Shown piece after piece: positions 1-64,000 of a stretch of DNA of 64,000 bases. The translations under genes and the position numbers were made by a program. Below the pieces are notes generated by a model. It saw nothing but the letters and a program-made list of their open reading frames with translations. It did no database searches and was not told the origin of the DNA. Numbering within the stretch: position 1 is the stretch's first letter; every line of letters begins with the position of its first letter. This DNA comes from Terriglobia bacterium (GTDB lineage: Bacteria > Acidobacteriota > Terriglobia > Terriglobales > SCQP01), in NCBI GenBank assembly GCA_021323595.1, contig JAJPKR010000025.1:1-64000 (forward strand). Reading direction: 5' to 3'.

Positions 1-51
1 AGGCGGCGGCGTGTCGCCGCCGCGGGCGGACGCCCGACGCTGGCCCCGGAT

Positions 52-107
52 CTGTCCCCGTTTTCAAAAAGATAAATAGGGAAATATCAGGCTGTCCCCT
101 TTTGCAA
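52..107. repeat. Pair of short direct repeats (CTGTCCCC-type)
   Basis: Two near-identical segments, CTGTCCCCGTTTTCAAA and CTGTCCCCTTTTGCAA, begin 40 bp apart and flank a short A/T-rich stretch that stands out from the surrounding GC-rich DNA. No open reading frame is associated with them. Similar GGGGACAG-type words occur in remnants of small mobile elements, but nothing here proves that origin. Confidence 0.3.
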
Positions 108-349
108 GGCTAGGCCCCGGCGGCTTCGCCAGGAAGCACAAGCGCTAGGCCGATCTTGGCGCTGCCGCGGATGACCTGCTGCACGTTTTCGCCTGAGCCG
201 TTGCCGCCTGTCCTGCTCCGGCCAACTACTCAGTTCCGGCCAGCATCATACCTTCGGGGTCCCCCAGGGGAAGCCCATGCGGGCCGCGCCGTCGCGCCCC
301 GCCGCTGTTTGACAACTGAATCTGGCTCGCGCTCGCTCTCCCAATAGCG

Positions 350-384
350 AAGGAGGGAATCGCGCCCGCCGATTCCCTCCTTTT
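350..384 (+). terminator. Strong hairpin with T-run, likely intrinsic terminator
   Basis: AAGGAGGGAATCG and CGATTCCCTCCTT form a perfect 13-bp stem around a 7-nt loop, followed by TTTT on the plus strand. This is the shape of a rho-independent terminator for transcription entering from the left edge. The T-run is short and partly paired. The gene it would terminate lies outside the window or has decayed. Confidence 0.5.
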
Positions 385-609
385 GCGGGCTCGTCTTTGG
401 GCGACCCCCGTCGGGAAGCTCAACACTGCGCGCCGCTTCTTTGCACTCGCAGCCAAGCGCTAAGTCAAAGCTCCACAATCAGTTACGACGATCTCCCCGC
501 ACGCCGCCGCGCGGGCCCCGTTGACCTGTCCTTTCGTACAGGCCGCCCCTCAGCCCGAACTTCGCAGCTGAGGCCGGCGGCTCCGACTCCGACCCCGGAG
601 CCGCGGGCC

Positions 610-630
610 AAAGGCGCCGGTGACGGCGCC
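610..630 (-). terminator. Hairpin downstream of the TPR gene
   Basis: Read on the minus strand, GGCGCCG-TCAC-CGGCGCC forms a perfect 7-bp stem with a 4-nt loop followed by TTT. It lies about 35 bp past the stop codon of the TPR gene that ends at 665. Position and shape fit an intrinsic terminator, although the T-run is only three bases. Confidence 0.4.
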
Positions 631-664
631 GCAAAGCATGCCCGTCGCGAGCCGCGCGCGCGGG

Positions 665-1762
665 TTAGCGCGAGTGCGGCCGCTTGCGGTACGAGGTCGC
701 GACCTTGCCGGTGATGCCTTCGAGCGCGCCGGCGGCGGAGTCTGCGTACTGGCCGTTGGGCGCCAGCTTCAGATAGGTCTCGAACGACTCCTCGGTGCCA
801 GGCGGATAGGACGCCTTGCCGGTCTTCGGGTCCACCGTGCCCTTGGCGAGCAGCGCCATGCCGCGCAGATACCAGGCGTTGGCGTAGGTGGGGTCGAGCT
901 TGATCACCTTGTCGAACGCGGCGGCGGCGGCGTCCATTTTGCCGGCGTTGTAGAAGATCGCGCCCTCGTTGTAATAGGCGGTCTTGGCGTTGGCGGGATC
1001 GAGCTGCGCGGATTTATCGAAGGCCGCCTGCGCCTCCGCCGTCTTGCCCGCTTGCGACTCGGCGCTGCCCAGGTTGTTGTAGATATTCGCCTGCATGGCG
1101 ACGTCGGTGGCGGGCACGAGCGTCAGCGCCTGCTGGTAGGCGGCTACCGCTTTGTCGAATTGCTTGGCGCCGGCGTAGTCCTCGGCCAGATGCGTCTGGA
1201 TGATCGCCTGGCTCTGCGGAGTCAGCTTCAAGCCCTGGCTCAAGGTCACCGCTTGCTGCATGACCTGGATCGCTTGGTCCCACTGGCCGGCGGCGGCGAG
1301 CTGCTGGTTTTGCGCCAGCATCTGGTTGATGTTGCCGACCTTTTGCTTGGTCTGCGCTTCCTCCTCCTGCTGCTTCTTGAGCGCCTCCTGCTGCTCTTTG
1401 CTCAACCCTTGCATGGCGTTTTCGGGATTGAGCAGCTTGCGCAGGTCGAAATCCACTTCCTTGGGCTCGCCGGGCGCGGTAGGAACGTTGTTCAGCGAAT
1501 AGAGCTGCTTGCCGTCGGGGCCGAAGAGGATGATGTCGAAGGTGCCGAGCGGCAATCCGTAATGGCCGTAATGGCCGTGCTTGTCGGTCTTGACCTTATA
1601 GATGGCGTTGATGTCGAGGCGCTTGAACTCGACCGTGCCGCCGACGATGGGCTTGCCTTGCTGATCGGTGCAGTAGCCCTGCACCGCGCCCATTTGTCCG
1701 AACGCCGGCAGCGCCAGGGCGACGATCAGCGCCGCCAGGCCCAGCCTGCAATATTTCGCCAT
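665..1762 (-). CDS. Exported TPR-repeat protein with carboxypeptidase-regulatory-like domain
   Basis: The 365-residue product begins with a clear Sec signal peptide (hydrophobic core LAALIVALALPAFG, cleavage near residue 22). A carboxypeptidase-regulatory-like beta-sandwich follows at roughly residues 25-90, where a 9-bp unit is duplicated to give the local repeat HYGHYG. A Gln/Lys/Glu-rich, probably coiled-coil stretch covers about 115-145, and tetratricopeptide repeats run from about 150 to 345. Such proteins usually act as periplasmic or outer-membrane scaffolds, and no enzyme motif is visible. The gene stands alone on the minus strand, has a hairpin past its stop, and is 112 bp beyond the end of queC, so it may be read from its own promoter. 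The precise partner is unknown. Confidence 0.8.
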   Translation of the reverse strand: MAKYCRLGLAALIVALALPAFGQMGAVQGYCTDQQGKPIVGGTVEFKRLDINAIYKVKTDKHGHYGHYGLPLGTFDIILFGPDGKQLYSLNNVPTAPGEPKEVDFDLRKLLNPENAMQGLSKEQQEALKKQQEEEAQTKQKVGNINQMLAQNQQLAAAGQWDQAIQVMQQAVTLSQGLKLTPQSQAIIQTHLAEDYAGAKQFDKAVAAYQQALTLVPATDVAMQANIYNNLGSAESQAGKTAEAQAAFDKSAQLDPANAKTAYYNEGAIFYNAGKMDAAAAAFDKVIKLDPTYANAWYLRGMALLAKGTVDPKTGKASYPPGTEESFETYLKLAPNGQYADSAAGALEGITGKVATSYRKRPHSR

Positions 1763-1873
1763 GTCACTCTCCTTTGCGGTTGCCCGCGAGTGCAGCTCCT
1801 TTTATACGATGCGACAGCCCATAGCCAAGTGGCAAGTGGCCCGGGGCGCCGGCGCGCGCGCCGCCCGGCGGCC

Positions 1874-2584
1874 TCAGCCGGCGGCATAGGGAATGGGGTC
1901 GGGGTGGCCGGCCTCGGCGAAGGCGCGCCGCCGCAGGCGGCAGCTGTCGCAGCGCCCGCAGGCTCGCTCGGAGGCTTGATAGCAGGACCAAGAAAGATGA
2001 AACGGCGCGCCCAGCTCGAGCCCGAGGCGGACGATCTCCGCCTTGCTGCGCCGGATCAGCGGCGTGACCACGCGCAGGCCCGGCTCCCGCGTCCCGACGC
2101 GTAGCAGCTCATTGAAGACTTCGTAATAGCGCGGGCGGCAGTCGGGGTAACCCGAGCTATCCGGCTCGACGGCGCCAATCACGATGTCGCCTGCGCCGAT
2201 CACTTCCGCCCAGGAGACCGCGAGCGCCAAAAAGTGAGCGTTGCGAAAGGGCACATAGGTGACCGGAATCTCGCCCGCGGCCGCGACCGGCGCCGCGGGC
2301 GGCGCTTCCGGCACGGCGATGGCCGGGTCGGTGAGCGCCGAGCCGCCGATGCGGGCGAGGCCGGGGCAGGGCAGCACCAGCGCCCGCCGCACGCCGAAAT
2401 GCCGCGCCATCTCCTCGAAGGCGCGGCGCTCGCGCGCCTCCGTGCGCTGCCCGTAGTCCACGTGCAGGAAGGCGGCCTCGGCGTAGTCGCGGCAGGCCAG
2501 CGCCGCGCAGACGCAGCTATCCATGCCGCCGCTCAGCAGCACCACGGCGCGGCGCGCCGCCGCCGGTTGGCGTTCAGACTCCAT
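1874..2584 (-). CDS. queC: 7-cyano-7-deazaguanine synthase (QueC)
   Basis: QueC converts 7-carboxy-7-deazaguanine to preQ0, using ATP and ammonia, in the queuosine/7-deazaguanine pathway. The PP-loop SGGMDS lies at residues 18-23, and four C-terminal cysteines (CYQAS...CGRCDSC) form the expected zinc site. The ORF track extends upstream to 2716, but that extension is arginine-rich noise from inside queE. I place the start at the ATG at 2582-2584, giving 236 residues, close to the family's usual length. The start overlaps the end of queE by 11 bp, which indicates translational coupling. Together with queE and queD it forms the order queD-queE-queC on the minus strand. FolE, which supplies the GTP-derived substrate of QueD, is not in the window. 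Confidence 0.93.
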   Translation of the reverse strand: MESERQPAAARRAVVLLSGGMDSCVCAALACRDYAEAAFLHVDYGQRTEARERRAFEEMARHFGVRRALVLPCPGLARIGGSALTDPAIAVPEAPPAAPVAAAGEIPVTYVPFRNAHFLALAVSWAEVIGAGDIVIGAVEPDSSGYPDCRPRYYEVFNELLRVGTREPGLRVVTPLIRRSKAEIVRLGLELGAPFHLSWSCYQASERACGRCDSCRLRRRAFAEAGHPDPIPYAAG

Positions 2585-3257
2585 GCCGCGCCGGATCCCA
2601 AATGAACTTGTGCATCTGCAGCGCCAGCCGCGCCGGCACCGCGTCCGCCAGCATCCAGGCGGCCAGCTCGCGCGGGTCGAGCAGGCACTGCTCGGCGCTG
2701 CGCGCCCCCGCCGCATCCTTGCGGAAGGCCGGGGAGAGATGCAGATGCGGCGTGCGCCGCGCCAGCTCGTGGCGGGCGATGAAGTCGCGGGCGAATTCGT
2801 AATCGGCGCGCCCGGCGAGCACGAACTTCACCTCGTCGCGCGCGGTCAGCAGCGCGAGGTTGCCGAGGCGGAAGCTGCCGCCTTCGCCGCTGAGCGGGCA
2901 TTTGACGTCCACGATCTTGATGACCCCCGCCGGCAAGCCCGCCAAGTCGCGCTCGCCGCTGGTCTCGATCAGCACCTCGCGCCCGGCCGCGAGCAGCTCG
3001 CGCGAGAGCGCGATCACCTCCGGCGCTTGCAGCATCGGCTCGCCGCCGGTGATCTCCACCAGCGGCGCCCGGAAGCGCGCCACCGCCGCCAGCACCTCGC
3101 CCCGCTCCATGCGGCGCCCGCCGTGGAAGGCGTATTCGGTGTCGCACCACGCGCAGCGCAGATTGCAGCCGGTCAGGCGCACGAAGACGCAGGGGCGGCC
3201 GGCATGCGTGCTTTCCCCTTGCAGCGATTCGAAGATCTCGGTGATTTGCAGCGCCAT
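2574..3257 (-). CDS. queE: 7-carboxy-7-deazaguanine synthase (QueE), radical SAM
   Basis: QueE rearranges 6-carboxytetrahydropterin to 7-carboxy-7-deazaguanine by radical SAM chemistry. The iron-sulfur cluster motif GCNLRCAWCDT gives Cys31, Cys35 and Cys38, and the SAM-binding TGGEP box follows (seen as EITGGEPML). An N-terminal SLQGES segment and Cys23 in RPCVFVRLTG match the family. The 227-residue length is normal for the longer QueE type. Its 3' end overlaps the queC start by 11 bp, and 31 bp separate its start from the queD stop, so the three genes probably share a transcript. Confidence 0.93.
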   Translation of the reverse strand: MALQITEIFESLQGESTHAGRPCVFVRLTGCNLRCAWCDTEYAFHGGRRMERGEVLAAVARFRAPLVEITGGEPMLQAPEVIALSRELLAAGREVLIETSGERDLAGLPAGVIKIVDVKCPLSGEGGSFRLGNLALLTARDEVKFVLAGRADYEFARDFIARHELARRTPHLHLSPAFRKDAAGARSAEQCLLDPRELAAWMLADAVPARLALQMHKFIWDPARHGV

Positions 3258-3288
3258 GGGAGGGCCGCGCGCGGCGGCGCCCGCCGGG

Positions 3289-3690
3289 CTAGCGCGACGA
3301 TCGCGCCCCGGCGGCGGCCGGCTCCGAATAAGTGGCCGCGGTGGTGTCGGTCTCGAACACCGTCACCGCTTCCAAGCGCACCGACGGCGTCGCGGCCAAA
3401 TGGTCCTTCAGGCCGTCGTAGAAGCGCTTGGCGATGTTTTCGGCCGACGGGTTGATCTGGCGAAAGTCCTCGAGATCGTTCAAGAACTGATGATCGAAGC
3501 GCTCGATCAGCGCGCGCAGATGGTGCTTGAGATCGCGAAAGTCGTAGAGCAGGCCGATGTTGTCGAGGCCGTCGCCGCGCAGGTGCACCCGCACGCGATA
3601 GTTGTGTCCGTGGGGATTTTCGCACTTGCCGCGATAGCCGCGCAGCGCGTGGCCGGCGGCGAAAGTCTCTTCGACGCTGATCTCGAACAC
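3289..3690 (-). CDS. queD: 6-carboxy-5,6,7,8-tetrahydropterin synthase (QueD)
   Basis: QueD turns 7,8-dihydroneopterin triphosphate into 6-carboxytetrahydropterin. The zinc-binding histidines are visible in FAAGHALRGY and in NPHGHNYRV, with the catalytic cysteine in GKCENPHGH, and FDHQFLND carries the conserved His. The ORF track runs to 4407, but that is an arginine-rich extension. The most credible start is the GTG at 3688-3690 (VFEISVEETFAAGH), giving 133 residues, near the usual 120-130. No strong Shine-Dalgarno sequence precedes it, so the exact start is less certain than the identity. It is the first gene of queDEC. Confidence 0.9.
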   Translation of the reverse strand: MFEISVEETFAAGHALRGYRGKCENPHGHNYRVRVHLRGDGLDNIGLLYDFRDLKHHLRALIERFDHQFLNDLEDFRQINPSAENIAKRFYDGLKDHLAATPSVRLEAVTVFETDTTAATYSEPAAAGARSSR

Positions 3691-3794
3691 AGGTCTAATT
3701 ATGCGGCATCGCCGGAGCCGGCGGCGACAGGGGGATGGCGGGGCGCCGCCGCCGGTCACCGGGATCACGGGAAGCGGAACGCTTCGATTCGCCG

Positions 3795-4187
3795 CTAGAC
3801 GTGCGCGGCTTTGAGCAGGGGAAGCAGGCGCGGTCCGGGGGCAGCCGGACGCTCGCCGAGGGCGCGCATCAGCAGTCCCAGGCCGGCGCCCCAAACCATG
3901 AGCTCGGCGGCGAGGGCGTCGCGCGAGGGCTTGGCCAGCATGCCCACCACGCGCAATTCGGAGAAGGCGATGCCGGAGCGCGCGCCCCAAAGTTCCGGCG
4001 GCACGATCTGCGCATAGGCGCAGGCGAGCACGGCGGCGCTGGCATAGGCGCCGAGCCGCGCCCAGGGGCGCTCGCCCGCGCTGGGCGCCGGGCGCCCGAG
4101 GGCGGCTTCGAGTAGGTCCAGGCCGCTGCGCGCCAGCAGGCCGATGGCGGCGTTGCGCATCCACCAGCTCCAGGGTCTTTGCGCCAT
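3795..4187 (-). CDS. Small hypothetical protein, partly hydrophobic
   Basis: I do not recognise this 130-residue protein. With the ATG at 4185-4187 it begins MAQRPWSWWMRNAAIG and contains three moderately hydrophobic segments (around residues 10-28, 45-65 and 95-112) separated by arginine-rich loops, compatible with a peripheral or small membrane protein. The ORF track adds 64 residues upstream. Those translate the repeated hairpin element at 4320-4407 and are unlikely to be protein. It lies between the SPOR gene and queD on the same strand. Confidence 0.55.
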   Translation of the reverse strand: MAQRPWSWWMRNAAIGLLARSGLDLLEAALGRPAPSAGERPWARLGAYASAAVLACAYAQIVPPELWGARSGIAFSELRVVGMLAKPSRDALAAELMVWGAGLGLLMRALGERPAAPGPRLLPLLKAAHV

Positions 4188-4319
4188 GGCAGCGGAGATG
4201 CAGGCGGGGTGCGCGGCGGTTGGATGGCGCGTCGGGCCGGCATTTCCCGCCTGCCCGCCTCGGTTTTGCCTGCGTGTCTCGGTCCCGCTGTGGGGGTGGG
4301 CTGGCCTGCGGACAACATT

Positions 4320-4407
4320 GGCAGGCAGGAATGCCTGCTCCACAAGGCTGGCGGGCAAGAACGGCTGCGCAACGGACAAGAGCGGCAGGCACGAATGCCT
4401 GCCCCAC
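4320..4407. repeat. Three tandem 24-bp palindromic repeats (REP-like)
   Basis: Three imperfect copies of GGCAGGCAxGAATGCCTGCxCCAC start at 4320, 4350 and 4384, separated by spacers of 6 and 10 bp. The third is a perfect hairpin, GGCAGGCA-CGAA-TGCCTGCC. The first is nearly as good, and the middle one is degenerate. The array sits between the SPOR-domain gene stop and the start of the next minus-strand gene, where a REP-like or transcript-end element would be expected. Spurious ORFs run across it in both directions. Confidence 0.6.
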
Positions 4408-4421
4408 GATGGTGCCGCCGG

Positions 4422-5159
4422 CTAATGCTTGATGATGGCGGCGTAGCCGTCGGCGGCGAGGCGCGAGCGCATCTCGTTGGCCTCTTGCTCGGTGGCATAA
4501 GGGCCGATCTGGACGCGATAAAGCTGGTCGGCGCCGCCGGGCTGCGGATTGACGACGTACACCGGATACTGGCGCGCCTTGAGCGCCGCCGCCAGGCCGA
4601 GCGCGTCGGCGCCGTTGGTGCCGGCGAAGACCTGCACGACGTAGCTGCCGCCGGCGGTGGCGGCGGGCGGCGCGGCGGTGGCGCCGGTCGCCGCCGCCGC
4701 CGGGGTCTTGGCGGGCGCGGCTGCCGCCGCGGCGCCGCCCGGCTGGCCCGTCGTGGAGGCGGTCGCGGGCGTGGAGGCCGTAGGCTGGGCGGCGCCGCTC
4801 GCGGGCGGCTGCAAGGTGGCCGGGGTCTGGTTGCTCTCGGCGGCGCTCAGCTCCGCCGGATTGGGCGGCTGCGCCCCGCCGCTCGCCGCCGGCTGCGGCG
4901 GCGCCGGGGTGCTGGGATTGGGCTTCGGCACCGCCGTCTGCGAGCCGTTGAGCGGCTGCGCCGCCGGGTTCGAGCCCAGCGTGAACGAGGCCGGCACGGC
5001 ATGCTTGCCCAGCGTGTAGCCGAAGGCGAAGAACAGCCCGCAGAGCACCGCGACGGCGGCCAGCAGGCCGATCAGCGCGCCCGTGCCCAGCTCCAGTTGA
5101 TAGCTGGCGTCGGGGGAGCCGCGATCGAAGTCTTCCGAAGTGTCGAGATAGCGCGCCAT
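4422..5159 (-). CDS. SPOR-domain membrane protein
   Basis: The start is set at ATG 5157-5159 (MARYLDTSEDF), giving 245 residues; the upstream ORF extension is a shadow of the stomatin gene. The order is a short cytoplasmic tail, one membrane segment at about residues 28-50 (GALIGLLAAVAVLCGLFFAF), a proline/alanine/threonine-rich periplasmic linker to about residue 165, and a SPOR domain to the end (SYVVQVFAG...YRVQIGPY). SPOR domains bind denuded peptidoglycan glycan strands at the septum, so a role at the cell division site is likely. The gene lies 13 bp after the stop codon of the stomatin-like gene on the same strand, consistent with cotranscription. Confidence 0.85.
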   Translation of the reverse strand: MARYLDTSEDFDRGSPDASYQLELGTGALIGLLAAVAVLCGLFFAFGYTLGKHAVPASFTLGSNPAAQPLNGSQTAVPKPNPSTPAPPQPAASGGAQPPNPAELSAAESNQTPATLQPPASGAAQPTASTPATASTTGQPGGAAAAAAPAKTPAAAATGATAAPPAATAGGSYVVQVFAGTNGADALGLAAALKARQYPVYVVNPQPGGADQLYRVQIGPYATEQEANEMRSRLAADGYAAIIKH

Positions 5160-5172
5160 GGCCGCCCTCGCC

Positions 5173-5940
5173 TTACGGGTTCGCCCCCGCGGCTTTGGCC
5201 TTCTTCGCCTGCGTGAGCGCTTCGAAGATCTCGAGCGGCAGGGGAAAGACGATGGTCGTGTTCTTCTCCACGCCGATCTCGGTGAGGGTCTGCAGGTAGC
5301 GCAGTTGCAGCGCCATCGGCTCGCGCGCCATGATCGCCGAGGCTTCCGCCAGCCGCGCCGAGGCCGCGAATTCGCCCTCGGCATGGATGATCTTGGCGCG
5401 CTTCTCGCGCTCCGCCTCCGCCTGCCGCGCCATCGCCCGGCGCATGCCTTCGGGCAGATCCACGGACTTGATCTCGACCTTGGTGACCTTGACGCCCCAG
5501 GGATCGGTGTGCTGGTCGAGAATGTCCTGCAAGCGGAGGTTGATCTTGTCGCGCTGCGAGAGCAGGTCGTCGAGCTCGACCTCGCCCAGCACCGAGCGCA
5601 GCGTGGTTTGCGCGAATTGCGAGGCGGCGAAGCGGTAGTTCTGCACCTCCACCACCGCTTTCTGGGGATCGATCACGCGGTGATAGACCACCGCGACCAC
5701 GGTCGCGGTGACGTTGTCGCGGGTGATGATGTCTTGCGGCGGCACGTCGAGCGCCGACTCGCGCAGGGTGATGCGATCGACGCGGTCAATGATCGGGAAG
5801 ATCAGCACCAAGCCCGGTCCCTTGGGTTTGGGAAGCAGGCGGCCGAGCCGAAACACGACCAGGCGGTCGTATTCCGCCACGACTTTGATGGCGGAAAGGA
5901 TGAAGAGAACGAGGATGACGACGATGATGAAAGTGGCCAT
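5173..5940 (-). CDS. Stomatin/prohibitin-like SPFH (band 7) membrane protein
   Basis: The product is a 255-residue bacterial slipin. It has an N-terminal membrane hairpin (residues 3-20), a band 7 core ([30 protein letters not shown]) and a charged coiled-coil ([24 protein letters not shown]). I start it at ATG 5938-5940 ([13 protein letters not shown]), dropping 13 residues from the ORF. Slipins form membrane-microdomain oligomers and are commonly encoded beside NfeD-family proteases that cleave or bind them. Here the NfeD-type gene is immediately upstream on the same strand, so the pair probably functions as a membrane quality-control unit. Confidence 0.9.
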
Positions 5941-6106
5941 GGCGCACCCGGCGGGCGGCGGTGAAACGTCCTCTTCCATACTACAAGCGCTTTCACCGGC
6001 GGGATAGGGGCGCGGGCGCAGGGGACCGGGGCGTGGAGCCCGGAAAGGAAGGGGCTCGGCGGGCGGCGCGCAGGCGCGGCGGCCGTGCCATCGCCCGCTC
6101 GGCCGG

Positions 6107-7537
6107 CTAACTGCCCAGCCCTTGCCCCTGGGCCTGGGCGGTCTGTTCCTGGGTGACCGGCTCGACCTCGAGCACCAGGCCGTGCACGGCGCGAATCTTC
6201 ACCAGCGCGCCGGTTTCGACGGGAGCGCTCGAATGCGCCTGCCACAGCTCGCCATGCACCCAGACGCGGCCTTGCGGCGCGAGCGGCGAGCGTGCGACCG
6301 CCTGCTGGCCCACCAAGCCTTGCTCGCCGGTGACCACTTTGTGCGCGCGGGCGCGCAGCACCAGGCGCATCAGGAACACGGTGATGGCGGCGATGGGCAG
6401 GGCGACGGCGAGGGCGATGCTCATGTGAATGCGCAGGCCGGGGACGGAGGTATCCACTAATAGCACGGCGCCGAGCACCATGCCCACGATGCCGCCCGCC
6501 GCCAAGATGCCGTGGGAAGGGAACTTGGCTTCGAGGATGAAGAGCACGAAGGCCAGGATCAGCAGTCCCGCGCCGGCCCAATTCAGCGGCAGCAGCGAAA
6601 GCGCGAAGAGGCCGAGCGCGAGCAGGATCACGCCGGCGACGCCGGGCACGATCACGCCGGGGTGCGTGAACTCGATATAGATCAGCAGCGCCCCGATCGC
6701 CAGCAGCGCGAAGGCCAGGTCGGGGTTCATGTCCAGCACGCGCTCGCGCAGGCTCATGGTGTAGGGCACGAAGCGCGCGCCGGCGAAGTCGATGTGGTCG
6801 GTCGCGCCGTTGACGCGGCGGATCGGCTGGCCGCTCAGCTTGGCCAGCAGTTGCTCCGGGGAATCGGCGATGAGGTTGATGAGCTGGTTGGCGAGCGCTT
6901 CGTTTTCGGTGAAGCTCTTGCTTTGCAGCACCGCCGATTCCGCGGCGGCGACGTTGCGATGGCGGCGGGCGGCGAGCGAGCGCATGTAGGCGTCGGCGTC
7001 GTTCTGGATCTTGGTGGCCTCGATCTTGTCGGGCTGCGCGCCGCCGAGCACCACCGGATGCGCGGCGCCGGTGTTGGTGCCCGGCGCCATCGCCGCCACG
7101 TCGCAGCTCTCGAGAATGTAGAAGCCGGCCGAAGCGCTGCGCGCGCCGCTGGGATAGACGTAGCCGATCACCGGCGCGCGCGAAGCCAGGATGGCCTCGA
7201 TGATCTGGCGCATCGAGGTGTCGAGACCGCCGGGCGTGCTCAGCTCCAGCAGCACCGCCGCCGCGCCGGTTCGGTTGGCGTAGGCGATGCCGCGCGTGAC
7301 GTATTCGGCGGTGATCGGCTCGACGATGCCTTGCAGATCGATGACGACCACGCGGGGCGCGGGCGAACTGGGCGCCGCCGCCGTGGGCGCGGAGGCGCCC
7401 GACAACGTGCCGCCGAACGCGCCCGACCATGCCAAAGCCAGCGCCAGCGCCGGCAGCGCCGCCGCCAGCCTGCCGCGAACGCGGGCGCGGCGATGGGCCG
7501 CGCCGAGCTTCGTTGCCTTTGGTTCTGCCGCGCTCAC
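6107..7537 (-). CDS. NfeD family membrane-bound ClpP-class serine protease
   Basis: The protein has an N-terminal ClpP-like Ser-Lys protease domain. The serine lies in [13 protein letters not shown], and a probable lysine in [16 protein letters not shown] set of membrane helices follows ([27 protein letters not shown] onward), then a C-terminal NfeD OB-fold ([11 protein letters not shown]...GALVKI). I choose the GTG at 7535-7537 ([12 protein letters not shown]) because GAGG lies about 8 nt upstream and a signal-like hydrophobic stretch ([14 protein letters not shown]) follows. The ORF track begins 42 residues earlier with a low-complexity extension. Length is 476 residues. It pairs with the downstream stomatin gene. 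Confidence 0.87.
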
Positions 7538-7675
7538 CTGCTTGGCCTCGTGCTTTGCCTCACACCAATGATAGGCCCCGGCGGCAAGCGGTGCCCGGCG
7601 TCCCAGGAGAGCGGCGGCGGACGCGCGCCGCCGGGCGGAAGCCGCCGCCCGTCCACGGTCCACCGTCCCTTTCGG

Positions 7676-9121
7676 CTAGCGGAGCGTGAACGTCGTGATG
7701 CTTTGCCCGGCGAGGGTGGCGGCGACGACGGGCGCGGCGCCGCCGCGCAACACCGGCGCTTCGCCGCGCAGCGGCGGGCCGAAGGGCAGCGGCTGCGCCA
7801 GCGGGCGCAATTCCTCGAACGCCGACGTGCGATAGGCGGCGACGGCGGCGGGCTGCAAATCGGCGATCGTGAACTCGGCCGCGACCGGCTGCGCGTTGTC
7901 GTTGATCGCGACGATCGCCAGCGCCTCCCCATCCCGGTAGGCGGAGACGAAGACGCCGGGCGCGGGAATCGCGTCGGCGGCGACGCGGTGCGCGCCGGGA
8001 CGCACGAAGCGGCTGTACTGGCCCAGCGCGAAGAGGCGGCGGTTGGGCATCCAGGTTTGGCTCGCGGGATCGAGCTGCACCAGCGCCTCGCGGTTGTCGC
8101 GCGGGGAGACCAGCCACCAGTAGAACCAGCCGGAGACTTGGTCCTCGGCCAGATGAAAATGCAGCAGCTTGGCCCAATAGAGCGCGTCGGCGATGCCCGC
8201 GTCGTTGCCGTTGAAGGCGCTGACCTCGGTCTGCCAGATGGGCTTGCCGGCGGCGCGGGCGGCGGGAAACGGGCCGATGCGGTCGGTGAGGCGCACCGCG
8301 GGCACGGCGTTATCGCCGAAGTAGGCGTGGGCGGCGACGATGCCGATGGCGTCGCGCGCTTCGGCGTCGCCGAGGGCGGGCACCACCGGCGCCTCGGTCC
8401 AGGTGCTCGGCTCGCCCAAGATCACTTGCGCCGGCACGCGGCGGCGGCGCCAGACGGGGCCGAGCGCGGTCTTGACGAAGTCGCGGTACTCCTCGCCGGT
8501 CCAATAACAGGAGGCGTATTGGACGGTGACGTCGGGCTCGTTCTGCGGGGAGACGGCGTAGATCTCGAGGCCGTGGCGGGCGCGGTATTCGAAAACGTAG
8601 CGCGCCAGGTACTCGGCATAATCCTCGTAGCGCTCGCGGCGCAGGCGGCCGCCGACGATGTTGGCGTTCGATTTCATCCAGGCGGGCGGCGTCCAGGCGG
8701 TGCTGACGAAGCGCGTGCAGCCGCGCTGCGCGGCTTCGCGCATCAGCCAAATCTGGCCGGCGTCGCCGCTCCAGTTCCATTGCCCCGCCGCCGGCTCGAT
8801 GCCCGGGGCGCGCCGGTCGCCGGCGGGGATGATGTTGCGCACCATGCTCAGGCCGGCGCCGTTGCCGCTGGTGGCGAAGAGCGCATCGAGCACGCGGGCG
8901 CGCTCGGCGTCGGCGAAGTGCTGGAGCAGATCCGCCATGTGGAAGGCGCCGGAGGCGCCGAAGCCGGCGATCTCTTGCGCCGCCCGCGCCGCTTCGATGC
9001 GCGCCCGCGCCGGCGCCGCCGCCGGCGCTCCGTCCGCGGCTTGCGCGCGCAGCAGCCGCGCAGGCAGCGCGAGCGCGGCCGCGCCCAGGGACGCCACTTT
9101 GCAGAAGTCTCGACGATGCAT
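7676..9121 (-). CDS. Secreted glycoside hydrolase, family 30-like
   Basis: The 481-residue protein starts with a twin-arginine-type leader (MHRRDFCKVASLGAAALALP), so it is likely exported folded. The catalytic TIM barrel shows the GH30 acid/base in SPQNEPD and the nucleophile in IWQTEVSAF. A C-terminal beta-sandwich follows (VAINDNAQPVAAEFTI). GH30 enzymes act on beta-linked glycans such as glucuronoxylan, glucosylceramide or beta-1,6-glucan, and the substrate cannot be read from sequence. The ORF track extends to 9709 through an antisense shadow of tmk. The true start is the ATG at 9119-9121. The next gene, tmk, is divergent. Confidence 0.85.
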   Translation of the reverse strand: MHRRDFCKVASLGAAALALPARLLRAQAADGAPAAAPARARIEAARAAQEIAGFGASGAFHMADLLQHFADAERARVLDALFATSGNGAGLSMVRNIIPAGDRRAPGIEPAAGQWNWSGDAGQIWLMREAAQRGCTRFVSTAWTPPAWMKSNANIVGGRLRRERYEDYAEYLARYVFEYRARHGLEIYAVSPQNEPDVTVQYASCYWTGEEYRDFVKTALGPVWRRRRVPAQVILGEPSTWTEAPVVPALGDAEARDAIGIVAAHAYFGDNAVPAVRLTDRIGPFPAARAAGKPIWQTEVSAFNGNDAGIADALYWAKLLHFHLAEDQVSGWFYWWLVSPRDNREALVQLDPASQTWMPNRRLFALGQYSRFVRPGAHRVAADAIPAPGVFVSAYRDGEALAIVAINDNAQPVAAEFTIADLQPAAVAAYRTSAFEELRPLAQPLPFGPPLRGEAPVLRGGAAPVVAATLAGQSITTFTLR

Positions 9122-9268
9122 GCCGGGTATCGTACTCGAAGCGGATCGCGAACGGGGCACAGCGGGCCGCGCCGCGGTCGGATGTCCCAAGCGGCGGCGC
9201 GGGCGCCGGAAAAGGGCCGCCCGCGCCGGATGCCGGGATGCCGCGCGCCCTGGCATGATAATCGGACG

Positions 9269-9907
9269 ATGCCCGGCGTATTCGTCAGCTTCGAGGGCGT
9301 GGATGGCAGCGGCAAGACGACGCAGCTCGAGCTGCTGGCGGAGCGGCTGCGCGCCCAAGGCCGCGACGTGGTGACCACGCGCGAGCCGGGCGGCACGGCG
9401 CTGGGGCAGGCGGTGCGGAGCTGGGTGCTGGAGGCGCAGGCAGAGCCGCTGGCGCCGCGGGCGGAGCTGGCGCTGCTCTTCGCGGCGCGGGCGCAGCACT
9501 TGCAGCAAGTGATCGAGCCGGCGCGGGCGCGCGGCGCGATCGTGCTCTGCGACCGCTTCACCGACGCCACCGAGGCCTATCAGGGCGCCGGGCGCGGGCT
9601 GGGCGCGGAGCTGGTGCGCGAGCTCGACCGGCTGATTTGCGGCGGCGCGCGTCCGGAGCTGACGCTGATCCTCGACTTGGACCCGGAGACGGCGCTGGCG
9701 CGGGCGCAAACGCGGCTGCGGCGCGCCGCTTCCGGCGAGAACCGCTTCGAGGCCGAGGGCGCGGCGTTCTTGCGGCGGGTGGCGGAGGCCTATCGCGCGA
9801 TCGCGCGGCGCGAGCCGGAGCGCTGCGCGCTGATCGCGGCCAGCGGCGCGATCGAGGCGGTGCGCGAGCGCGTCTGGCGCGCCGCCGCCGCGCGGCTGGG
9901 GTGGTGA
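9269..9907 (+). CDS. tmk: Thymidylate kinase
   Basis: Tmk phosphorylates dTMP to dTDP for DNA synthesis. The P-loop GVDGSGKT lies at residues 10-17, the DR(F/Y) motif in CDRFTDATEAYQG, and the LID region around RTRLRRAASGENRFE. Length is 212 residues, normal for the family. The ORF track gives an 1131-residue frame (6512-9907), but the first 919 residues are antisense to the NfeD and GH30 genes. The start is the ATG at 9269. The stop TGA shares a base with the holB ATG (TGATG), which is translational coupling often seen between tmk and holB. Confidence 0.95.
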   Translation: MPGVFVSFEGVDGSGKTTQLELLAERLRAQGRDVVTTREPGGTALGQAVRSWVLEAQAEPLAPRAELALLFAARAQHLQQVIEPARARGAIVLCDRFTDATEAYQGAGRGLGAELVRELDRLICGGARPELTLILDLDPETALARAQTRLRRAASGENRFEAEGAAFLRRVAEAYRAIARREPERCALIAASGAIEAVRERVWRAAAARLGW

Positions 9908-10992
9908 TGGGATTCGGCGAATTCATCGGCGACGCCCCGGCCGTGGCGCGGCTGCGCGAGCTGATCGCCGCGGGCGGCTTGAACCGCGCGCTGCTGCTGG
10001 CCGGCCCGCGCGGCGTGGGCAAGACGACGCTGGCGATCTTTGCCGGCCTGGCGCTGAACTGCGAGCAGCCGCCGGCGCCGGGGGATTTTTGCGGGGCCTG
10101 CGCCAGTTGCCGGCAGTTGGACCCGGGGTGGCGCGATCTCGAGGCGATGACGGCGGCGGCGCTCGAGTTTCGCGAGCAGCAAGGGAAGACGCGGGCGCGG
10201 GAAGAAGCGCCGCTGGTGCTGCGCGTGCATCCGGAGATCGAGATCTATCCGCCCGACGGCGACTTCTTGAGCATGGCGCAGGCGCGGCGCATCGGCGAGC
10301 GCGGCCATCGCCGCAGCGACCGCGGCCGCTATTGGACGGTGATCGTGCCGGAGTTCGAGCGCGCGCGCTGGATGACCCAGGCCACGCTGCTCAAGACGCT
10401 GGAGGAGCCGCCGCCGCGCACCGCGCTGCTCTTGCTGGCGGAAAACCCGCTCGAGCTGCTGCCCACGGTGCGCTCGCGGGCGCTGCTGCTGACCCTGCCC
10501 CCCGCCTCGCCGCCGGCGCTGGCGCGGCTGCTGGCGGAGCGGCGGGGCGAGCTGAGCGCCGCCGAGCGCGAGGCGGTGGCGCGCTGGTCGCAGGGACGGC
10601 CGGGACGGGCGCTGCGCCTCGACCCCGCCGAGTATCGCGAGTTGCGGCGGCAGGCGCTGCTGCTGCTGGCCACGGCCGGCGGCAGCGGGCCCTGGGCGCC
10701 GCTCTTCGAAATGACCCAGCAGGCCGCGCGGCCAGGCAAAGAAAGACTTGAATCACTGGTCGAAATTCTTTATAGTTTGCTGCAAGATATTTTGTACCTG
10801 CTTTCCGACCGGCCCGAAGCGATTCGCAACGCGGACTGCCGGGCCGAGTTGAGCGGCCTGGCGCAACAGTTCAACCTGCGAAGTGTGGCGTTCGCCACCG
10901 AAGAAGCCGATCGAGTCCTGGCGGCGACGCGGCGCAACGCGCAGCGAGGATTGGCGCTGGAGGCTTGGGCGTTGCGATTAGCCCGGGCGTGA
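9907..10992 (+). CDS. holB: DNA polymerase III delta' subunit
   Basis: The product is a clamp-loader subunit of the replicative polymerase. The N-terminal AAA+ domain has a Walker A motif (GPRGVGKT, residues 33-40), a four-cysteine zinc module (CEQPPAPGDFCGACASC), and the box LLKTLEEPP typical of gamma/delta' proteins. The C-terminal part (EILYSLLQDILYLLSDRPE) matches the collar domain. Length is 361 residues. It begins at the ATG overlapping the tmk stop by one base, excluding the upstream extension in the ORF track. A conserved Walker A is notable, because delta' in enterobacteria does not bind ATP. Confidence 0.9.
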   Translation: MGFGEFIGDAPAVARLRELIAAGGLNRALLLAGPRGVGKTTLAIFAGLALNCEQPPAPGDFCGACASCRQLDPGWRDLEAMTAAALEFREQQGKTRAREEAPLVLRVHPEIEIYPPDGDFLSMAQARRIGERGHRRSDRGRYWTVIVPEFERARWMTQATLLKTLEEPPPRTALLLLAENPLELLPTVRSRALLLTLPPASPPALARLLAERRGELSAAEREAVARWSQGRPGRALRLDPAEYRELRRQALLLLATAGGSGPWAPLFEMTQQAARPGKERLESLVEILYSLLQDILYLLSDRPEAIRNADCRAELSGLAQQFNLRSVAFATEEADRVLAATRRNAQRGLALEAWALRLARA

Positions 10993-11022
10993 CCGCGCCA
11001 GGCAGGGCAGCGGGAGCAAATT

Positions 11023-11424
11023 ATGTCATCTCCCAGTGACTTGGCGGCGCGGCGCGGCAATGATAGCGAAGTCATCGCCAACCGCAAGCTGATACGTCCC
11101 TCCCTCTCGGGCTTTCGCGAGCAACTGGCGGCGGCCGGCAGCAAGCCGCCGTTGGCGGCTCCGGCGGCGGCGGCGGGGCCGCACCGCGTTCCCAAAAAGC
11201 CGGTGCCCCCGGAACAGACCAACGCCGAGGCCTTCTATTACGTCAAGCAGATGCAGGCCAAGACGCCGATGGTGCTGGTGCTGCAAGACGGGCAGGAGAT
11301 TCGCGGGGTGATCGAGTGGTACGACCGCCATTGCCTCAAGATCCATCGCGAAGACGGGCCGAACCTGCTGGTTTACAAGGCCAACGTCAAGTATCTCTAT
11401 AAGCTGGAAGACGCGCGCGGCTAG
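11023..11424 (+). CDS. Hfq-like RNA chaperone with long N-terminal extension
   Basis: Residues 67-128 read as an Sm/Hfq fold: an N-terminal helix ([26 protein letters not shown]), an Sm1-like strand set ([14 protein letters not shown]) and an Sm2-like end ([13 protein letters not shown]). Classical Hfq is 70-110 residues with the Sm2 motif YKHA. Here the equivalent is YKAN, and about 66 residues of low-complexity basic and alanine/proline-rich sequence precede the fold. Hfq proteins form hexamers that pair small RNAs with mRNAs. Whether this divergent form does so is unproven. A GGGAGC ribosome binding site precedes the ATG. The gene is 30 bp past holB and 19 bp before the prenyltransferase, so it may be cotranscribed with both. 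Confidence 0.75.
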
Positions 11425-11443
11425 GCCGGCGCGGGATCGCCCG

Positions 11444-12322
11444 ATGGCGTCGGATTGGGTCGCGCGGCAGCGCCAGCGCCTGGAAGCGGAGTTGGCGGCG
11501 GCGCTGCCGGCCGCGCCCGCCGGGGCGCCGGAGGCGCGGCTGTATCGCGCCCTGCGCTATAGCTTGCTAGATGGCGGCAAGCGCCTGCGCCCGCTGCTCT
11601 GCCTGGCGGCGGCGGAGGCGGCGAGCGGCGGCGCCGCCCCGGAAGCGGCGTGGCCGCCGGCCACGGCGCTGGAGCTGCTGCACACCTATTCGCTCATTCA
11701 TGACGATCTGCCGGCGCTCGACAACGACGATCTGCGCCGCGGGCGGCCGGCCTGTCATAAACAATTCGGCGAAGCCACCGCGATCTTGGCCGGCGACGCG
11801 CTGCTGACGCTGGCCTTCGCGCAGTTCGGCGACCGGCGGCTGGCGGGGCGGGGCGCGGAGTACTCGGCGGTGCTGGCGGCGGCGGCCGCCGCCATGGTCG
11901 CCGGCCAAAGCGCCGACCTCGAAGCCGAGGCTGGGAGCGCCAGCGCCGAGCAGGTCGAGTTCATTCATCGGCACAAGACGGCGGCGGTGATTCGCGCGGC
12001 GCTGGTGCTGGGCGGGATGGCCGGCGGCGCGGGCGAGGACGCGCGGGAGGCCTTGGGCGCGGCGGGCGAGGAGCTGGGCCTGGCGTTCCAGATCATGGAC
12101 GACATCCTCGACGTCACCGGCAGCGCCGCGGAACTGGGCAAGAGCGCCGGCAAGGATCAGGCGCAGCGCAAGGCGACCTATCCCGCCGTCTTCGGGTTGG
12201 AGTTGTCGCGGGCGCAGGCCGAGGCGCTGGGCGGGCGCGCGCTCGAGCGGCTGGAGCGGTTCGGCGCCGCTGGCGAGCCGCTGCGCGCGCTGGCGCGGCA
12301 AATGTACCGGCGGACCCGGTAG
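11444..12322 (+). CDS. Polyprenyl diphosphate synthase (farnesyl/geranylgeranyl type)
   Basis: This cytoplasmic trans-prenyltransferase condenses isopentenyl diphosphate with allylic diphosphates. The first aspartate-rich motif is DDLPALDNDD (from residue 87), the second is MDDILD (about residue 219), and GGKRLRP gives the substrate-binding region. Length is 292 residues. Two residues inserted between the aspartates of the first motif (DDxxxxD) are characteristic of bacterial farnesyl diphosphate synthases and type II GGPP synthases. Product chain length cannot be fixed without a structural alignment, so ispA is plausible but not assigned. Confidence 0.88.
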   Translation: MASDWVARQRQRLEAELAAALPAAPAGAPEARLYRALRYSLLDGGKRLRPLLCLAAAEAASGGAAPEAAWPPATALELLHTYSLIHDDLPALDNDDLRRGRPACHKQFGEATAILAGDALLTLAFAQFGDRRLAGRGAEYSAVLAAAAAAMVAGQSADLEAEAGSASAEQVEFIHRHKTAAVIRAALVLGGMAGGAGEDAREALGAAGEELGLAFQIMDDILDVTGSAAELGKSAGKDQAQRKATYPAVFGLELSRAQAEALGGRALERLERFGAAGEPLRALARQMYRRTR

Positions 12323-12428
12323 GGGCGCAGGCGGCGGCGGTCGCCGCCCCGGACATCGGGTCCGCGGCCGGCAGGGGCGCCGCGCGCGGCCGGTGACGCG
12401 GGCAGGGTGACACCTTTATAATCAAGGC

Positions 12429-12629
12429 ATGCCGCTGTACGAATACCATTGCCGTGACTGCGATTCCGACTTCGAGCGGCTGGAATCGCTGCAGGGCGCG
12501 CCGGAGCCGGCGGAATGCCGCCGCTGCGGCAGCCGGCGCGTCGAGCGCATCGAGTTTTCGCGCGTGGCGGTCGCCACCCCCGCGGGCGGCGGCGAGGCAT
12601 GCTGCTCGCCTGCTCCGGGCGGGGCTTGA
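12429..12629 (+). CDS. FmdB-family zinc ribbon protein
   Basis: A 66-residue protein starting MPLYEYHC, with one CxxC pair near the N terminus (HCRDC) and a second (CRRCG) about 20 residues later, the arrangement of the FmdB/putative-regulatory zinc ribbon family. The basic segment SRRVERIEFSRV follows, then a Gly/Ala tail with a further CC. Function in the family is mostly unknown; some members are linked to formamidase regulation. It lies 106 bp after the prenyltransferase gene, and the intervening sequence includes a GC-rich hairpin (GGCGGC-GGTC-GCCGCC). Confidence 0.8.
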   Translation: MPLYEYHCRDCDSDFERLESLQGAPEPAECRRCGSRRVERIEFSRVAVATPAGGGEACCSPAPGGA

Positions 12630-12667
12630 CGGCGGCGATGAACGGGGCGGTCGGCCCCGCGGCCAAG

Positions 12668-12868
12668 ATGGAAACGACTCAGCAACGCAAACCGAGGCGG
12701 ACCGAGTTCAACCGGTTCCAGACGTTCACCCTGGGGCCGTTCGTGCCCACGATCACGAACGCGCATTTCGACCCGTATGAGGAAGGCCTGCCGCGCCCGG
12801 GGTTGAGCCGGCGGGAGATGGAGACGGTCGAGCGCGTGCGCCTGCCGATTACGCCCGGGCGCAATTAG
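12668..12868 (+). CDS. Small hypothetical protein
   Basis: A 66-residue reading frame with balanced, non-repetitive composition ([18 protein letters not shown], then [10 protein letters not shown]), unlike the arginine/alanine-rich shadows around it. It follows the zinc ribbon gene by 38 bp and ends just before tRNA-Ser. Alternative starts lie upstream at 12638 and inside the zinc ribbon gene. No family is recognised. Composition and strand argue for a real gene, but there is no independent support. Confidence 0.45.
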
Positions 12869-12897
12869 CTTTACCCCGCATGCGTTGGCCCGCACGC

Positions 12898-12987
12898 GGA
12901 GAGATGGCCGAGTGGCTGAAGGCGCACGCTTGGAAAGCGTGTATATCCGAAAGGGTATCCAGGGTTCGAATCCCTGTCTCTCCGCCA
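12898..12987 (+). tRNA. tRNA-Ser(GGA)
   Basis: The acceptor arms GGAGAGA and TCTCTCC pair perfectly, followed by discriminator G and an encoded CCA. The anticodon stem CACGC/GCGTG encloses the loop TTGGAAA, giving anticodon GGA (serine, UCC/UCU). A long variable arm (TATCCGAAAGGGTA) marks it as a class II tRNA, as expected for serine. The T arm reads AGGGTTCGAATCCCT. No tRNA-adjacent integrase or attachment-site duplication is visible. Confidence 0.95.
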
Positions 12988-13062
12988 GCCTACTCCACCG
13001 CTTGATTTCCGACAGGGCGATACCGCGTTCCCTGGCAACGCGCGAGGGAACGGCGCGTCCGC

Positions 13063-14832
13063 CTAGCCGACGGTGGCGGATGCAGCGTCCGCCTGCGGGC
13101 CGCGCAGCGACGCGAAGACGCCCTTTTGCCGCCAACTGCGAATGAATAGCGCCGTCGCGACGATGCCCGCCGCGGCGCAACTGGCGGCCGCGAGCCAGTG
13201 GCGGCCGAAGAGATCGGTGGTGGCGGCGACGGCGGCGGTGCAGACCACGATTCCCAGGGCGCAATCGTAAAGATCGCCGTGCAATTCCCGCCGCTGCGCG
13301 TCGCGCTCGGCCGGCGTCAGGGCGTCGGTGACGGGGCGCCACAATCCGGGCGGACGGCAGCGGCGATAGAACTCGCGCAGCACTTCGACGCGTTCGGGAG
13401 GCGTCAGCCAGGTCACCGCCAGGATCACCACCCAGCCGGCGCCGAAGAGCAGCAAGAAGCCCTGCCAAAACGGCCGCTGCGAGAAGCCGAGCGGAAACCA
13501 AATCAGGTAGCCGAGCGGCAGACCGGCGACCAGGCCGGCAATCTCGCCCCAGATGTTCAAGCGCCACCAGAAGAAACGCAGCCAGGCCAGCGGCAGGATG
13601 AAGGCGATCATCACGTTGTTGATGAACAAGAACCAGGCCATCATGCCGTTGACGAGGAAGTAGCCGATGAGCAGGGCCAAGGCGAGCAGCAGGGCGGTGG
13701 CGCCGCGGCTGATCCACAGGTAGTGGCGCTCGCTCGCCTGCGGGCGGAAGAAGCGCTTGTAGACGTCGTTGATCAAATAAGATGCGCCCCAGTTCATCTC
13801 CGTGCTCACCGCGGACTGGTAGGACGCGAGCTCGCCGGCGACCAGCAAGCCGGTGAGGCCGGCGAATCCGAAGCGCTTGACCAGCTCTCCCCATACCAAT
13901 TGGCCGGCCATGCCGGAGCCGCCGAAGACGGCGGCGCCCACCAGGCCGAGGAAGAAGAAGGGGATCACGCGCACGACCAGCGAGAGGAAGGCGTTGAAGA
14001 GCTGGCCAACCTGGGCGTGAAATTCGTTCTTGGCGGCCATGAACTTTTGCGCGGTGAAGCCGCCGCCGCCCGCCGGAGCGGCGGCGAAGAACAGGCCTTG
14101 CAGCACCAGCGCGGCGATCGTGATGCGGTCAAAGGCGCCGCCGGGCGGGGTGGCGCGGAAAAATCCGGCGCCGAAGTGTTGGGCGGCGGCGGCGTAGATC
14201 GCGTGCAGGCCCCCGGCGCCATGAATGGCCACGGGAATGAAAACGGCATTGGCGGCGAGAAACAAGATGAACTGGAAGATTTCCGAATAAACGGCGCCCA
14301 GCAAGCCGCCGAGCAGCGAATAGACGAGCGTGACGCCGGCGGCGAACAGGATGGTTGCGGCGTTCCCCCAGCCGAGGATGGGGCCGATGGATTTGGTGAG
14401 CCAGCCGGTGACGTAAGCCATCAGCACCACCGCCCAGCCGAAGCTGAAGTACAGCGCCGAGATCCAGCGGAAGGCGCCCGCGGCGCGGCCGCCGTAGCGG
14501 ACCTCCACAAATTCCGCGGTGGATACGATTTGCAGCCGGCGCCAGAATTTCGACCAGATCACCGCGACCAGCGGCATCCACAGGATCCAGGGAATCCACC
14601 ACCACCAGTTGCCGAGCAGGCCGTCGCGATAGACGAGCATGGTGAAGGCCGAGGCCGAGCCCGAGGAGGTGAACGTGGCGACGGCGGAGAAGCCGATCGC
14701 CCACCAGGCGAGCGAACGGCCGCCCATGAAGTAGCCCTCGATGCCGCGGCTGGCGCGGCGGGTGAAGACCAGGCCGATCAGGAGCGCAATCAGCGAATAC
14801 GCGCCGAGAATCCACCAGTCGAGCGGCTGCAT
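13063..14832 (-). CDS. Sodium:solute symporter family protein (SSS)
   Basis: The product has 589 residues from ATG 14830-14832 (MQPLDWWILGAYSLIALLIG), with 12 or more hydrophobic segments and the SSS-family signature region (GYFMGGRSLAWWAIGFSAVATFTSSGSA). The substrate is unknown; SSS carriers take up sugars, amino acids, nucleosides or organic acids with sodium. The C-terminal soluble part (LREFYRRCRPPGLWRPVTDAL) is followed by a further pair of hydrophobic segments. The ORF track adds 91 arginine-rich upstream residues that belong to the neighbouring gene's opposite frames. It is the third gene of the operon TonB receptor, M14-like peptidase, symporter, 20 bp after the peptidase. Confidence 0.88.
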   Translation of the reverse strand: MQPLDWWILGAYSLIALLIGLVFTRRASRGIEGYFMGGRSLAWWAIGFSAVATFTSSGSASAFTMLVYRDGLLGNWWWWIPWILWMPLVAVIWSKFWRRLQIVSTAEFVEVRYGGRAAGAFRWISALYFSFGWAVVLMAYVTGWLTKSIGPILGWGNAATILFAAGVTLVYSLLGGLLGAVYSEIFQFILFLAANAVFIPVAIHGAGGLHAIYAAAAQHFGAGFFRATPPGGAFDRITIAALVLQGLFFAAAPAGGGGFTAQKFMAAKNEFHAQVGQLFNAFLSLVVRVIPFFFLGLVGAAVFGGSGMAGQLVWGELVKRFGFAGLTGLLVAGELASYQSAVSTEMNWGASYLINDVYKRFFRPQASERHYLWISRGATALLLALALLIGYFLVNGMMAWFLFINNVMIAFILPLAWLRFFWWRLNIWGEIAGLVAGLPLGYLIWFPLGFSQRPFWQGFLLLFGAGWVVILAVTWLTPPERVEVLREFYRRCRPPGLWRPVTDALTPAERDAQRRELHGDLYDCALGIVVCTAAVAATTDLFGRHWLAAASCAAAGIVATALFIRSWRQKGVFASLRGPQADAASATVG

Positions 14833-14852
14833 GGGGGCGATGCGGCGGGCGG

Positions 14853-16004
14853 CTAGGCCAGGGCTTCCGCGAGCGCGCAAGCGGCGGCGTAGGCGCTCTC
14901 GAGCGATTCGCGCCGCGTCAAGGCGCGCATGCCGGGGATGGGCTCGTATTCGGCGCCGGCCGTCGCCAGCATGCCGCCGTTGAATTCGACGATCAGGCAG
15001 CGCGCGCCGATTTGATGGAACCAGGCGTCTTCGTAATACTTCTCCGGCGGCTTGGGATAGCCGCGCGGCGGCCGTGGATTGAAGAGCAGCCGGCGCGCGC
15101 GCCATTCGGCGTGGATCGCGGCGGCGAGCGCGCTCTCATCGGCCTGGTACGACGCCGAGGGAATGGTGGGCAGAAAGACCTCGGTCGGGAACATGAAATT
15201 GTGGAAGTCGAGAACGCAGTAGGGGCGGACGGCGGCGAGGATTTGCTTGAGCGCGCGCGTCTCGATCCCATGGGTATCGTCCCAATCGAACCACATGTCC
15301 AGACCTTGATCGGTCATGCTCGATCCGATCACGTGGCCGGTCGCCTCCCATTGCGCGATCTGATCGGGCGTGAAGCGCATCGGCGCCTGCTTGACATAGG
15401 TGCCGTAGAAGAACTTGCAGGGTTCATTGCCCTCGGCGTAGAAGCGGGCCGCGTTAGCGTCGTTCCAGTCGGGAATCCACGTGCCGTGCCAGGAATCGGG
15501 AAAATGCAGGGCGAAGCGTTCGGCGCCGCCGGGGTTGATCAAGGGAAAGACAAGGAGCGTCAGGCGCGCGAGCAGGCGCGCGGCGTCAAGCGGGCGGCCG
15601 AAGGGCCGGGCGCCGCCCAGCAGCGCGTCGAGAAACGCGAGCACACCGCGCGGGCCGCTCGGCTCGCAGCCGTGCATGCCGGAAAGAATCGCTACCGGAC
15701 GCGGTCCCGAGCCGAGGCGGAAGCCATAGACCGGCAGGCCCGAGGCGGAGCGGGCGAGCTCGCGAAAGTCGGCGGCGGCGCAATGCCGGTCGGCGAGCCG
15801 GCGCAGCCGGTCGAGGCCGTCGCCGGCATTGAAGAACCAGTAGTCGCGTTCTTCCGCCGACCAGGCGAGGTAGTCGCCGCGGGTGGAGCGCTCGCCGCCG
15901 GCTGCGCCTCCTCCGCGCCCCGCGTCCTCCGGCATCCTGCCGCCGGCCAGCCCGAGGGCCGCGGGCGCGGCCGCCAGGGCGCCCAAGAAGTCGCGCCGTT
16001 CCAT
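14853..16004 (-). CDS. Exported M14-like zinc carboxypeptidase
   Basis: A 383-residue protein with a twin-arginine-type leader (MERRDFLGALAAAPAALGLAGG). The M14 metal site is visible: HGCE at residues 111-114 supplies His and Glu, and LDFHNF places the third ligand at His268. IVEFNGG gives a candidate catalytic Glu near residue 340, and the motif INPGGAERF fits the substrate-binding Asn/Arg region. M14 enzymes remove C-terminal residues from peptides, and some act on peptidoglycan amides or deacylate small molecules. The gene starts 4 bp after the TonB receptor stop and is followed after 20 bp by a symporter, suggesting processing of an imported compound in the periplasm. Confidence 0.83.
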   Translation of the reverse strand: MERRDFLGALAAAPAALGLAGGRMPEDAGRGGGAAGGERSTRGDYLAWSAEERDYWFFNAGDGLDRLRRLADRHCAAADFRELARSASGLPVYGFRLGSGPRPVAILSGMHGCEPSGPRGVLAFLDALLGGARPFGRPLDAARLLARLTLLVFPLINPGGAERFALHFPDSWHGTWIPDWNDANAARFYAEGNEPCKFFYGTYVKQAPMRFTPDQIAQWEATGHVIGSSMTDQGLDMWFDWDDTHGIETRALKQILAAVRPYCVLDFHNFMFPTEVFLPTIPSASYQADESALAAAIHAEWRARRLLFNPRPPRGYPKPPEKYYEDAWFHQIGARCLIVEFNGGMLATAGAEYEPIPGMRALTRRESLESAYAAACALAEALA

Positions 16005-16008
16005 GCCG

Positions 16009-19000
16009 CTAGAAAGAATACGTCAGCGCCATTTGAATGACCCGCGGCGTCCAAAGGTTCTCCGCGCCCAGCGCGTAGGTCACGCCCGTGGGCGCGCCGA
16101 TGAGGGAGCCGAACGAGGGCCCATCGCTCAAGCGATTGTCGGGAAAGCGCGTGCCGGTGTGCCAGCTCGAGAGGAAATTGAAGACATCGAGCCGGTATTG
16201 GAGATTTTGCCGCTCGGTGATCGCGAAATTTTTCAGGAAGCTCAGATTTGCCTGCCGCGTGCCGGGCGCGGTCAGGATGTTGCGTCCGGAGTTGCCGTAG
16301 CTGCCGGTGGCCGGCGTGGCGAACGCCGAGGTGTTGAACCATTGCTCGACGGTGGGCGAACCGCTGGCCGGCGCGCCGTTGACCTGCGCCCGCAGGCGAT
16401 CGCCGAAGGGGTCGCCGGTCAGGTCCACGGCGCGGCCGCCGCCGCGGCTGCAGCAATAAACGCTGAACGGCAGGCCGCTGGCGAAGGTGAGCACTCCGCT
16501 CGTCTGCCAGCCGCCCAGCACCCAATTCGCGGGACCGAGCGACCAGCGCCGGCCTTTGCCCACGGGCAGGTCGTAGAGATAGCTCAAGACCAAGCGCTGG
16601 GATTGGTTGAAGTCGGCGGGACCGTAGTTGGCGTGGAGATCGGCGGTGTTCTGGATGAAGTTGTTGCTGCCGCTGAAAGCCGCGATCTCCGACATTTCAT
16701 CCAAGGCGCGCGACCAAGTGTAGTTCGCGAGCAGCGTGAGGCCGTTGTGGAACCGCTGATCGAGGCGGAATTGCAGCGCATTGTAGTTGCCGCTGGCAAT
16801 GTTGGCGTTGGCATAGCTGCCGGCGGCGAAATTGGCGAACGGCACCCGCGTGTCGATCGGCTGGAACGCGGAACCGGTCGCCGGGCAGTTGGCGTACTCG
16901 CCGGTCGCCTGCGAGGCATCCTTCAGACTGTTGCAAATGACCGGCGCGCCGGTGACTGCGCCGGGAATGATATCGGGCGTGCTGGCGAGGTGAGCGTCGT
17001 TGAACTCGTACTGGAACGGTTCATGCATGTCGTGCGAGCCGACGTAACCCAGGTCGAGCAGCAAGTCCGGGGTCAGGGCGTATTGCGAGTCGAGGGTCCA
17101 CTGCTCGGTGTAGGGATTGCGGTTGCCCGGCCACTCCGTTTGGATGCCGAACTGCCAGGCGGGCGGGAAACTGGAAAACACGTTGACGGGCGCCAGCCAA
17201 AGGGTTTTCAGGGCCAGCGGCGAGACCGACTCGTTGCCCGAGGCCACGGGATAGTTGGGGTTGGGCGAGAGAGTCGCAAGCGCGTTGTCGTCGTAGTTCG
17301 TGCCGTCGTAGAAGCGCATGTAAACGCTGCTGAACATGCCCCAGCCGCCGCGCACGACCCAGCGGTTCATGGAGATCGGGCGCCAAGCGAAACCCAGGCG
17401 CGGCTGGAAGTTGTTCTTGACTCCGGGGACCAGCTTGTTGCTGACGCAGCATTGCAAGTAGGTGGCGGCGGCGGCGCCCGCGCTCGAGCTCCAGGTGTTG
17501 ACGAACGTCTTGTCCGCCCAGATCAGCCCGCCGCCTTGCGTCGCGAAGTTGAGGACGCTGCCGCTGTTGTCGAGGGAATGCAGGGTAGAGGGGATTTCGT
17601 AGCGGAGCCCCAAATTCAGCGTGAGCCGCGGCGAGACGTGGTAGTCGTCTTGGAAATAGAAGCCCCACCCCGTACCGCGCACGTTGTACAGGTCGGAGGC
17701 CAGCGGCGCCGGCGCGCCGATCGCGAGCGGATCGCCAAGCAGCAGATCGGCGAAAGCGTTGCCGGCCGTCGGCCCCAGTTTGCCTTGGGCGCCGGCGATC
17801 GGATCGGAGGCGGTATAGGCGCCGGTGAAGCGCAGGGTGCCGTTGACGCTGAAGCCATCGGCATCCCAAAGCTGGATGCGGCGGATATCGGCGCCGAAGG
17901 CCAGGCTGTGGGCGCCATGGATGTAATTGAAGTTCGCGACCTCTTGGTAAATGTTGTCCTTCTGCGAGTAGCCGTTGTTGCCGTTGCCCGGCCCGCTGTA
18001 ACCGTCGCCCATCGCCAAAGTGGGGATGCCGAAGAAGGCGGGAACGGGGTTGGTGTTGGCAAAGCCCAACTGCGCGGAGAGGTTCGGCCCGAAGGCGGTC
18101 ATCGCGCCCTCGTGGAAGTTCTCGCGGGTGTAGCCGGCGCGCAGCGCCATGATGAAATTCGGCGTGAACGTGCGCTGCCACTCCAAGCCCAGCAGGTAGG
18201 AACGATCGAAAACCTCCGAGCTTGACGCCGGCAGCGGCGAGATCGATGGGGCCGTGATCCGTCCGGCATTGAACGTGAACGACAGTTGATCCTTGCCGCT
18301 CAACTGATGATCGAGACGGCCCGTCCAGACGTCGGTGTTGGTGGGCGTCGTCGTGGTGGCGACGAAATTGCCGCAGGGCATGGTGCAGGTGATGTTCGGC
18401 TGGGGAAAGTAGTTGAGCAGCTTCTGGGCGATCGGATCGATGCTCGAAATCTTGTTGCCGGCAAACGCCGCGCGCCCGGAGGGGTCGCTGCCGGTCGCGG
18501 GCTGGCTGCCGGTGGTCGAGGGATCGTAGATGGGATACGGCCAGTCGGAAAAATCGCCCTGGCGTTCGGCCGCCGTGGGCACCTGATAGGTCGCGGCGCC
18601 GGAGGTGCTGCGAATGCGGCCGCCTTCATAGCTGGCGAAGAAGAACGTTCGATTGCGGCCGGAATAGAGGCCGAAGGGCAGGGTGAGCGGCCCGCCGAGG
18701 CTGCCGCCGAACTGATTCTGCCGAAACGGCGACTTGGTGGGGATGGTGGTTCCCTTGGTGGCGTTGAGATAGGCGTTGATGGGATTTTGCGGCTGGAAGG
18801 CGCTGTTCTCGAGGAAGTCGTAGACATCGCCATGGAGGGTGTTGGAGCCGGATTTGAGCGCCACATCGACCTGCGCGGAGCCGAAGCCGCCGGAAGCGGG
18901 ATACACGCCGTTTTCGAGCTTGAACTCCTGAATGGTGTCGGCGGGTGGAATATTGATCGGCTTGCTGAAGAAGAAGTCGGTGTCGGAGATGCCGTCGATG

Positions 19001-19605
19001 ACATAGCTGATCGAGGCCGGGCGGGCGCCATCCACGCTCATCTCGCGGAATTGGCTGTTGAGCCCGTGCTGATCGAAGACCGTGGTCTGGATGCCGCCGG
19101 CCGGCGTGGTCACGCCGGCTTGGATTTGGATTAGGTTGGTGAAGTCGCGGCCGCTGAGGGGCAGCGCAGCGATTTCGCGGGCGGTCACCACTTGCCCCAC
19201 GGTGGCGTTGTCGGTTTGCACCATTTGCGCGTCGGCGGCCACGGTGACCTCTTGCTCGACTTGGCTGACCCGCAGCGTGAAATCCTGCCGCAAAGTGGCC
19301 TCGACTTGCAGCACCAGGCTGCTTGAGGTCACGGTCTGAAATCCCTTGCGGGCGGCGCTGACGCGATAGGCGCCGGGAATCAAGTTCACGAATTCGTAGT
19401 CGCCGCTCGCGGTGGTGAGGAAGCGCGCGGGGATGCCGGTGCCGAGATTGGTCGCCGTCACGACCACGCCCGGCAAGGGCGCGCCGGAGGCGTCCTGCAC
19501 GTGCCCGAGAATAGTGCCCCGCGCGTTTTGCGCTGCCGCCGCCATCGCCAGCGCCAAAACCACGAGAGCCGCCAGAAACCGCTTGCCGATGCTGCCGCCG
19601 ATCAT
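16009..19605 (-). CDS. TonB-dependent receptor with N-terminal carboxypeptidase-regulatory domain
   Basis: This 1198-residue protein has a signal peptide (LAALVVLALAMAAAAQ), then a carboxypeptidase-regulatory-like domain at about residues 28-115 (GTILGHVQDASGAPLPGVVVTATN), a plug domain (VGQVVTAREIAALPLSGRDF) and a large outer-membrane beta-barrel ending in the aromatic terminus LTYSF. This Oar-like architecture is greatly expanded in Acidobacteriota and usually imports oligosaccharides or other bulky ligands using TonB energy. It heads a three-gene minus-strand operon and is divergent from the IclR regulator. The 199-bp gap between them holds two matching dyads that could control both directions. 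Confidence 0.93.
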   Translation of the reverse strand: MIGGSIGKRFLAALVVLALAMAAAAQNARGTILGHVQDASGAPLPGVVVTATNLGTGIPARFLTTASGDYEFVNLIPGAYRVSAARKGFQTVTSSSLVLQVEATLRQDFTLRVSQVEQEVTVAADAQMVQTDNATVGQVVTAREIAALPLSGRDFTNLIQIQAGVTTPAGGIQTTVFDQHGLNSQFREMSVDGARPASISYVIDGISDTDFFFSKPINIPPADTIQEFKLENGVYPASGGFGSAQVDVALKSGSNTLHGDVYDFLENSAFQPQNPINAYLNATKGTTIPTKSPFRQNQFGGSLGGPLTLPFGLYSGRNRTFFFASYEGGRIRSTSGAATYQVPTAAERQGDFSDWPYPIYDPSTTGSQPATGSDPSGRAAFAGNKISSIDPIAQKLLNYFPQPNITCTMPCGNFVATTTTPTNTDVWTGRLDHQLSGKDQLSFTFNAGRITAPSISPLPASSSEVFDRSYLLGLEWQRTFTPNFIMALRAGYTRENFHEGAMTAFGPNLSAQLGFANTNPVPAFFGIPTLAMGDGYSGPGNGNNGYSQKDNIYQEVANFNYIHGAHSLAFGADIRRIQLWDADGFSVNGTLRFTGAYTASDPIAGAQGKLGPTAGNAFADLLLGDPLAIGAPAPLASDLYNVRGTGWGFYFQDDYHVSPRLTLNLGLRYEIPSTLHSLDNSGSVLNFATQGGGLIWADKTFVNTWSSSAGAAAATYLQCCVSNKLVPGVKNNFQPRLGFAWRPISMNRWVVRGGWGMFSSVYMRFYDGTNYDDNALATLSPNPNYPVASGNESVSPLALKTLWLAPVNVFSSFPPAWQFGIQTEWPGNRNPYTEQWTLDSQYALTPDLLLDLGYVGSHDMHEPFQYEFNDAHLASTPDIIPGAVTGAPVICNSLKDASQATGEYANCPATGSAFQPIDTRVPFANFAAGSYANANIASGNYNALQFRLDQRFHNGLTLLANYTWSRALDEMSEIAAFSGSNNFIQNTADLHANYGPADFNQSQRLVLSYLYDLPVGKGRRWSLGPANWVLGGWQTSGVLTFASGLPFSVYCCSRGGGRAVDLTGDPFGDRLRAQVNGAPASGSPTVEQWFNTSAFATPATGSYGNSGRNILTAPGTRQANLSFLKNFAITERQNLQYRLDVFNFLSSWHTGTRFPDNRLSDGPSFGSLIGAPTGVTYALGAENLWTPRVIQMALTYSF

Positions 19606-19629
19606 GAGATCCTCCCTTGCCCGTGCGGC

Positions 19630-19646
19630 GTTCTAGCCATCAGAAC
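19630..19646. promoter_or_regulatory. Operator candidate 1: GTTCT-N7-AGAAC dyad
   Basis: The 17-bp dyad GTTCT-AGCCATC-AGAAC lies 25 bp upstream of the TonB receptor start. The same arms and spacer length recur 101 bp away, next to the IclR gene. IclR-family dimers bind short inverted repeats like this, so it is a plausible repressor or activator site for the minus-strand operon. Confidence 0.5.
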
Positions 19647-19730
19647 ACCGGGAAATTTAGCTCGACCGGCGCTCATTGTTTTCGGGGGCGGGACCCAAGT
19701 CAACCGGGAAGTGCAGGGTTGTTTCAAAAT

Positions 19731-19747
19731 GTTCTGCGGAACAGAAC
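19731..19747. promoter_or_regulatory. Operator candidate 2: GTTCT-N7-AGAAC dyad
   Basis: The second 17-bp dyad is GTTCT-GCGGAAC-AGAAC, whose inner bases extend the symmetry (TGTTC-TGCG-GAACA). It lies 57 bp upstream of the chosen IclR start. Finding the same five-base arms at the same spacing twice in 199 bp is unlikely by chance and points to a shared regulator of the divergent operons. Confidence 0.55.
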
Positions 19748-19804
19748 GCCTGGCGCGCGCGCCGGGATTTGCTGTTTACAGGCGGGCGGCGATTGGAGAG
19801 ACTG

Positions 19805-20617
19805 GTGCGCGAGGCGAGGAAGGTGCCTGCCAACAACTACATCGTGGCGATCGAGCGGGCGTGGCGCGTGCTCGAGGCGTTTCAGGGGCAAAGCGACGTG
19901 AGCTTGCGCGATCTCACGCGGCGCGCCGGCATGGTCAAGAGTTCCGTCTACCGGATCTTGTTCACGCTGGAACGGCTGGGCTACGTCGAGCGCGGGACGA
20001 GCGGGTACTCGGTGTCCCCGAAGCTGACGCTGCTCGCCGGGGACGGCGGACGGCCGCTGCGCGGGCTCGGGGACATGGCGCTGCCGTTCATGCGCGAAGT
20101 GCTGCGACGATTTCAGGAGACGGTGAACCTGGGCGTGCTGGAGGAGGGCGAGGTGGTCTATCTGCGGGTGCTGGAAAGCCCGCATCCGTTCCGGCTGGCG
20201 GCCCACGCCGGCATGCGCAGCCCGGTGTATTCGAGCGCGCTGGGGAAGTCGCTGCTGGCGCATCGCACGCGCGCCGAGGTGGAAGAAGTTCTGCGGCTGA
20301 AGCCGCCCCGCGCCCTGACGCCGCGCACGGTGCGCAACAAGTTCGATTTCTTCCGGGAGCTGGACCGGGTGCGCCTGCGCGGCTATGCGGTGGACAACGA
20401 AGAAGATGCGCGCGGCGCCCGCTGCGTCGGGGTGCCGGTGATGGGCGCCGACGGCAAGGTGGCGGCCGCGCTCAGCATCTCCGGCCCCTCGAGCCGGGTG
20501 GCGGCCAGCCGCGACCGGGAGTTCGCGGAAGCCTTGCGCCAGGCGGCGCGGCAGATCGAAACGCTGCTGGGCTACGCGCCCCGCCCGGCGGCGGCGAGCG
20601 GCGGAGGCGGACGATGA
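19805..20617 (+). CDS. IclR-family transcriptional regulator
   Basis: The 270-residue protein has an N-terminal winged helix-turn-helix (SLRDLTRRAGMVKSSVYRILFTLERLGYV) and a C-terminal effector-binding domain (YSSALGKSLLAHRT...GVPVMGADGKVAAALSISGP). I start it at GTG 19805 because GGAGAG lies 4 nt upstream; the ORF track begins 43 residues earlier, across the dyad region. IclR proteins sense small metabolites of catabolic pathways and bind short palindromes. Its stop overlaps the aminotransferase ATG (ATGA), so it is the first gene of the plus-strand catabolic operon and probably controls it and the divergent receptor operon. Confidence 0.9.
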   Translation: MREARKVPANNYIVAIERAWRVLEAFQGQSDVSLRDLTRRAGMVKSSVYRILFTLERLGYVERGTSGYSVSPKLTLLAGDGGRPLRGLGDMALPFMREVLRRFQETVNLGVLEEGEVVYLRVLESPHPFRLAAHAGMRSPVYSSALGKSLLAHRTRAEVEEVLRLKPPRALTPRTVRNKFDFFRELDRVRLRGYAVDNEEDARGARCVGVPVMGADGKVAAALSISGPSSRVAASRDREFAEALRQAARQIETLLGYAPRPAAASGGGGR

Positions 20618-21855
20618 GCCTCGCCCTGCTGGGCGGCGCTCCGGTGCGCACGCGTCCGTTCCCGGCCTGGCCCGTGTACGGCCAATTGGAAGAGCAAGCT
20701 CTCGCCGACGTGCTGCATAGCGGCTTTTGGGGCGGCTACAACGATTCGATTCAGAAATTGGAGCAGCGCTTCGCGGCGCTGCATCAGGCGCCGCACGCCA
20801 TCTCGTGCGCGAACGGCACGGTGGCGCTGGAAGTCGTGCTGCGCGCCTGCGGCATCGGCTGCGGCGACGAAGTTATCGTGCCGGCGTTCACTTTCGTGGC
20901 CACGGCGACGGCGGTGCTGCTGTGTCATGCGCAGCCGGTCTTCGCCGACATCGAGCGCGATTCGCTGAACCTGGATCCGGCGGCGGTGGCCGCCGCCATC
21001 ACGCCGCGCACGCGCGCGATCATCGCCGTGCACTTCGGCGGCCGGCCCGCCGACATGGACTCGCTGGCGCCGCTGGCGCGCCAGCGCGGCCTGACGCTGA
21101 TCGAAGACGCGGCGCATGCGCACGGCGCGCGCTGGCGCGAGCGGCCGGTGGGCAACTTCGGCGAGGCGGGAACGTTCAGCTTCCAGGCATTCAAACTGAT
21201 GACCGCAGGCGAAGGCGGCATGATGACCACCAATTCGGCGCCGCTCGCGGAACGGATGTGGAGCTATTGCAATCAAGGGCGCCGCCTCCAGGGAGGGTGG
21301 TTCGAGCATTTCACGCTGGGTTCGAATTACCGCATCACCGGCTTTCAGGCGGCGCTGCTTTGCGCGCAACTGGAGCGGCTGGAGGAGCAGAACCGGCGGC
21401 GGCAGGCGAACGCCGCGCACCTGCGCCGGCGGCTGGCGGGGTTCACGGGCTTGCGGCTCGCGCCCGAGGACCCGCGCGTGGGCAACGACCCGCACTATCT
21501 GGTCACGCTGCGCTACGATGCGGGGGCCTTCGCGGGGCTGCCGCGCGATCGCTTCATCGAAGCCGTGCGCGCGGAAGGGGTGCCGCTGGTGGCGACCTAT
21601 CCCCGCCCGCTGTATCACAACCCGGTCTTTCACAACGGCGCCGGCCGGTGTCACTGCACCGCCCGGGTGCCGCCGCAGGATTACCGCCATTTGTCGCTGC
21701 CCGAGTCCGAGCGCGCTTGCCGCGACGGCATCTGGATCGAGCACCATCTCCTGCTCGGCGAGAGCGGCGACGTCGACGATATGATTGCGGCCTTCGCCAA
21801 GGTTCAAGAGAATGCGGCCTCGCTCGCGCGGGCTGGCGTCGGTTCGGGGGCGTGA
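20614..21855 (+). CDS. DegT/DnrJ/EryC1-family PLP-dependent aminotransferase
   Basis: The product has 413 residues. The PLP-binding lysine is Lys194 in FQAFKLMTAGEGG, with Asp in LIEDAAHAHGA holding the pyridine nitrogen and GTVALEVVL in the phosphate-binding region. Members transaminate keto-sugars, keto-inositols or related cyclic ketones, and the LMTAGEGG context resembles the aminohydroxybenzoate-synthase/inosose-aminotransferase branch. In a catabolic operon it could work in reverse, removing an amino group from an aminosugar or aminocyclitol, with the Gfo/Idh/MocA enzyme five frames downstream as a redox partner. ATGA overlaps at its start and the tight end indicate coupled translation. 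Confidence 0.85.
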   Translation: MSLALLGGAPVRTRPFPAWPVYGQLEEQALADVLHSGFWGGYNDSIQKLEQRFAALHQAPHAISCANGTVALEVVLRACGIGCGDEVIVPAFTFVATATAVLLCHAQPVFADIERDSLNLDPAAVAAAITPRTRAIIAVHFGGRPADMDSLAPLARQRGLTLIEDAAHAHGARWRERPVGNFGEAGTFSFQAFKLMTAGEGGMMTTNSAPLAERMWSYCNQGRRLQGGWFEHFTLGSNYRITGFQAALLCAQLERLEEQNRRRQANAAHLRRRLAGFTGLRLAPEDPRVGNDPHYLVTLRYDAGAFAGLPRDRFIEAVRAEGVPLVATYPRPLYHNPVFHNGAGRCHCTARVPPQDYRHLSLPESERACRDGIWIEHHLLLGESGDVDDMIAAFAKVQENAASLARAGVGSGA

Positions 21856-24800
21856 GCGCTTGCGCCTGACCGTCGCCATGGCCGCGCTGGCGGCGATGCT
21901 GGGCGCGGCGGCGCCGCCCGGCGGCGCCGGGCTCGCGCCGTGGCATTTCCAGACGGATTTTCGCGCCGGCCTGCCCGCGTGGATGAGCTTCCCGCTGGCG
22001 CAGGACGTGGGCTACGATCCGACGATTTACACCACCGCGCTGTCGCCGCAGCCGATGCTGGTGCGCGATGTCGAGGCGCACGGAGAGAAGCGATTGCGGG
22101 TGGGCGTCATTCGTCCTTTGCGGTTCGTGGCCGGGACCCGCACCGTGCTCCGCCTGGCGTACCGGCTCGAGGCCTGCGGCGCCGCCTCGCTCAGCCTGGT
22201 GTTAGGGGCGGAGGATGGCGCTCGCTATGCGGCCTCGCTGCCGGCGACGCCCGGCTGGCACGAGGCGACGATCCTCGGCAGCCGGCTGCACCTGCCCGCG
22301 TCCGGCGCACGGATCCAGGCGCTGGTGATCGAGGCGCGCATTCAGCAGGCCGTAACGGGATCGCATCAGCGCTTGTTCCTGCGCTCGCTTTCCGTGGACG
22401 CGCAGCGGCCGCCAAGGCTCGCGGTGCTGGCGCCGGCGCTGGCGGGCAGCAACGGCGAGGCAAGACGGGTAGCCCAATCAACGCTCACGCCCGGCGCTGC
22501 GCTTTTCGTCCAGGTCGCGGGGCGCGCCGGGGTGCAGGCGCGTCTTTTCGACCCCGCAGGGCATCCGGCCGAGGCCTTTTCCTGGCCGTCAGCCGGCGGT
22601 GCGATGACGCTGCCGGCGGCGGCGGGTCCGGGGCTGTGGCGCGTGCGGGTGCAACGGGGGGCGGCGCGGGCCGAGTTCGCCGTTTTGGTCCTGCCCGCAA
22701 GCATGCCGCCCCATCCACGGCTGCTGCTGGACGCGACGCAGTGGCGGGCCTTGCGCGATTCGCGCGCCCTGTGCGCCGAAGTGCAGGCGGCCGCGCAGGC
22801 CGCTGCTGCGCGCGTACGCTGGAATCCGGACGCGGGCGACAATATTGCCCTGCTGTCCAAGGTCTCCGTCTTGGCGGGCCTGCCGGGATACTTCACGCTG
22901 CTTGAAAACTACAGTCACGCGATCGCGTTCAACGCCCTCGATTACCGGTTGACCGGCGACCGGGAAGCCTTGGCGGCGGCGCGGCGCGGCTTGCTAACGA
23001 TCGCGCGCTGGCGGACTTGGACGCCGCCGTGGTTTCTCGCCCACGGCTTGCACACGTATTACGAGGTGGGCGTGTTCTCGCAGCGCGTGGCCTTCGGCTA
23101 CGATCTGATCGCGAATCAGCTCACGCCCGCCGAGCGCGCCACGATCGCCGAGGCGTTTTGGCGCCAGGCCGTGCAGCCGGCGGTGCAAGAGTATTTCCTC
23201 GACAACCGCATGCCGATCGCCGCCAGCAATCACATGGCCCACGCGGTCGGGGGAGCGCTGGCGTTGGCGGTCGCGACCGCGGGCGACGACCCGGTCCTTT
23301 GGCGTCAAGAGGCTCCGGCGGTCGCGGAGTTGCTGGTCGCCTACCGGCGCCTGTTGCGGGGATTGTTTCCGGGCGACGGCAGCGAGGCCGAGCCGGCCGG
23401 CTATGAGGAATTCGCGATGATCGGCATGTCCTGGGGCGCGGCGGCGCTCGACGCGCTCGGAATTCACCCACCCGGCCTGGAGGCGATGGCGCAGGCGTTT
23501 TGGTGGCCGCGCTATGCCGAGTACGGGCACGCGCAGGGGCAACTGCATCTGCTCGACACCGGCGACTTCGGCGGCGCGCTGGGGGCGCTCTCGGGATTCG
23601 CCTGGCCGGCCGCTCATGAAGGCAGCGCCGCGCTGCAAGCCTGGTACGATCTGGCTCGTTCCACGCGCGACCTGGCGCGCACGCCGCCGCCGGTGGCGGA
23701 TACGGGCCGCGCCTTGGAAGCGGCGCCGGACCTATTGGATTTGGCGCGCCTGGGCGCGCCCGCGCGCGGCGTTGCGGCGCAGCCCGCGGCGCCGCTCGCG
23801 CGCATTTTTCCCGGACGGGGCAGCGCCGTGTTGCGCAGCGGATGGGAGCCCGGAGCCACCGTCGTTTCGCTGCGCGCCGGGCCGTGGTTCAATCATGGGC
23901 ACGCCGACGAGGGCAGCTTTCAAATCGCCACCGGCGGGGAAGCGGTCGTCGCCGAGGCGGGCTACGCGGATTATTACAAGGAACCGCTCTATGCCAGCTA
24001 CTTCACGCAAGCGGCCGGCCATAATACCGTCTTGATCGATGGCGATCCATTCAGCGAAGCTCCGATTGCCGGCCGGTATTGGCGCGCGTGGAGCGATCAT
24101 CCGGCCATCACGACTCACCTCTTCGCTCCGGGCATGGACTACCTGGCCGCCGACCTGGCGCCGGCCTATGGCGGGCGGCTGACGGCCTACGTGCGCGACT
24201 ACTTGTTTTTGTCCCCCGGGCTTCTCGTGGTGCGCGATCGCCTGCGAGCGCCGGGCCCGCATGCCTACACGTGGCTGCTGCATGCGCCCGCGGGCGATCG
24301 CGTGACCGCCGGCGCCGCCCGCGCGCGGATTCTGGGCGAGCACGCGCAGGCGACCGCGGTCGCCGCCGGCGGCGGCGTCTGGCGCATGCAGGCGGCGCCC
24401 GTGCCGGAGGGGGACTTCGCCGATTTCGACGCTGCGATTCCACCGCGCGTCACGCTCTCGCTCACCTCCGCGGCGGCGTCATCACGGCAGTTTTTTGTCG
24501 GCATCGAGATGGGCGAGGCGGGCGCCGCGACCGACCTCACGGCGGTTCGCACGCCCGCCGGGGAAGGCGTGCGCAGCGCGCGCCGGCAGGCGATCGTGCT
24601 CAGCCGCACCGCCGGCGGCATGCTCGAAGCCGCGGGCTGCAAGACCGACGGCGACCTTCTGGCCGTGAGCGGCGCGCGGGTCCTGGCGGGCGGCGCGACG
24701 GAAGTGGACGCTGCCGGCGGTTGGCGCGCCCGCGTGGATCATCCGATCATGCTGGCGGCCGAGCCGGTCGCCGCTGGCGCGCATTTTTGGCTGGTGGCGG

Positions 24801-24940
24801 CGCAACCGTCGCATCTAGTGCTGAACTTCGCCCGGGCCGCGCGGCGGGTGCGGCTCGACAAGCAGGGGAGCGCGGGCGCCGGGCGCGCCATCCGCTTGGG
24901 CTTGCCGGCCGGGGAGCACCGTCTTGATGTCGTTTACTGA
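21812..24940 (+). CDS. Heparinase II/III-family protein, probable polysaccharide lyase
   Basis: This large protein (1042 residues from ATG 21812) has a possible signal peptide (LTVAMAALAAMLGAAAPP). An N-terminal beta-sandwich-like part reaches about residue 300. An alpha/alpha toroid follows (LLDATQWRALRDSRALCAEV...SNHMAHAVGGAL). The C-terminal part is a heparinase II/III beta-sandwich with WFNHGHADEGSF and AGHNTVLIDG. Family members cleave uronic-acid-containing polysaccharides such as heparin, alginate or exopolysaccharides by beta-elimination. Alternative starts are TTG 21860 and ATG 21878; the upstream part overlaps the aminotransferase end. It overlaps the next gene by 14 bp. Confidence 0.82.
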   Translation: MRPRSRGLASVRGRERLRLTVAMAALAAMLGAAAPPGGAGLAPWHFQTDFRAGLPAWMSFPLAQDVGYDPTIYTTALSPQPMLVRDVEAHGEKRLRVGVIRPLRFVAGTRTVLRLAYRLEACGAASLSLVLGAEDGARYAASLPATPGWHEATILGSRLHLPASGARIQALVIEARIQQAVTGSHQRLFLRSLSVDAQRPPRLAVLAPALAGSNGEARRVAQSTLTPGAALFVQVAGRAGVQARLFDPAGHPAEAFSWPSAGGAMTLPAAAGPGLWRVRVQRGAARAEFAVLVLPASMPPHPRLLLDATQWRALRDSRALCAEVQAAAQAAAARVRWNPDAGDNIALLSKVSVLAGLPGYFTLLENYSHAIAFNALDYRLTGDREALAAARRGLLTIARWRTWTPPWFLAHGLHTYYEVGVFSQRVAFGYDLIANQLTPAERATIAEAFWRQAVQPAVQEYFLDNRMPIAASNHMAHAVGGALALAVATAGDDPVLWRQEAPAVAELLVAYRRLLRGLFPGDGSEAEPAGYEEFAMIGMSWGAAALDALGIHPPGLEAMAQAFWWPRYAEYGHAQGQLHLLDTGDFGGALGALSGFAWPAAHEGSAALQAWYDLARSTRDLARTPPPVADTGRALEAAPDLLDLARLGAPARGVAAQPAAPLARIFPGRGSAVLRSGWEPGATVVSLRAGPWFNHGHADEGSFQIATGGEAVVAEAGYADYYKEPLYASYFTQAAGHNTVLIDGDPFSEAPIAGRYWRAWSDHPAITTHLFAPGMDYLAADLAPAYGGRLTAYVRDYLFLSPGLLVVRDRLRAPGPHAYTWLLHAPAGDRVTAGAARARILGEHAQATAVAAGGGVWRMQAAPVPEGDFADFDAAIPPRVTLSLTSAAASSRQFFVGIEMGEAGAATDLTAVRTPAGEGVRSARRQAIVLSRTAGGMLEAAGCKTDGDLLAVSGARVLAGGATEVDAAGGWRARVDHPIMLAAEPVAAGAHFWLVAAQPSHLVLNFARAARRVRLDKQGSAGAGRAIRLGLPAGEHRLDVVY

Positions 24941-25673
24941 CTGGCGGGCGACCCTCGCCGCGCTCGAATTGTTCGACGCCAACGTGCGCGTGGGCGCCTC
25001 CGGCCCGCACGGGGCGCTAACGCTCGGCGCTGACGCTCTCGAGCAAGAGCTCGCCAGCTTCGCCATCACCGGCGCGCTGGCGGCACACTGGGCCGGCCTC
25101 GAGTACGACGCCGCCCACGGCAACGGCGTGCTCGCCGAGCTGCGGCGCGACTGGCTGACGCCGGTCTTCGCGGCCACGCCGGAAACGCTGGCGCAACTGG
25201 AGCGGCTGCGGCCGCGCGCGGCGCAGCTCGCGTTCGGGGCGCTGCGCCATAACTTTTCCAGCGCGCGCTGGTGCTGCGGCGAGCTGTGCGAATACCTCCA
25301 GTCGCGGCGGGTGGTGACCGTGATCTCGCGCGACGACCTGGACTGGGAGGGGCTGGCGCGGCTGCTGGACGATTTTCCCGGCTTGCCGGTCGTGTTCGTG
25401 AATGCGGGCTATCGCGGCGACCGCTATCTGTGGCCGCTGCTGCGCCGCCATTCCCATTTGTATTTCGATACCTCCGGGTACTTGGCCCACCGGCAGCTCG
25501 AAGCCTTCGTCGAACGCATGGGCGCGGAGCAGGCGGTCTTCGGCAGCCGTTTGCCGCTCTTCACCCCGGCCGCGGCGCTGGCGACGCTGCTGAGCGCGCG
25601 CATGAGCGACGCGCAGCGGCGCGCGGTGGCCGGCGGCAATCTGCGGCGCCTGCTGGCGGAGGTGCAAGCATGA
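24927..25673 (+). CDS. Degenerate amidohydrolase-like protein
   Basis: The 248-residue protein has the layout of the amidohydrolase-2/COG3618-type TIM barrel: VVFVNAGYRGDRYLWPLL, then LYFDTSGYLAHRQLEAFVERMGAEQAVFGSRLPLF at the end. The metal-binding HxH expected near the N terminus is replaced by FDANVRVG, and the usual late GSDxP is GSRLP. Metal-dependent hydrolysis is therefore unlikely in the ordinary way. It directly precedes an intact relative, with an ATGA overlap, and may have become a non-catalytic partner or use another chemistry. The ORF track starts one codon earlier at TTG; I use ATG 24927. Confidence 0.75.
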   Translation: MSFTDWRATLAALELFDANVRVGASGPHGALTLGADALEQELASFAITGALAAHWAGLEYDAAHGNGVLAELRRDWLTPVFAATPETLAQLERLRPRAAQLAFGALRHNFSSARWCCGELCEYLQSRRVVTVISRDDLDWEGLARLLDDFPGLPVVFVNAGYRGDRYLWPLLRRHSHLYFDTSGYLAHRQLEAFVERMGAEQAVFGSRLPLFTPAAALATLLSARMSDAQRRAVAGGNLRRLLAEVQA

Positions 25674-26455
25674 CCCCCGCCCCCTTTCGCGCGCCGGTGC
25701 CGATTGTCGATTGCCACGGCCACTTGGGCGTGCATCCGGATTTCCCCGCCTACAAGACCGAGCCCGAAGAGATGCTCGAGGTCATGGACGCGCTCAACAT
25801 CGAGCGCCTGGCGATCACTTCCACGCTCGCGTGCTATTCCGACGCGCCGCGCGGCAACGCCGAAGTGGCGGCATGCTTGGCGCGGCACGGGGATCGGTTC
25901 CTGGGGTATGTGACGGTGAATCCGCATCCGCGCGGCGAAGCGGTCCGCGAACTGGAGCGCTGGGCGGACTGGCACCGCCCGCCGCTGATCAAAATGCATC
26001 CGGATTTGCATCAGGCGCCCGTGGAAGCGGCGGGGTACCGGCCGGTGTGGGAGTACGCCGACGCCAACGGCGGCATCGTGCTCGTGCATACCTGGGACTC
26101 CGACGGCAACTGCGGGCCGCTGCGGCTGCTGCCGATCGCGCGGGCCTATCCCGGCGCGCGCATCATCCTGGGGCATAGCGGCGTGACCTGGCGCGGCTAC
26201 GAGCAGGCGATGGTCGTCGCCCGGCAAGCGCCGAACACCTATCTCGACCTGAGCGGTTCGCAGGCGCATCGCGGCATCCTCGAGCGTTGCGTCGCGGAGG
26301 TGGGCGCGGAGCGGATTCTTTTCGGCTCCGACATGCCCTATCTCGAAGCCGCCGCGCCGCTCGGCCGGGTGCTGGCGGCGCAATTGCCGGAGGCGGCGAA
26401 GACGCTGATCCTGCGCGGCAACTTTTGCCGCTTGCTCGGCGAGGCGGCGGCATGA
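25670..26455 (+). CDS. Amidohydrolase (COG2159/COG3618-type)
   Basis: A 261-residue metal-dependent hydrolase with an intact metal site: VDCHGHLG near residue 14, PPLIKMHPDLHQ (Lys/His), VLVHTWD, IILGHSG and LFGSDMPYLEAA with the catalytic Asp. Members hydrolyse sugar lactones or decarboxylate aromatic acids. The presence of a sugar-dehydrogenase-type gene next door and an FAH-family gene nearby makes a lactonase in an oxidative sugar pathway reasonable, but this is inference. It follows the degenerate relative and precedes the dehydrogenase, with ATGA overlaps at both ends. Confidence 0.85.
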   Translation: MTPAPFRAPVPIVDCHGHLGVHPDFPAYKTEPEEMLEVMDALNIERLAITSTLACYSDAPRGNAEVAACLARHGDRFLGYVTVNPHPRGEAVRELERWADWHRPPLIKMHPDLHQAPVEAAGYRPVWEYADANGGIVLVHTWDSDGNCGPLRLLPIARAYPGARIILGHSGVTWRGYEQAMVVARQAPNTYLDLSGSQAHRGILERCVAEVGAERILFGSDMPYLEAAAPLGRVLAAQLPEAAKTLILRGNFCRLLGEAAA

Positions 26456-27504
26456 GCGGCGCTGGGGAACGGGTGCGGCTGGGCATTATCGGCCTGGGCA
26501 TCATGGGCGAAGCGTACGCGCGCATCTACAGCCAGCATCCGCTGGCGGCGGTGGTCGCGGTCTGCTCGCGCCGCCGCGAGCGCGTGGAAGAGATACAGGC
26601 GCGGTACGCGGTGCCGCACGGCGCGACCGATTACCGCGCCCTGCTCGACGGCCCCGATCTCGACGCCGTCGTCGTGGCCACGCCGGATCGCGAGCATTTC
26701 GGCCCCGCCTTGGCGGCGCTGCAATCGAAACGGCACGTGCTGATCGAAAAACCGATGACCACGTCGGTGGCCGAGGCGGACGAGCTGTTGCGCGCGGCGC
26801 GCACCGCCGGCCGTCTCATCCAGGTCGCCTTCAATCATCGCTGGCTCTCGGCCTATTACCAGGCCAAACAGCTGATCGCGGCCGGCGAGATCGGCGCTCC
26901 GCTGGCCGGCTATGCCCGCAAGAACGACACGATCTTCGTGCCGACCGAATACATCCGCTGGGCCGGTGAAACCACCCCTGCCTGGTTCCTCGGCTCGCAT
27001 GACATCGACCTGATGCGCTGGTTCCTCGACGCCGAGCCGCTCGAGGCGCGCGCCTGGGGACGCCGGGAAGTGCTGGCCGGACGGAGCATCGCCACCTACG
27101 ATGTCATTCAGGCGCAGGTCAAGTTTTCCTCCGGCGCGTTCGTCACCTTCGAATCGGCGTGGGTCTATCCGCGGAGCTTTCCTTCGATCGTGGATTCGTT
27201 CGTCGAACTGATCGGAACGGCCGGGCACGTGCATCTCGACCGTAAGTGCGAATCGCTCGAGGTGAGCACGGTGGAAAAATTCTCCTACCCCAAGGGCTTT
27301 CTCCTGGCGGAGATCTTCGGCCGGCTGCGCGGCGCCTTTCCGCAGTGCTTGGAGGACTTCTTGTTCGCGATTCGCGAAAACCGCCCGCCCGCGGTCACCG
27401 GCGAAGACGGCCGGCAGGTGACGGCCACGCTGGAAGCCATTCATCGTTCGCTGGAGACCGGCCGCAGCGAGCCGGTCGCGCCGCCGGTTCCGGCGGCGAG
27501 CTGA
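26452..27504 (+). CDS. Gfo/Idh/MocA-family NAD(P)-dependent oxidoreductase
   Basis: The 350-residue protein has an N-terminal Rossmann fold (RLGIIGLGIMGEAYARIY), the EKPMTTSVAEAD signature and a C-terminal alpha/beta domain carrying GSHDIDLMRWF, whose His is the usual catalytic acid/base. Members oxidise or reduce sugars, inositols or amino-sugar derivatives. Linked to the aminotransferase upstream, it could interconvert the hydroxyl and keto forms of the same substrate. It overlaps its upstream neighbour by four bases, and the next gene begins 3 bp after its stop. Confidence 0.9.
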   Translation: MSGAGERVRLGIIGLGIMGEAYARIYSQHPLAAVVAVCSRRRERVEEIQARYAVPHGATDYRALLDGPDLDAVVVATPDREHFGPALAALQSKRHVLIEKPMTTSVAEADELLRAARTAGRLIQVAFNHRWLSAYYQAKQLIAAGEIGAPLAGYARKNDTIFVPTEYIRWAGETTPAWFLGSHDIDLMRWFLDAEPLEARAWGRREVLAGRSIATYDVIQAQVKFSSGAFVTFESAWVYPRSFPSIVDSFVELIGTAGHVHLDRKCESLEVSTVEKFSYPKGFLLAEIFGRLRGAFPQCLEDFLFAIRENRPPAVTGEDGRQVTATLEAIHRSLETGRSEPVAPPVPAAS

Positions 27505-27507
27505 TTC

Positions 27508-29187
27508 ATGCGGGCGGCGGACTGGGTCGCGCTGTGCGCCTATTTCGCGGCCATGCTCGCCGTCGGCGTGCGTTACTCGCGGCAGATGCGATCGGCGGAG
27601 ATGTATTTCGCCGGCGGCCAGCAACTGCCTTGGTGGCTGGGCGGCACGTCGTTCCTGATGTCCTATGTCAGCGCCTTGTCCATCATCGTGTACGCGGCGC
27701 TGGGCTACCGCTACGGGCTGGTGGCGCTGACGCTGTACTGGACCACGATCCCCGCCACCGTGCTCACCACCTGGCTGCTCGCGGCGCGCTGGCGCCGAGC
27801 GGGCATTATTACCCCCACCGAATTTCTCGAGACGCGCTTTTCGGCGAGCGTGCGGCAGGTCTTCGTATGGTCGGGCATTCCCCTGAAGCTCATCGACGAA
27901 GGCCTGAAGATCGTCGCGATCGGGCTGTTTCTGGCCGCCGGATTGCATATCTCGCCGCTGCTCGCGATGGCCGCGGTAGGGCTGGTCGTGATCCTATACA
28001 CCGTGCTCGGCGGCTTATGGGCCGTCGTCGTGACCGACTTCATTCAGTTCACGCTGGTCACCTGCGCGGTGGTGCTGCTGCTGCCGCTGCTCTGGCATCG
28101 CCTGGGAGGGCAGGCCTGGCGGGCGCTGCCGGCGGATTTGCTGCGCCCGACGCACGCTCCCTACGGGTGGAGCTATGTCGGGGCGTTCTTGGTGCTGAGC
28201 ACGCTGGGTCTGGCCGGCAACTGGTCGCTGATTCAGAAGTTCTACTCGGCGCGCGACGACCGGGAAGCGCGCGCCACGGGTTGGATGGCGTGCGCGCTCT
28301 TTTTCCTTTTGCCGCCGTTTTGGATCCTGACCGGGCTGCTGGCGCGCGTCGCCTTCCGCGCCGCCGATGCGCAGATGATTTACGCCCAGGTCGCGGCGGC
28401 GTTGCTGCCGCCCGGGATCTTCGGGATGGTGCTGGCGGCGCTGCTGGCGGCAACCATGTCCGTGCTCGCGTCGGGTTATAACGTGATGGCGGCGGTGCTG
28501 ACGGTGGATGTTTATCGGCGCTTGATGCGGCCGCTGGCCGGCGAGCGGGAGCTGGTCTGGATGGGGCGCTGGCTCACGGCGGCGGTGGGTATCATCGTGC
28601 TCGCGATCGCGCTGGCCGTGACGTATTTTCATTGGACGATCTTCGATACCATGGTCGCCGCCTTCGGCTTCTTTTTGCCGCCGACGGTGTTGCCCGTGCT
28701 CGCCGGACTGTTGAGCCGGCGGCTCTCGGCAGCGGGGGCTCTGGCCGGCTTCGGCGTGGGAATCGCGGCCGGCGCGGGATTCCTCTTCTATCAGTGGCGG
28801 TTTTTGCCGCGCGGCAGCGCCGGCTTTCAGGCGCTGAGCATCGTGGTGCCGGCGGCGCTGACGGTGCTGGTGCTGGCCTTCGCGGCGGTGTTCTTCCCGG
28901 CGCGGCGCGAGGCGGCGGCGCGCGCGAATGAGTTCTTCGCGCGCCTCGGCCGGCCGGCATCCCAGGCGCCCGGCGCCGGCGGCATCAGTCCGGCGCCGAT
29001 GGTGGGGACGATCCTTGCCGCGATGGGCGTGGTGCTGGCGCTGCTCGGTTGCGGGGCGATGCCCGGCGCGGCGAACCCGCTCACCCTGGGCGTCGGCCTC
29101 TTGTTTTTGGCGATCGGCCTGGCGATCGCCGGTTTCAGCCGGCGTCATCGCGCGGAGGGCGCGCGGAGCGCACCGCATGGCGCTTGA
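27508..29187 (+). CDS. Sodium:solute symporter family protein (SSS), second copy
   Basis: A 559-residue carrier with about 13 hydrophobic helices and the SSS signature around MYFAGGQQLPWWLGGTSFLMSYVSALS. It differs clearly from the symporter at 13063, which belongs to the divergent operon. Its position among degradation enzymes suggests that it carries a breakdown product of the operon's substrate. The start is 3 bp past the dehydrogenase stop, and its end overlaps the kinase start by 11 bp. Confidence 0.9.
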   Translation: MRAADWVALCAYFAAMLAVGVRYSRQMRSAEMYFAGGQQLPWWLGGTSFLMSYVSALSIIVYAALGYRYGLVALTLYWTTIPATVLTTWLLAARWRRAGIITPTEFLETRFSASVRQVFVWSGIPLKLIDEGLKIVAIGLFLAAGLHISPLLAMAAVGLVVILYTVLGGLWAVVVTDFIQFTLVTCAVVLLLPLLWHRLGGQAWRALPADLLRPTHAPYGWSYVGAFLVLSTLGLAGNWSLIQKFYSARDDREARATGWMACALFFLLPPFWILTGLLARVAFRAADAQMIYAQVAAALLPPGIFGMVLAALLAATMSVLASGYNVMAAVLTVDVYRRLMRPLAGERELVWMGRWLTAAVGIIVLAIALAVTYFHWTIFDTMVAAFGFFLPPTVLPVLAGLLSRRLSAAGALAGFGVGIAAGAGFLFYQWRFLPRGSAGFQALSIVVPAALTVLVLAFAAVFFPARREAAARANEFFARLGRPASQAPGAGGISPAPMVGTILAAMGVVLALLGCGAMPGAANPLTLGVGLLFLAIGLAIAGFSRRHRAEGARSAPHGA

Positions 29188-30169
29188 CCGGCGCGAATTA
29201 TTGCTGCTCGTGGACGCCGGCGCCAGCCACACCCGCGCCGTCGTGGCAACCCCGTCGGGGAACGTCTTGGGTCTGGGAGAAGCCGGCGGCGGCAATCCGT
29301 TCGCCAGCGGCGGGCGCGCGGCGGGAGCGCACCTGTTGCGCGCGCTGCGCCGCGCCTTGGCGGATGCGCGCCGACCCCCCTCCTCGATCTCGCTTGCCGC
29401 CGTGGGGAGCGCCGGCGTCGGCTGTGACGGAACGGGGAGAAGAAGGACGGAGCGGCTGCTCCGGCGACTCTTGCGAGGGGCGAGGTTGCTGGTCGAGGCC
29501 GATGTGTCGGCGGCGTTGCGCGCCGCCCTCGCCGGAGCCCCGGGGGCGGTAGTCGTCGCCGGCACGGGGGCGATCGTACTCGGCCGGACGGCGACGGGAC
29601 GATGGGCCACCGCCGGCGGCTGGGGCTGGCTCTTTGGAGACGAAGGCAGCGGGCAATGGCTCGGGCGGCAAGCCATCGCGGCGGCGGCCCGGGCCACGGA
29701 TGGAAGCGGCCCGGCGACGCGCCTGGCCGCCCTGTTGTTGCACCAAACCCGCTCCTCATCACTTTGGCATTTGGTCCAGAAGGCCTATCGGGAGCGATGG
29801 ACGCCGGCGGATTACGGCGCGTTGGCGCCGTTGGTCACGCGGGCTGCCGGCGGCGGCGATCACGTCGCGCGCGCGTTGGTTGACATCGCCATGCGCCGCC
29901 TCGCTGCGCAAATCGGCGCCGTCGTCGCGCAATTGCGCTTGCGGCAGCCGGCCGTCTCCTACCAAGGGTCCGTCTTTGCGGCGGGTCGCATCGTGCTCGA
30001 CCCCTTGCGGCGGGCGTTGCGCCGCGGGCAGCTCGTGGCGCCCGCGCTGCCGCCCCTGGCGGGCTCGCTTTGGCTGGCGCTCGAAAGCCGGGGCGTGGCG
30101 CCGGCGGAGGCTGCGGCGAATTTCGTGCGGCAACTGCCACCGGAACTGCGCGGGCTTGGCCATGCCTAG
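29177..30169 (+). CDS. BadF/BadG/BcrA/BcrD-type ATPase, probable amino-sugar kinase
   Basis: The 330-residue ASKHA-fold protein has phosphate-1 motif LLLVDAGASHTRAVV, phosphate-2 motif VVVAGTGAIVLG and a GWGWLFGDEGSG loop typical of N-acetylglucosamine-kinase-like enzymes, as well as GSVFAAGRI near the C terminus. Cytoplasmic phosphorylation of an imported amino sugar or similar sugar is the best guess. The ORF track extends it upstream into the symporter; ATG 29177 is chosen. It overlaps its upstream neighbour by 11 bp and its downstream neighbour by 8 bp. Confidence 0.82.
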   Translation: MALDRRELLLLVDAGASHTRAVVATPSGNVLGLGEAGGGNPFASGGRAAGAHLLRALRRALADARRPPSSISLAAVGSAGVGCDGTGRRRTERLLRRLLRGARLLVEADVSAALRAALAGAPGAVVVAGTGAIVLGRTATGRWATAGGWGWLFGDEGSGQWLGRQAIAAAARATDGSGPATRLAALLLHQTRSSSLWHLVQKAYRERWTPADYGALAPLVTRAAGGGDHVARALVDIAMRRLAAQIGAVVAQLRLRQPAVSYQGSVFAAGRIVLDPLRRALRRGQLVAPALPPLAGSLWLALESRGVAPAEAAANFVRQLPPELRGLGHA

Positions 30170-31385
30170 GACGACGCCGGCGAGCACGCTGGAAGCCGGT
30201 TGGGCGCGCGCCGACATCACGCCGCCGCCGGCGCTGCCGATGGCCGGTTACTTAGCGCGCAAGCAACCGGCCCGCGGCGCGCTCGATCCTCTCGAAGTCC
30301 GGTGTTTGGCGCTACGGCAAGGCCGCCGGCGTGCAGTTCTGGTCCTGATCGATTGGCTGCTGGTGGAAAGCCGCTGGTGCAAAGCGCTGCGTGCGGAGCT
30401 GGCGCGGCGCCACGGGTTGCCGCGAAGCGCGGTGATCGTGGCGGCGACGCACACCCACGCGGGGCCGGCGGTGCCCACCGGACCGTTTGTCTTGGGCATG
30501 CCGCCGGATGCCGCCGCTCGCGCTTATTGGCAGCACGCCCGGCGCAAGATGCAGACGGCGGCGGCGCAAGCGCTGGCGGCCTTGCGGCCGGTCGAAGCCG
30601 CCTGGGCGCGCGGCGCGATCGGAGGCGTCGCCGGCGACCGCAATCGCGCCGGGCGCTGGAGCAAGCAGCCGGTGCTGGCGCTGCGGCTGCGCCCGCGCGA
30701 CGGCGGCGCCGCGGCCATGGTTACGGTGTACGGCTGCCATCCGACCGTGCTGGGGCCGGACAATGACCGCTATTCCGGCGACCTGCTGGGCGCGATGGCG
30801 CGCGGTTTGGAGGCGAGCGGCATTGCCTGCGCTTTGATCGCCAATGGGGCTGCCGCCAATCTGAGCACTCGCTTCACGCGGCAAGAGCGCACGCCGGCGC
30901 AAGTCGGGCGATTCGCCGCGGTGGCGCTGGGGCAAATGCGCCGGCTGCGATGGTGCCGGCCGCCTGCGGTTCGCTTGCGCACGATTGCCTGCAGCATCGA
31001 ACTGCCGTTGCGAAGCCGCGAGGAAGCGGCTGCAGGCCCCCTGTCCGGCGAGGGCGCGCAGGTCTGGGCAGAGTTGCGGCGCTCGCGCCTTTTCGCCGCC
31101 AACAGTCTGGGGATCGAGATCGTGCTCTGGCAGCTCGGGCCGTTCACGCTGGCGGCGCTTCCGCTCGAGATCTTCGCCGATACCGGCGCGTTCCTGTGGC
31201 GGCAGGTACGGATGCAGGTGCTGGGCTACGCCAACGGCTACTGGGGTTATCTCCCTTCGCGCTCCGCGCGGGCCCGCGATTACGAGACCGTCTCTTCGCC
31301 GTTCAACCGGGATGGGGATCGCCGCCTGCGTTTCGCTCTCACGCGTTCCGTCCTAGAGACCCGCCGCCGCGGGCCGGCGGCCTAG
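30162..31385 (+). CDS. Neutral/alkaline ceramidase-like hydrolase
   Basis: The 407-residue product has the N-terminal fold of neutral ceramidases: ITPPPALPMAGY, a metal-binding ATHTHAGP (His97, His99) and YGCHPTVLGPDN. The nucleophile loop of true ceramidases is replaced by NGAAANLSTRF, and the C-terminal immunoglobulin-like domain is missing. It lacks a signal peptide and so appears cytoplasmic, unlike secreted ceramidases. Amide-bond hydrolysis, for instance N-deacylation of a sugar, fits the neighbours. It is the last gene of the IclR-headed operon and converges on the next gene. Confidence 0.78.
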   Translation: MPRTTPASTLEAGWARADITPPPALPMAGYLARKQPARGALDPLEVRCLALRQGRRRAVLVLIDWLLVESRWCKALRAELARRHGLPRSAVIVAATHTHAGPAVPTGPFVLGMPPDAAARAYWQHARRKMQTAAAQALAALRPVEAAWARGAIGGVAGDRNRAGRWSKQPVLALRLRPRDGGAAAMVTVYGCHPTVLGPDNDRYSGDLLGAMARGLEASGIACALIANGAAANLSTRFTRQERTPAQVGRFAAVALGQMRRLRWCRPPAVRLRTIACSIELPLRSREEAAAGPLSGEGAQVWAELRRSRLFAANSLGIEIVLWQLGPFTLAALPLEIFADTGAFLWRQVRMQVLGYANGYWGYLPSRSARARDYETVSSPFNRDGDRRLRFALTRSVLETRRRGPAA

Positions 31386-31413
31386 ATAGGCGAGTCTGGC
31401 CAGTGGCAACGTG

Positions 31414-32277
31414 CTAGCGGGTCGCTTCCACGCCGGCGGACCAGCTTTCGCCGCAGCGCCCTTCAAAACTGCGCGCGGTGGCGAGCCAAGGGTTGTCCTT
31501 CGGCAACAGCGGCAGGGTGTAGACTAAGGCGCCATCGCCGTGGCGGCAGGCGATCGAGAGCCCCTCGCGCAAGATTCGGGGCAGCGGCCGCCCTTCGCGG
31601 TGCCAGGAAGTCGCGCTGGCATACACACCCGCATAGATCGGAAAGCGGCCGCGCACCGCCAAGCGCACGTTGTCAAGCGCCGAGGGCCAGCCGGTGTTTT
31701 TTTCCAGGTTGGTCCACCAAAGCCACACGCCATCGACACAGCCGGCCAGGCGGTTGGCGACGCTCGTATCCAGATCGTAAACGGTCGGGGTAAACAACAA
31801 ATCCGGCGCCACCGCCCGCTTTGCCCGTTGCAGTTCGCAAACGTAATAACGCGTGAACAGCTTGGGATTGGCGCCCTGATCAAGATCGTCGATGTTCACG
31901 CCGCGCAGCGCCGGGTGTGTGCGCGACAACCGGCCCAGTTCGCGCATCCAGCGGGCGAAATCGAGCCCGAAGGGCGGGGACTGCCCCTCGCTCGGGGGAA
32001 TCAGCACCACCCACACCGCGATGCCGCCGGCGCGCGCCGCGTCGAGAGCGGCCGGAAGCGCGGTCCAATTCGTGCCCTCGAGCACCCATACATAGCAGGA
32101 GAATCCGTTCGCATGGAGGGTACGGATGGTGGCGGCGGCGTCGATTGCACCGCCTGGGGCGGTAAGCGGCGCGGCCCAAACGCAAGGGGAAGTTCCCAAG
32201 GCGTGGCCGGGCGCGGCGGCCATGGCAGTCGCAGCCGAGAACATGAGCGCAACCGCCAGGAACAAAGCTCGTTTCAT
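31414..32277 (-). CDS. Exported TIM-barrel-like protein, possible glycoside hydrolase
   Basis: The 287-residue protein begins at ATG 32275-32277 with a signal peptide (RALFLAVALMFSAATAMA). The rest reads as a TIM barrel (TIRTLHANGFSCYVWVLEG, AVWVVLIPPSEG, LRGVNIDDLDQG, FPIYAGVYAS). NIDDLD offers acidic residues where glycosidases place them. I do not recognise a named family. It overlaps the SIS gene by 4 bp, so the two are coupled, and converges on the ceramidase-like gene, with 28 bp between the stops. Confidence 0.65.
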   Translation of the reverse strand: MKRALFLAVALMFSAATAMAAAPGHALGTSPCVWAAPLTAPGGAIDAAATIRTLHANGFSCYVWVLEGTNWTALPAALDAARAGGIAVWVVLIPPSEGQSPPFGLDFARWMRELGRLSRTHPALRGVNIDDLDQGANPKLFTRYYVCELQRAKRAVAPDLLFTPTVYDLDTSVANRLAGCVDGVWLWWTNLEKNTGWPSALDNVRLAVRGRFPIYAGVYASATSWHREGRPLPRILREGLSIACRHGDGALVYTLPLLPKDNPWLATARSFEGRCGESWSAGVEATR

Positions 32278-33020
32278 GATGGGCTCTCCCGGTAATAGCG
32301 AATCCGCCCGGCGCAAGGGGCCATAAGCGCGCGGAGGTCCTCGAGCGTTACGCCCTCGATGTTGGCGCTGGGAAAAACCGCCGGCGGGCGGCCGGCGGCG
32401 GCCAGTTGCGTGGCGGTTTCGATGAGCAAGGCGTGCAAGAGCGCCGTGCCCAAGGCCGTGCTGGCGGGCCCCATCGCCGTGCCGATACCGGGCACGCGGA
32501 CCGCGGCGTCGCCGGCGGGAACGCCGTTGTCCAGCACCACGTCGGCGACTTCAAAGAGCCGCTGGCCGGAGGGATGGCGCGATGGCGCGGCGCGCGATTG
32601 CTCGACGTTGGTCAGCGCGATCACTTTGACCCCGGCCTGCCGCATGCGCAGCGCCAGCTCGACCGGCAAGCCGTTGCGCCCGGAATTGGAAATGACCAAC
32701 CCGGCATCGCCGGCGCGGAAATCGGCTTGCGCGGCGAGCTCGCCGGCGGCGGCGATGGCGCGTTCGAAGAGGCTGCTGGCCAGCGCGCCGCGTTCGAAGC
32801 CCAGGCGGCTGTCGAGAATCGGATTGACGGCGACGAGGCCACCGGCACGAAAGAAGACTTCCTGGGCTAAGAGCGCCGAGTGCCCGCAGCCGAAGGCATG
32901 CAGCACTCCTCCGGAGGCGAGCGCCTCCGCGATGGAGGCCGCCGCGGGCGCGAGGTCGCGCTCTTGCAATCGCGCCAGCCTGCGCCGCAGTTCTTCCAGG
33001 TATTCGCGTGCGGGAGTCAT
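32274..33020 (-). CDS. SIS-domain protein (sugar isomerase/etherase type)
   Basis: The 248-residue single SIS domain has the sugar-phosphate-binding segments HAFGCGHSALLAQEVFFRAGG and LVISNSGRNGLPVELA, with a C-terminal ATALGTALLHALLIE helix. Its length and single domain match the small SIS proteins often found with amino-sugar kinases, and MurQ-type etherase or aldose-ketose isomerase activity is possible. It is translationally coupled to the FAH gene before it and to the exported protein after it (ATGA overlaps). Confidence 0.82.
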   Translation of the reverse strand: MTPAREYLEELRRRLARLQERDLAPAAASIAEALASGGVLHAFGCGHSALLAQEVFFRAGGLVAVNPILDSRLGFERGALASSLFERAIAAAGELAAQADFRAGDAGLVISNSGRNGLPVELALRMRQAGVKVIALTNVEQSRAAPSRHPSGQRLFEVADVVLDNGVPAGDAAVRVPGIGTAMGPASTALGTALLHALLIETATQLAAAGRPPAVFPSANIEGVTLEDLRALMAPCAGRIRYYRESPS

Positions 33021-33892
33021 CGCGCCGACATGCTGTGCCGCAAAGTCCCGATGCCCTCGATCTCGACTTCGACGACATCCCCGGCACGCAAAAAGACCGG
33101 CGGCTTCTGAAAGAACCCGGTGCCCGCCGGCGTGCCGGTGGTGATCGCGTCGCCCGGCTCGAGCGCCAGCGATTGCGACAAGAACGCAGCCAAGGCCGCC
33201 GGCTTGAAAAAAAGGTTTCGCGTGTTCGAACGTTGCCGGGTCACGCCATTGTGCCGGAGGCTGATCGCCAGCTCAGGAGGGTTGGGCAAGGCGTCGGCGG
33301 AGGTCAGCCACGGCCCCATCGGCGTGAAGCCATCGCAGTTTTTGCCGCGAAACCATTGCCCGTCGCGGGCCTGAAAATCGCGCGCCGTGACGTCATTGAC
33401 GATGGTGTACCCGGCGATGGCGGCGGCGGCGGCGGCTTCGGAGGCGCCGGCGAGGCGCCGGCCGATGACGAAGGCGAGTTCGGCCTCGTAATCCACCTGC
33501 TCGCTGCCGGCGGGCAGCGGCACGGCGCCGCCCTGGGGGGTGATCGTCGCCGCCAGCTTCGAGAAAAAGATTGGGGAGGCCGGCGGCGGCAAGTTGTTTT
33601 CCGCGGCATGATCGGCGTAGTTGAGGCCGACGGCGAAGATGCGGCAATCCCGCGCCAACAGCGGCGCGTGCCGCAAACTTGCCAGCGGGCGCCGCGGCAC
33701 GCCGGGAGGCGGCGCCGCGGCCAGCGACTGAACTTGGCGCCAGGCGGCTTCTCCGGCGCGCAGCAATGCCGTGAGATGGCGAAACTCCGGCGCGGCCAGC
33801 GCGGCCGAAATGTCGAGCACCTCGGTTCCGTGGGCTCCGTGCCGCGCGCCCAGGCGCGGCTCGCCGTCCATCCAGAAGTTGAGAAGATCCAT
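33017..33892 (-). CDS. Fumarylacetoacetate hydrolase-family protein
   Basis: A 291-residue protein with the FAH fold: IFAVGLNYADHAAENN, metal ligands in DYEAELAFVIGR, VNDVTARDFQ and KNCDGFTPMGPW. Family members cleave or dehydrate 2-keto acids, including 2-keto-3-deoxy sugar acids and 2,4-diketo acids of oxidative sugar pathways. This fits the nearby dehydrogenase and amidohydrolase, but the neighbouring operon is on the other strand. It is the first gene of the minus-strand trio. Confidence 0.85.
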   Translation of the reverse strand: MDLLNFWMDGEPRLGARHGAHGTEVLDISAALAAPEFRHLTALLRAGEAAWRQVQSLAAAPPPGVPRRPLASLRHAPLLARDCRIFAVGLNYADHAAENNLPPPASPIFFSKLAATITPQGGAVPLPAGSEQVDYEAELAFVIGRRLAGASEAAAAAAIAGYTIVNDVTARDFQARDGQWFRGKNCDGFTPMGPWLTSADALPNPPELAISLRHNGVTRQRSNTRNLFFKPAALAAFLSQSLALEPGDAITTGTPAGTGFFQKPPVFLRAGDVVEVEIEGIGTLRHSMSAR

Positions 33893-34190
33893 CCGCGCCC
33901 CCTACTCTAGCGGCTGCCGGTCCGGATGGGTATGGGAAATCGCCGGGGCTGGTAAGCGCGTTGCACCTGACGCAACGACATCCACGACGCCGGCTCCAGA
34001 GAGACGTTGTTGAGGCTGAGCGAGGGCAGCGGCTCCATCCTGCCTACCGCTCGATGAACCCAACCATCGCGGTCGGGCACGAACGTTTCGCTTCGCCGTT
34101 CCATCGCGCGCAACGGAGGCGCGTCCGCCAGGGGCCGGGCCGGCCCTTGCCCGAGAATTCGATCCGCGGCCCTGGCCCGCCGAACGCGCG
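33893..34190. other. Intergenic stretch with no convincing gene
   Basis: A 68-residue minus-strand frame (33907-34113) has mixed composition (SLSLNNVSLEPASWMSLRQ) but no family match that I can make, no obvious ribosome binding site and no partner. It may be a gene remnant. Otherwise the stretch holds the promoter region of the FAH operon, and I see no RNA gene. Confidence 0.4.
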
Positions 34191-35615
34191 TCAGCCGGCG
34201 ACGGCTTTGAGGTCGGGGCGAGTCGCCTCGTAACTGGTTGCGTAGGCGAGCAGATCAGGATCTGGAATCACGCCTCGTTGCGCGCAAGCGGCACGATAGA
34301 GATCCGGCCACCAGTTGTGATGCGCGGTCAGCCCTTGCTCGCGCCACTCGCGCCAGCCGCCGAGCACCTGCGACCAGGCGCGGTCGCCGGCCGCGAGCGC
34401 CTCGGACTGCGAGCCGAACTCCGGCACCAGCCATTTGCGTCCCAGGCGGGCGTGCAGAACTTCGTCGGCCCAGTCGTAGTCCTGCATGAGCGCCGCCAGG
34501 CGGTCTGAGCTGGCCAGCGCAATGCGCCATTCGCCTTCCTTGCCGTGAGGCCGCGGCATCAAGCCTTGCTCGATGGCGTAGAGCACGGCGTGGCGCTCGC
34601 GCGGCGCGAGCTGAGTATTGAGGGTGAGCGACCAGGTGATCGGCAGGGGGACTTGGCGCCAATCGAGGCCGAGCGCGGCAAAGCCGACCTCGCCCATCAT
34701 CGCGTGCCGCGCCTCGTCCCAGAGCTGCCGGGTGAGATCGCGGTAATACTCCCAGGGCTGGCCGCCGGTTTCCGCGAGGATGCCGGCGATCATTTCCGGC
34801 ACGTCGATCTCGCGCATGCGCTTGAAATAAAGCATCAGCGTTTTCGGCCAGGCAGGAATGCGCTCATCGAACAGGAACGCCTCGGCATTCACCGCCATGT
34901 TGTAGGGGTCGCGAAACCGCTCGTCGCGCCTGGGCACCGGATCGAAGCGGGGAGGCGCGGCGGAAAATTGCCGCTCGGGGGCGGCGCCGGCCGGCGCGGC
35001 GGCGCCATCGAGATCGCCGGCCGCCGCCAGCGCCTGCGCCAGCGCTTCGCGCCAAGGCGCCAACTCGAGCCGCTTCTCGGCGCTCATCAGGCAGCGCGCG
35101 GCGGCGTCGCCGTATTCGGCCATCTCGCGAGTCTCGAGGAGCGCCCAGCGCGCGGCCCGGAAACTCGGGAAGTCGAAGAGGCGGTGGGTCTCGCGGAGAA
35201 ACCGCTCCAGGCCGCGAACCAGGGCGGGCAGCGCGGCGTCGTAAATCCCCAGGACCAGCGCTTCGGGCGCCGGCGCCGCCGCGATCTCATCGAAGAAGAT
35301 CTCGAGCGCCGCGTGAGGCGCGGCGTCCAAGCCGTAGGGCGGCTGGCGCATCTCCTGGACGCGCGCCGCGAGAGCGGCGACGTGCTCGGCGCAATAGAAC
35401 GCGTGCAGGCTGAACGCCATCTTCAGTTCGTAAATCGGCATGGCGGTAAGCCGCGTCACGAAAACTCCGTGGAGGCGCTTGAATGCCCAGTGCAGCCTTT
35501 TCAGCCGCGCCACGGCGTCTTCGACGCTGAGTCCGATTTCCGCCGCCTGGCTCATAGGCAGCAGCCCGACGAGCGGAGGCAACCCGCGGTATCCGGCGTA
35601 TGGTTCGTTTTCCAT
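34191..35615 (-). CDS. Ferritin-like di-iron protein of unknown function
   Basis: The 474-residue protein from ATG 35613-35615 (MENEPYAGYRGLPPL) is all-alpha. It contains two ExxH motifs, DEARHAMMGEVG and DEVLHARLGRKW, plus candidate Glu ligands in FYCAEHVAAL and LEIFFDEI. Together these suggest a carboxylate-bridged di-iron centre as in ferritin-like oxygenases and reductases. Length exceeds ferritin and rubrerythrin, so it is a large, multi-helix member. I do not recognise its substrate. It stands alone, divergent from the two-component genes. A slightly earlier start (MRLRVAMENE) is possible. Confidence 0.65.
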   Translation of the reverse strand: MENEPYAGYRGLPPLVGLLPMSQAAEIGLSVEDAVARLKRLHWAFKRLHGVFVTRLTAMPIYELKMAFSLHAFYCAEHVAALAARVQEMRQPPYGLDAAPHAALEIFFDEIAAAPAPEALVLGIYDAALPALVRGLERFLRETHRLFDFPSFRAARWALLETREMAEYGDAAARCLMSAEKRLELAPWREALAQALAAAGDLDGAAAPAGAAPERQFSAAPPRFDPVPRRDERFRDPYNMAVNAEAFLFDERIPAWPKTLMLYFKRMREIDVPEMIAGILAETGGQPWEYYRDLTRQLWDEARHAMMGEVGFAALGLDWRQVPLPITWSLTLNTQLAPRERHAVLYAIEQGLMPRPHGKEGEWRIALASSDRLAALMQDYDWADEVLHARLGRKWLVPEFGSQSEALAAGDRAWSQVLGGWREWREQGLTAHHNWWPDLYRAACAQRGVIPDPDLLAYATSYEATRPDLKAVAG

Positions 35616-35790
35616 CGCAACCCTCAGCCTCATTCTGCCGCAACGTCGTTCTGGCCGCCGGAACGCCCGGCGACCGGGCCCGAGCGCGGATTGCATGCGA
35701 TTGAGCATCCGGCTAGCGTGGGGCGTTTTCGCGCGGGAGCGGATTCAGGGCAGGGGGGCGGCGGCGCCCGCGACGTAGTAAAGTTCGAAT

Positions 35791-37200
35791 ATGGCCGCCG
35801 GCAAGCCGCGCGTGCTGGTCGTGGACGACGAGCCGCACGAGCGCCAAGGACTATCCGAACTGATCGCCGCCTGGGGCTACGCCGTCGAGGGCGCGGCCGA
35901 CGGCGCGCAGGCGCTGGAGAAGCTGGCCGCCGCGCCCGCGCACGTGGTGATCACCGACATCCGCATGCCGCGCATGGACGGCTTGCAGCTTTTGGCGCGC
36001 ATCCGGCAGACTCTCGGCGACTTGCCGGTGCTGGTGTTGACGGGGCAAGGCTCGAAGGAGGCGGTGGTCGAGTGTCTGCGCCTGCGCGCCAACGACTACA
36101 TCGAGAAGCCGATTCGCGGCGGGGAACTGAAGCAGCGGCTGGCGGATCTGGTCTCCGAGGCGCTGCGCGCGGCCGCGCCGGCGGAGGCGGGCGGCGGGCG
36201 CGAGCGCGAAGACGCCGACGCGGAAGAATGGGAGTTCGCGGGCGAATCGAAGGCGGTCCAGGAGATTCGCGCGCTGATCCAGCAGGTCGCGCCCACCACC
36301 GCGAGCGTGCTGATCACCGGCGAGAGCGGCACGGGCAAGGAAGTGGTTGCCCGCCGCATCCACCAGCTCAGCCCGCGGCGCGAGCGCACGTTCCTGGCGG
36401 TCAACTGCTCGGCGATTCCCGAGAGCCTGATGGAGAGCGAGCTGTTCGGGCACGAGAAGGGCGCCTTCACCGGCGCCGTCGAGCGGCGCGCCGGCTGTTT
36501 CGAACTGGCCGAGAACGGCACCTTGCTCCTCGACGAGATCGGCGAAATGCCGCTGCCGACGCAAGCCAAGCTGCTGCGCGTGCTCGAAGACCGGCGCCTG
36601 CGCCGCCTGGGCAGCAAGGCGGAGATGCCGGTGAACGTGCGCGTGCTCGCCGCCACCAACAAGGATCCCGCCAAGGCGGTGGCGAGCGGGCAACTGCGCG
36701 GCGACCTTTATTACCGGCTCAACGTCTTTCATTTGCATCTGCCGCCGCTGCGCGAGCACCTGGAAGATCTCGAGCTGCTCTGCACCACCTGGCTGCGGCG
36801 GCTGAACCGGCGCCACGGGCGGCAAGTGCTGGGCATCTCGCCGGCGCTGCTGGCCGCCTTCCGCCGCCATCTGTGGCCGGGCAACGTGCGCGAATTGCGG
36901 AACGCGCTGGAGCGCGCCGTGATCGTCTGCGACGGGCCGATGCTCGAGCCGCGCCACCTGGCGCCCGACTTCGGCCGCGCCCGCCCGGTCTACGAAGACG
37001 ACGCGCACTCGGTGCGCGTTCCCGTGGGCACCACCGTCGCCGAGGCCGAGCGCCTGCTCATCTTGAAGACCCTGGCGGGCGAGAATAACAACAAGACTCG
37101 CGCCGCCGAGCGGCTCGGCATCAGCCTGAAGACGCTGCAGAACAAGCTCAAGGAGTATGGCGCCGCCAGCCGCGCGGCGGAAGCGGAGGTCCGGGAGTAG
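35791..37200 (+). CDS. NtrC-type sigma-54-dependent response regulator
   Basis: The 469-residue protein has a receiver domain (Asp12/13, phospho-acceptor Asp56 in ITDIRMP, Lys106 in YIEKP). The central AAA+ sigma-54 interaction domain follows (GESGTGKE at 177-184, GAFTGA at 224-229, LLLDEIGEM). A Fis-type helix-turn-helix ends the protein (NKTRAAERLGISLKTLQNKLKEYG). Phosphorylation would let it drive sigma-54 promoters. The partner kinase lies 162 bp downstream on the same strand. I see no clear -24/-12 promoter around it, so its targets are probably elsewhere. Confidence 0.93.
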   Translation: MAAGKPRVLVVDDEPHERQGLSELIAAWGYAVEGAADGAQALEKLAAAPAHVVITDIRMPRMDGLQLLARIRQTLGDLPVLVLTGQGSKEAVVECLRLRANDYIEKPIRGGELKQRLADLVSEALRAAAPAEAGGGREREDADAEEWEFAGESKAVQEIRALIQQVAPTTASVLITGESGTGKEVVARRIHQLSPRRERTFLAVNCSAIPESLMESELFGHEKGAFTGAVERRAGCFELAENGTLLLDEIGEMPLPTQAKLLRVLEDRRLRRLGSKAEMPVNVRVLAATNKDPAKAVASGQLRGDLYYRLNVFHLHLPPLREHLEDLELLCTTWLRRLNRRHGRQVLGISPALLAAFRRHLWPGNVRELRNALERAVIVCDGPMLEPRHLAPDFGRARPVYEDDAHSVRVPVGTTVAEAERLLILKTLAGENNNKTRAAERLGISLKTLQNKLKEYGAASRAAEAEVRE

Positions 37201-37362
37201 GCGCCGGCGACCCCGCAGCGGGCGGCCGGAGCCGGGAGCGGCAGGGCCGAGGATCCGCGTCAACGTGAACCCTCCAGGTACAAACGGTCTCCGCAACCCG
37301 CTGCCGGCAGACCGCCCACGGCCGGCTTCTAGCGGCCGCTTTCCGGCAGCCGGCCGCCAGCC

Positions 37363-39282
37363 ATGAAGCTCAAGACCAAACTGGTGCTGGCGCTGTCGCT
37401 GCTCGTGCTCGTGGTGGTGGCCGCGGTGAGCCTGCTGTATGTGGCCAGCATCCTGCGCGAGCAGATGCACGGCATCTACTCGAGCGCCGATTTCGTCTCG
37501 CGCGAGGTTTTCAACGAGGTCCGGCAAGAATTGCAAAGCGCCGCCGCCGCCGGCCTGGTGGACCTGCGGCAGCCGGGGGCAGCCGAGGAATTCATGCGCG
37601 CGCTCGACCAAAGCGCGGCTCTGACGACGCTGATGAACTCGGCGATCTCCTATCCGGTGACCAGCGCCGTGCGCGACGTGGCGGTGGTGGATGAGAACAA
37701 CCGCGTGCTCGCCGACTCCGATCCGCAGCTCGTGGGGCAGGTCTTGCCGCCGCGCGAGCAATTGCAAGCGGTGACCAGCGGCAGCCTCGCCAGCCAGTTG
37801 CGCGCCATCTTCGGCGCCGAGGAAGTCTACGAAGTCACGCTGCCGATGACGCTGGGGACGCAGCCGCTGGGTTCGATCCGCGTGGGCGTGGACACGGCGC
37901 TGGTGCGCGCGGCCCTCGCCTCGCGCATCCGCTCCATCGCCTTCTACGGCATCTTGATCGTGATCGTGGCCACGCTGCTGGCGGTCGCCTTCTCGGATTT
38001 CGCGCTCTCGCCGCTGAACGCGCTGAGCGCGCAACTCGACCGCGCCGTGCGCGGCGAGGCGGCCGAGACTCCCGCGGCGCGCTGGGGCGCGGAAGTGGGC
38101 CAGGTCAGCTCCAAGATCGAGTCGCTGGGGCGGCAGATTCAGGACGCGCGCCAGATCTACACCAGCCTGCACGAGAGCGTCACGCAAGTGCTGGAAGGGC
38201 TGGAAGAAGGCATCGTGCTGTTCGCCCCCGACGGCCGCGCCTTGATGGCCAGCGCCGCCGCCCAGACCTTTCTCGCCATGGCGCCGGCGCAAATCGTGGG
38301 CCGGCCGGTGGAAGAAGTCTTCGCCAGCGACTCGAGCCTCGACCGCGCGGTGCGGGCGGCGGTGCGGCGGGGGACGCCGCTGCCGCGGCGCGAAGTCGAG
38401 CGCGCCGCCGGCGGCCGGCCGCTGCTGGCGCGGCTCGACTGGCTGGGCGAGGGCAACCGGGCCAGCGCCCTGCTAGTGCTGCGCGACGCCGAGCGGGTGC
38501 ATCGCCTCGAAGATCTTCTGGAGGTCGCGCGCCGCCTCTCGGCCGTCGGCCGCCTCACCCACGGCGTCGCGCACGAGGTCAAGAACCCGCTCAACGCCAT
38601 GGCCATTCATCTCGATTTGCTGCGCGAGAAGGCGCGGGACCGCGATCTCGACCAGCACCTCGACATCATTCGCCATGAGCTCGACCGCCTGGATTGGGTG
38701 GTCAAGACCTTTCTCGATTTCACGCGGCCGGTGGAGGTGCGGCTGCGCCGCGTGGAATTGGCCGAGGTTGCCACCACGGTTCGCGATCTGGTTGCCGGCC
38801 AGGCGGCCACGCGCGGCATCGAGGTCATCGTCGAGGCGCCCGCGGACGGCGAGTTGCCGCCATTCTGGGCCGATCGCGACTTAGTCGAGCAGGTGCTGCT
38901 GAACTTGGTCAACAACGCCCTCGACGCCACCGCCGAGCGCCTGGCCGCGGCGCCCGCGGGGTCTTCTCCCGCCGCGGGCGGGCCGGCGGTCGTTCGCATC
39001 GCCCTCGCGCAGGAGGGCGAGGAGGCCGTGGTGCGCGTGCACGATCAAGGCGGGGGCGTGCCGGAGGAGATTCGCGAAAAGATCTTCGACCTTTACTTCT
39101 CGACCAAGGCCGAAGGCAGCGGGCTCGGCCTGGCTATCGCCGCCCGGGTCATGCAGCTTCATAATGGTTCGATCGAGTTGGAGCGCACCGCCGGGCCGGG
39201 CGCCTGTTTTTGCCTGCGCTTTCCCATGAGCGCGGGCGCGCCGGCGGAGCCGCCGCCAGCGGAAGAAGCCGCGGAAGCATGA
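37363..39282 (+). CDS. Membrane sensor histidine kinase
   Basis: The 639-residue protein has two membrane helices (about residues 7-27 and 193-213) enclosing a periplasmic sensor domain. A HAMP-like linker, a PAS-like domain (TQVLEGLEEGIVLFAPDGRALMASAAA), a HisKA domain with His404 in LTHGVAHEVKNPLNAM and an HATPase_c domain (LVNNALDATAE, GGGVPEEIREKIF, GSGLGLAIA) follow. The order matches NtrB/AtoS/ZraS-type partners of sigma-54 regulators. A proline/glutamate-rich tail ends the protein. Its regulator is immediately upstream. Confidence 0.93.
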   Translation: MKLKTKLVLALSLLVLVVVAAVSLLYVASILREQMHGIYSSADFVSREVFNEVRQELQSAAAAGLVDLRQPGAAEEFMRALDQSAALTTLMNSAISYPVTSAVRDVAVVDENNRVLADSDPQLVGQVLPPREQLQAVTSGSLASQLRAIFGAEEVYEVTLPMTLGTQPLGSIRVGVDTALVRAALASRIRSIAFYGILIVIVATLLAVAFSDFALSPLNALSAQLDRAVRGEAAETPAARWGAEVGQVSSKIESLGRQIQDARQIYTSLHESVTQVLEGLEEGIVLFAPDGRALMASAAAQTFLAMAPAQIVGRPVEEVFASDSSLDRAVRAAVRRGTPLPRREVERAAGGRPLLARLDWLGEGNRASALLVLRDAERVHRLEDLLEVARRLSAVGRLTHGVAHEVKNPLNAMAIHLDLLREKARDRDLDQHLDIIRHELDRLDWVVKTFLDFTRPVEVRLRRVELAEVATTVRDLVAGQAATRGIEVIVEAPADGELPPFWADRDLVEQVLLNLVNNALDATAERLAAAPAGSSPAAGGPAVVRIALAQEGEEAVVRVHDQGGGVPEEIREKIFDLYFSTKAEGSGLGLAIAARVMQLHNGSIELERTAGPGACFCLRFPMSAGAPAEPPPAEEAAEA

Positions 39283-39491
39283 GCATGAGGGGACAACGGG
39301 AGCGGAGGCAGAGCGCCGGCAGGCGGAGACGGGCGCACACGCCGGCCGGCCTGCGTCTTCCGCCGGGTCCAAGTTGTTGGTCCCGGGTCGCGGAAGTTGC
39401 GGCGCCCGACGGCGGAGGCCCGGGGCGGGCGCGCACGCCGCCCGGCCTCGAAGTCTTGCCGGTGGGGGCCGGCCGGCACGCGATCGCTGTG

Positions 39492-40070
39492 ATGTTGCGC
39501 CGCGCCGCTGCGGCCGGACTCGCAGCCGCTTGCGCGAGTTTCGCTTCCGGCTGCTATTTCTTCCATCGCCCCAGGCCGCAGCCGCCGACGCTGGTGATCA
39601 ACCAGCCCATCGTGCTCAGCACCGAGCCGGTGCTGAACGTGCCCGCGCCGGCGCCGCCGGCGGCGCCGCCGCCGCCGGCGCCCGCTCCGGCCAAACCGGC
39701 GGCCGCCAGGGTCGAGCGGCCGCGTCACGCCAGCCGGGCTCGCGCCGATCGCGAGGAAAAGGAGGCCGCGACCGCGCCGCCGCCGCTGGTGAATACCGCG
39801 GACATGCCGCAGTTGACGCCGCAGTTGTCGCCGGCCGAAAGCGAAGCCCGGCGCCGCGCCACCACCGAATGGCTGGACGCGGCGCAGCACGATTTGGCGC
39901 TGGTGGCGGCGCGCAGCCTCACGCCCGCGCAGCAAGCCAACCGCTCCCAGGCCGACGAGTTTATCCGCCAGGCACGGCAGGCGCTCGCTCAGGGCGATGT
40001 GGTGCGGGCGCAGAACCTGGCACATAAGGCGCTGGTGATCGCGGAAGCCATTCTCGAAAGCGCTGGGTAG
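39492..40070 (+). CDS. Lipoprotein with proline-rich linker and helical C-terminal domain
   Basis: From ATG 39492 the product has 192 residues. It starts with a lipoprotein signal whose lipobox FASGC puts the modified cysteine at position 21. A proline/alanine-rich linker (residues 45-75) and a mainly helical C-terminal region (EWLDAAQHDLALVAARSL...QADEFIRQARQALAQGD) follow, the latter resembling one TPR-like helical hairpin. The ORF track extends 94 residues upstream through the kinase end. It is 209 bp past the histidine kinase and may share its transcript. Confidence 0.7.
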   Translation: MLRRAAAAGLAAACASFASGCYFFHRPRPQPPTLVINQPIVLSTEPVLNVPAPAPPAAPPPPAPAPAKPAAARVERPRHASRARADREEKEAATAPPPLVNTADMPQLTPQLSPAESEARRRATTEWLDAAQHDLALVAARSLTPAQQANRSQADEFIRQARQALAQGDVVRAQNLAHKALVIAEAILESAG

Positions 40071-40101
40071 CCCGCGGCGCGGCGGCCGCGCGTTCATGCC
40101 G

Positions 40102-40398
40102 CTAGGCCTCCGTCGCCGAGTTCGCATCGTCGGCGGGCTTGGTTTCGGGAGTGTCCGGCGCGGCGGAGCTGGCGCCGGCTCGAATGCGTTCGCGATCGGC
40201 CTGGATGGAGGGAGGCGGCGCCTCGCCGTGCTCTTCCTGTTCGTCGCCGAAGACGAGAACGGCGATCTCGCGCACCGCCCTTTGGGCGCCGCCGAGCAAC
40301 TCGCGCTGGCTCGCGTCGAGTTTGGCTTCCAGGTTGGCCAGGGCAAGGGCAATCAGGTTCAGGCGCTCGCGAACGGCTCGGGCGTCAATGTGCTCCAT
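40102..40398 (-). CDS. Small hypothetical protein
   Basis: A 98-residue frame from ATG 40396-40398 (MEHIDARAVRERLNLIALALANLEAKLD) with a predicted amphipathic helix over residues 1-45 and an acidic, proline-containing disordered tail (ETKPADDANSATEA). The helical start and gene-like composition argue for a real protein. No family is recognised. It converges on the lipoprotein gene and is divergent from the LarE-like gene. The ORF-track extension upstream is arginine-rich and is not included. Confidence 0.5.
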   Translation of the reverse strand: MEHIDARAVRERLNLIALALANLEAKLDASQRELLGGAQRAVREIAVLVFGDEQEEHGEAPPPSIQADRERIRAGASSAAPDTPETKPADDANSATEA

Positions 40399-40705
40399 AG
40401 AACATGCGGATGCGAAGCGGTGGACTTGAGGATGGCGCTGCGGTCGCGGCCGCAGCGCAGGGCGGCGGTCGCGGGGATGCTCCTGCGGCGCGCGGAGCCG
40501 GGCACGGCGGGGATCCGGCTGCGGCGGCCTGAGGCGGAGGCTCACGGCCGCATTGCACTGGCGATCTCCGGGCGCAGGGCCGGCAGCCGGCCGACGGCCT
40601 TGCCGCGCCGGCCGCCGATTCCGATCCCGGGGCGCAGCCGTCCCGGGCACCGGCGCATCCCCTCTGTCCTACCCGGCTCTCTTCGCTTACGCTAGTTTTG
40701 TGACG
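40399..40705. other. Intergenic region between divergent genes
   Basis: About 300 bp with no supported gene. The frames crossing it are arginine/proline-rich shadows. It should contain the promoters for the small hypothetical gene and the LarE-like gene, but no clear -35/-10 pair or operator stands out. Confidence 0.4.
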
Positions 40706-41527
40706 ATGCCCGTTCTTTCCCCGGCGCTTGCGGCAAAACAAGCGGCGCTCCGCTCCGCTCTGGCGGGGGGCGGGCCGGTGCTGATCGCCTACTCGGGCGG
40801 CGTGGATTCGGCGTTCTTGGCTTGGAGCGCGCGGAGGGCGCTCGGCGACGGCATGCTGGCGCTGATCGCCGATTCGCCGAGCTTGGCGCGCGCCGAGCTG
40901 CGCGCCGCGCTCGCCTTCGCCGCCGCGCACGAGATTCCGTGCGAGGTGATCGAGACGCGCGAGATCGAGCGCGAGGAGTATCGCCGCAACGCGCCCGACC
41001 GCTGCTTTTTCTGCAAGGACGAGCTGTTCACGCGCATGGAAGCGGAGCTGCGCCGCCGCCCGGGCTTCGCCGCTCTCGCCTACGGGCTCAACTGCGACGA
41101 TCGGGGCGACTTCCGGCCCGGGCGCCGCGCCGCCGAGGCGCACGGGGTGCGCGCACCGCTGGTCGAAGCCGGGCTGGGCAAAGAGGAGATTCGCGCGCTC
41201 GCGCGCGCCGCCGGCCTGGAACTCTGGGATAAGCCCGCCGCGCCGTGCCTCGCCTCGCGGGTCGCGTACGGGCTGGAAGTGACGCCGGCGGTGCTGGCGC
41301 GCATCGAAGCCGCCGAAGCGGCCGTGCGCGCGCTCGGCTTTCGCGAATTTCGCGTGCGCTATCACGGCGCGATCGCGCGGTTGGAAGTCGGGGCGGCGGA
41401 GCTGCCGCGTGCGCTCGAGCCGGCGACGGCGGCGGCCCTGGCGGCCGCGATCCGCGGGGCCGGCTTCCGCTTCGCGACGCTCGATCTCGAGCCGTTCCGG
41501 TCGGGTTCGCTGAACCGCGCGCAGTGA
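40706..41527 (+). CDS. larE: LarE-like ATP-dependent sulfurtransferase (PP-loop)
   Basis: The 273-residue protein from ATG 40706 carries the PP-loop SGGVDS (residues 30-35), the LarE hallmark RNAPDRCFFCKDELF and KPAAPCLASRV, where the cysteine is the position tied to sulfur donation in some LarE enzymes. LarE sulfurates the nicotinic acid-derived precursor of the nickel-pincer cofactor of lactate racemase and its relatives. No larA, larB or larC lies in the window, so it may serve a partner encoded elsewhere or a different sulfuration. Confidence 0.82.
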   Translation: MPVLSPALAAKQAALRSALAGGGPVLIAYSGGVDSAFLAWSARRALGDGMLALIADSPSLARAELRAALAFAAAHEIPCEVIETREIEREEYRRNAPDRCFFCKDELFTRMEAELRRRPGFAALAYGLNCDDRGDFRPGRRAAEAHGVRAPLVEAGLGKEEIRALARAAGLELWDKPAAPCLASRVAYGLEVTPAVLARIEAAEAAVRALGFREFRVRYHGAIARLEVGAAELPRALEPATAAALAAAIRGAGFRFATLDLEPFRSGSLNRAQ

Positions 41528-41684
41528 GGCGCGCGCCCGCTCCGCGCCGGGCCGCGGAGGCCTAGGCGCGAGCGCCTGCCTTGGCGTGCTGCTGCACCCA
41601 TTCGCCGGCGATCCGCCGCGTCGCCGTGCCCGCGCCGCCGCCCGGCGGGCTTGCGGGCGCGGACGCGCGATCTGCCAACGTCGG

Positions 41685-43001
41685 TTAGGTCGCCGTCTGC
41701 CAGGCCGCGGCGGCGGCCAGCTCGCCCGCATGCGACGCGACTTTGCGCAGCGCTTCGCCGTAGGCGTGCATCACCTTCTCGCTTTGCGCATAGATGGGAT
41801 GCTCGTCGTTGGTCAGGCAGAAGGAATTGGCGAACATGTGGAGCGTGACCGGATAATCCTCGGCGCGGTATTCGTACTTCTGCTCCGGGTGCAGCCGCCA
41901 GGGAAAGCCCTTGCCGAACCCGTGCCGGCGGGCCAGCATCGGATGCGCGGGCAGCGGCGCGGTGCCCCAAAGATCGACGTCCACGCCTTCGGCGGTGAGC
42001 GCCGTCATGATCGCGTCGCGCAGCGCCGCGCCGCGCAGCGGGGTATCGAGCTCGTCGGGCACGATGGTGATGCGGTACTTGTGATAGACCGAGACGCAAC
42101 CCTCGGGAATCTGCGGCGCGCGAAAGCCTTTGAGCCCCTGGAGGTAGCCGTCGATGATGGCGGCATTGCGGCGCCCGGTCTCGTTGACCCCGGCCAGCCG
42201 CCGCAGTTGCGCGCGGGCGAACGCGCACGGCATCTCCTGCACGCGGTAGTTCCAGGCGAGCAAGTGCTGGTGGCGCATGGTGGGGTTCGCGGCGGGCAGC
42301 GTTTCGCCGACCTGCTTGAGCCAGCTGGCGCGGTAATAGGTCTCGTCGTCGTCGGTGACCATGAAGCCGCCCTCGCCGACGGAAAAGTTCTTGGTCCCAT
42401 TCACGCTAAAACCGGCGGCGCGCCCCAGCCGGCCGGCGGCCCGGCCGTGGTAGGTGGCGCCGGGGGCCTGGCAGGCGTCCTCGACGAGCAGCAGGTTGTG
42501 CTTGCGGGCGATGGCCGCGATGGCGTCCCAATCGGCGCAAAGGCCGTGGATATGCACGGGCATGATCGCGCGCGTGCGCGGCGTGATCTTGGCCTCGATC
42601 AGGCGCGGATCGAGGTTCCAAGTGCGCGCGTCGATATCCACGAAGACGGGGATGGCGCCGGCATGCAAGATCGCCGCCGGTGTCGCCAGGAACGAATACG
42701 CCGAGGTGATCACCTCGTCGCCCGCCTCGACGCCCGCCGCCACCAAAGCCAGGTGCAGGCCGGCGGTGCCGCCGTTGACGGCGAGGGCGTGCCGCGCGCC
42801 CAGGAACTCCGCGAACTCCCGTTCCAGCGCGTCCTGCTCCGGGCAGTGCAGGCCCTCGGTGGTGGTCATCGCCCACATCACCTTGCGGTCGAGCACGGCC
42901 ATCACCGCGCGCTTCTCGGCTTCCGTCACGATCGGCCAGAACGTCTTCTCGAGACTGGCCGGCACCGCGCGCGGCCCCCCTTGCACTGCCAATGTGGACA
43001 T
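41685..43001 (-). CDS. DegT/DnrJ/EryC1-family PLP-dependent aminotransferase (cluster gene)
   Basis: The product has 438 residues. The PLP lysine is in FSVNGTKNFSVGEGG, with VEDACQAPGA supplying the pyridine-binding Asp and NGGTAGLHL the phosphate region. It is distinct from the aminotransferase at 20614. It is the most downstream gene of the minus-strand lipid-like cluster, 24 bp after the first CapK/PaaK-like gene, and probably installs an amine on the product or makes the amino starter or head group. Its substrate cannot be read from sequence. Confidence 0.87.
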   Translation of the reverse strand: MSTLAVQGGPRAVPASLEKTFWPIVTEAEKRAVMAVLDRKVMWAMTTTEGLHCPEQDALEREFAEFLGARHALAVNGGTAGLHLALVAAGVEAGDEVITSAYSFLATPAAILHAGAIPVFVDIDARTWNLDPRLIEAKITPRTRAIMPVHIHGLCADWDAIAAIARKHNLLLVEDACQAPGATYHGRAAGRLGRAAGFSVNGTKNFSVGEGGFMVTDDDETYYRASWLKQVGETLPAANPTMRHQHLLAWNYRVQEMPCAFARAQLRRLAGVNETGRRNAAIIDGYLQGLKGFRAPQIPEGCVSVYHKYRITIVPDELDTPLRGAALRDAIMTALTAEGVDVDLWGTAPLPAHPMLARRHGFGKGFPWRLHPEQKYEYRAEDYPVTLHMFANSFCLTNDEHPIYAQSEKVMHAYGEALRKVASHAGELAAAAAWQTAT

Positions 43002-43025
43002 GGTTCCTCCTCGGTCGCAATCCCT

Positions 43026-44360
43026 CTAGTTCCACGCATCGCGCCGCGCGTCGATCAAGCGCCGCAGCTTGCGGCCTTCGCTCAGCGTGTGGGGCGGATG
43101 AAACTGAAAATCGAGCTCGAAAAACCGCTTCTGGTAATACCGCCAGCAGTCGGGGAAGTGCTGCTCGATGTTGCGGAAGATCCGTTCCTTGACCCGCTGT
43201 TCCGAGCCGCCGTTGACCAGCTCGAGATGGAACTCGATGCGGTCGTCGCGGGCGCCGCGGCGCACGAAGACCTGCCAGTCGTGCGTCACCTCGGGCACGT
43301 CCTCGAGCATCGTGTCGAACCAGTAGGGGCTGATGTTGCCCATGGAGCAGTTGATCAGCTCGTCGCAGCGGCCGACGATCTTGTCCACGCGCGGCATCAG
43401 CCGCAGCGCGCAGTCGCAGTCCGGTCCCTTGGCCCAGCGCGTCAGGTCCGCCGAGCGGTAGCGGATCAGCGGCATGACCGAGCGGCTGAGCGTGGTGTAC
43501 ACGAGCTCGCCGTAGCCTTCTTCGTCGGGGTTGATGATCTCGCTCATCAGCGACAGCGCGCTGAGGTGATAGCCGCCGGCGCGCGGGCACTCGACGCCGT
43601 TCATGCCGAAGGCCTCGGTCTGCCCGTAGCTGAGGTAGACCTTGGCGCCCTTCCAGACCGACGCCATGTATTCCCGGGTGCGCTCGCTGAGGTTCTCGCC
43701 GCCCAGGAAGATCAGCTTCACCGGCCACGTGCCTTCGCGCTCGGCGACCTCGGTCACCCGCACCAAATGGGTGGGCACGCCCATGATCACGGTCGGCTTG
43801 TAGGCCTTGATGCGCTCGTAGAATTCCTTGGGCTCGACGAAGGCGCCGATCACGTGGAAGGCGCCGATGGCCATGATCGAGTAATAGGCGGTGAAGGGCG
43901 CGTTCCAGAAGGAGTAATCGAAGCCGTCGGCGACGATGTCGTCGGAGCGCAGGCCGAGGTTATAGAGTCCCGCGGCGCCGTCGCGCCCGTAGTCGAACAT
44001 CTCGCGGTAGGAGAAATACACCCGCTTGTTGATCCCCATCGTCGTGCCGGTGGTTTCGAAGCCGAATTCCGGCTTGGCGCAGAGAAAGTCCTCGATGGGG
44101 CGCTCGCGCAGGTCCTCCTGCGTCGTGAAGAAGTCGCCGAGGTCGGCGTGGGTGCGCACCTTGGCGGGGTCCAGGCCGTATTCGCGGAACTTCTCGCGAT
44201 AGAACTTCGAATGCTTCACCGCGTACCGCACGGTGGCGCGGAATTTGCCTTCCTGCAAGCGCGCGATCAGGCCCGGCGTCAGCCGCCCGGCGGCCCACAG
44301 CCGCCGCTGCGGCGTGCGCAGCAGGCCGCGGTCGATCGCGGTAAAGATTTGATCCAGCAT
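43026..44360 (-). CDS. CapK/PaaK-like adenylate-forming ligase, copy 1
   Basis: The 444-residue protein resembles phenylacetate-CoA ligase and CapK: ETTGTTMGINKR (phosphate-binding loop), YGQTEAFGMNG, VYTTLSRSVMPLIRYRSADL and a C-terminal VDKIVGRCDELINCSMGNISP. Such enzymes activate carboxylic acids as acyl-AMP and pass them to CoA, or in clusters to an ACP or amine. It is about the same size and has the same block order as the paralogue at 53358, sharing long identical stretches. It lies between the aminotransferase and the first ketosynthase. Confidence 0.85.
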   Translation of the reverse strand: MLDQIFTAIDRGLLRTPQRRLWAAGRLTPGLIARLQEGKFRATVRYAVKHSKFYREKFREYGLDPAKVRTHADLGDFFTTQEDLRERPIEDFLCAKPEFGFETTGTTMGINKRVYFSYREMFDYGRDGAAGLYNLGLRSDDIVADGFDYSFWNAPFTAYYSIMAIGAFHVIGAFVEPKEFYERIKAYKPTVIMGVPTHLVRVTEVAEREGTWPVKLIFLGGENLSERTREYMASVWKGAKVYLSYGQTEAFGMNGVECPRAGGYHLSALSLMSEIINPDEEGYGELVYTTLSRSVMPLIRYRSADLTRWAKGPDCDCALRLMPRVDKIVGRCDELINCSMGNISPYWFDTMLEDVPEVTHDWQVFVRRGARDDRIEFHLELVNGGSEQRVKERIFRNIEQHFPDCWRYYQKRFFELDFQFHPPHTLSEGRKLRRLIDARRDAWN

Positions 44361-44382
44361 AGCTACTCCCCTCTGCCGTCCC

Positions 44383-45633
44383 TCAAGCCGCCTCCAAAAT
44401 CACGCAGGCGTTTTGTCCCCCGAAGCCGAAGCCGTTCGAAAGCGCGCGCCGCCAGCGCCGCTCTTCGGCGGCGGCCACCACGTTGAGCGCGCACTCCGGA
44501 TCGAACTCGCGATAGTTCAGCGACGGCGGCAAGAACCCCGCCTCCATCGCCAAGATCGTCAGCGCCGCCTCCACGGCCGAGGCCGCCGCGATCAGGTGGC
44601 CGGTTGCGGCCTTGGTCGAGCTGATCGGCACCGCGCGCGCGGCTTCCCCCCATACGGCGCGAATGCCGGCGGCTTCGGCGCGGTCGTTGAGCACGGTGCC
44701 GGTGCCGTGGGCGTTGATGTAATCGATGTCCTCCGGGCGCAGGCCGGCGTCGCGGAGCGCCGCGGCCATGGCTTGCGCCGCGCCCCGGCCTTCGGGATGG
44801 CACTTGGTCAGGCCGAAGGCGTCGAGCGAGCTGCCGTAGCCGGTCAGCCAGGCGCGCGGCCGCGCGCCACGGCGGCGGGCATGCTCCTCGGCCTCCAGCA
44901 CCAGCGCCGCGGCGCCCTCGCCGACGACGAAGCCCCGCCGCTGCCGGTCGAAGGGACGGCACCAGGCGGCCGGCGCCTCGCCCTCGCGCGGGGGCGCCAG
45001 CGCCGCCAGCAATTCGTATTCCAGCAAGCTCAGCGGATCGAGCTGCGAATCGGCGCCGCCGGCGACGACCAGCTCGGCTTCGCCGCGTTCGATCAGGCGC
45101 TTGCCCATGCCCAGGGCGTCGTTGCCGGAGGCGCAGGCGGTGTAGCAGGCCACCTTCGCGCCGCCGGCGCCCGCGCGCCGGGCGAGGCGGGCGAGCAACT
45201 CCGCCGTGCCGTGGCCGTGGCGGCGCAGGGCGGCGGCGGCCTGCGCGCGCAGCCAGGCCAGTTGATCGGGCGCGGCGGCGTCGGGCGCGGCCGCGTCGAG
45301 CCAGCCGCGCAGTTGTTCTAGATCCAGGCGGGGCTTGCCCAGCGCCCAGCAGGCCGCGACCTCCGGCCGCGGCGCGGCGTCGGGCTCCAGGCGCGCGTCG
45401 CGCAGCGCCGCTGCCAGCGCCGTTTCCGCCAGCGCCGCGATACGGCCGGCGCCGCGCGGCAGATCCGCGTCCGCGACCTCGCCGCCGGCGGTCACCGGAA
45501 ACTTTTGTGAGGGGAACTGACGCAGGGGCCGCACGCCGCTGCGGCCGGCGCGCAGGGCGGTGCGATTGCTCTCGGCGTCGCCGCCGAGCGCGCTCACCAC
45601 CCCGAGGCCGGTGATCGCCACCCGCCGCTTCAT
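44383..45633 (-). CDS. Beta-ketoacyl-ACP synthase, intact active site (KS A)
   Basis: The 416-residue condensing enzyme has the catalytic Cys167 in CYTACASGNDAL, the first His in NAHGTGTVLND, Lys in STKAATGHL and the second His in the same ATGHL motif. The order of an active FabF-type enzyme is complete. Start is ATG 45631-45633 (MKRRVAITGLGVVSALGG); the longer ORF in the track runs into a neighbour's frames. It overlaps the half-length partner upstream by 4 bp (ATGA), as expected for a KS/partner pair. Confidence 0.88.
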   Translation of the reverse strand: MKRRVAITGLGVVSALGGDAESNRTALRAGRSGVRPLRQFPSQKFPVTAGGEVADADLPRGAGRIAALAETALAAALRDARLEPDAAPRPEVAACWALGKPRLDLEQLRGWLDAAAPDAAAPDQLAWLRAQAAAALRRHGHGTAELLARLARRAGAGGAKVACYTACASGNDALGMGKRLIERGEAELVVAGGADSQLDPLSLLEYELLAALAPPREGEAPAAWCRPFDRQRRGFVVGEGAAALVLEAEEHARRRGARPRAWLTGYGSSLDAFGLTKCHPEGRGAAQAMAAALRDAGLRPEDIDYINAHGTGTVLNDRAEAAGIRAVWGEAARAVPISSTKAATGHLIAAASAVEAALTILAMEAGFLPPSLNYREFDPECALNVVAAAEERRWRRALSNGFGFGGQNACVILEAA

Positions 45634-46469
45634 CGCGCCACCTCGCGCGTGGCCGCCGCTTCGACTGACGCCAGCGCCGCCAGCAGCGGCGCGCAGGCGG
45701 GGAAGCAGCTCTCCCACCCCGCGCCCAGCCCCGCCGTGATGGCTTCCAGCGCCGCCGCGTCCACCTCGAGGGCGATGGGCGCCCGCCGCGCTCGCGCCGT
45801 CTCCAGCGCCTCGAGCACGATCGCCGCCGCCGCTTCGCCCGCCGGCTCGGGGGCGAAGGCCTGCTCCGGCGTGTCGGCGGCTTCGCAGACCATCAAGTCG
45901 GCGCGGCCCTCGGCGATGAGCCAATAGCTCTCGCGCAAGATTTGCGCCGCCGCCTCGGCGCCGCTGGTGAGTGTCAGGCTGGGGCCTTGCAGGTCGAACA
46001 GGATCGAAACATGCCCCGCCGCCATGTTCGTGAGCAGCGCCAGCCGCCGGAAGGGATGCAGCCCGTGCAGCGCCGCCTGCCCGAATTCGCCCCATTCCTC
46101 CGCCGTGCCTAGGCGCCGCCCGGCGAGCGTCGCCAGCAGATCGGGCGTGGCGGGATTGATCTCGCCCGCGGCCACTGCGGTGCCCGCGCGCGCCGGGTCG
46201 ATGCCGGCGGCGGCCAGCCCGCCGGCTGCCACGCCGGCCTCGCGCAGCGCCAGCACCGCCGCCGCCGCGGTCAGTTGAAAGCCGCGATGCATCGCCCGCA
46301 GCACCTTGGGATTGCCGATGTACGCGCGCGCATCGAAGGCCACGGGCGCGGGCGGGGCGGCGGGCGCCGGCGCCGCCAGCCGGGCGAGCGCCGCCGCGCC
46401 GCCCTCCCAGGGCAGCAGCGCCCCGCGCCCGGTGATCACCACTCGCCTCGCTGCCGTCGCGCCGCTCAT
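45630..46469 (-). CDS. Half-length ketosynthase-like protein lacking the active site (chain-length-factor-like)
   Basis: This 279-residue protein covers only the N-terminal lobe of a thiolase-fold ketosynthase (RRVVITGRGALLPWEGG...NMAAGHVSILFDLQGPSLTLTSG). Where an active enzyme has Cys it reads SGAEAAAQ, and the C-terminal lobe with both catalytic His is absent. Short KS-like proteins of this kind occur in aryl polyene-type clusters as chain-length-factor partners. I start at ATG 46467-46469 (MSGATAARR), 10 bp after fabG. It overlaps the active ketosynthase after it by 4 bp. Confidence 0.78.
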   Translation of the reverse strand: MSGATAARRVVITGRGALLPWEGGAAALARLAAPAPAAPPAPVAFDARAYIGNPKVLRAMHRGFQLTAAAAVLALREAGVAAGGLAAAGIDPARAGTAVAAGEINPATPDLLATLAGRRLGTAEEWGEFGQAALHGLHPFRRLALLTNMAAGHVSILFDLQGPSLTLTSGAEAAAQILRESYWLIAEGRADLMVCEAADTPEQAFAPEPAGEAAAAIVLEALETARARRAPIALEVDAAALEAITAGLGAGWESCFPACAPLLAALASVEAAATREVAR

Positions 46470-46479
46470 CGTGGTCGGA

Positions 46480-47226
46480 TCATCCTCGCAGGCCGCCATC
46501 CACGCGCAGCACTTCGCCGGTGATGTAGTCGGCGTCGGGCGAGGCCAGAAACGCCACTGCGGCCGCGATGTCCTCGGGGCGGCCGTAGCGGTTGAGCATG
46601 ATGTAGGGCAGGATCTTGTCGCCCGCCAGCTCGCGCACCTCGCGGCTCATTTCCGTCTCGATCATGCCGGGCGCCACGGCGTTGACGGTGATGTTCTTCG
46701 GCGCCAGCTCCGCCGCCAGCGCCCGCGTCAGGGCGTTGATGCCGCCCTTGGAGGCGGCATAGTTGACCTGGCCGCGGTTCGGCTTCTCGCCCGCCGCCGA
46801 GGAAATGTTGATGATGCGGCCGCTGCGCTGCCGCAACATGAAGCGGGCGGCGGCGCGGCAGCAGTAGAAGCAGCTGTCGAGGTTGGTCGCCTGCACCTGC
46901 CGCCACTCGTCGTCGTCCATGGTCAGCAGCAGGTTGTCGCGCACGACGCCGGCGTTGTTGACCAGGATGTCGAGGCGGCCGAAATGCTTCTGCGCGTCTT
47001 CCACCAAGCGCCGCGCCGGTTCCGCCTGGCTGACGTCGGCGGCGAGCGCGAGGGCCTGGCCGCCGCCATGGACGATTTCCGCGACCACGGCGGCGGCCGC
47101 CGCCTCTTGCGAGCGATAATTCACCGCCACGCGCGCGCCTTCCTGCGCCAGGCGCAGGGCGATGGCGCGGCCGATGCCGCGGCTGGCGCCGGTGACCAAT
47201 GCGACTTTGTCCTGGAGCCGTTGCAT
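46480..47226 (-). CDS. 3-oxoacyl-ACP reductase, FabG-like
   Basis: A 248-residue short-chain dehydrogenase with the cofactor motif TGASRGIGRA, NNAGVVRD, catalytic Ser in INISSAAG, YAASKGG (Tyr and Lys) and the C-terminal GGLRG. The sequence is close to classical FabG and would reduce the ketoacyl product of the ketosynthases on the ACP. It lies between the half-length and the full-length dead ketosynthase genes. Confidence 0.9.
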   Translation of the reverse strand: MQRLQDKVALVTGASRGIGRAIALRLAQEGARVAVNYRSQEAAAAAVVAEIVHGGGQALALAADVSQAEPARRLVEDAQKHFGRLDILVNNAGVVRDNLLLTMDDDEWRQVQATNLDSCFYCCRAAARFMLRQRSGRIINISSAAGEKPNRGQVNYAASKGGINALTRALAAELAPKNITVNAVAPGMIETEMSREVRELAGDKILPYIMLNRYGRPEDIAAAVAFLASPDADYITGEVLRVDGGLRG

Positions 47227-47242
47227 GTTCGCCGTTGTCTTT

Positions 47243-48544
47243 CTAGTTCGCCGCCTCGAGCAGCAGGGACGCGGTGGTGCCCGCCAGGCTCGCCGAATTG
47301 ACCAGCACGCGCCGCGCCGCGATTGCGCGCGTCGCGCCGCGAACGTAATCCAAGCCCAGCTCCGGGTCGGGATGCTCGCAGTTGAGGATGGCGGGCACGC
47401 CGCCGATCGAGCCGCCGATGGTGCCGAGCGCCGCGACCGTTTCCAGCGGTCCCGAGCCGGCCAGCAGATTGCCCGTGGCCGATTTCACCGCCGTGACCGG
47501 CACATAGGCGGCGCGCGCGGTCAGCAACTGCTTGATCGCCTCCGCCTCGGCGCGGTCGGCATGCGCCGTGGCCAGGCCGTAGGCGTAGATCGCATCCAGC
47601 TCCCAAGGATCGCGGCGCGCGTCGTTCAGGCAAGCTTCCATGCCGCCGAGAAAGGCCGCCGCGGTCTCGCTCGGCCGCTCGGCGACGCCGGGATTGGCCA
47701 TGCCGTAGCCTTGGATCTCGCCGTAAATGCGCGCCTGGCGCCGCCGCGCCGCGTCGCGCTCCTCGAGCACCAAGAAGGCCGCGCCTTCGGCGGCCACGAA
47801 GCCGCCGCGATCGCGGTCGAAGGGGCGGCTCGCCGCCGCCGCCGGGCCGTCGCCCAAGTACAGCAGGCCGGAGGGCTCGAAGCTCTCCAGCCGCTCTTCT
47901 TCCAGCAGCGACTCGTAGCCGCCGGCCACCGCCAGGTCGGCGGCGCCGCCGCGGATCGCGCGAAAGGCCTCGCCGATGGCCATCGTGCCGCCGGCGCCGC
48001 TCATGCAGAAGTTGGCGTTCGTGCCTTGCGCGCCCAGCTTCAGGCTGACGAAGTACAGCACGATGTTCGCCAGGCTCTTCAGCAGCCAGAGGGGATTGAT
48101 GGTGGCGATGCCTTCGGCGCCGAAGGCCTTGAGATCGAGGTGGCCGTTGCGGTCGCGCGCCGCCGCCGCCAGCGCCGGCAGCAGCTCGTCGCGATCGCCG
48201 GCGTGGCCGGGCGAGCCCACGAAGGTGGCGATGCGGTAGGGGTCGAGCGCGCCGGCCTCGATGCCGGCGTCGCGAATCGCTAGTTCCGCCGCCGCCACGC
48301 CCAGCCGCACCGGCCGGGTCATCAGCTTCAAGCTCTTGGGATCGGCGATGAAGCGCCGGGCGTTGAAATCGCGCACCGCCCCGCACACCTTGGTGCGGAA
48401 CGGCGTCAAATCCAGATGCGCTTCCGTGCCCAGGCCGGAGCGGCCCGCCGCCAGCGCCGCCCACAACTCCTCGGCGGAGCAGCCGAGCGGGGAGACCACG
48501 CCCACGCCCGTAATCACGACCCGGCGCTCGCCCTCACGCGACAT
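47243..48544 (-). CDS. Catalytically dead full-length ketosynthase (chain-length-factor-like)
   Basis: The 433-residue protein has the full thiolase fold (RRVVITGVGVVSPLGCSAEE), but all key residues are altered. The Cys position reads GAGGTMAIG, the first His motif NAHGTxT is YAYGLAT, and KSxTGH is KSATGNL, with Asn for His. Such a loss of every catalytic group while the fold is kept is the hallmark of chain-length factors, which pair with an active KS and set chain length. It overlaps the intact ketosynthase upstream by 11 bp. Confidence 0.85.
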   Translation of the reverse strand: MSREGERRVVITGVGVVSPLGCSAEELWAALAAGRSGLGTEAHLDLTPFRTKVCGAVRDFNARRFIADPKSLKLMTRPVRLGVAAAELAIRDAGIEAGALDPYRIATFVGSPGHAGDRDELLPALAAAARDRNGHLDLKAFGAEGIATINPLWLLKSLANIVLYFVSLKLGAQGTNANFCMSGAGGTMAIGEAFRAIRGGAADLAVAGGYESLLEEERLESFEPSGLLYLGDGPAAAASRPFDRDRGGFVAAEGAAFLVLEERDAARRRQARIYGEIQGYGMANPGVAERPSETAAAFLGGMEACLNDARRDPWELDAIYAYGLATAHADRAEAEAIKQLLTARAAYVPVTAVKSATGNLLAGSGPLETVAALGTIGGSIGGVPAILNCEHPDPELGLDYVRGATRAIAARRVLVNSASLAGTTASLLLEAAN

Positions 48545-49826
48545 AGGCTCGCAGCACCAGGGTTCCGTTGGAACCGCCGAATCCGAAGGAATTCGAAAGC
48601 ACCGTCCGCACCGTCTGGCGGCGGCCTTGGTTGGGCACGTAGTCCAAATCGCAGGCGGGATCGGGCGTGCGGTAGTTGATCGTCGGCGGCACGAAGCCGT
48701 CCCGGATCGCGAGCAGCGAAATGATCGCCTCGATCGCGCCCGCCGCGTTCACCATGTGGCCGGTCATGGATTTGGTGGAGCTGACCGGCACTTCCCGCGC
48801 CCGGTTGCCCAGGCAGCGCTTGATGGCGGCGGTTTCACTGGCGTCGTTTTGCTGCGTGGAGGTGCCGTGGGCGTTGATGTAGTCCACGTCCTCGGGACCG
48901 AGCGCGGCATCCTCGAGCGCGGCGCGCATGGCCAGATAGGGGCCTTCGCCGTCGGGCGGGGAATCGGTGATGCGGTAGGCGTTGATCGAGCAGCCGAAGC
49001 CGGCGATCTCGCCGTAAATGCGCGCGCCGCGGCGGTAGGCGTGCCAGGCGTCTTCGAGCACCAGCATGGCGCCGCCCTCGGCCAGCACGAAGCCGTCGCG
49101 GGTCAGGTCGAAGGGGCGCGAGGCCGTCGCCGGCTCGTCGTTGCGCTTGGAGAGCGCGCCCAGCAGGATGAAGGCCGCCACCATCGTCGGCTCCATTAGG
49201 CTCTCGGCGCCGCCCGCCAGCATCACGTCGGCTTCGCCGGCGCGAATCTTGTTGAACGCGAAGCCCAGCGCCTGCGAGCTGGAGGTGCAGGCGGTGGAGA
49301 TGGTCATGATCGGGCCGCGCGCGCCCCACAGGCCGGAGAGGATGTACGCCAGCCCGTAGGGCGAATAGCGCAGATACTCGTCGGGCGGCACGGCGCGCAG
49401 CGCCTGGCGCCGCTCCTCGAGCGAGGCGGGCAGCAGCTTGCGCTGCCGCAGCTCCGGCAGCAGCCGGTCGCGCCGCCCCTCCGTGCCCAAGCTGACGCCG
49501 AAGCGGCTGGCGTCGATCTGCGCCCCGCCGCCCTCCAGCCCGGCGTCGGCCATCGCTTGCCGCGCCGCCGCTACGCCCAGCTTGTTTTTGCGGTCCAGCA
49601 CGTCGGCCAGGCCGCCGGGCAGCGGCCGCTCGTCGAACTGGAAGCCGCGCACTTCGCCGCCGATGCGGGTCTCGAAGGTCGAGGCGTCGAAGATCGAGAG
49701 GGTGTCGATGCCGCAGCGCCCGGCTTTCAGCGATTCCCAGGTCTGCTCCACGGTATGGCCCACCGGCGTCACCGCCCCCATGCCCGTGACCACCACCCGC
49801 CGTCCTTTGTTGCTGTTGCGTTTCAT
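48534..49826 (-). CDS. Beta-ketoacyl-ACP synthase, FabF-like, intact active site (KS D)
   Basis: The 430-residue protein has Cys180 in TISTACTSSSQALG, His in NAHGTSTQQND, Lys and His in SSTKSMTGHM and SNSFGFGGSNGTL near the end. All catalytic residues are present. It is the first of the two intact ketosynthases in transcription order and forms a natural heterodimer candidate with the dead partner it overlaps by 11 bp. It is also coupled to the FabZ-like gene before it by a 4-bp overlap. Confidence 0.9.
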   Translation of the reverse strand: MKRNSNKGRRVVVTGMGAVTPVGHTVEQTWESLKAGRCGIDTLSIFDASTFETRIGGEVRGFQFDERPLPGGLADVLDRKNKLGVAAARQAMADAGLEGGGAQIDASRFGVSLGTEGRRDRLLPELRQRKLLPASLEERRQALRAVPPDEYLRYSPYGLAYILSGLWGARGPIMTISTACTSSSQALGFAFNKIRAGEADVMLAGGAESLMEPTMVAAFILLGALSKRNDEPATASRPFDLTRDGFVLAEGGAMLVLEDAWHAYRRGARIYGEIAGFGCSINAYRITDSPPDGEGPYLAMRAALEDAALGPEDVDYINAHGTSTQQNDASETAAIKRCLGNRAREVPVSSTKSMTGHMVNAAGAIEAIISLLAIRDGFVPPTINYRTPDPACDLDYVPNQGRRQTVRTVLSNSFGFGGSNGTLVLRAYVA

Positions 49827-50350
49827 CGGCTTTCCCGGTTGACCGCGGGCTGCGTCAGCCGCGCGTAGAGCTCCTCGCCCAGCAGGCTGCGGTTGATTTC
49901 CTCGCCCCAGGCTTCGAGCTTGCGCCGCGCCGCCTCGGGGATGACGCCCGCGCCGCTGCCGGTGTCGTAGCCCAGCATGACCTCCGCCGTCGCCACCAAC
50001 TGCTCGCCGACGCGCGCCTCCGCCTTGCAGCGGCCGGCGCCGTCGGTCAGTTGCAGCAGATCGCTGCGGATGGTCACCGCATCCCCGGGACGCACGAACC
50101 GGCGGAAGCGCGCCTGCTGGATCGTCAGCAGCACCGGCAGCACTACCTCGCCGCTCTCGGCGCGCACGCTGTAGGCCACCAGCCGTCCCGAAAGCTGCGC
50201 CATCGCCTCCACGATCAGCACCCCCGGCACCACCGGGAAGGCGGGGAAATGGTCGGCGAAGTAGTCCTCGCTCATGGTGGGGTTCTTGACGCCCACCGCG
50301 AAGCGCCCCGGCTCCAACTGCAAAATTCGGTCAATCAACAAAAAGCGCAC
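49823..50350 (-). CDS. FabZ-like hydroxyacyl-ACP dehydratase
   Basis: The 175-residue hot-dog fold protein contains HFPAFPVVPGVLIVEAMAQ, giving the catalytic His34 and Glu48, and FRRFVRPGDAVTIRSDLL typical of FabZ. It would dehydrate the hydroxyacyl-ACP made by the FabG-like enzyme. A C-terminal extension of about 35 residues (ARRKLEAWGEEINRSLLGEELYARL) is longer than in standard FabZ (about 145-150 residues). It lies 53 bp after the ACP gene. Confidence 0.88.
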   Translation of the reverse strand: MRFLLIDRILQLEPGRFAVGVKNPTMSEDYFADHFPAFPVVPGVLIVEAMAQLSGRLVAYSVRAESGEVVLPVLLTIQQARFRRFVRPGDAVTIRSDLLQLTDGAGRCKAEARVGEQLVATAEVMLGYDTGSGAGVIPEAARRKLEAWGEEINRSLLGEELYARLTQPAVNRESR

Positions 50351-50403
50351 GGATCCCCCGACTCCTCACGGAGCCTCTGGCAACTCCTCAATCGTCGTCC
50401 CGG

Positions 50404-50883
50404 CTAGGCGACGGGCGCTTGCGCCGGCTCCGCCTCCGCCAGCCGCCATGCCACCAGGCGGGCAAAGGTCTCGGCGGTGAACAGAGTCGGGATCTCGCGC
50501 GCTGTCAAGCCCGGCTTGAACCGCGCCGGGTCCACCTCCGGCATCAGGAGCCGCAGCCGCTCCAGCGCCGCCTCGGTCAGCACGCCGTTGTGCTGGAATT
50601 CGGCGTCGGAAAGCGAGCCTTGCGTCGCTTTCTGAATGCCGCCGCGTGGAATCTTGATGCCGAAGGCCGACTCGAGACGGAAGAGCAGATCCAGAAAGTC
50701 CAGCGACTCGGCGTGTAAATCCGCCATCAGACTGGCCCGCGGCGTCACGTCGCTTTCCTCGCAGCCCAGCACCTCGGCCACCGCCGAACGCACGGTGGCA
50801 AAGATTTCGTCGTGCCGGGTTGCCAGGATCCGGTCCGCTCCCTGGCGAATTTGCAATACTTCCTCGGTGCTCCCCTGACTCAT
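50404..50883 (-). CDS. Acyl carrier protein with a long C-terminal extension
   Basis: The N-terminal part is an ACP: FATVRSAVAEVLGCEESDVTPRASLMADLHAESLDFLDLLFRLE in outline, with Ser60 as the phosphopantetheine site in AESLD (the usual DSL has Glu for Asp). Residues 80-159 add about 80 residues (ALERLRLLMPEVDPARF) not found in ordinary 80-residue ACPs. The extra part may bind a partner of the cluster. It is the only ACP in the cluster and the natural carrier for its chains. Confidence 0.85.
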   Translation of the reverse strand: MSQGSTEEVLQIRQGADRILATRHDEIFATVRSAVAEVLGCEESDVTPRASLMADLHAESLDFLDLLFRLESAFGIKIPRGGIQKATQGSLSDAEFQHNGVLTEAALERLRLLMPEVDPARFKPGLTAREIPTLFTAETFARLVAWRLAEAEPAQAPVA

Positions 50884-50941
50884 CGTGTCGCTTCCTCCAT
50901 CCTGGTTCTAATGTGGACGGCGCACGCCGTCTGTTCGCGCA

Positions 50942-51706
50942 TTATCGCACGCTCATCAGCGACAAGCCGCCGTCGGCGACGATGGTCTGACCGTAAATCC
51001 AATGCGCCGCCTCCGAACAGAGAAACGCCGCCACGTCCGCCACGTCCTCGGGCCGGCCGATGCGCCCCGCCGGCGACAGCTTCTCGCACGCCTCTTTCAT
51101 CTGGTCGTAGGTCGAGAACAGCCGCAGCGCGTCGGTATCGATCGGCCCCGCCGACAACGTGTTGACGTTGATGCCTTCCTTGCCCAACTCCACCGCCAAA
51201 TAGCGGCTGAGCGCCTCGGTCGAGGCTTTGGCCACCCCGATCGGCGCGTAATTGGGTATGTAAAACTGCGAGCCGAGGCTGGAGAGGCTCAGGATCTTGC
51301 CCCGCCGCCCCTTCATCAGCGGCACCGCCTTTTGCGCGCTCAGCAGCAGCGCCGTGGTGTTGCGCTCGACCGTGTGCTCCCAGGCTTGCAGGCGCTGGCG
51401 CAGCACGGGGCCGAAGCTGGCCACGTCGATGGCGTTGTTGACGAAGATGTCCAAGTAGCCGAACTGCGTCCGGATGAACTCGAACATCTTGGCGATGCCC
51501 TCGGGGCTGATCGCGTCGGCTTGCAGCACTTCCGCCCGCCGCCCCAGCCCGCGCAGCTCCGCCGCCAGCGACTTCGCCGCCTCGTCGCTGGTCACGTAGT
51601 TGATCACCACGTCGGCGCCGGCTTGGCCGAGCCGCAGGGCGATGGCGCGGCCGATGCCGCGCGCCCCGCCCGTCACCAGCGCCACTTTCCCGTTCAGATC
51701 GATCAC
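50942..51706 (-). CDS. FabL-like enoyl-ACP reductase (short-chain dehydrogenase)
   Basis: The 254-residue protein from GTG 51704-51706 (VIDLNGKVALVTGGARGIGRA) resembles FabL of Bacillus. NNAIDVASF replaces the NNAG motif, YAPIGVAKAS carries the Tyr and Lys pair, and IDTDALRLFSTYDQMKEACEKLSPAGR is close to the FabL C-terminal region. FabL reduces the enoyl-ACP double bond, so the cluster can make at least partly saturated chains. The ORF track's upstream part is not supported. Confidence 0.82.
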   Translation of the reverse strand: MIDLNGKVALVTGGARGIGRAIALRLGQAGADVVINYVTSDEAAKSLAAELRGLGRRAEVLQADAISPEGIAKMFEFIRTQFGYLDIFVNNAIDVASFGPVLRQRLQAWEHTVERNTTALLLSAQKAVPLMKGRRGKILSLSSLGSQFYIPNYAPIGVAKASTEALSRYLAVELGKEGINVNTLSAGPIDTDALRLFSTYDQMKEACEKLSPAGRIGRPEDVADVAAFLCSEAAHWIYGQTIVADGGLSLMSVR

Positions 51707-51753
51707 GCTTTGTTCTCGGCTCCTGGGCGTCTTGCCCGCTTGCGGCTCCGGCG

Positions 51754-53010
51754 CTAGCTCCGGACGCCGACCTTCTCCGTCTGCCGCGCCATCTCCCGCA
51801 GCGCCTCTTGCAGCCGCCGGTATTGCACCGACAGATCGTGCTCGGGATGGCCTTGCTTGACCTGCGGGCTCTTGAAATAAAAGCCCAGCCATTCCTGCAC
51901 GCCCTTGCGCCCGGAGCGCTGCGCCGCGTCGCTGAGCAGCGCCAGGTCCAGCAGCAGCGGCGCCGCCAGGATGCTGTCGCGGCACAGGAAGTTGATCTTG
52001 ATCTGCATCTCGTAGCCGAGCCAGCCGATCACGTCGATGTTGTCCCAGCTCTCTTTGTTGTCGCCGCGCGGCGGATAGTAATTGATCTTGACCTGGTGCG
52101 ACAGTTGCCCGTAAAGCTCGGGATAGACCGCCGGCTCGAGGATGTGATTCAGCGCCGAAAGCTTCGACTCCTCCTTGGCGCGGAACGCCGCCGGATCGTC
52201 AAGCACCGCGCCATCCTGGTTGCCGAGGATGTTCATCGAGAACCAGCCGGCGATGCCCAGCATGCGCTGCTTCAGGCCGGGCGCCAAAATGGTCTTGAGC
52301 AAGGTTTGGCCGGTCTTGAGGTCCTTGCCGCTGACGGGCACGCCGTTGGCTTCGGCCAGCTCCAGCATGACCGGCAGATCCACGGTGAGGGTCGGGGTGG
52401 CGTTGACGAACGGGCACTTTTCCTTCAGCGCCGCATAGGCATAAATCATGCTGGGCGCGATCGTCGGCTCGTCCTGCTTGAGCGCGGTCTCGAAGATGCG
52501 CGAGTTCTGGTGCGCCGGGCCGGGGGAGGAAAACACCTCCGTCGAGCCGCACCATAGCACCACCACGCGATCCACGTTGTGGCGGCGGCGGAAGGCGCGA
52601 ATGTCTTCGCGCAGCGCCTCGGCTTGCTCGAACTTGTTGGTCTGCGGCTTCAGCCGCCGCCCCTCCGCGCGCCGCAAATAGCGGGGATCGTGAATGCCCG
52701 CCATCGGCGTGATCTCGCGCAGCGCCGGCTCCAGCTCCCGCAGCAGCAGCGGCGAGAGCACCGCCGCGCGCTGGGCGGCATCGAAGGCGTCGCCGTCGGC
52801 GATGTCCCAGCCGCCGAAGCGCAACTGATTCAGCTTGGGCAACTGCAGGGCCTCGCTCATCGGCGCGCCGTCGAGCAGCGCCATCTGCGTCAGCGCCCCG
52901 TAGGGCTTTCCCAGTTCGCGTTCGATCGCCGCGACTCCGGCCACCAACGTGGTCGAGATCGCGCCCATGCCGACCATCAAGATTCCCAATCGCGGGGTAC
53001 CCGAGTCCAT
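51754..53010 (-). CDS. Myo-inositol-1-phosphate synthase
   Basis: The product (418 residues) converts glucose 6-phosphate to L-myo-inositol 1-phosphate with NAD. The N-terminal Rossmann part (GILMVGMGAISTTLVAG), the central WCGSTEVFSSPG, KTGQTLLKTILAPGLK, GWFSMNILGNQDG and the SHQVKINYYPPRGDNKESWDNIDVIGWLG block are characteristic. ATG 53008-53010 is chosen over 53032 because GGAGG lies 8 nt upstream of it. It lies inside the cluster, 47 bp before the FabL-like gene, and could supply an inositol phosphate head group. Confidence 0.9.
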   Translation of the reverse strand: MDSGTPRLGILMVGMGAISTTLVAGVAAIERELGKPYGALTQMALLDGAPMSEALQLPKLNQLRFGGWDIADGDAFDAAQRAAVLSPLLLRELEPALREITPMAGIHDPRYLRRAEGRRLKPQTNKFEQAEALREDIRAFRRRHNVDRVVVLWCGSTEVFSSPGPAHQNSRIFETALKQDEPTIAPSMIYAYAALKEKCPFVNATPTLTVDLPVMLELAEANGVPVSGKDLKTGQTLLKTILAPGLKQRMLGIAGWFSMNILGNQDGAVLDDPAAFRAKEESKLSALNHILEPAVYPELYGQLSHQVKINYYPPRGDNKESWDNIDVIGWLGYEMQIKINFLCRDSILAAPLLLDLALLSDAAQRSGRKGVQEWLGFYFKSPQVKQGHPEHDLSVQYRRLQEALREMARQTEKVGVRS

Positions 53011-53357
53011 GCCTTCTGCCTCCCGATTGGTCATTGTGTTGGCTGCGCATTAATCACGCGTTAAACCACCATTAAACGTTTTTCATGATTCATTCCGGGG
53101 CCGCCGCGCATTGCGCAAGCCGCGGCGGCCTCGACATCGCGGCCGAGCGCGCGCCCGGCGCGGGCGGCGATGGCGCAAGGCTTGAGGTCTCGCCGCCGAT
53201 CGGCGCGTAACTCGCCGGCGGCGGGAAGGCGATTCACGGATGCGTGCTCGAAACCCCAATCTGAGTCGCGATGAGCGCAGGGATTTCGCAGCCGGATTGG
53301 AACGCCAGGGAGCGAACTCGGCGGCACCGGCCACGGTGCGCCCCCTGGTTGCGGCGC
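53011..53357. other. Intergenic region upstream of the inositol-phosphate synthase
   Basis: No supported gene; the 83 and 88-residue frames are shadows. The part next to the synthase start is A/T-richer than its surroundings and holds the TTAAAC direct repeat. A promoter here would let the inositol, reductase, ACP and ketosynthase genes be controlled separately from the second ligase and mglA. Confidence 0.4.
53061..53077. promoter_or_regulatory. Direct repeat TTAAAC-N5-TTAAAC
   Basis: TTAAAC occurs twice, 11 bp apart, in a local A/T-rich patch 50-66 bp upstream of the chosen start of the inositol-phosphate synthase. An 11-bp period places both copies on the same face of the helix, as for tandem-binding response regulators. 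No such regulator is next to it, so the site is only a candidate. Confidence 0.35.
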
Positions 53358-54716
53358 TCAGTCGCGCGCGGCCACGGCGGCGGCGGGAATGCGCTCATCC
53401 AGCACGCGCCGCAGCTTGCGCCGCGGGCCCGCCGGGCGCAGCGTGCCGCGCGGCAAGAACACGAAGCGCAGGTCGTACATGCCCATGCGGTAGTTCTTGT
53501 AGTAATAGGGGAAGCGCTGCTCCAGCTCGCGCTCCAGCGCCGCCTGCACCGCCCGCGGCTCGGCCCCTTCGGTCGTCTCCAGCCGCAACTCCAGCACATC
53601 GCGCGGCCCCGGCTGGGTGACCGCCACCTGCCAGTCGTCGGCCAGCCCGGGCACGCCGCCGAACCAAGTCTCGAAGATCCACGGGCTGATCATGCCCATG
53701 CCGCAGGAGATGATCTCGTCGGCCCGGCCCACGATCTTGTCGATCCGCCGCATGGAGCGCAGCGGGCAATCGCAATCGGGGAGCAGGCGGGTGATGTCGT
53801 TCGAGCGGTAGCGGATGAAGGGCATGACCTTGCGGGTCAGCGTCGTGAAGACGAGCTCGCCGTAGCCCTCCGCGTTGGGGTGGAGGATTTCGAAATAAAA
53901 GTTGACTTCGTTGAGGTGGTAGCCGCGCTGGCGCGGGCACTCGACGCCGGTGGCGCCCAGCGACTCCGTCTGCCCGTAGGCCTGGTAGACCTTGGCGCGC
54001 CAGACCGACTCCACCCACTGGCGCGTCGCCTCGGCCATGTTTTCGCTGCCCGAGAGGATGAACTTCACCGGCCACGTGCCCCGGCGGGCGGCGATTTCGG
54101 TGAGCGTGACCAGCCAGGCGGTATCCACGATGAGCACGTTGAAGCGGTACTCGCGCACCCGCTCGTAGAACTCCTCGGGCGGCAGCTTGGAGGCGATCAC
54201 GTGGAAGCAGCCCACGCGCTCGAGCGAATGCAGCAGCGTGATGCCGGCGTTCCAGAAGGCGTAATCGAAGGCGTCCACGACCCGGTCTTCCGGCCGCAGG
54301 CCGAGGTTCCACAGCCCCACCGCGCCCTCGTAGCCGATGTCGCGCACCTCCTCGTTGGAGAAGTACACGCGCTTGTTGCGCGCGGTGGTGCCGGTGGTCT
54401 CGAAGCCCGCCTCCGGCTTGGCGCAGACGAAGTCCTCCGTCGGCCGCTCACGCAGATCCGCCGAGGTGGTGAAGAAATCGCCCAAGTCTTCCGGCCGCCT
54501 TATCCGCTTGGGCTCGATGCCGGCGGCGCGGAAGCGCTCGCGGTAAAACGCGCTGCGCTGGTTCACCCACTCCAGCGTCGCCCGGAACTGCGCCAGCGAG
54601 ACATGCTTGACCAAGGCGCGCGGCAAATGCGGGGCGAAGGCCAGGCGGCGGCCGATGCTCTTGCCCAGGAACAGCGTTTCGATGATGGTGGGAACCGCTT
54701 CCAGCATGGATGCCAC
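53358..54716 (-). CDS. CapK/PaaK-like adenylate-forming ligase, copy 2
   Basis: The 452-residue paralogue of the ligase at 43026 has the same blocks: GFETTGTTARNKRVYFS, QAYGQTESLGATGVECPR, FTTLTRKVMPFIRYRSNDIT and RRIDKIVGRADEIISCGMGMISP. The pair probably arose by duplication and brackets the cluster's condensing enzymes. One may load a starter carboxylate and the other attach the product to an amine or sugar, but sequence does not say which. A start three codons later (MLEAVPTII) is possible. It follows mglA by 39 bp. Confidence 0.85.
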   Translation of the reverse strand: MASMLEAVPTIIETLFLGKSIGRRLAFAPHLPRALVKHVSLAQFRATLEWVNQRSAFYRERFRAAGIEPKRIRRPEDLGDFFTTSADLRERPTEDFVCAKPEAGFETTGTTARNKRVYFSNEEVRDIGYEGAVGLWNLGLRPEDRVVDAFDYAFWNAGITLLHSLERVGCFHVIASKLPPEEFYERVREYRFNVLIVDTAWLVTLTEIAARRGTWPVKFILSGSENMAEATRQWVESVWRAKVYQAYGQTESLGATGVECPRQRGYHLNEVNFYFEILHPNAEGYGELVFTTLTRKVMPFIRYRSNDITRLLPDCDCPLRSMRRIDKIVGRADEIISCGMGMISPWIFETWFGGVPGLADDWQVAVTQPGPRDVLELRLETTEGAEPRAVQAALERELEQRFPYYYKNYRMGMYDLRFVFLPRGTLRPAGPRRKLRRVLDERIPAAAVAARD

Positions 54717-54755
54717 CCGTCGCCGGCGCCGGCCGGCCCGCTCATCCTGACGCCG

Positions 54756-55343
54756 CTAGGCGCCGTTTGCCAAGTGCGCCAGCACCGCCTTGGAGAGCTC
54801 GCGCAGCGTCTCCAGCACGCCCCGGCCCTGGCTGGCGACCGCCGGCACGACCGGCTCCTGGTACCGCTTCAACTGCGCCGTCAGCTCCTCGACGCCCATG
54901 GCGTTGGCCAAGTCCTGCTTGTTCAGTTGCAGCACGTAGGGAATGCGCGCGGGATCGGTGCCTTGCGCCCGCAGGTTCTCCTCCAGGTCGTCGAGCGCCT
55001 CGAGATTGGCGTCCAGCCGCGGCGACTGGCTGTCGGCCACGAACACCACCCCGTCCACGTTGCGCAAGATCAATTTGCGGCTGGCCGAGTAGAAGACCTG
55101 GCCGGGAACGGTGTAGAGATGAAAGCGCGTTTTGTAGCCGCGCACCTCGCCCAGCTCCAGGGGCAAGAAATCGAAGAACAGGGTGCGGTCGCCCTCGGTG
55201 GCGAGCGAGATCATCTGGCTGCGGCGCTCGTCGGGCACCTGCCCGAAGATATATTGCAAGTTGGTGGTTTTGCCGCCCAGACCGGGGCCGTAATAGACCA
55301 GCTTGCAATTGATTTCGCGCGCGGCGCGGTTGATGGTGCTCAC
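54756..55343 (-). CDS. mglA: MglA-type Ras-like GTPase
   Basis: The 195-residue protein from GTG 55341-55343 ([33 protein letters not shown]) has the P-loop GPGLGGKTT at residues 19-27, [15 protein letters not shown] (switch I region), [12 protein letters not shown] (switch II) and LNKQDLAN (N/TKxD). MglA sets polarity for gliding or type IV pilus motility in Myxococcus. It is the first gene on the minus strand before the ligase and the rest of the cluster. The cognate GAP MglB is not in the window. Confidence 0.9.
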
Positions 55344-55431
55344 GTGGGCAGCCCTTCCAGGCAGTTTAGCGGATTCGCCAGCGCCGCGCACCCGGCTCGG
55401 AAGCGCATTCGATACCCCTGCCGCCCGCGCC

Positions 55432-55463
55432 TTGACGCCGCTGCCGTCTTTGCAGCCTAATAA
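55432..55463 (+). promoter_or_regulatory. Weak promoter candidate for the TPR gene
   Basis: TTGACG at 55432 is followed 20 bp later by TAATAA. The -35 box is good but the spacing is longer than the optimal 17 bp. It lies about 42 bp upstream of the plus-strand TPR gene start. Confidence 0.25.
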
Positions 55464-55504
55464 CCTTTGCCGCCCTGTTTGGGCGCGCTCGACTCGACAC
55501 TCTA

Positions 55505-56023
55505 ATGATGAGCACTGCCGCCGCCAGCAACGCCCCCAGCCCCGAACGCCAGGCCGCGCTCGAGCAATACGAGGCCGGGATGAAGTTTTTCGCGCAGCAG
55601 AAGTTCGAGAAAGCCAAGGCTTATTTGGAAAAGGTGCGGCAGTCCTCGGCCGCCGACCTGGCCGAGCGGGCGCGGATCCACCTGGCGATCTGCAACCAGC
55701 GCCTGGAGGGCGCCGGGCCGCAGCCGCGCAGCGCCGAGGAGCATTACAACTTTGCCGTCGTCCAGATGAACCAGGCCAACTACGAGCTGGCCGAAGAGCA
55801 CCTGCAGCGCGCCATCAAGCTCGACGGCAAGACCGCGCACCTGGAGTACGCCCTGGCCACCTTGCACGCGCTGCGCAACGAAGCCGAGGCCGCGCTGGAG
55901 CACTTGCACGCCGCCATCACCCAGGACCGCCGCTACCGCCTGATCGCGCGCAACGACGAGGATTTCAAGCTGCTGGCGGACGATCCCCGCTTCACCGAAG
56001 AGCTCTACCCCGAGCAGGCCTAA
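55505..56023 (+). CDS. TPR-repeat protein
   Basis: The 172-residue protein has helical TPR-like repeats ([48 protein letters not shown]) with no signal peptide, so it is probably a cytoplasmic scaffold. A C-terminal segment ([23 protein letters not shown]) resembles the cap seen in TPR proteins of Acidobacteriota. It is divergent from mglA and 13 bp before glmU. Confidence 0.8.
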
Positions 56024-56036
56024 GGCCGCCGCAATC

Positions 56037-58941
<2,905 letters not shown>

Positions 58942-59098
58942 GCGCTCGCCGCAAGCCGGGCGCAGGGCGGCGCGCCGCCCGGCCGCGAGCGGTCGGGGCA
59001 GGGAACCGGGACGCGCGGAGGCGCGGCGCGGAGCGGAGGCTGGCGCCGATGCCCGGCCCGCGATCTTCGCCCGCCCTTCTCCGTACAATCGAAGGTAC

Positions 59099-59800
59099 AT
59101 GTTCACCGGCATCATCGAAGCCGTCGGCACGGTGGCGGCCGTGCGCGCCGGCCGCGGCGGCGGGCAGTTGCGCATCGCCGCGCCCGGCACGCTGCTCGAC
59201 CGCCTGCGCGAGGGCGACAGCATTGCCGTCAGCGGCTGCTGCCTGACGATCACGCGGCTCGAGCCGAGCGGCGGCGCCGGGCGCGGCAAGAGCCGGGGCT
59301 GGTTCACCGCCGACCTTTCGCCGGAGACGCTGCGCCGCACGCGCCTGGGCAAGCTGCGCTCCGGCGAGCGCGTCAACCTCGAGCGGCCGCTGCGAGCGGG
59401 CGCGCTGCTGGGCGGCCATTGGGTGCAAGGGCACGTGGATGGCCTGGGCGTGGTGCGCGAGTTCCGCCGCGCCGGCCGGGGCGGCAACCGCTGGCTGCGG
59501 GTGGCGCTGCCGCCGGAAGTGCTGCCGTATGTCGTCTGGAAGGGCTCGCTGGCCGTGGATGGCGTCAGCCTGACCGTGGCCGAACTCGACGACAACGTCG
59601 CCGGCTTCGCCATCATCCCCTACACGCTGGCGCACACCAACTTCGGCCGCCTGCGCCGCGGCCAAGGCGTCCATCTCGAGGCCGACATCCTCGCCCGCTA
59701 CCTCGAACGCCTGCTGCGCCCGGCGCCGCCCGCGCAGCCGGCCGCGCGCGGCCGCGCCGCCGCGTGGACCGAGCGGCAATGGCGCGCCCGCGGCTTCTGA
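59099..59800 (+). CDS. ribE: Riboflavin synthase, alpha chain
   Basis: The 233-residue enzyme dismutates 6,7-dimethyl-8-ribityllumazine to riboflavin. It begins MFTGIIEAVGTV, as the family does, and has two lumazine-binding repeats: SGCCLTITRL (residues about 41-50) in the first and GGHWVQGHVDG followed by AVDGVSLTVAE in the second. The C-terminal tail (about 30 residues) is alanine/arginine-rich and probably disordered. The start is ATG 59099; the longer ORF in the track runs back through serS frames. ribD lies next to it on the opposite strand, end to end. Confidence 0.93.
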   Translation: MFTGIIEAVGTVAAVRAGRGGGQLRIAAPGTLLDRLREGDSIAVSGCCLTITRLEPSGGAGRGKSRGWFTADLSPETLRRTRLGKLRSGERVNLERPLRAGALLGGHWVQGHVDGLGVVREFRRAGRGGNRWLRVALPPEVLPYVVWKGSLAVDGVSLTVAELDDNVAGFAIIPYTLAHTNFGRLRRGQGVHLEADILARYLERLLRPAPPAQPAARGRAAAWTERQWRARGF

Positions 59801-59855
59801 GCCGCGCGCCGCGGCCGCGCGCCGCCCGCCGCCGGCGGCGATTCGCCCGCGGTTG

Positions 59856-60971
59856 TTATTTCACGAACGCTTCCACCGCGAAGTCCGGCCCGAAGCGATG
59901 CAGCCGCACGTCCTGCAAGCTGATCGCCTCGCGCACCGAGGCGAATCCCGCGCCGCCGACCAGCGGCACCGCTCCCGGCCCGGCGAGAATCTTCGGCGCG
60001 TAATAAAGGAAGACGCGGTCCACGGCGCGGCTGCTGAGCAGGATCCAATTGGCCATGCTGCCGCCCTCGGCGATGAGCGAGGTGATCTCCCACTCGCCCA
60101 GGCGCTTGAGCACCGCGCCGATATCCGGGCGCCCGTCGCGCGGCGGCACCTGCTCGATGCGCGCGCCGGCGCGGCGCAGCGCCTCGGCGCGGTGCGTCTC
60201 CGCCAGCGTGCAAAACACCGCCAGATCGCCGTGCGCGGTCTGCACCAGGCGCGAATCGAGCGGCAGGCGCAGCTGCGAATCGAGCACCACGCGCAGCAGC
60301 GGCCGCCGCCGCGGCTCGCCGGTGCGGTCGGTGAGCAGGGGATTGTCGGCAATGGCGGTGCCCACGCCCACCAGCACCGCGTCATGCTCGTGGCGGAGCT
60401 GCTGCACGTGCCAGCGCGCCTCCTCCGAGGTGATCCATTCGTGCGTGCGCGTGCCGTCGGAGTTGCGCGAGGGCGGCGCCGCGATCTTGCCGTCGAGCGT
60501 CATGCCCGCCTTCAGCGTCACGTAGGGCAGCCCGGTGGTGATCCACTTGGCGAAGCCCAGGTTCAGGTGGCGCGCCTCGTCCTCGCGGCAGCCCACCTCG
60601 ACCGCGATGCCCGCCTGCCGCAGCGCCGCGATGCCCTGGCCGCGCACGCGCGGGTTGGGGTCCTCCATCGCCGCCACCACCCGCTGCACGCCGGCGGCGA
60701 TGATCGCCGCCGTGCACGGCCCGGTGCGCCCGCTGTGGCAGCAGGGCTCGAGCGTGACGTAGAGGGTGGCGCCGCGCGCCGCTTCCCCCGCCGCCGCGAG
60801 GGCCAGGACCTCGGCGTGCGCTTTCTCGTCGTAGCGGTGAAACGCCTCGCCCACCACCTGGCCGTCGCGCACCACCACCGCGCCCACGCGCGGATTGGGC
60901 GAGGCCAGCGCGATGCCGCGCGCGGCCAGCGCTAGCGCCCGCTCCATGAACCCGCTGTCGCCCGTGCTCAT
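59856..60971 (-). CDS. ribD: Bifunctional riboflavin biosynthesis deaminase/reductase
   Basis: RibD deaminates and then reduces the pyrimidine intermediate of riboflavin synthesis. The N-terminal deaminase has HAEVLAL and LEPCCHSGRTGPC (zinc site); the C-terminal reductase has LKAGMTLDGKIA, GVGTAIADNPLLT and LIAEGGSMANW. Length is 371 residues from ATG 60969-60971. Its start overlaps the ftsY stop by one base (TGATG), so it is coupled to ftsY. It converges with ribE. Confidence 0.93.
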   Translation of the reverse strand: MSTGDSGFMERALALAARGIALASPNPRVGAVVVRDGQVVGEAFHRYDEKAHAEVLALAAAGEAARGATLYVTLEPCCHSGRTGPCTAAIIAAGVQRVVAAMEDPNPRVRGQGIAALRQAGIAVEVGCREDEARHLNLGFAKWITTGLPYVTLKAGMTLDGKIAAPPSRNSDGTRTHEWITSEEARWHVQQLRHEHDAVLVGVGTAIADNPLLTDRTGEPRRRPLLRVVLDSQLRLPLDSRLVQTAHGDLAVFCTLAETHRAEALRRAGARIEQVPPRDGRPDIGAVLKRLGEWEITSLIAEGGSMANWILLSSRAVDRVFLYYAPKILAGPGAVPLVGGAGFASVREAISLQDVRLHRFGPDFAVEAFVK

Positions 60972-61936
60972 CAGGCCGCGCCCACGATAGCTTCGACGAA
61001 CCGGCGCGGCTCGAAGGGTACGAAGTCGTCGGCCTGTTCGCCCGTGCCCACGTAGCGCACCGGCAGCCCCAGCTCGCGCGCGATGGCGATGACGATGCCG
61101 CCGCGCGCCGTGCCGTCGAGCTTGGTGACGATCAAGCCGGTGACGTCGGCGGCCTGCGCGAACTGCCGCGCCTGCTGCAGCCCGTTCTGCCCGGTGGTGG
61201 CGTCGAGCACGAGCAGCACCTCGTGCGGCGCGCCCGGGATCAGGCGGCCGGCGGTGCGCCGCATCTTGGCCAGCTCCTGCATCAGGTTGCTCTTGGTATG
61301 CAGCCGCCCCGCCGTGTCCACGATCACGAAATCCGACTTGCGCGCCTTCGCCGCCGCCAGCGCGTCGTAGAGCACCGCCGAGGGATCGGCGCCCGGCTTT
61401 TGATGGATCACCTCCGCGCCCGTGCGCTGCCCCCACGCCTGCAACTGCTCGGTGGCGGCGGCGCGGAAGGTGTCGGCGGCGCACAGCAGCACCGTGCGCC
61501 CTTGCGCGCGGTAGTACTGCGTCAGCTTGCCGATCGTCGTCGTCTTGCCGGTGCCGTTGACGCCCACCAGCATCAGCACCAGCGGCTCGCCGTCGGGGAC
61601 CTGCCGCGGCCGGCGCGTCGCCCGCTCCAAGATGCCCACCAGCTCGTCCTCGATCGCGCGCCGCACCGAAGCCAAATCGGTCTCGCGCCGCTCCTCCGCC
61701 GCCTGCCGCACGCGCGCCACGATCTCGGCCGCCGTGCGCGCGCCGATATCGGCGCCGATCAGCGCCGCCTCGAGCTGCTTCAGGTCGGCTTCGCTGACCT
61801 CGGCGCGGCCCTTGAACAGATCTTCCAGGCGGCCGGCGACGTTGTCGCGCGTCTTGCGCGCCGCGCCGGTCATCTTTTCTTGCAGCCGCTCGAAGACGGT
61901 GGCCTTCGGGGGTTCGCCAAATAGGGTTTGGATCAT
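60971..61936 (-). CDS. ftsY: Signal recognition particle receptor FtsY
   Basis: The 321-residue GTPase docks SRP-ribosome complexes at the membrane. The N domain (residues 15-95) precedes the G domain, with GVNGTGKTTTIGKL (P-loop), DTFRAAATEQL, VDTAGRLHTKSNL and TKLDGTARGG. The acidic A domain of enterobacterial FtsY is lacking, as in many other bacteria. I start at ATG 61934-61936; the ORF track begins two codons earlier at TTG. It is the first gene of the minus-strand pair with ribD. Confidence 0.94.
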   Translation of the reverse strand: MIQTLFGEPPKATVFERLQEKMTGAARKTRDNVAGRLEDLFKGRAEVSEADLKQLEAALIGADIGARTAAEIVARVRQAAEERRETDLASVRRAIEDELVGILERATRRPRQVPDGEPLVLMLVGVNGTGKTTTIGKLTQYYRAQGRTVLLCAADTFRAAATEQLQAWGQRTGAEVIHQKPGADPSAVLYDALAAAKARKSDFVIVDTAGRLHTKSNLMQELAKMRRTAGRLIPGAPHEVLLVLDATTGQNGLQQARQFAQAADVTGLIVTKLDGTARGGIVIAIARELGLPVRYVGTGEQADDFVPFEPRRFVEAIVGAA

Positions 61937-62098
61937 GGTCAAACGCGGGGCATCAAGTACCGGAGATCAGGGGGCCGCGGCGGGCGCCGGCATCCTTCGG
62001 CATTTTTCCTTGGGGGGCGCGCCCTGCCGCCGGCGCCCGGCCCCCGGGGTCGGATGCCGGATCCGCGAGCCCTGATGTCATGATAAACGTTCGAGCCC

Positions 62099-64000
62099 AT
62101 GGCCACTTCCGCTTCCCTCGAAGAGCCGCAGCCGCCGCGCCGCAGTCCCTGGCTCTTCCGCCTGCTCGACGCGCTGCTGATCCTGCTGGCGCTGTTTGTC
62201 GCCGCCGGCGCTTACTTTTACTGGCAGGGATGGCGCACCGAGCCGCGCCGCGACGGCACTCTCGCGGTCGCCGGTCTCGGCGCGCCGGCGACGATCGTGC
62301 GCGACCGCCGCGGCATCGCCCATATCACCGCCGCCAGCTTGCACGACGTCTATTACGCCGAGGGCTACGCCATGGCGCAGGACCGCCTGTGGCAGATGGA
62401 CATGATGCGCCGTCTCGCCGAGGGCACGCTGGCCGAGGTCTTCGGTCCCGTCGGCCTCGCCACCGACGAGCAGACGCGCACCCTCGGCCTCGACCGCATC
62501 GCCGCGCGCGAGACCGCCGCCCTCGCGCCCGCGGCGCGCGATCTGCTCGACGCCTTCGCGGCCGGCGTCAATCAGTTCATCGCCGAGCGCCGCGGCCGCT
62601 TGCCGCTCGAGTTTCGCCTGCTGCACTACCAGCCCGCGCCCTGGCGGCCGTTGGACTCGCTGGCCTTCGCCGCGCAGATGTACCGCTCGCTCTCGACCTC
62701 GTATAAAGACGAGCTCGAGCGCGAAGCCATTCTCGCCGCCGCCGGCCCGCAAGCAGCAGCCGCGCTGTTTCCCGACCGCTCGCCCTGGGATATCCCGCCC
62801 GGCGCCTGGCCCGCGCCCACCGCGCCCGCCGCGCTCGCCCGCCGCCGCGCGCCCGCCGCGCTCGGCTGGCCGCCCGCCGCCGCGCCGTTCGCGGCCGCGG
62901 GGAGCAGCCGCGAACGAGGCGCTCCGCCGCCGCCGCGCGCCGGCCGCCTGGCGCCGCTCCTGGCCGCGCTCGCCGCCGCGCCCGAATCCTCCGCCAACCT
63001 CGGCCGCGGCAGCAACAACTGGGTGCTCGCGTCTTCGCGCACGGCCACCGGCGCGCCCATCCTCGCCAACGATCCGCATCTCGAGTACCAGCAGCCCGGC
63101 ATCTGGTGGGCGGTCGAACTGCGCGCTCCGGGATTGCACGTCATCGGCGTGACCTTTCCCGGCACGCCCGGCGTCATCATCGGCCACAACGACCATATCG
63201 CCTGGGGCATGACCAACGTCGGCGCCGACGTGCAGGACCTCTACCGCGAGCCGCCTGCTGCGATTCACGTTCTCGGCGAGACGATTCCCGTCAAGGGCCG
63301 CGCCCCGGTCGCCTTTCCGGTGCGGCTCGCGCCGCGCGGCCCGATCGTCGCCGAGGATGCCCAGGCCGCGCTGGCGCTCGATTGGTCGCTCTACCATCCC
63401 GGCTCGCTGCGCGATGTCTTCACGATGTTTCAGCGGCTCGATCAAGCCGGCGATTGGGCGTCGTTCGAAGCCGCGCTCGCCGATTTTCCCGGCCCGTCGC
63501 AAAACTTCGTCTATGCCGACACCGCCGGCAACATCGGCTACCAATGCGCCGGCCGCATTCCCCTCCGCAGCCGCGGGGACGGCACGCTGCCCATGCCCGA
63601 CGATCCCGCCTACGGCTGGACCGGCTGGATTCCCTTCGGCGCCTTGCCGCGCGTGTACAACCCCGCCGCCGGCCTGCTCGCCACCGCCAACGGCCGCATC
63701 GCGCCCGACGGCTACCCGTACGTCATCACCCATCACTGGGACGCGCCGTACCGCACCCGCCGCATCTACCAACGGCTCACCGCGCGGCCGCGCTGGCGCC
63801 CCGGCCAAATGGCGGCGATTCAGACCGATACCGTGTCGCTGCTCGAGCTTTTCTTCAGCCGCGCCGCGGTGGCCGCCGCCCGCAGGCCCGCGGCCGCCGC
63901 CAAGCTGCCGCCCGCCGCCCGCCAGGCGCTCGAGCTGCTGCGGCGCTTCGACGGCGACATGCGCCGCGACCAGGTCGCGCCCACCATCGCCAACCGCCTG
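62099..64000 (+). CDS. Penicillin acylase-family Ntn hydrolase (partial, right edge)
   Basis: The first 634 residues are in the window; the reading frame is open through position 64000. A membrane anchor or uncleaved signal lies at about residues 19-42 (WLFRLLDALLILLALFVAAGAY). The alpha-subunit region (GYAMAQDRLWQMDMMRRLAEG) is followed by a proline/alanine-rich spacer, then NLGRGSNNWVL, where Ser305 is the nucleophile exposed by self-cleavage. NDPHLEYQQPGIWW and IGHNDHIAWGMTN confirm the family. Members hydrolyse amides, including beta-lactam side chains and acyl-homoserine lactones. The missing C-terminal part lies beyond the window. Confidence 0.9.
   Translation, partial: MATSASLEEPQPPRRSPWLFRLLDALLILLALFVAAGAYFYWQGWRTEPRRDGTLAVAGLGAPATIVRDRRGIAHITAASLHDVYYAEGYAMAQDRLWQMDMMRRLAEGTLAEVFGPVGLATDEQTRTLGLDRIAARETAALAPAARDLLDAFAAGVNQFIAERRGRLPLEFRLLHYQPAPWRPLDSLAFAAQMYRSLSTSYKDELEREAILAAAGPQAAAALFPDRSPWDIPPGAWPAPTAPAALARRRAPAALGWPPAAAPFAAAGSSRERGAPPPPRAGRLAPLLAALAAAPESSANLGRGSNNWVLASSRTATGAPILANDPHLEYQQPGIWWAVELRAPGLHVIGVTFPGTPGVIIGHNDHIAWGMTNVGADVQDLYREPPAAIHVLGETIPVKGRAPVAFPVRLAPRGPIVAEDAQAALALDWSLYHPGSLRDVFTMFQRLDQAGDWASFEAALADFPGPSQNFVYADTAGNIGYQCAGRIPLRSRGDGTLPMPDDPAYGWTGWIPFGALPRVYNPAAGLLATANGRIAPDGYPYVITHHWDAPYRTRRIYQRLTARPRWRPGQMAAIQTDTVSLLELFFSRAAVAAARRPAAAAKLPPAARQALELLRRFDGDMRRDQVAPTIANRL

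Follow-up and report, generated by a model that had tools for sequence, protein, structure and literature searches.

In the window, by which we mean the whole 64-kb stretch of Terriglobia DNA analysed here, two dyads of the form GTTCT-N7-AGAAC lie between a gene for a TonB-dependent receptor-like protein and a divergently transcribed gene for an IclR-family regulator (Table 1). Both dyads are exact, their starts are 101 bp apart, and their placement between the two genes bears out the original prediction of a twin motif in a divergent control region. The gene content of the surrounding cluster suggests glycan, amino-sugar or cyclitol catabolism and gives only a hint of the substrate itself.

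Table 1. Genes, putative operators and predicted promoters of the cluster in the window
Feature	Position	Strand	Remark
Sodium:solute symporter (SSF)	13063..15003, start approximate	-	next in TonB operon
M14-type zinc carboxypeptidase-like protein	14853..16004	-	next gene in TonB operon
TonB-dependent receptor-like protein, N-terminal CarboxypepD_reg domain	16009..19605	-	leftward operon
Operator site 1 (putative) GTTCTAGCCATCAGAAC	19630..19646	.	predicted 5' leader of TonB-receptor operon
Predicted TonB-operon promoter TTGACT-N17-AACAAT	19675..19703	-	from sequence and equivalents in orthologs
Operator site 2 (putative) GTTCTGCGGAACAGAAC	19731..19747	.	5' of predicted iclR-operon promoter
Predicted iclR-operon promoter TTTACA-N17-GAGACT	19775..19803	+	-10 weak in window
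IclR-family regulator (HTH_IclR + IclR_C), MPANNYI...	19823..20617	+	revised GTG start
DegT/DnrJ/EryC1 aminotransferase	20617..21855, start approximate	+	iclR operon
Heparinase II/III-like protein	21863..24940, start approximate	+	
Amidohydrolase 2 family protein	24924..25673	+	
Amidohydrolase 2 family protein (another)	25661..26455	+	
GFO/IDH/MocA dehydrogenase, IolG-like	26455..27504	+	
Second sodium:solute symporter	27508..29187	+	
BadF/BadG-type kinase, N-acetylglucosamine kinase-like	28928..30169	+	open frame; true start inside
Neutral/alkaline ceramidase-like protein	29634..31385	+	open frame; true start inside

The regulator has the domain architecture of the IclR family, with an N-terminal HTH_IclR domain (PF09339, E = 3.8e-13, 49.4 bits against a cut-off of 22) and a C-terminal IclR_C domain (PF01614, E = 9.5e-47, 159.2 bits against a cut-off of 24), and it is the single IclR_C protein encoded in the whole 3.55-Mb genome. 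An earlier start assignment for iclR (GTG at 19805) was rejected, since the N-termini of the orthologs point to the GTG at 19823. The nearest protein-family similarities are to the BhcR, KdgR and PcaR/PcaU/PobR regulators; all the NCBIfam curated cut-offs compared (BhcR, KdgR, IclR, AllR and PcaR/PcaU/PobR) were missed, and by such a wide margin (for BhcR, 178 against the required 350 bits) that the protein is no ortholog of BhcR, KdgR or PcaR/PcaU/PobR, whose operators also differ from the dyads of the window.

GTTCT-N7-AGAAC occurs twice in the window, against an expectation of 0.02 by chance, and none of 100 shuffles of the window contained two copies. A pattern search of the whole genome, which the original prediction had called for, found the motif only at these two sites, and this answers the concern that it might have many unrelated copies. 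Allowing one mismatch returned background-level matches in the same genome, fewer than the reversed control pattern gave, and added no regulon member. The two sites also have in common, in opposite orientation, a 21-base string, TGTTCTGnnGnnnAGAACGCC, with no further exact copy in the genome; because its extra flanking bases show no conservation in the orthologs, the 21-mer was dropped as evidence.

Conservation of the dyad pair

Thirteen other genomes encode a close relative of the IclR protein (about 49-58% identity). In this small sample, some members of which are closely related, the upstream DNA could be read for 11 orthologs, all from Acidobacteriota and roughly 50-58% identical, and a dyad pair precedes iclR in every one of them (loci L050-L053, L089, L091-L094, L097 and L098), the two sites being 93-111 bp apart, and a divergent TonB-receptor gene is present in 10 of the 11. 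The remaining one, L051 in genome G750, carries degenerate sites only and lacks the divergent receptor gene. The ortholog of G887, in which iclR starts 79 bp from a contig end, was left out of the footprint. In G927 (L095, 57% identity), iclR follows a 31414-type cluster gene instead of standing at the divergon, and this genome has no dyad upstream of iclR and no exact operator anywhere. More distant IclR genes (L016 and L023-L025) also have no such dyad upstream. Across the orthologs the arms of the dyads are nearly invariant and their centre varies, while the surrounding intergenic DNA is barely alignable. Of the 397 genomes searched in this order, only two contain the twin pattern, that of the window and G108, which has an ortholog; none contains the reversed control pattern.

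The window sites were left out when an operator matrix was built from the relatives alone. Among about 64,000 positions of the window, this matrix ranked site 2 first and site 1 second, with scores of 24.7 and 16.7, respectively; the best score in each of 60 simulated windows averaged 8.3 and reached 17.3 at most, so that site 1, taken by itself, falls short of the highest-scoring null match. The third-best match in the window, AATGTGCTCCATAGAAC at 40387-40403 (13.8), has one good arm and falls within the range of random maxima.

The rightward gene order of the window recurs in G108, and a DegT aminotransferase gene also adjoins iclR in G108, L050 and L053. In G108 the cluster continues with genes for a SIS-domain protein and a 31414-type protein, a protein of unknown family. 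In the window, by comparison, the 31414-type gene, a SIS-domain gene and a gene for an FAA hydrolase lie on the minus strand (31414-33892) and face the cluster. Because homologs of the first two are co-directional within the G108 cluster, a rearrangement has occurred.

Operator pairs were also found away from the iclR divergon. First, a second pair in G108 (18313 and 18415 on contig C255, L071:18313-18431) precedes a paralog of the TonB receptor (40% identity) located at this cluster's far end; by eye, a promoter-like element, TTGCAA-N17-CAACAT, is seen 36 bp past its near site. Second, contig C321 of G908, which is not the contig that carries iclR, has a pair (L101:1501-1625) flanked by a TonB paralog on one side and a DegT paralog (62%) on the other, and the 3-kb locus fetched contains no IclR gene. 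The recurrence of the pairs at TonB paralogs indicates that the putative operators define a small regulon, and that the sites track the target genes and not iclR alone. Almost all exact operators in the 14 ortholog-bearing genomes are at this cluster or its paralog; single exact sites on contig C13 of G749 and contig C93 of G108, away from cluster homologs, were treated as chance occurrences. A distant member of the phylum, G719, has a twin GTTCT-N7-AGAAC pair (L073:6339-6450) 5' of a CutC-like gene and 3' of a serine acetyltransferase-like gene. Because no cluster homolog was found in the 13 kb fetched, we treated this pair as unrelated to the regulon; it may belong to another regulator.

Could the dyads simply be chance palindromes, RNA hairpins or terminators? 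Their arms are short, as this reading would have it, and nothing positive was found in its favour; but constant arms around a varying centre in 11 orthologs and two paralogous places, together with the chance expectation given above, leave it a negligible probability, and the footprint already contradicts it.

Motif type and known IclR systems

The combined operator consensus is RTTCTRY-N3-RYAGAAY. In the survey of IclR operators by Suvorova and Gelfand (PMC8222616), group 1 includes a GTT-11-AAC subgroup with the 17-bp palindrome GTTYCRYW3RYGRAAC, which often controls sugar and sugar-acid genes. Within the arms, the consensus departs from this form only at positions 5/13, which read T/A instead of C/G (T is found at arm position 5 in 38 of 40 half-sites). 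The sites resemble the GTT-11-AAC operators in being odd palindromes of 17 bp with GTTY...RAAC ends and in the R-Y steps beside a 3-bp centre, steps that fit at site 2 of the window and partly at site 1; unlike the group-1 form, their centre is not always W. They also resemble that subgroup in their predicted use for autoregulation plus an adjacent operon, and the targets of an IclR protein are usually its own gene and one or two operons next to it (PMC8222616). Group-1 sites are placed beside iclR and the adjacent operon, and most precede the start codon by 20-80 nt; in the window and in 10 orthologs, the sites lie between iclR and the divergent operon, and the centre of site 2 is 53-85 nt upstream of the iclR start codon. 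One difference is that the sites described here are 93-111 bp apart, whereas the tandem sites known so far in the family are mostly separated by 18-22 bp (PMC8222616).

Two individual IclR regulators invite comparison. The operator of GenR from Corynebacterium glutamicum, ATTCC-N7(5)-GGAAT (PMC8222616), has the same arm length and an N7 spacer, but its last arm base is C where T is found here, and its pathway is that of gentisate. Deletion of PheR, an IclR regulator of Sphingobium, raises the expression of catabolic genes and of TonB-dependent receptors (PMC13273656); its pathway, however, is aromatic, its core is GCAACG, the region it protects spans the phnA1 start, and the effect on receptors is seen in the transcriptome only (PMC13273656).

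Does the motif belong to the neighbouring IclR protein at all? A different, unlinked transcription factor might bind the dyads, with the IclR gene a mere neighbour. The G719 pair, which stands beside a CutC-like gene in a region lacking cluster homologs, could be read in this way. But the motif resembles the IclR group-1 type, no other IclR_C protein is encoded in the genome, the exact operators of the 14 ortholog genomes are nearly confined to the cluster or its paralog, and the more distant IclR genes checked have no dyads; we therefore consider a different factor very improbable.

Spacing to the predicted promoters

The promoters were predicted from sequence and picked by eye after the alignment had been viewed. 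Elements of the form TTGACA/T-N17/18 with AAGAAT, TATAAA, TAGAAA, TAGCTA or similar are found in 10 orthologs at the position corresponding to the TonB-operon promoter. Before iclR, all orthologs have a TKTACA or TATACA-N17/18-TATACT-like element, and the -10 hexamer is TATACT or TATAAA in several of them compared with the poor GAGACT of the window. The predicted TonB promoter sits between the two sites, and the predicted iclR promoter is located downstream of site 2. Consequently to these assignments, the centre of site 1 would be about +20 to +31 from the predicted TonB start (about +31 in the window), and that of site 2 in the window about -71 from the predicted start of the iclR operon.

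The distance from the centre of site 2 to the predicted iclR -35 element falls into classes of 15, 25-27 and 36-38 bp, in steps of one helical turn, which would keep the site on the same side of the DNA helix relative to that element. The phasing is seen with all loci (R = 0.89, n = 12) and without near-duplicates (R = 0.87, p about 0.0002, n = 9), and site 1, at 55-59 or 65-66 bp from the predicted TonB -35 element, is likewise phased to it (R = 0.63-0.73, p about 0.01), although these p-values are optimistic, since the sequences tested are those in which the promoters had been picked by eye and the iclR -10 of the window is poor. Site 2 shows no significant phasing to the TonB -35 element in the loci compared.

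The original prediction had allowed for looping, in which an IclR tetramer would join the two sites across about 100 bp and repress both promoters jointly. IclR proteins can form tetramers (PMC8222616), the two operators flank the predicted TonB promoter as in loops of the gal and lac type, and with all 12 loci the distance between the sites shows a weak phasing tendency (R = 0.47, p = 0.06). However, a spacing of 93-111 bp is below the persistence length of DNA, and loops so short need the correct phase, but after removal of near-duplicates the phasing between the sites is not significant (R = 0.30, p = 0.45, n = 9). The ortholog spacings thus lack the helically phased inter-site distance of gal/lac-type loops, and the known tandem sites of the family are mostly much closer together, at the 18-22 bp mentioned above. 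That each site is phased to its own predicted promoter and not to its partner fits separate IclR dimers and speaks against a rigid loop of about 100 bp, which we regard as unlikely.

Discussion

Very probably, the two dyads are operators of the adjacent IclR protein, whose dimers act separately and control both their own operon and the divergent TonB operon. The original prediction that IclR binds both sites and governs both operons is thus strongly supported at the level of sequence, by the footprint, the close match to group 1, the presence of a sole IclR_C protein and the recurrence at TonB paralogs; its looping component is not. Binding by IclR, the two promoters, the ligand and, for each site, the sign of regulation are inferred. 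The switch is of an ordinary kind; its spacing is unusually regular and its motif slightly unusual. It gives an uncharacterised glycan or amino-sugar utilisation cluster a defined, testable regulon, in a phylum, Acidobacteriota, that is absent from the taxonomic table of the main survey of IclR operators (PMC8222616), and the operator matrix should allow further TonB receptors of the regulon to be found in relatives.

How might the two sites act? One IclR dimer would bind each 17-bp site, bringing under its control the catabolic operon (iclR, degT and the genes for the heparinase II/III-like protein, amidohydrolases, Gfo/Idh dehydrogenase, symporter and kinase) and the divergent TonB-receptor operon. 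Site 1, just past the predicted TonB start, has a repressor-like position, and IclR there would most likely block transcription until its affinity is lowered by a ligand, presumably a product of sugar or amino-sugar breakdown that the cluster handles. IclR at site 2 would most likely contact either RNA polymerase or another IclR dimer at the -35 element, and this contact would set the expression of the iclR operon itself. The position of site 2 is either activator-like or that of the upstream member of a tandem autorepression pair.

Activators and dual regulators are both known in the IclR family (PMC8222616). A dual mode, in which IclR would activate the catabolic operon from a face-locked upstream site (at about -50, -60 or -71), repress the TonB operon from a site downstream of its start, and recognise T at position 5 as a specificity of this acidobacterial clade, is a tentative and, taken as a whole, rather doubtful proposal. 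Autorepression at site 2 has a somewhat better chance, though short of an even one; it is a variant of control by separate dimers and compatible with it. Here a second IclR dimer would occupy a degenerate half-site, CTKTACA by eye, that overlaps the predicted iclR -35 element and extends up to GTTCTGTACA in L050 and L091. At the -35 element of L050, L051 and L091, GTTCTGTACA or ATTCTGTACA matches one operator half plus the centre, a candidate third box, and the implied centre distances (about 19, 29-31 and 40-42 bp) are similar to published tandem spacings of two, three and four turns in this family; but the window, L089, L092 and L098 have a poor half-site. Whether IclR activates or represses its own operon could be tested directly through the quantised spacing of site 2. 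In the paralogous divergon of G908, which stood outside the phasing test, the distances to the two -35 elements are 25 bp on the side that corresponds to iclR and 56 bp on that of TonB, both in agreement with the orthologs.

Follow-up and report, generated by a model that had tools for sequence, protein, structure and literature searches.

Half-length ketosynthase partners and the operon of the window

The aryl polyene pair ApeO-ApeC contains a half-length chain length factor (CLF), of which the first thiolase domain is mostly kept and the second almost lost (PMC8358021). The classical type II polyketide synthase KS-CLF pairs, such as those of actinorhodin (1TQY), AntDE (6SMO/6SMP) and ishigamide (6KXD), comprise an intact ketosynthase (KS) and a full-length Cys-less partner, which are accompanied by an acyl carrier protein (ACP), a ketoreductase and a dehydratase. 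A further arrangement is the rhizobial acpXL-fabZXL-fabF2XL-fabF1XL cluster, a very-long-chain fatty acid locus for lipid A (PMC11901934). The window analyzed here, a 64,000-nucleotide stretch from a Terriglobia bacterium (GCA_021323595.1, contig JAJPKR010000025.1, positions 1–64,000), carries a 12-gene fatty-acid/polyketide-type operon with the order lig2-MIPS-SDR1-ACP-FabZ-KS1-CLF1-SDR2-sKS-KS2-lig1-DegT. Its genes are listed below in this order.

53358..54716, minus strand: lig2, PaaK-like AMP-dependent acyl-CoA ligase, 452 aa
51754..53034, minus strand: myo-inositol-1-phosphate synthase (MIPS) homologue, 426 aa
50942..51706, minus strand: SDR1, short-chain reductase, 254 aa from the start chosen by codon scoring
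50404..50883, minus strand: acyl carrier protein, 159 aa, with a conserved C-terminal extension
49823..50350, minus strand: FabZ-like dehydratase, 175 aa
48534..49826, minus strand: KS1, intact FabF-type ketosynthase, 430 aa
47243..48544, minus strand: CLF1, full-length Cys-less partner of KS1, 433 aa; other residues stand at the Cys and the two active-site His positions
46480..47226, minus strand: SDR2, FabG-like ketoreductase, 248 aa, directly upstream of sKS
45630..46469, minus strand: sKS, half-length, Cys-less ketosynthase-like protein, 279 aa; proposed chain-length-factor-type partner of KS2
44383..45633, minus strand: KS2, intact ketosynthase, 416 aa; its first 4 bp are shared with the end of sKS
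43026..44360, minus strand: lig1, PaaK-like AMP-dependent acyl-CoA ligase, 444 aa
41685..43001, minus strand: DegT/DnrJ/EryC1-family aminotransferase, 438 aa

Two distinct KS/partner pairs, KS1-CLF1 and a putative sKS-KS2, were recognized in this operon, as had been proposed in the initial annotation. KS1-CLF1 is of the classical type II kind. The sKS protein resembles the classical partners in being Cys-less and encoded beside an intact KS, but it lacks the whole C-terminal lobe. With ApeC (PF13723; PDB 6QSP, 7F28) it shares the single thiolase lobe, a size of approximately half a KS, the absence of an active site and an intact KS as partner (PMC8358021). It differs from ApeC in being FabF/CLF-like (PF00109), with no detectable sequence-family relation to ApeC, and in the 4-bp coupling to its KS; moreover, its operon adds a full-length KS-CLF pair, MIPS, two PaaK-like ligases and the DegT aminotransferase. 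Our literature search found no paper on the 12-gene operon, or on half-length CLFs besides ApeC. To our knowledge, a missing C-lobe is shared, among known CLFs, with ApeC only.

The MIPS homologue, whose closest solved structure is 7NWR, is located in the ketosynthase operon throughout the whole family, and a second MIPS is encoded on another contig of the same genome. A pair of a sigma-54 response regulator and a sensor histidine kinase lies near the downstream end of the operon (35791–39282, plus strand).

Reading frame and conservation of sKS

The sKS open reading frame extends over 279 codons on the minus strand, from the ATG at 46469 to a TGA. Its codon score, evaluated with the codon preference of the other operon genes, was 0.38, while the other five frames scored −0.13 to −1.10. 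An alternative ATG at 46499 would give 289 aa and overlap the upstream SDR2 gene; alignments of the relatives' sKS begin at approximately 46469. PF00109, the N-terminal ketoacyl-synthase domain, was the sole Pfam match (E = 1.4e-8), and no match was obtained to the C-terminal domain PF02801, though KS2, KS1 and CLF1 each match both. In a 59-sequence alignment, the active-site Cys position of sKS is occupied by Ala171 within LTSGAEAAAQ. The alignment also shows a deletion of the RPFD..RDGFV segment, which in KSs lies between the N-lobe halves; of the C-lobe, which carries the His, Lys and His, only a variable tail is left. The Cys position is A, V, I or T across all 11 sKS sequences (the window and ten relatives). 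The sKS stop codon (TGA, 45632–45630) and the KS2 start codon (ATG, 45633–45631) share the tetranucleotide ATGA, and the KS2 residues Cys167, His309, Lys341 and His346 were invariant in eight genomes. These data bear out the initial annotation, which had described a gene-like frame of 279 residues without the C-terminal lobe, a Cys replaced in SGAEAAAQ and a stop overlapping an intact KS by 4 bp. The predicted sKS protein hence keeps the first thiolase lobe alone, has lost all catalytic residues and is translationally linked to KS2.

The gene was detected by tblastn in relatives belonging to the same family, three of which have public records as Acidobacteria MAGs. The gene was short (261–341 aa), open and located directly before KS2 in all 11 same-family genomes whose contigs cover its position, namely the window genome and ten others, representing six genera. 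Three more genomes (G009, G012 and G013), in which the operon is present and the contig ends before or inside sKS, were left out of this count. The junction with KS2 is the 4-bp ATGA overlap in seven of the 11 and a gap of 1–2 bp in the remaining four. The 12-gene order is identical throughout the same-family genomes as far as the contigs extend; lig2 was not found within the stretch taken from G003. All of the 50 invariant columns in the sKS alignment fall within the N-lobe core, for which the mean identity (residues 1–230) is 54%, as compared with 28% for the tail. Between close pairs, dN/dS was 0.18–0.37 for sKS and 0.10–0.22 for KS2. These comparisons establish that the predicted protein is kept by purifying selection across a whole Acidobacteriota family.

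A CLF in decay, that is, a pseudogene in progress, or else a truncation or assembly artefact, would account for sKS evolving faster than every other operon gene (mean pairwise identity 0.48, as compared with 0.60–0.77) and for a C-terminal tail that varies in both length and sequence. Such a gene, however, would not be expected to keep a short, open frame in each of the 11 genomes from six genera, free of frameshifts and stops, with a dN/dS of 0.2–0.4, an invariant core and a kept junction with KS2. Truncation, frameshift and assembly error are therefore ruled out by the short, open form together with the junction and the selection, and we give this explanation as a whole next to no credence. 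The initial annotation had likewise argued against a frameshift remnant, and had named a full-length gene at this position in related genomes as the sign of a truncation or sequencing error; every same-family genome covering the locus has the short form instead.

A phylum-wide profile search with sKS gave no further clear sKS outside the family, its matches being CLF-like or FabF, and tblastn against plasmids gave no match. Eubacterium sequences picked up in a scan of the collection (L024–L027) were ordinary full-length FabF.

Relation of sKS to ApeC and FabF

The initial annotation had suggested a link to the short CLFs of aryl polyene clusters (PF13723), which was not upheld. No PF13723 (Ketoacyl-synt_2) match was detected in sKS at E ≤ 0.1, nor in its genome, although PF13723 proteins are present in other Acidobacteriota. 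The sKS profile matched FabF at 2e-25, and ApeC was absent from the 60 chains listed for it (down to E = 0.056). Conversely, a profile of Acidobacteriota ApeC matched the solved ApeC structures 6qsp_B and 7f28_A and no FabF. When compared by hhalign, sKS gave a probability of 0.6% to ApeC versus 99.6% (E = 3e-24) to CLF1 of its own operon; the alignments behind these profile comparisons are shallow. It is true that sKS has the single thiolase lobe without active-site Cys/His/His that characterizes ApeC, and that PF13723 proteins are carried by members of the same phylum. Nevertheless, the mutually exclusive profile searches, the hhalign values, the absence of PF13723 and an operon in which no gene specific to aryl polyenes was recognized make it very unlikely that sKS is a true ApeC in an aryl-polyene-like cluster. 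Since sKS exhibits no detectable sequence relation to ApeC and is closest to FabF and the full-length CLF1, its reduction looks independent; sKS is probably an independent case of ApeC-like reduction, in which a KS-CLF lineage near FabF would have lost the C-lobe. Very far back, the two half-length forms may still share an origin.

The AlphaFold model of sKS, built from an input of 11 sequences, had a mean pLDDT of 77.8 and a pTM of 0.79 and consists of one alpha/beta thiolase lobe with a C-terminal helix. Its best Foldseek matches were FabF (1.6e-12), while KS2 was modeled as a complete two-lobe KS with matches to FabF and KS-CLF. FabF (KASII) is accordingly the closest match of the retained lobe in both sequence and fold, from which sKS differs by its half length and the loss of the catalytic residues. 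The sKS segment HPFRRL...NMAAGHVSI corresponds to the FabF dimer-interface helix and Phe133 (E. coli FabF), a residue which closes the acyl pocket of the partner. This correspondence is evidence, though not proof, that the KS2 pocket is shaped by sKS.

Another half-length partner lacking the Cys was noticed in a distant Acidobacteriota genome (G229; L075, 9105–9959), which is 284 aa from the chosen ATG and has a 4-bp ATGA overlap with its KS. It is sister to a full-length partner with a support of 100/98 and at first seemed to be another independent half-length case. It was not retained as such, as the form occurs in none of 40 relatives and a single origin with sKS was not rejected (AU p = 0.099).

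Pairing with KS2 and proposed function

A tree of the N-lobe was split by a 99/89 branch into partner-type proteins (sKS, CLF1 and six CLF-like proteins from other Acidobacteriota) and catalytic KSs (KS1, KS2, the corresponding catalytic KSs and FabF), a grouping of the partners that could be helped by their common loss of catalytic-site residues and to which attraction between divergent sequences may contribute. In this tree, KS2 is sister to the KSs of two other Acidobacteriota (G086 and G218) with a support of 96/92, and sKS is weakly placed (82/52) as sister to the partners of the same two. Rate covariation was evaluated by partial Mantel tests with the species signal removed, for which sKS-KS2 gave r = 0.62 (P = 0.0024), the highest of 21 pairs, and KS1-CLF1 gave r = 0.56 (P = 0.008), as compared with 0.02 for KS1-sKS and −0.20 for CLF1-KS2; the sets are non-independent distances from eight genomes, and the noise is not negligible, as the unrelated pair SDR2-DegT also gave r = 0.57. 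In a previous version of the test with 11 genes, sKS-KS2 reached r = 0.74, which was the highest of 55. The gene coupling, the rate covariation and the phylogeny together lead us to infer a partnership of sKS with KS2. Among the features of a KS-beta (CLF) subunit, sKS has the replaced Cys, the coupled intact KS and the grouping with partners in the tree; the full-length two-lobe fold is absent together with its C-lobe.

The dimer-interface helix motif NMxxGH is near-invariant in sKS and lost in KS2 across the family, and the length of KS2 varies in the surrounding region (residues ~100–160). An interface helix so altered, as if KS2 depended on a partner, would also suit a non-catalytic subunit with another job, such as chaperoning the folding of KS2 or docking the extended ACP, with no influence on chain length. 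In the same direction, loss of the C-lobe takes away much of the tunnel contribution of a classical CLF. In this fold, however, the KS dimer interface is formed by the very lobe that is conserved in sKS, and the sKS rate covaries with KS2 rather than with KS1 or CLF1, which argues also against a partnership with the KS1/CLF1 pair. We regard such other roles as unlikely.

The reading we consider probable with good confidence is that sKS is a half-length chain-length-factor (KS-beta) type subunit for KS2, which would fold onto KS2 and would have arisen separately from ApeC. As the non-catalytic half of a heterodimer, sKS would supply the interface helix and the floor of the KS2 acyl pocket through its invariant LHPFRRL...NMAA...H.S segment, and would set the chain length or substrate shape, while condensation would be performed by KS2. 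KS1-CLF1 would be a second, conventional pair acting on the same extended ACP, ketoreductases and dehydratase; the operon would therefore encode two heterodimers for elongation, which might build successive or different segments of the chain. As for the product, an acyl chain on a cyclitol or amino-sugar head is our guess. We lean, with somewhat less assurance, toward the wider proposal of a second half-length CLF, independent of ApeC and derived from a FabF-like KS-CLF pair, which serves as a dedicated KS2 partner beside a full-length pair on one extended ACP and contributes to a probably lipid or cyclitol/amino-sugar-linked acyl product family-wide. If this is true, ApeC is not a one-off and KS partners can lose a whole lobe more than once, and the needed part of a chain length factor would be the lobe forming the KS interface and the pocket floor. 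With both pairs encoded together, a full-length and a half-length partner can be compared within a single operon. The finding, if right, also points to an acyl-chain operon that is common to a whole family of Acidobacteriota and has not been described before.

A KS, a shortened Cys-less partner and an extended ACP were also observed inside lipid A loci of other Acidobacteriota (L071, 4276–15118, in G086; L072, 4379–15855, in G218), in which the neighbours are LpxB, an LpxD-like acyltransferase, an LpxL-type acyltransferase, DUF374 and KdtA. These loci are reminiscent of the rhizobial acpXL-fabZXL-fabF2XL-fabF1XL cluster, and both arrangements resemble the window operon in having an extended ACP and tandem KS genes; they differ from it in that the window operon has no lpx genes and sKS is shorter. 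A weak match of sKS was obtained to the NCBIfam model PRK06519 (E = 2.5e-4), which we take to represent FabF2XL. A phylum search with the lipid A-linked partners retrieved only the two starting loci above a background of ~180–200 bits, which consisted of ordinary KSs and full-length partners. In the two partners, which are 366 and 386 aa in length, the RPFD..RDGFV segment and a large part of the C-lobe are missing; they therefore seem to be partly reduced forms, which look like an intermediate stage. The C-terminal extension of the ACP recurs in conserved form in the ACPs encoded at other KS/partner loci of Acidobacteriota and lies outside every Pfam model.
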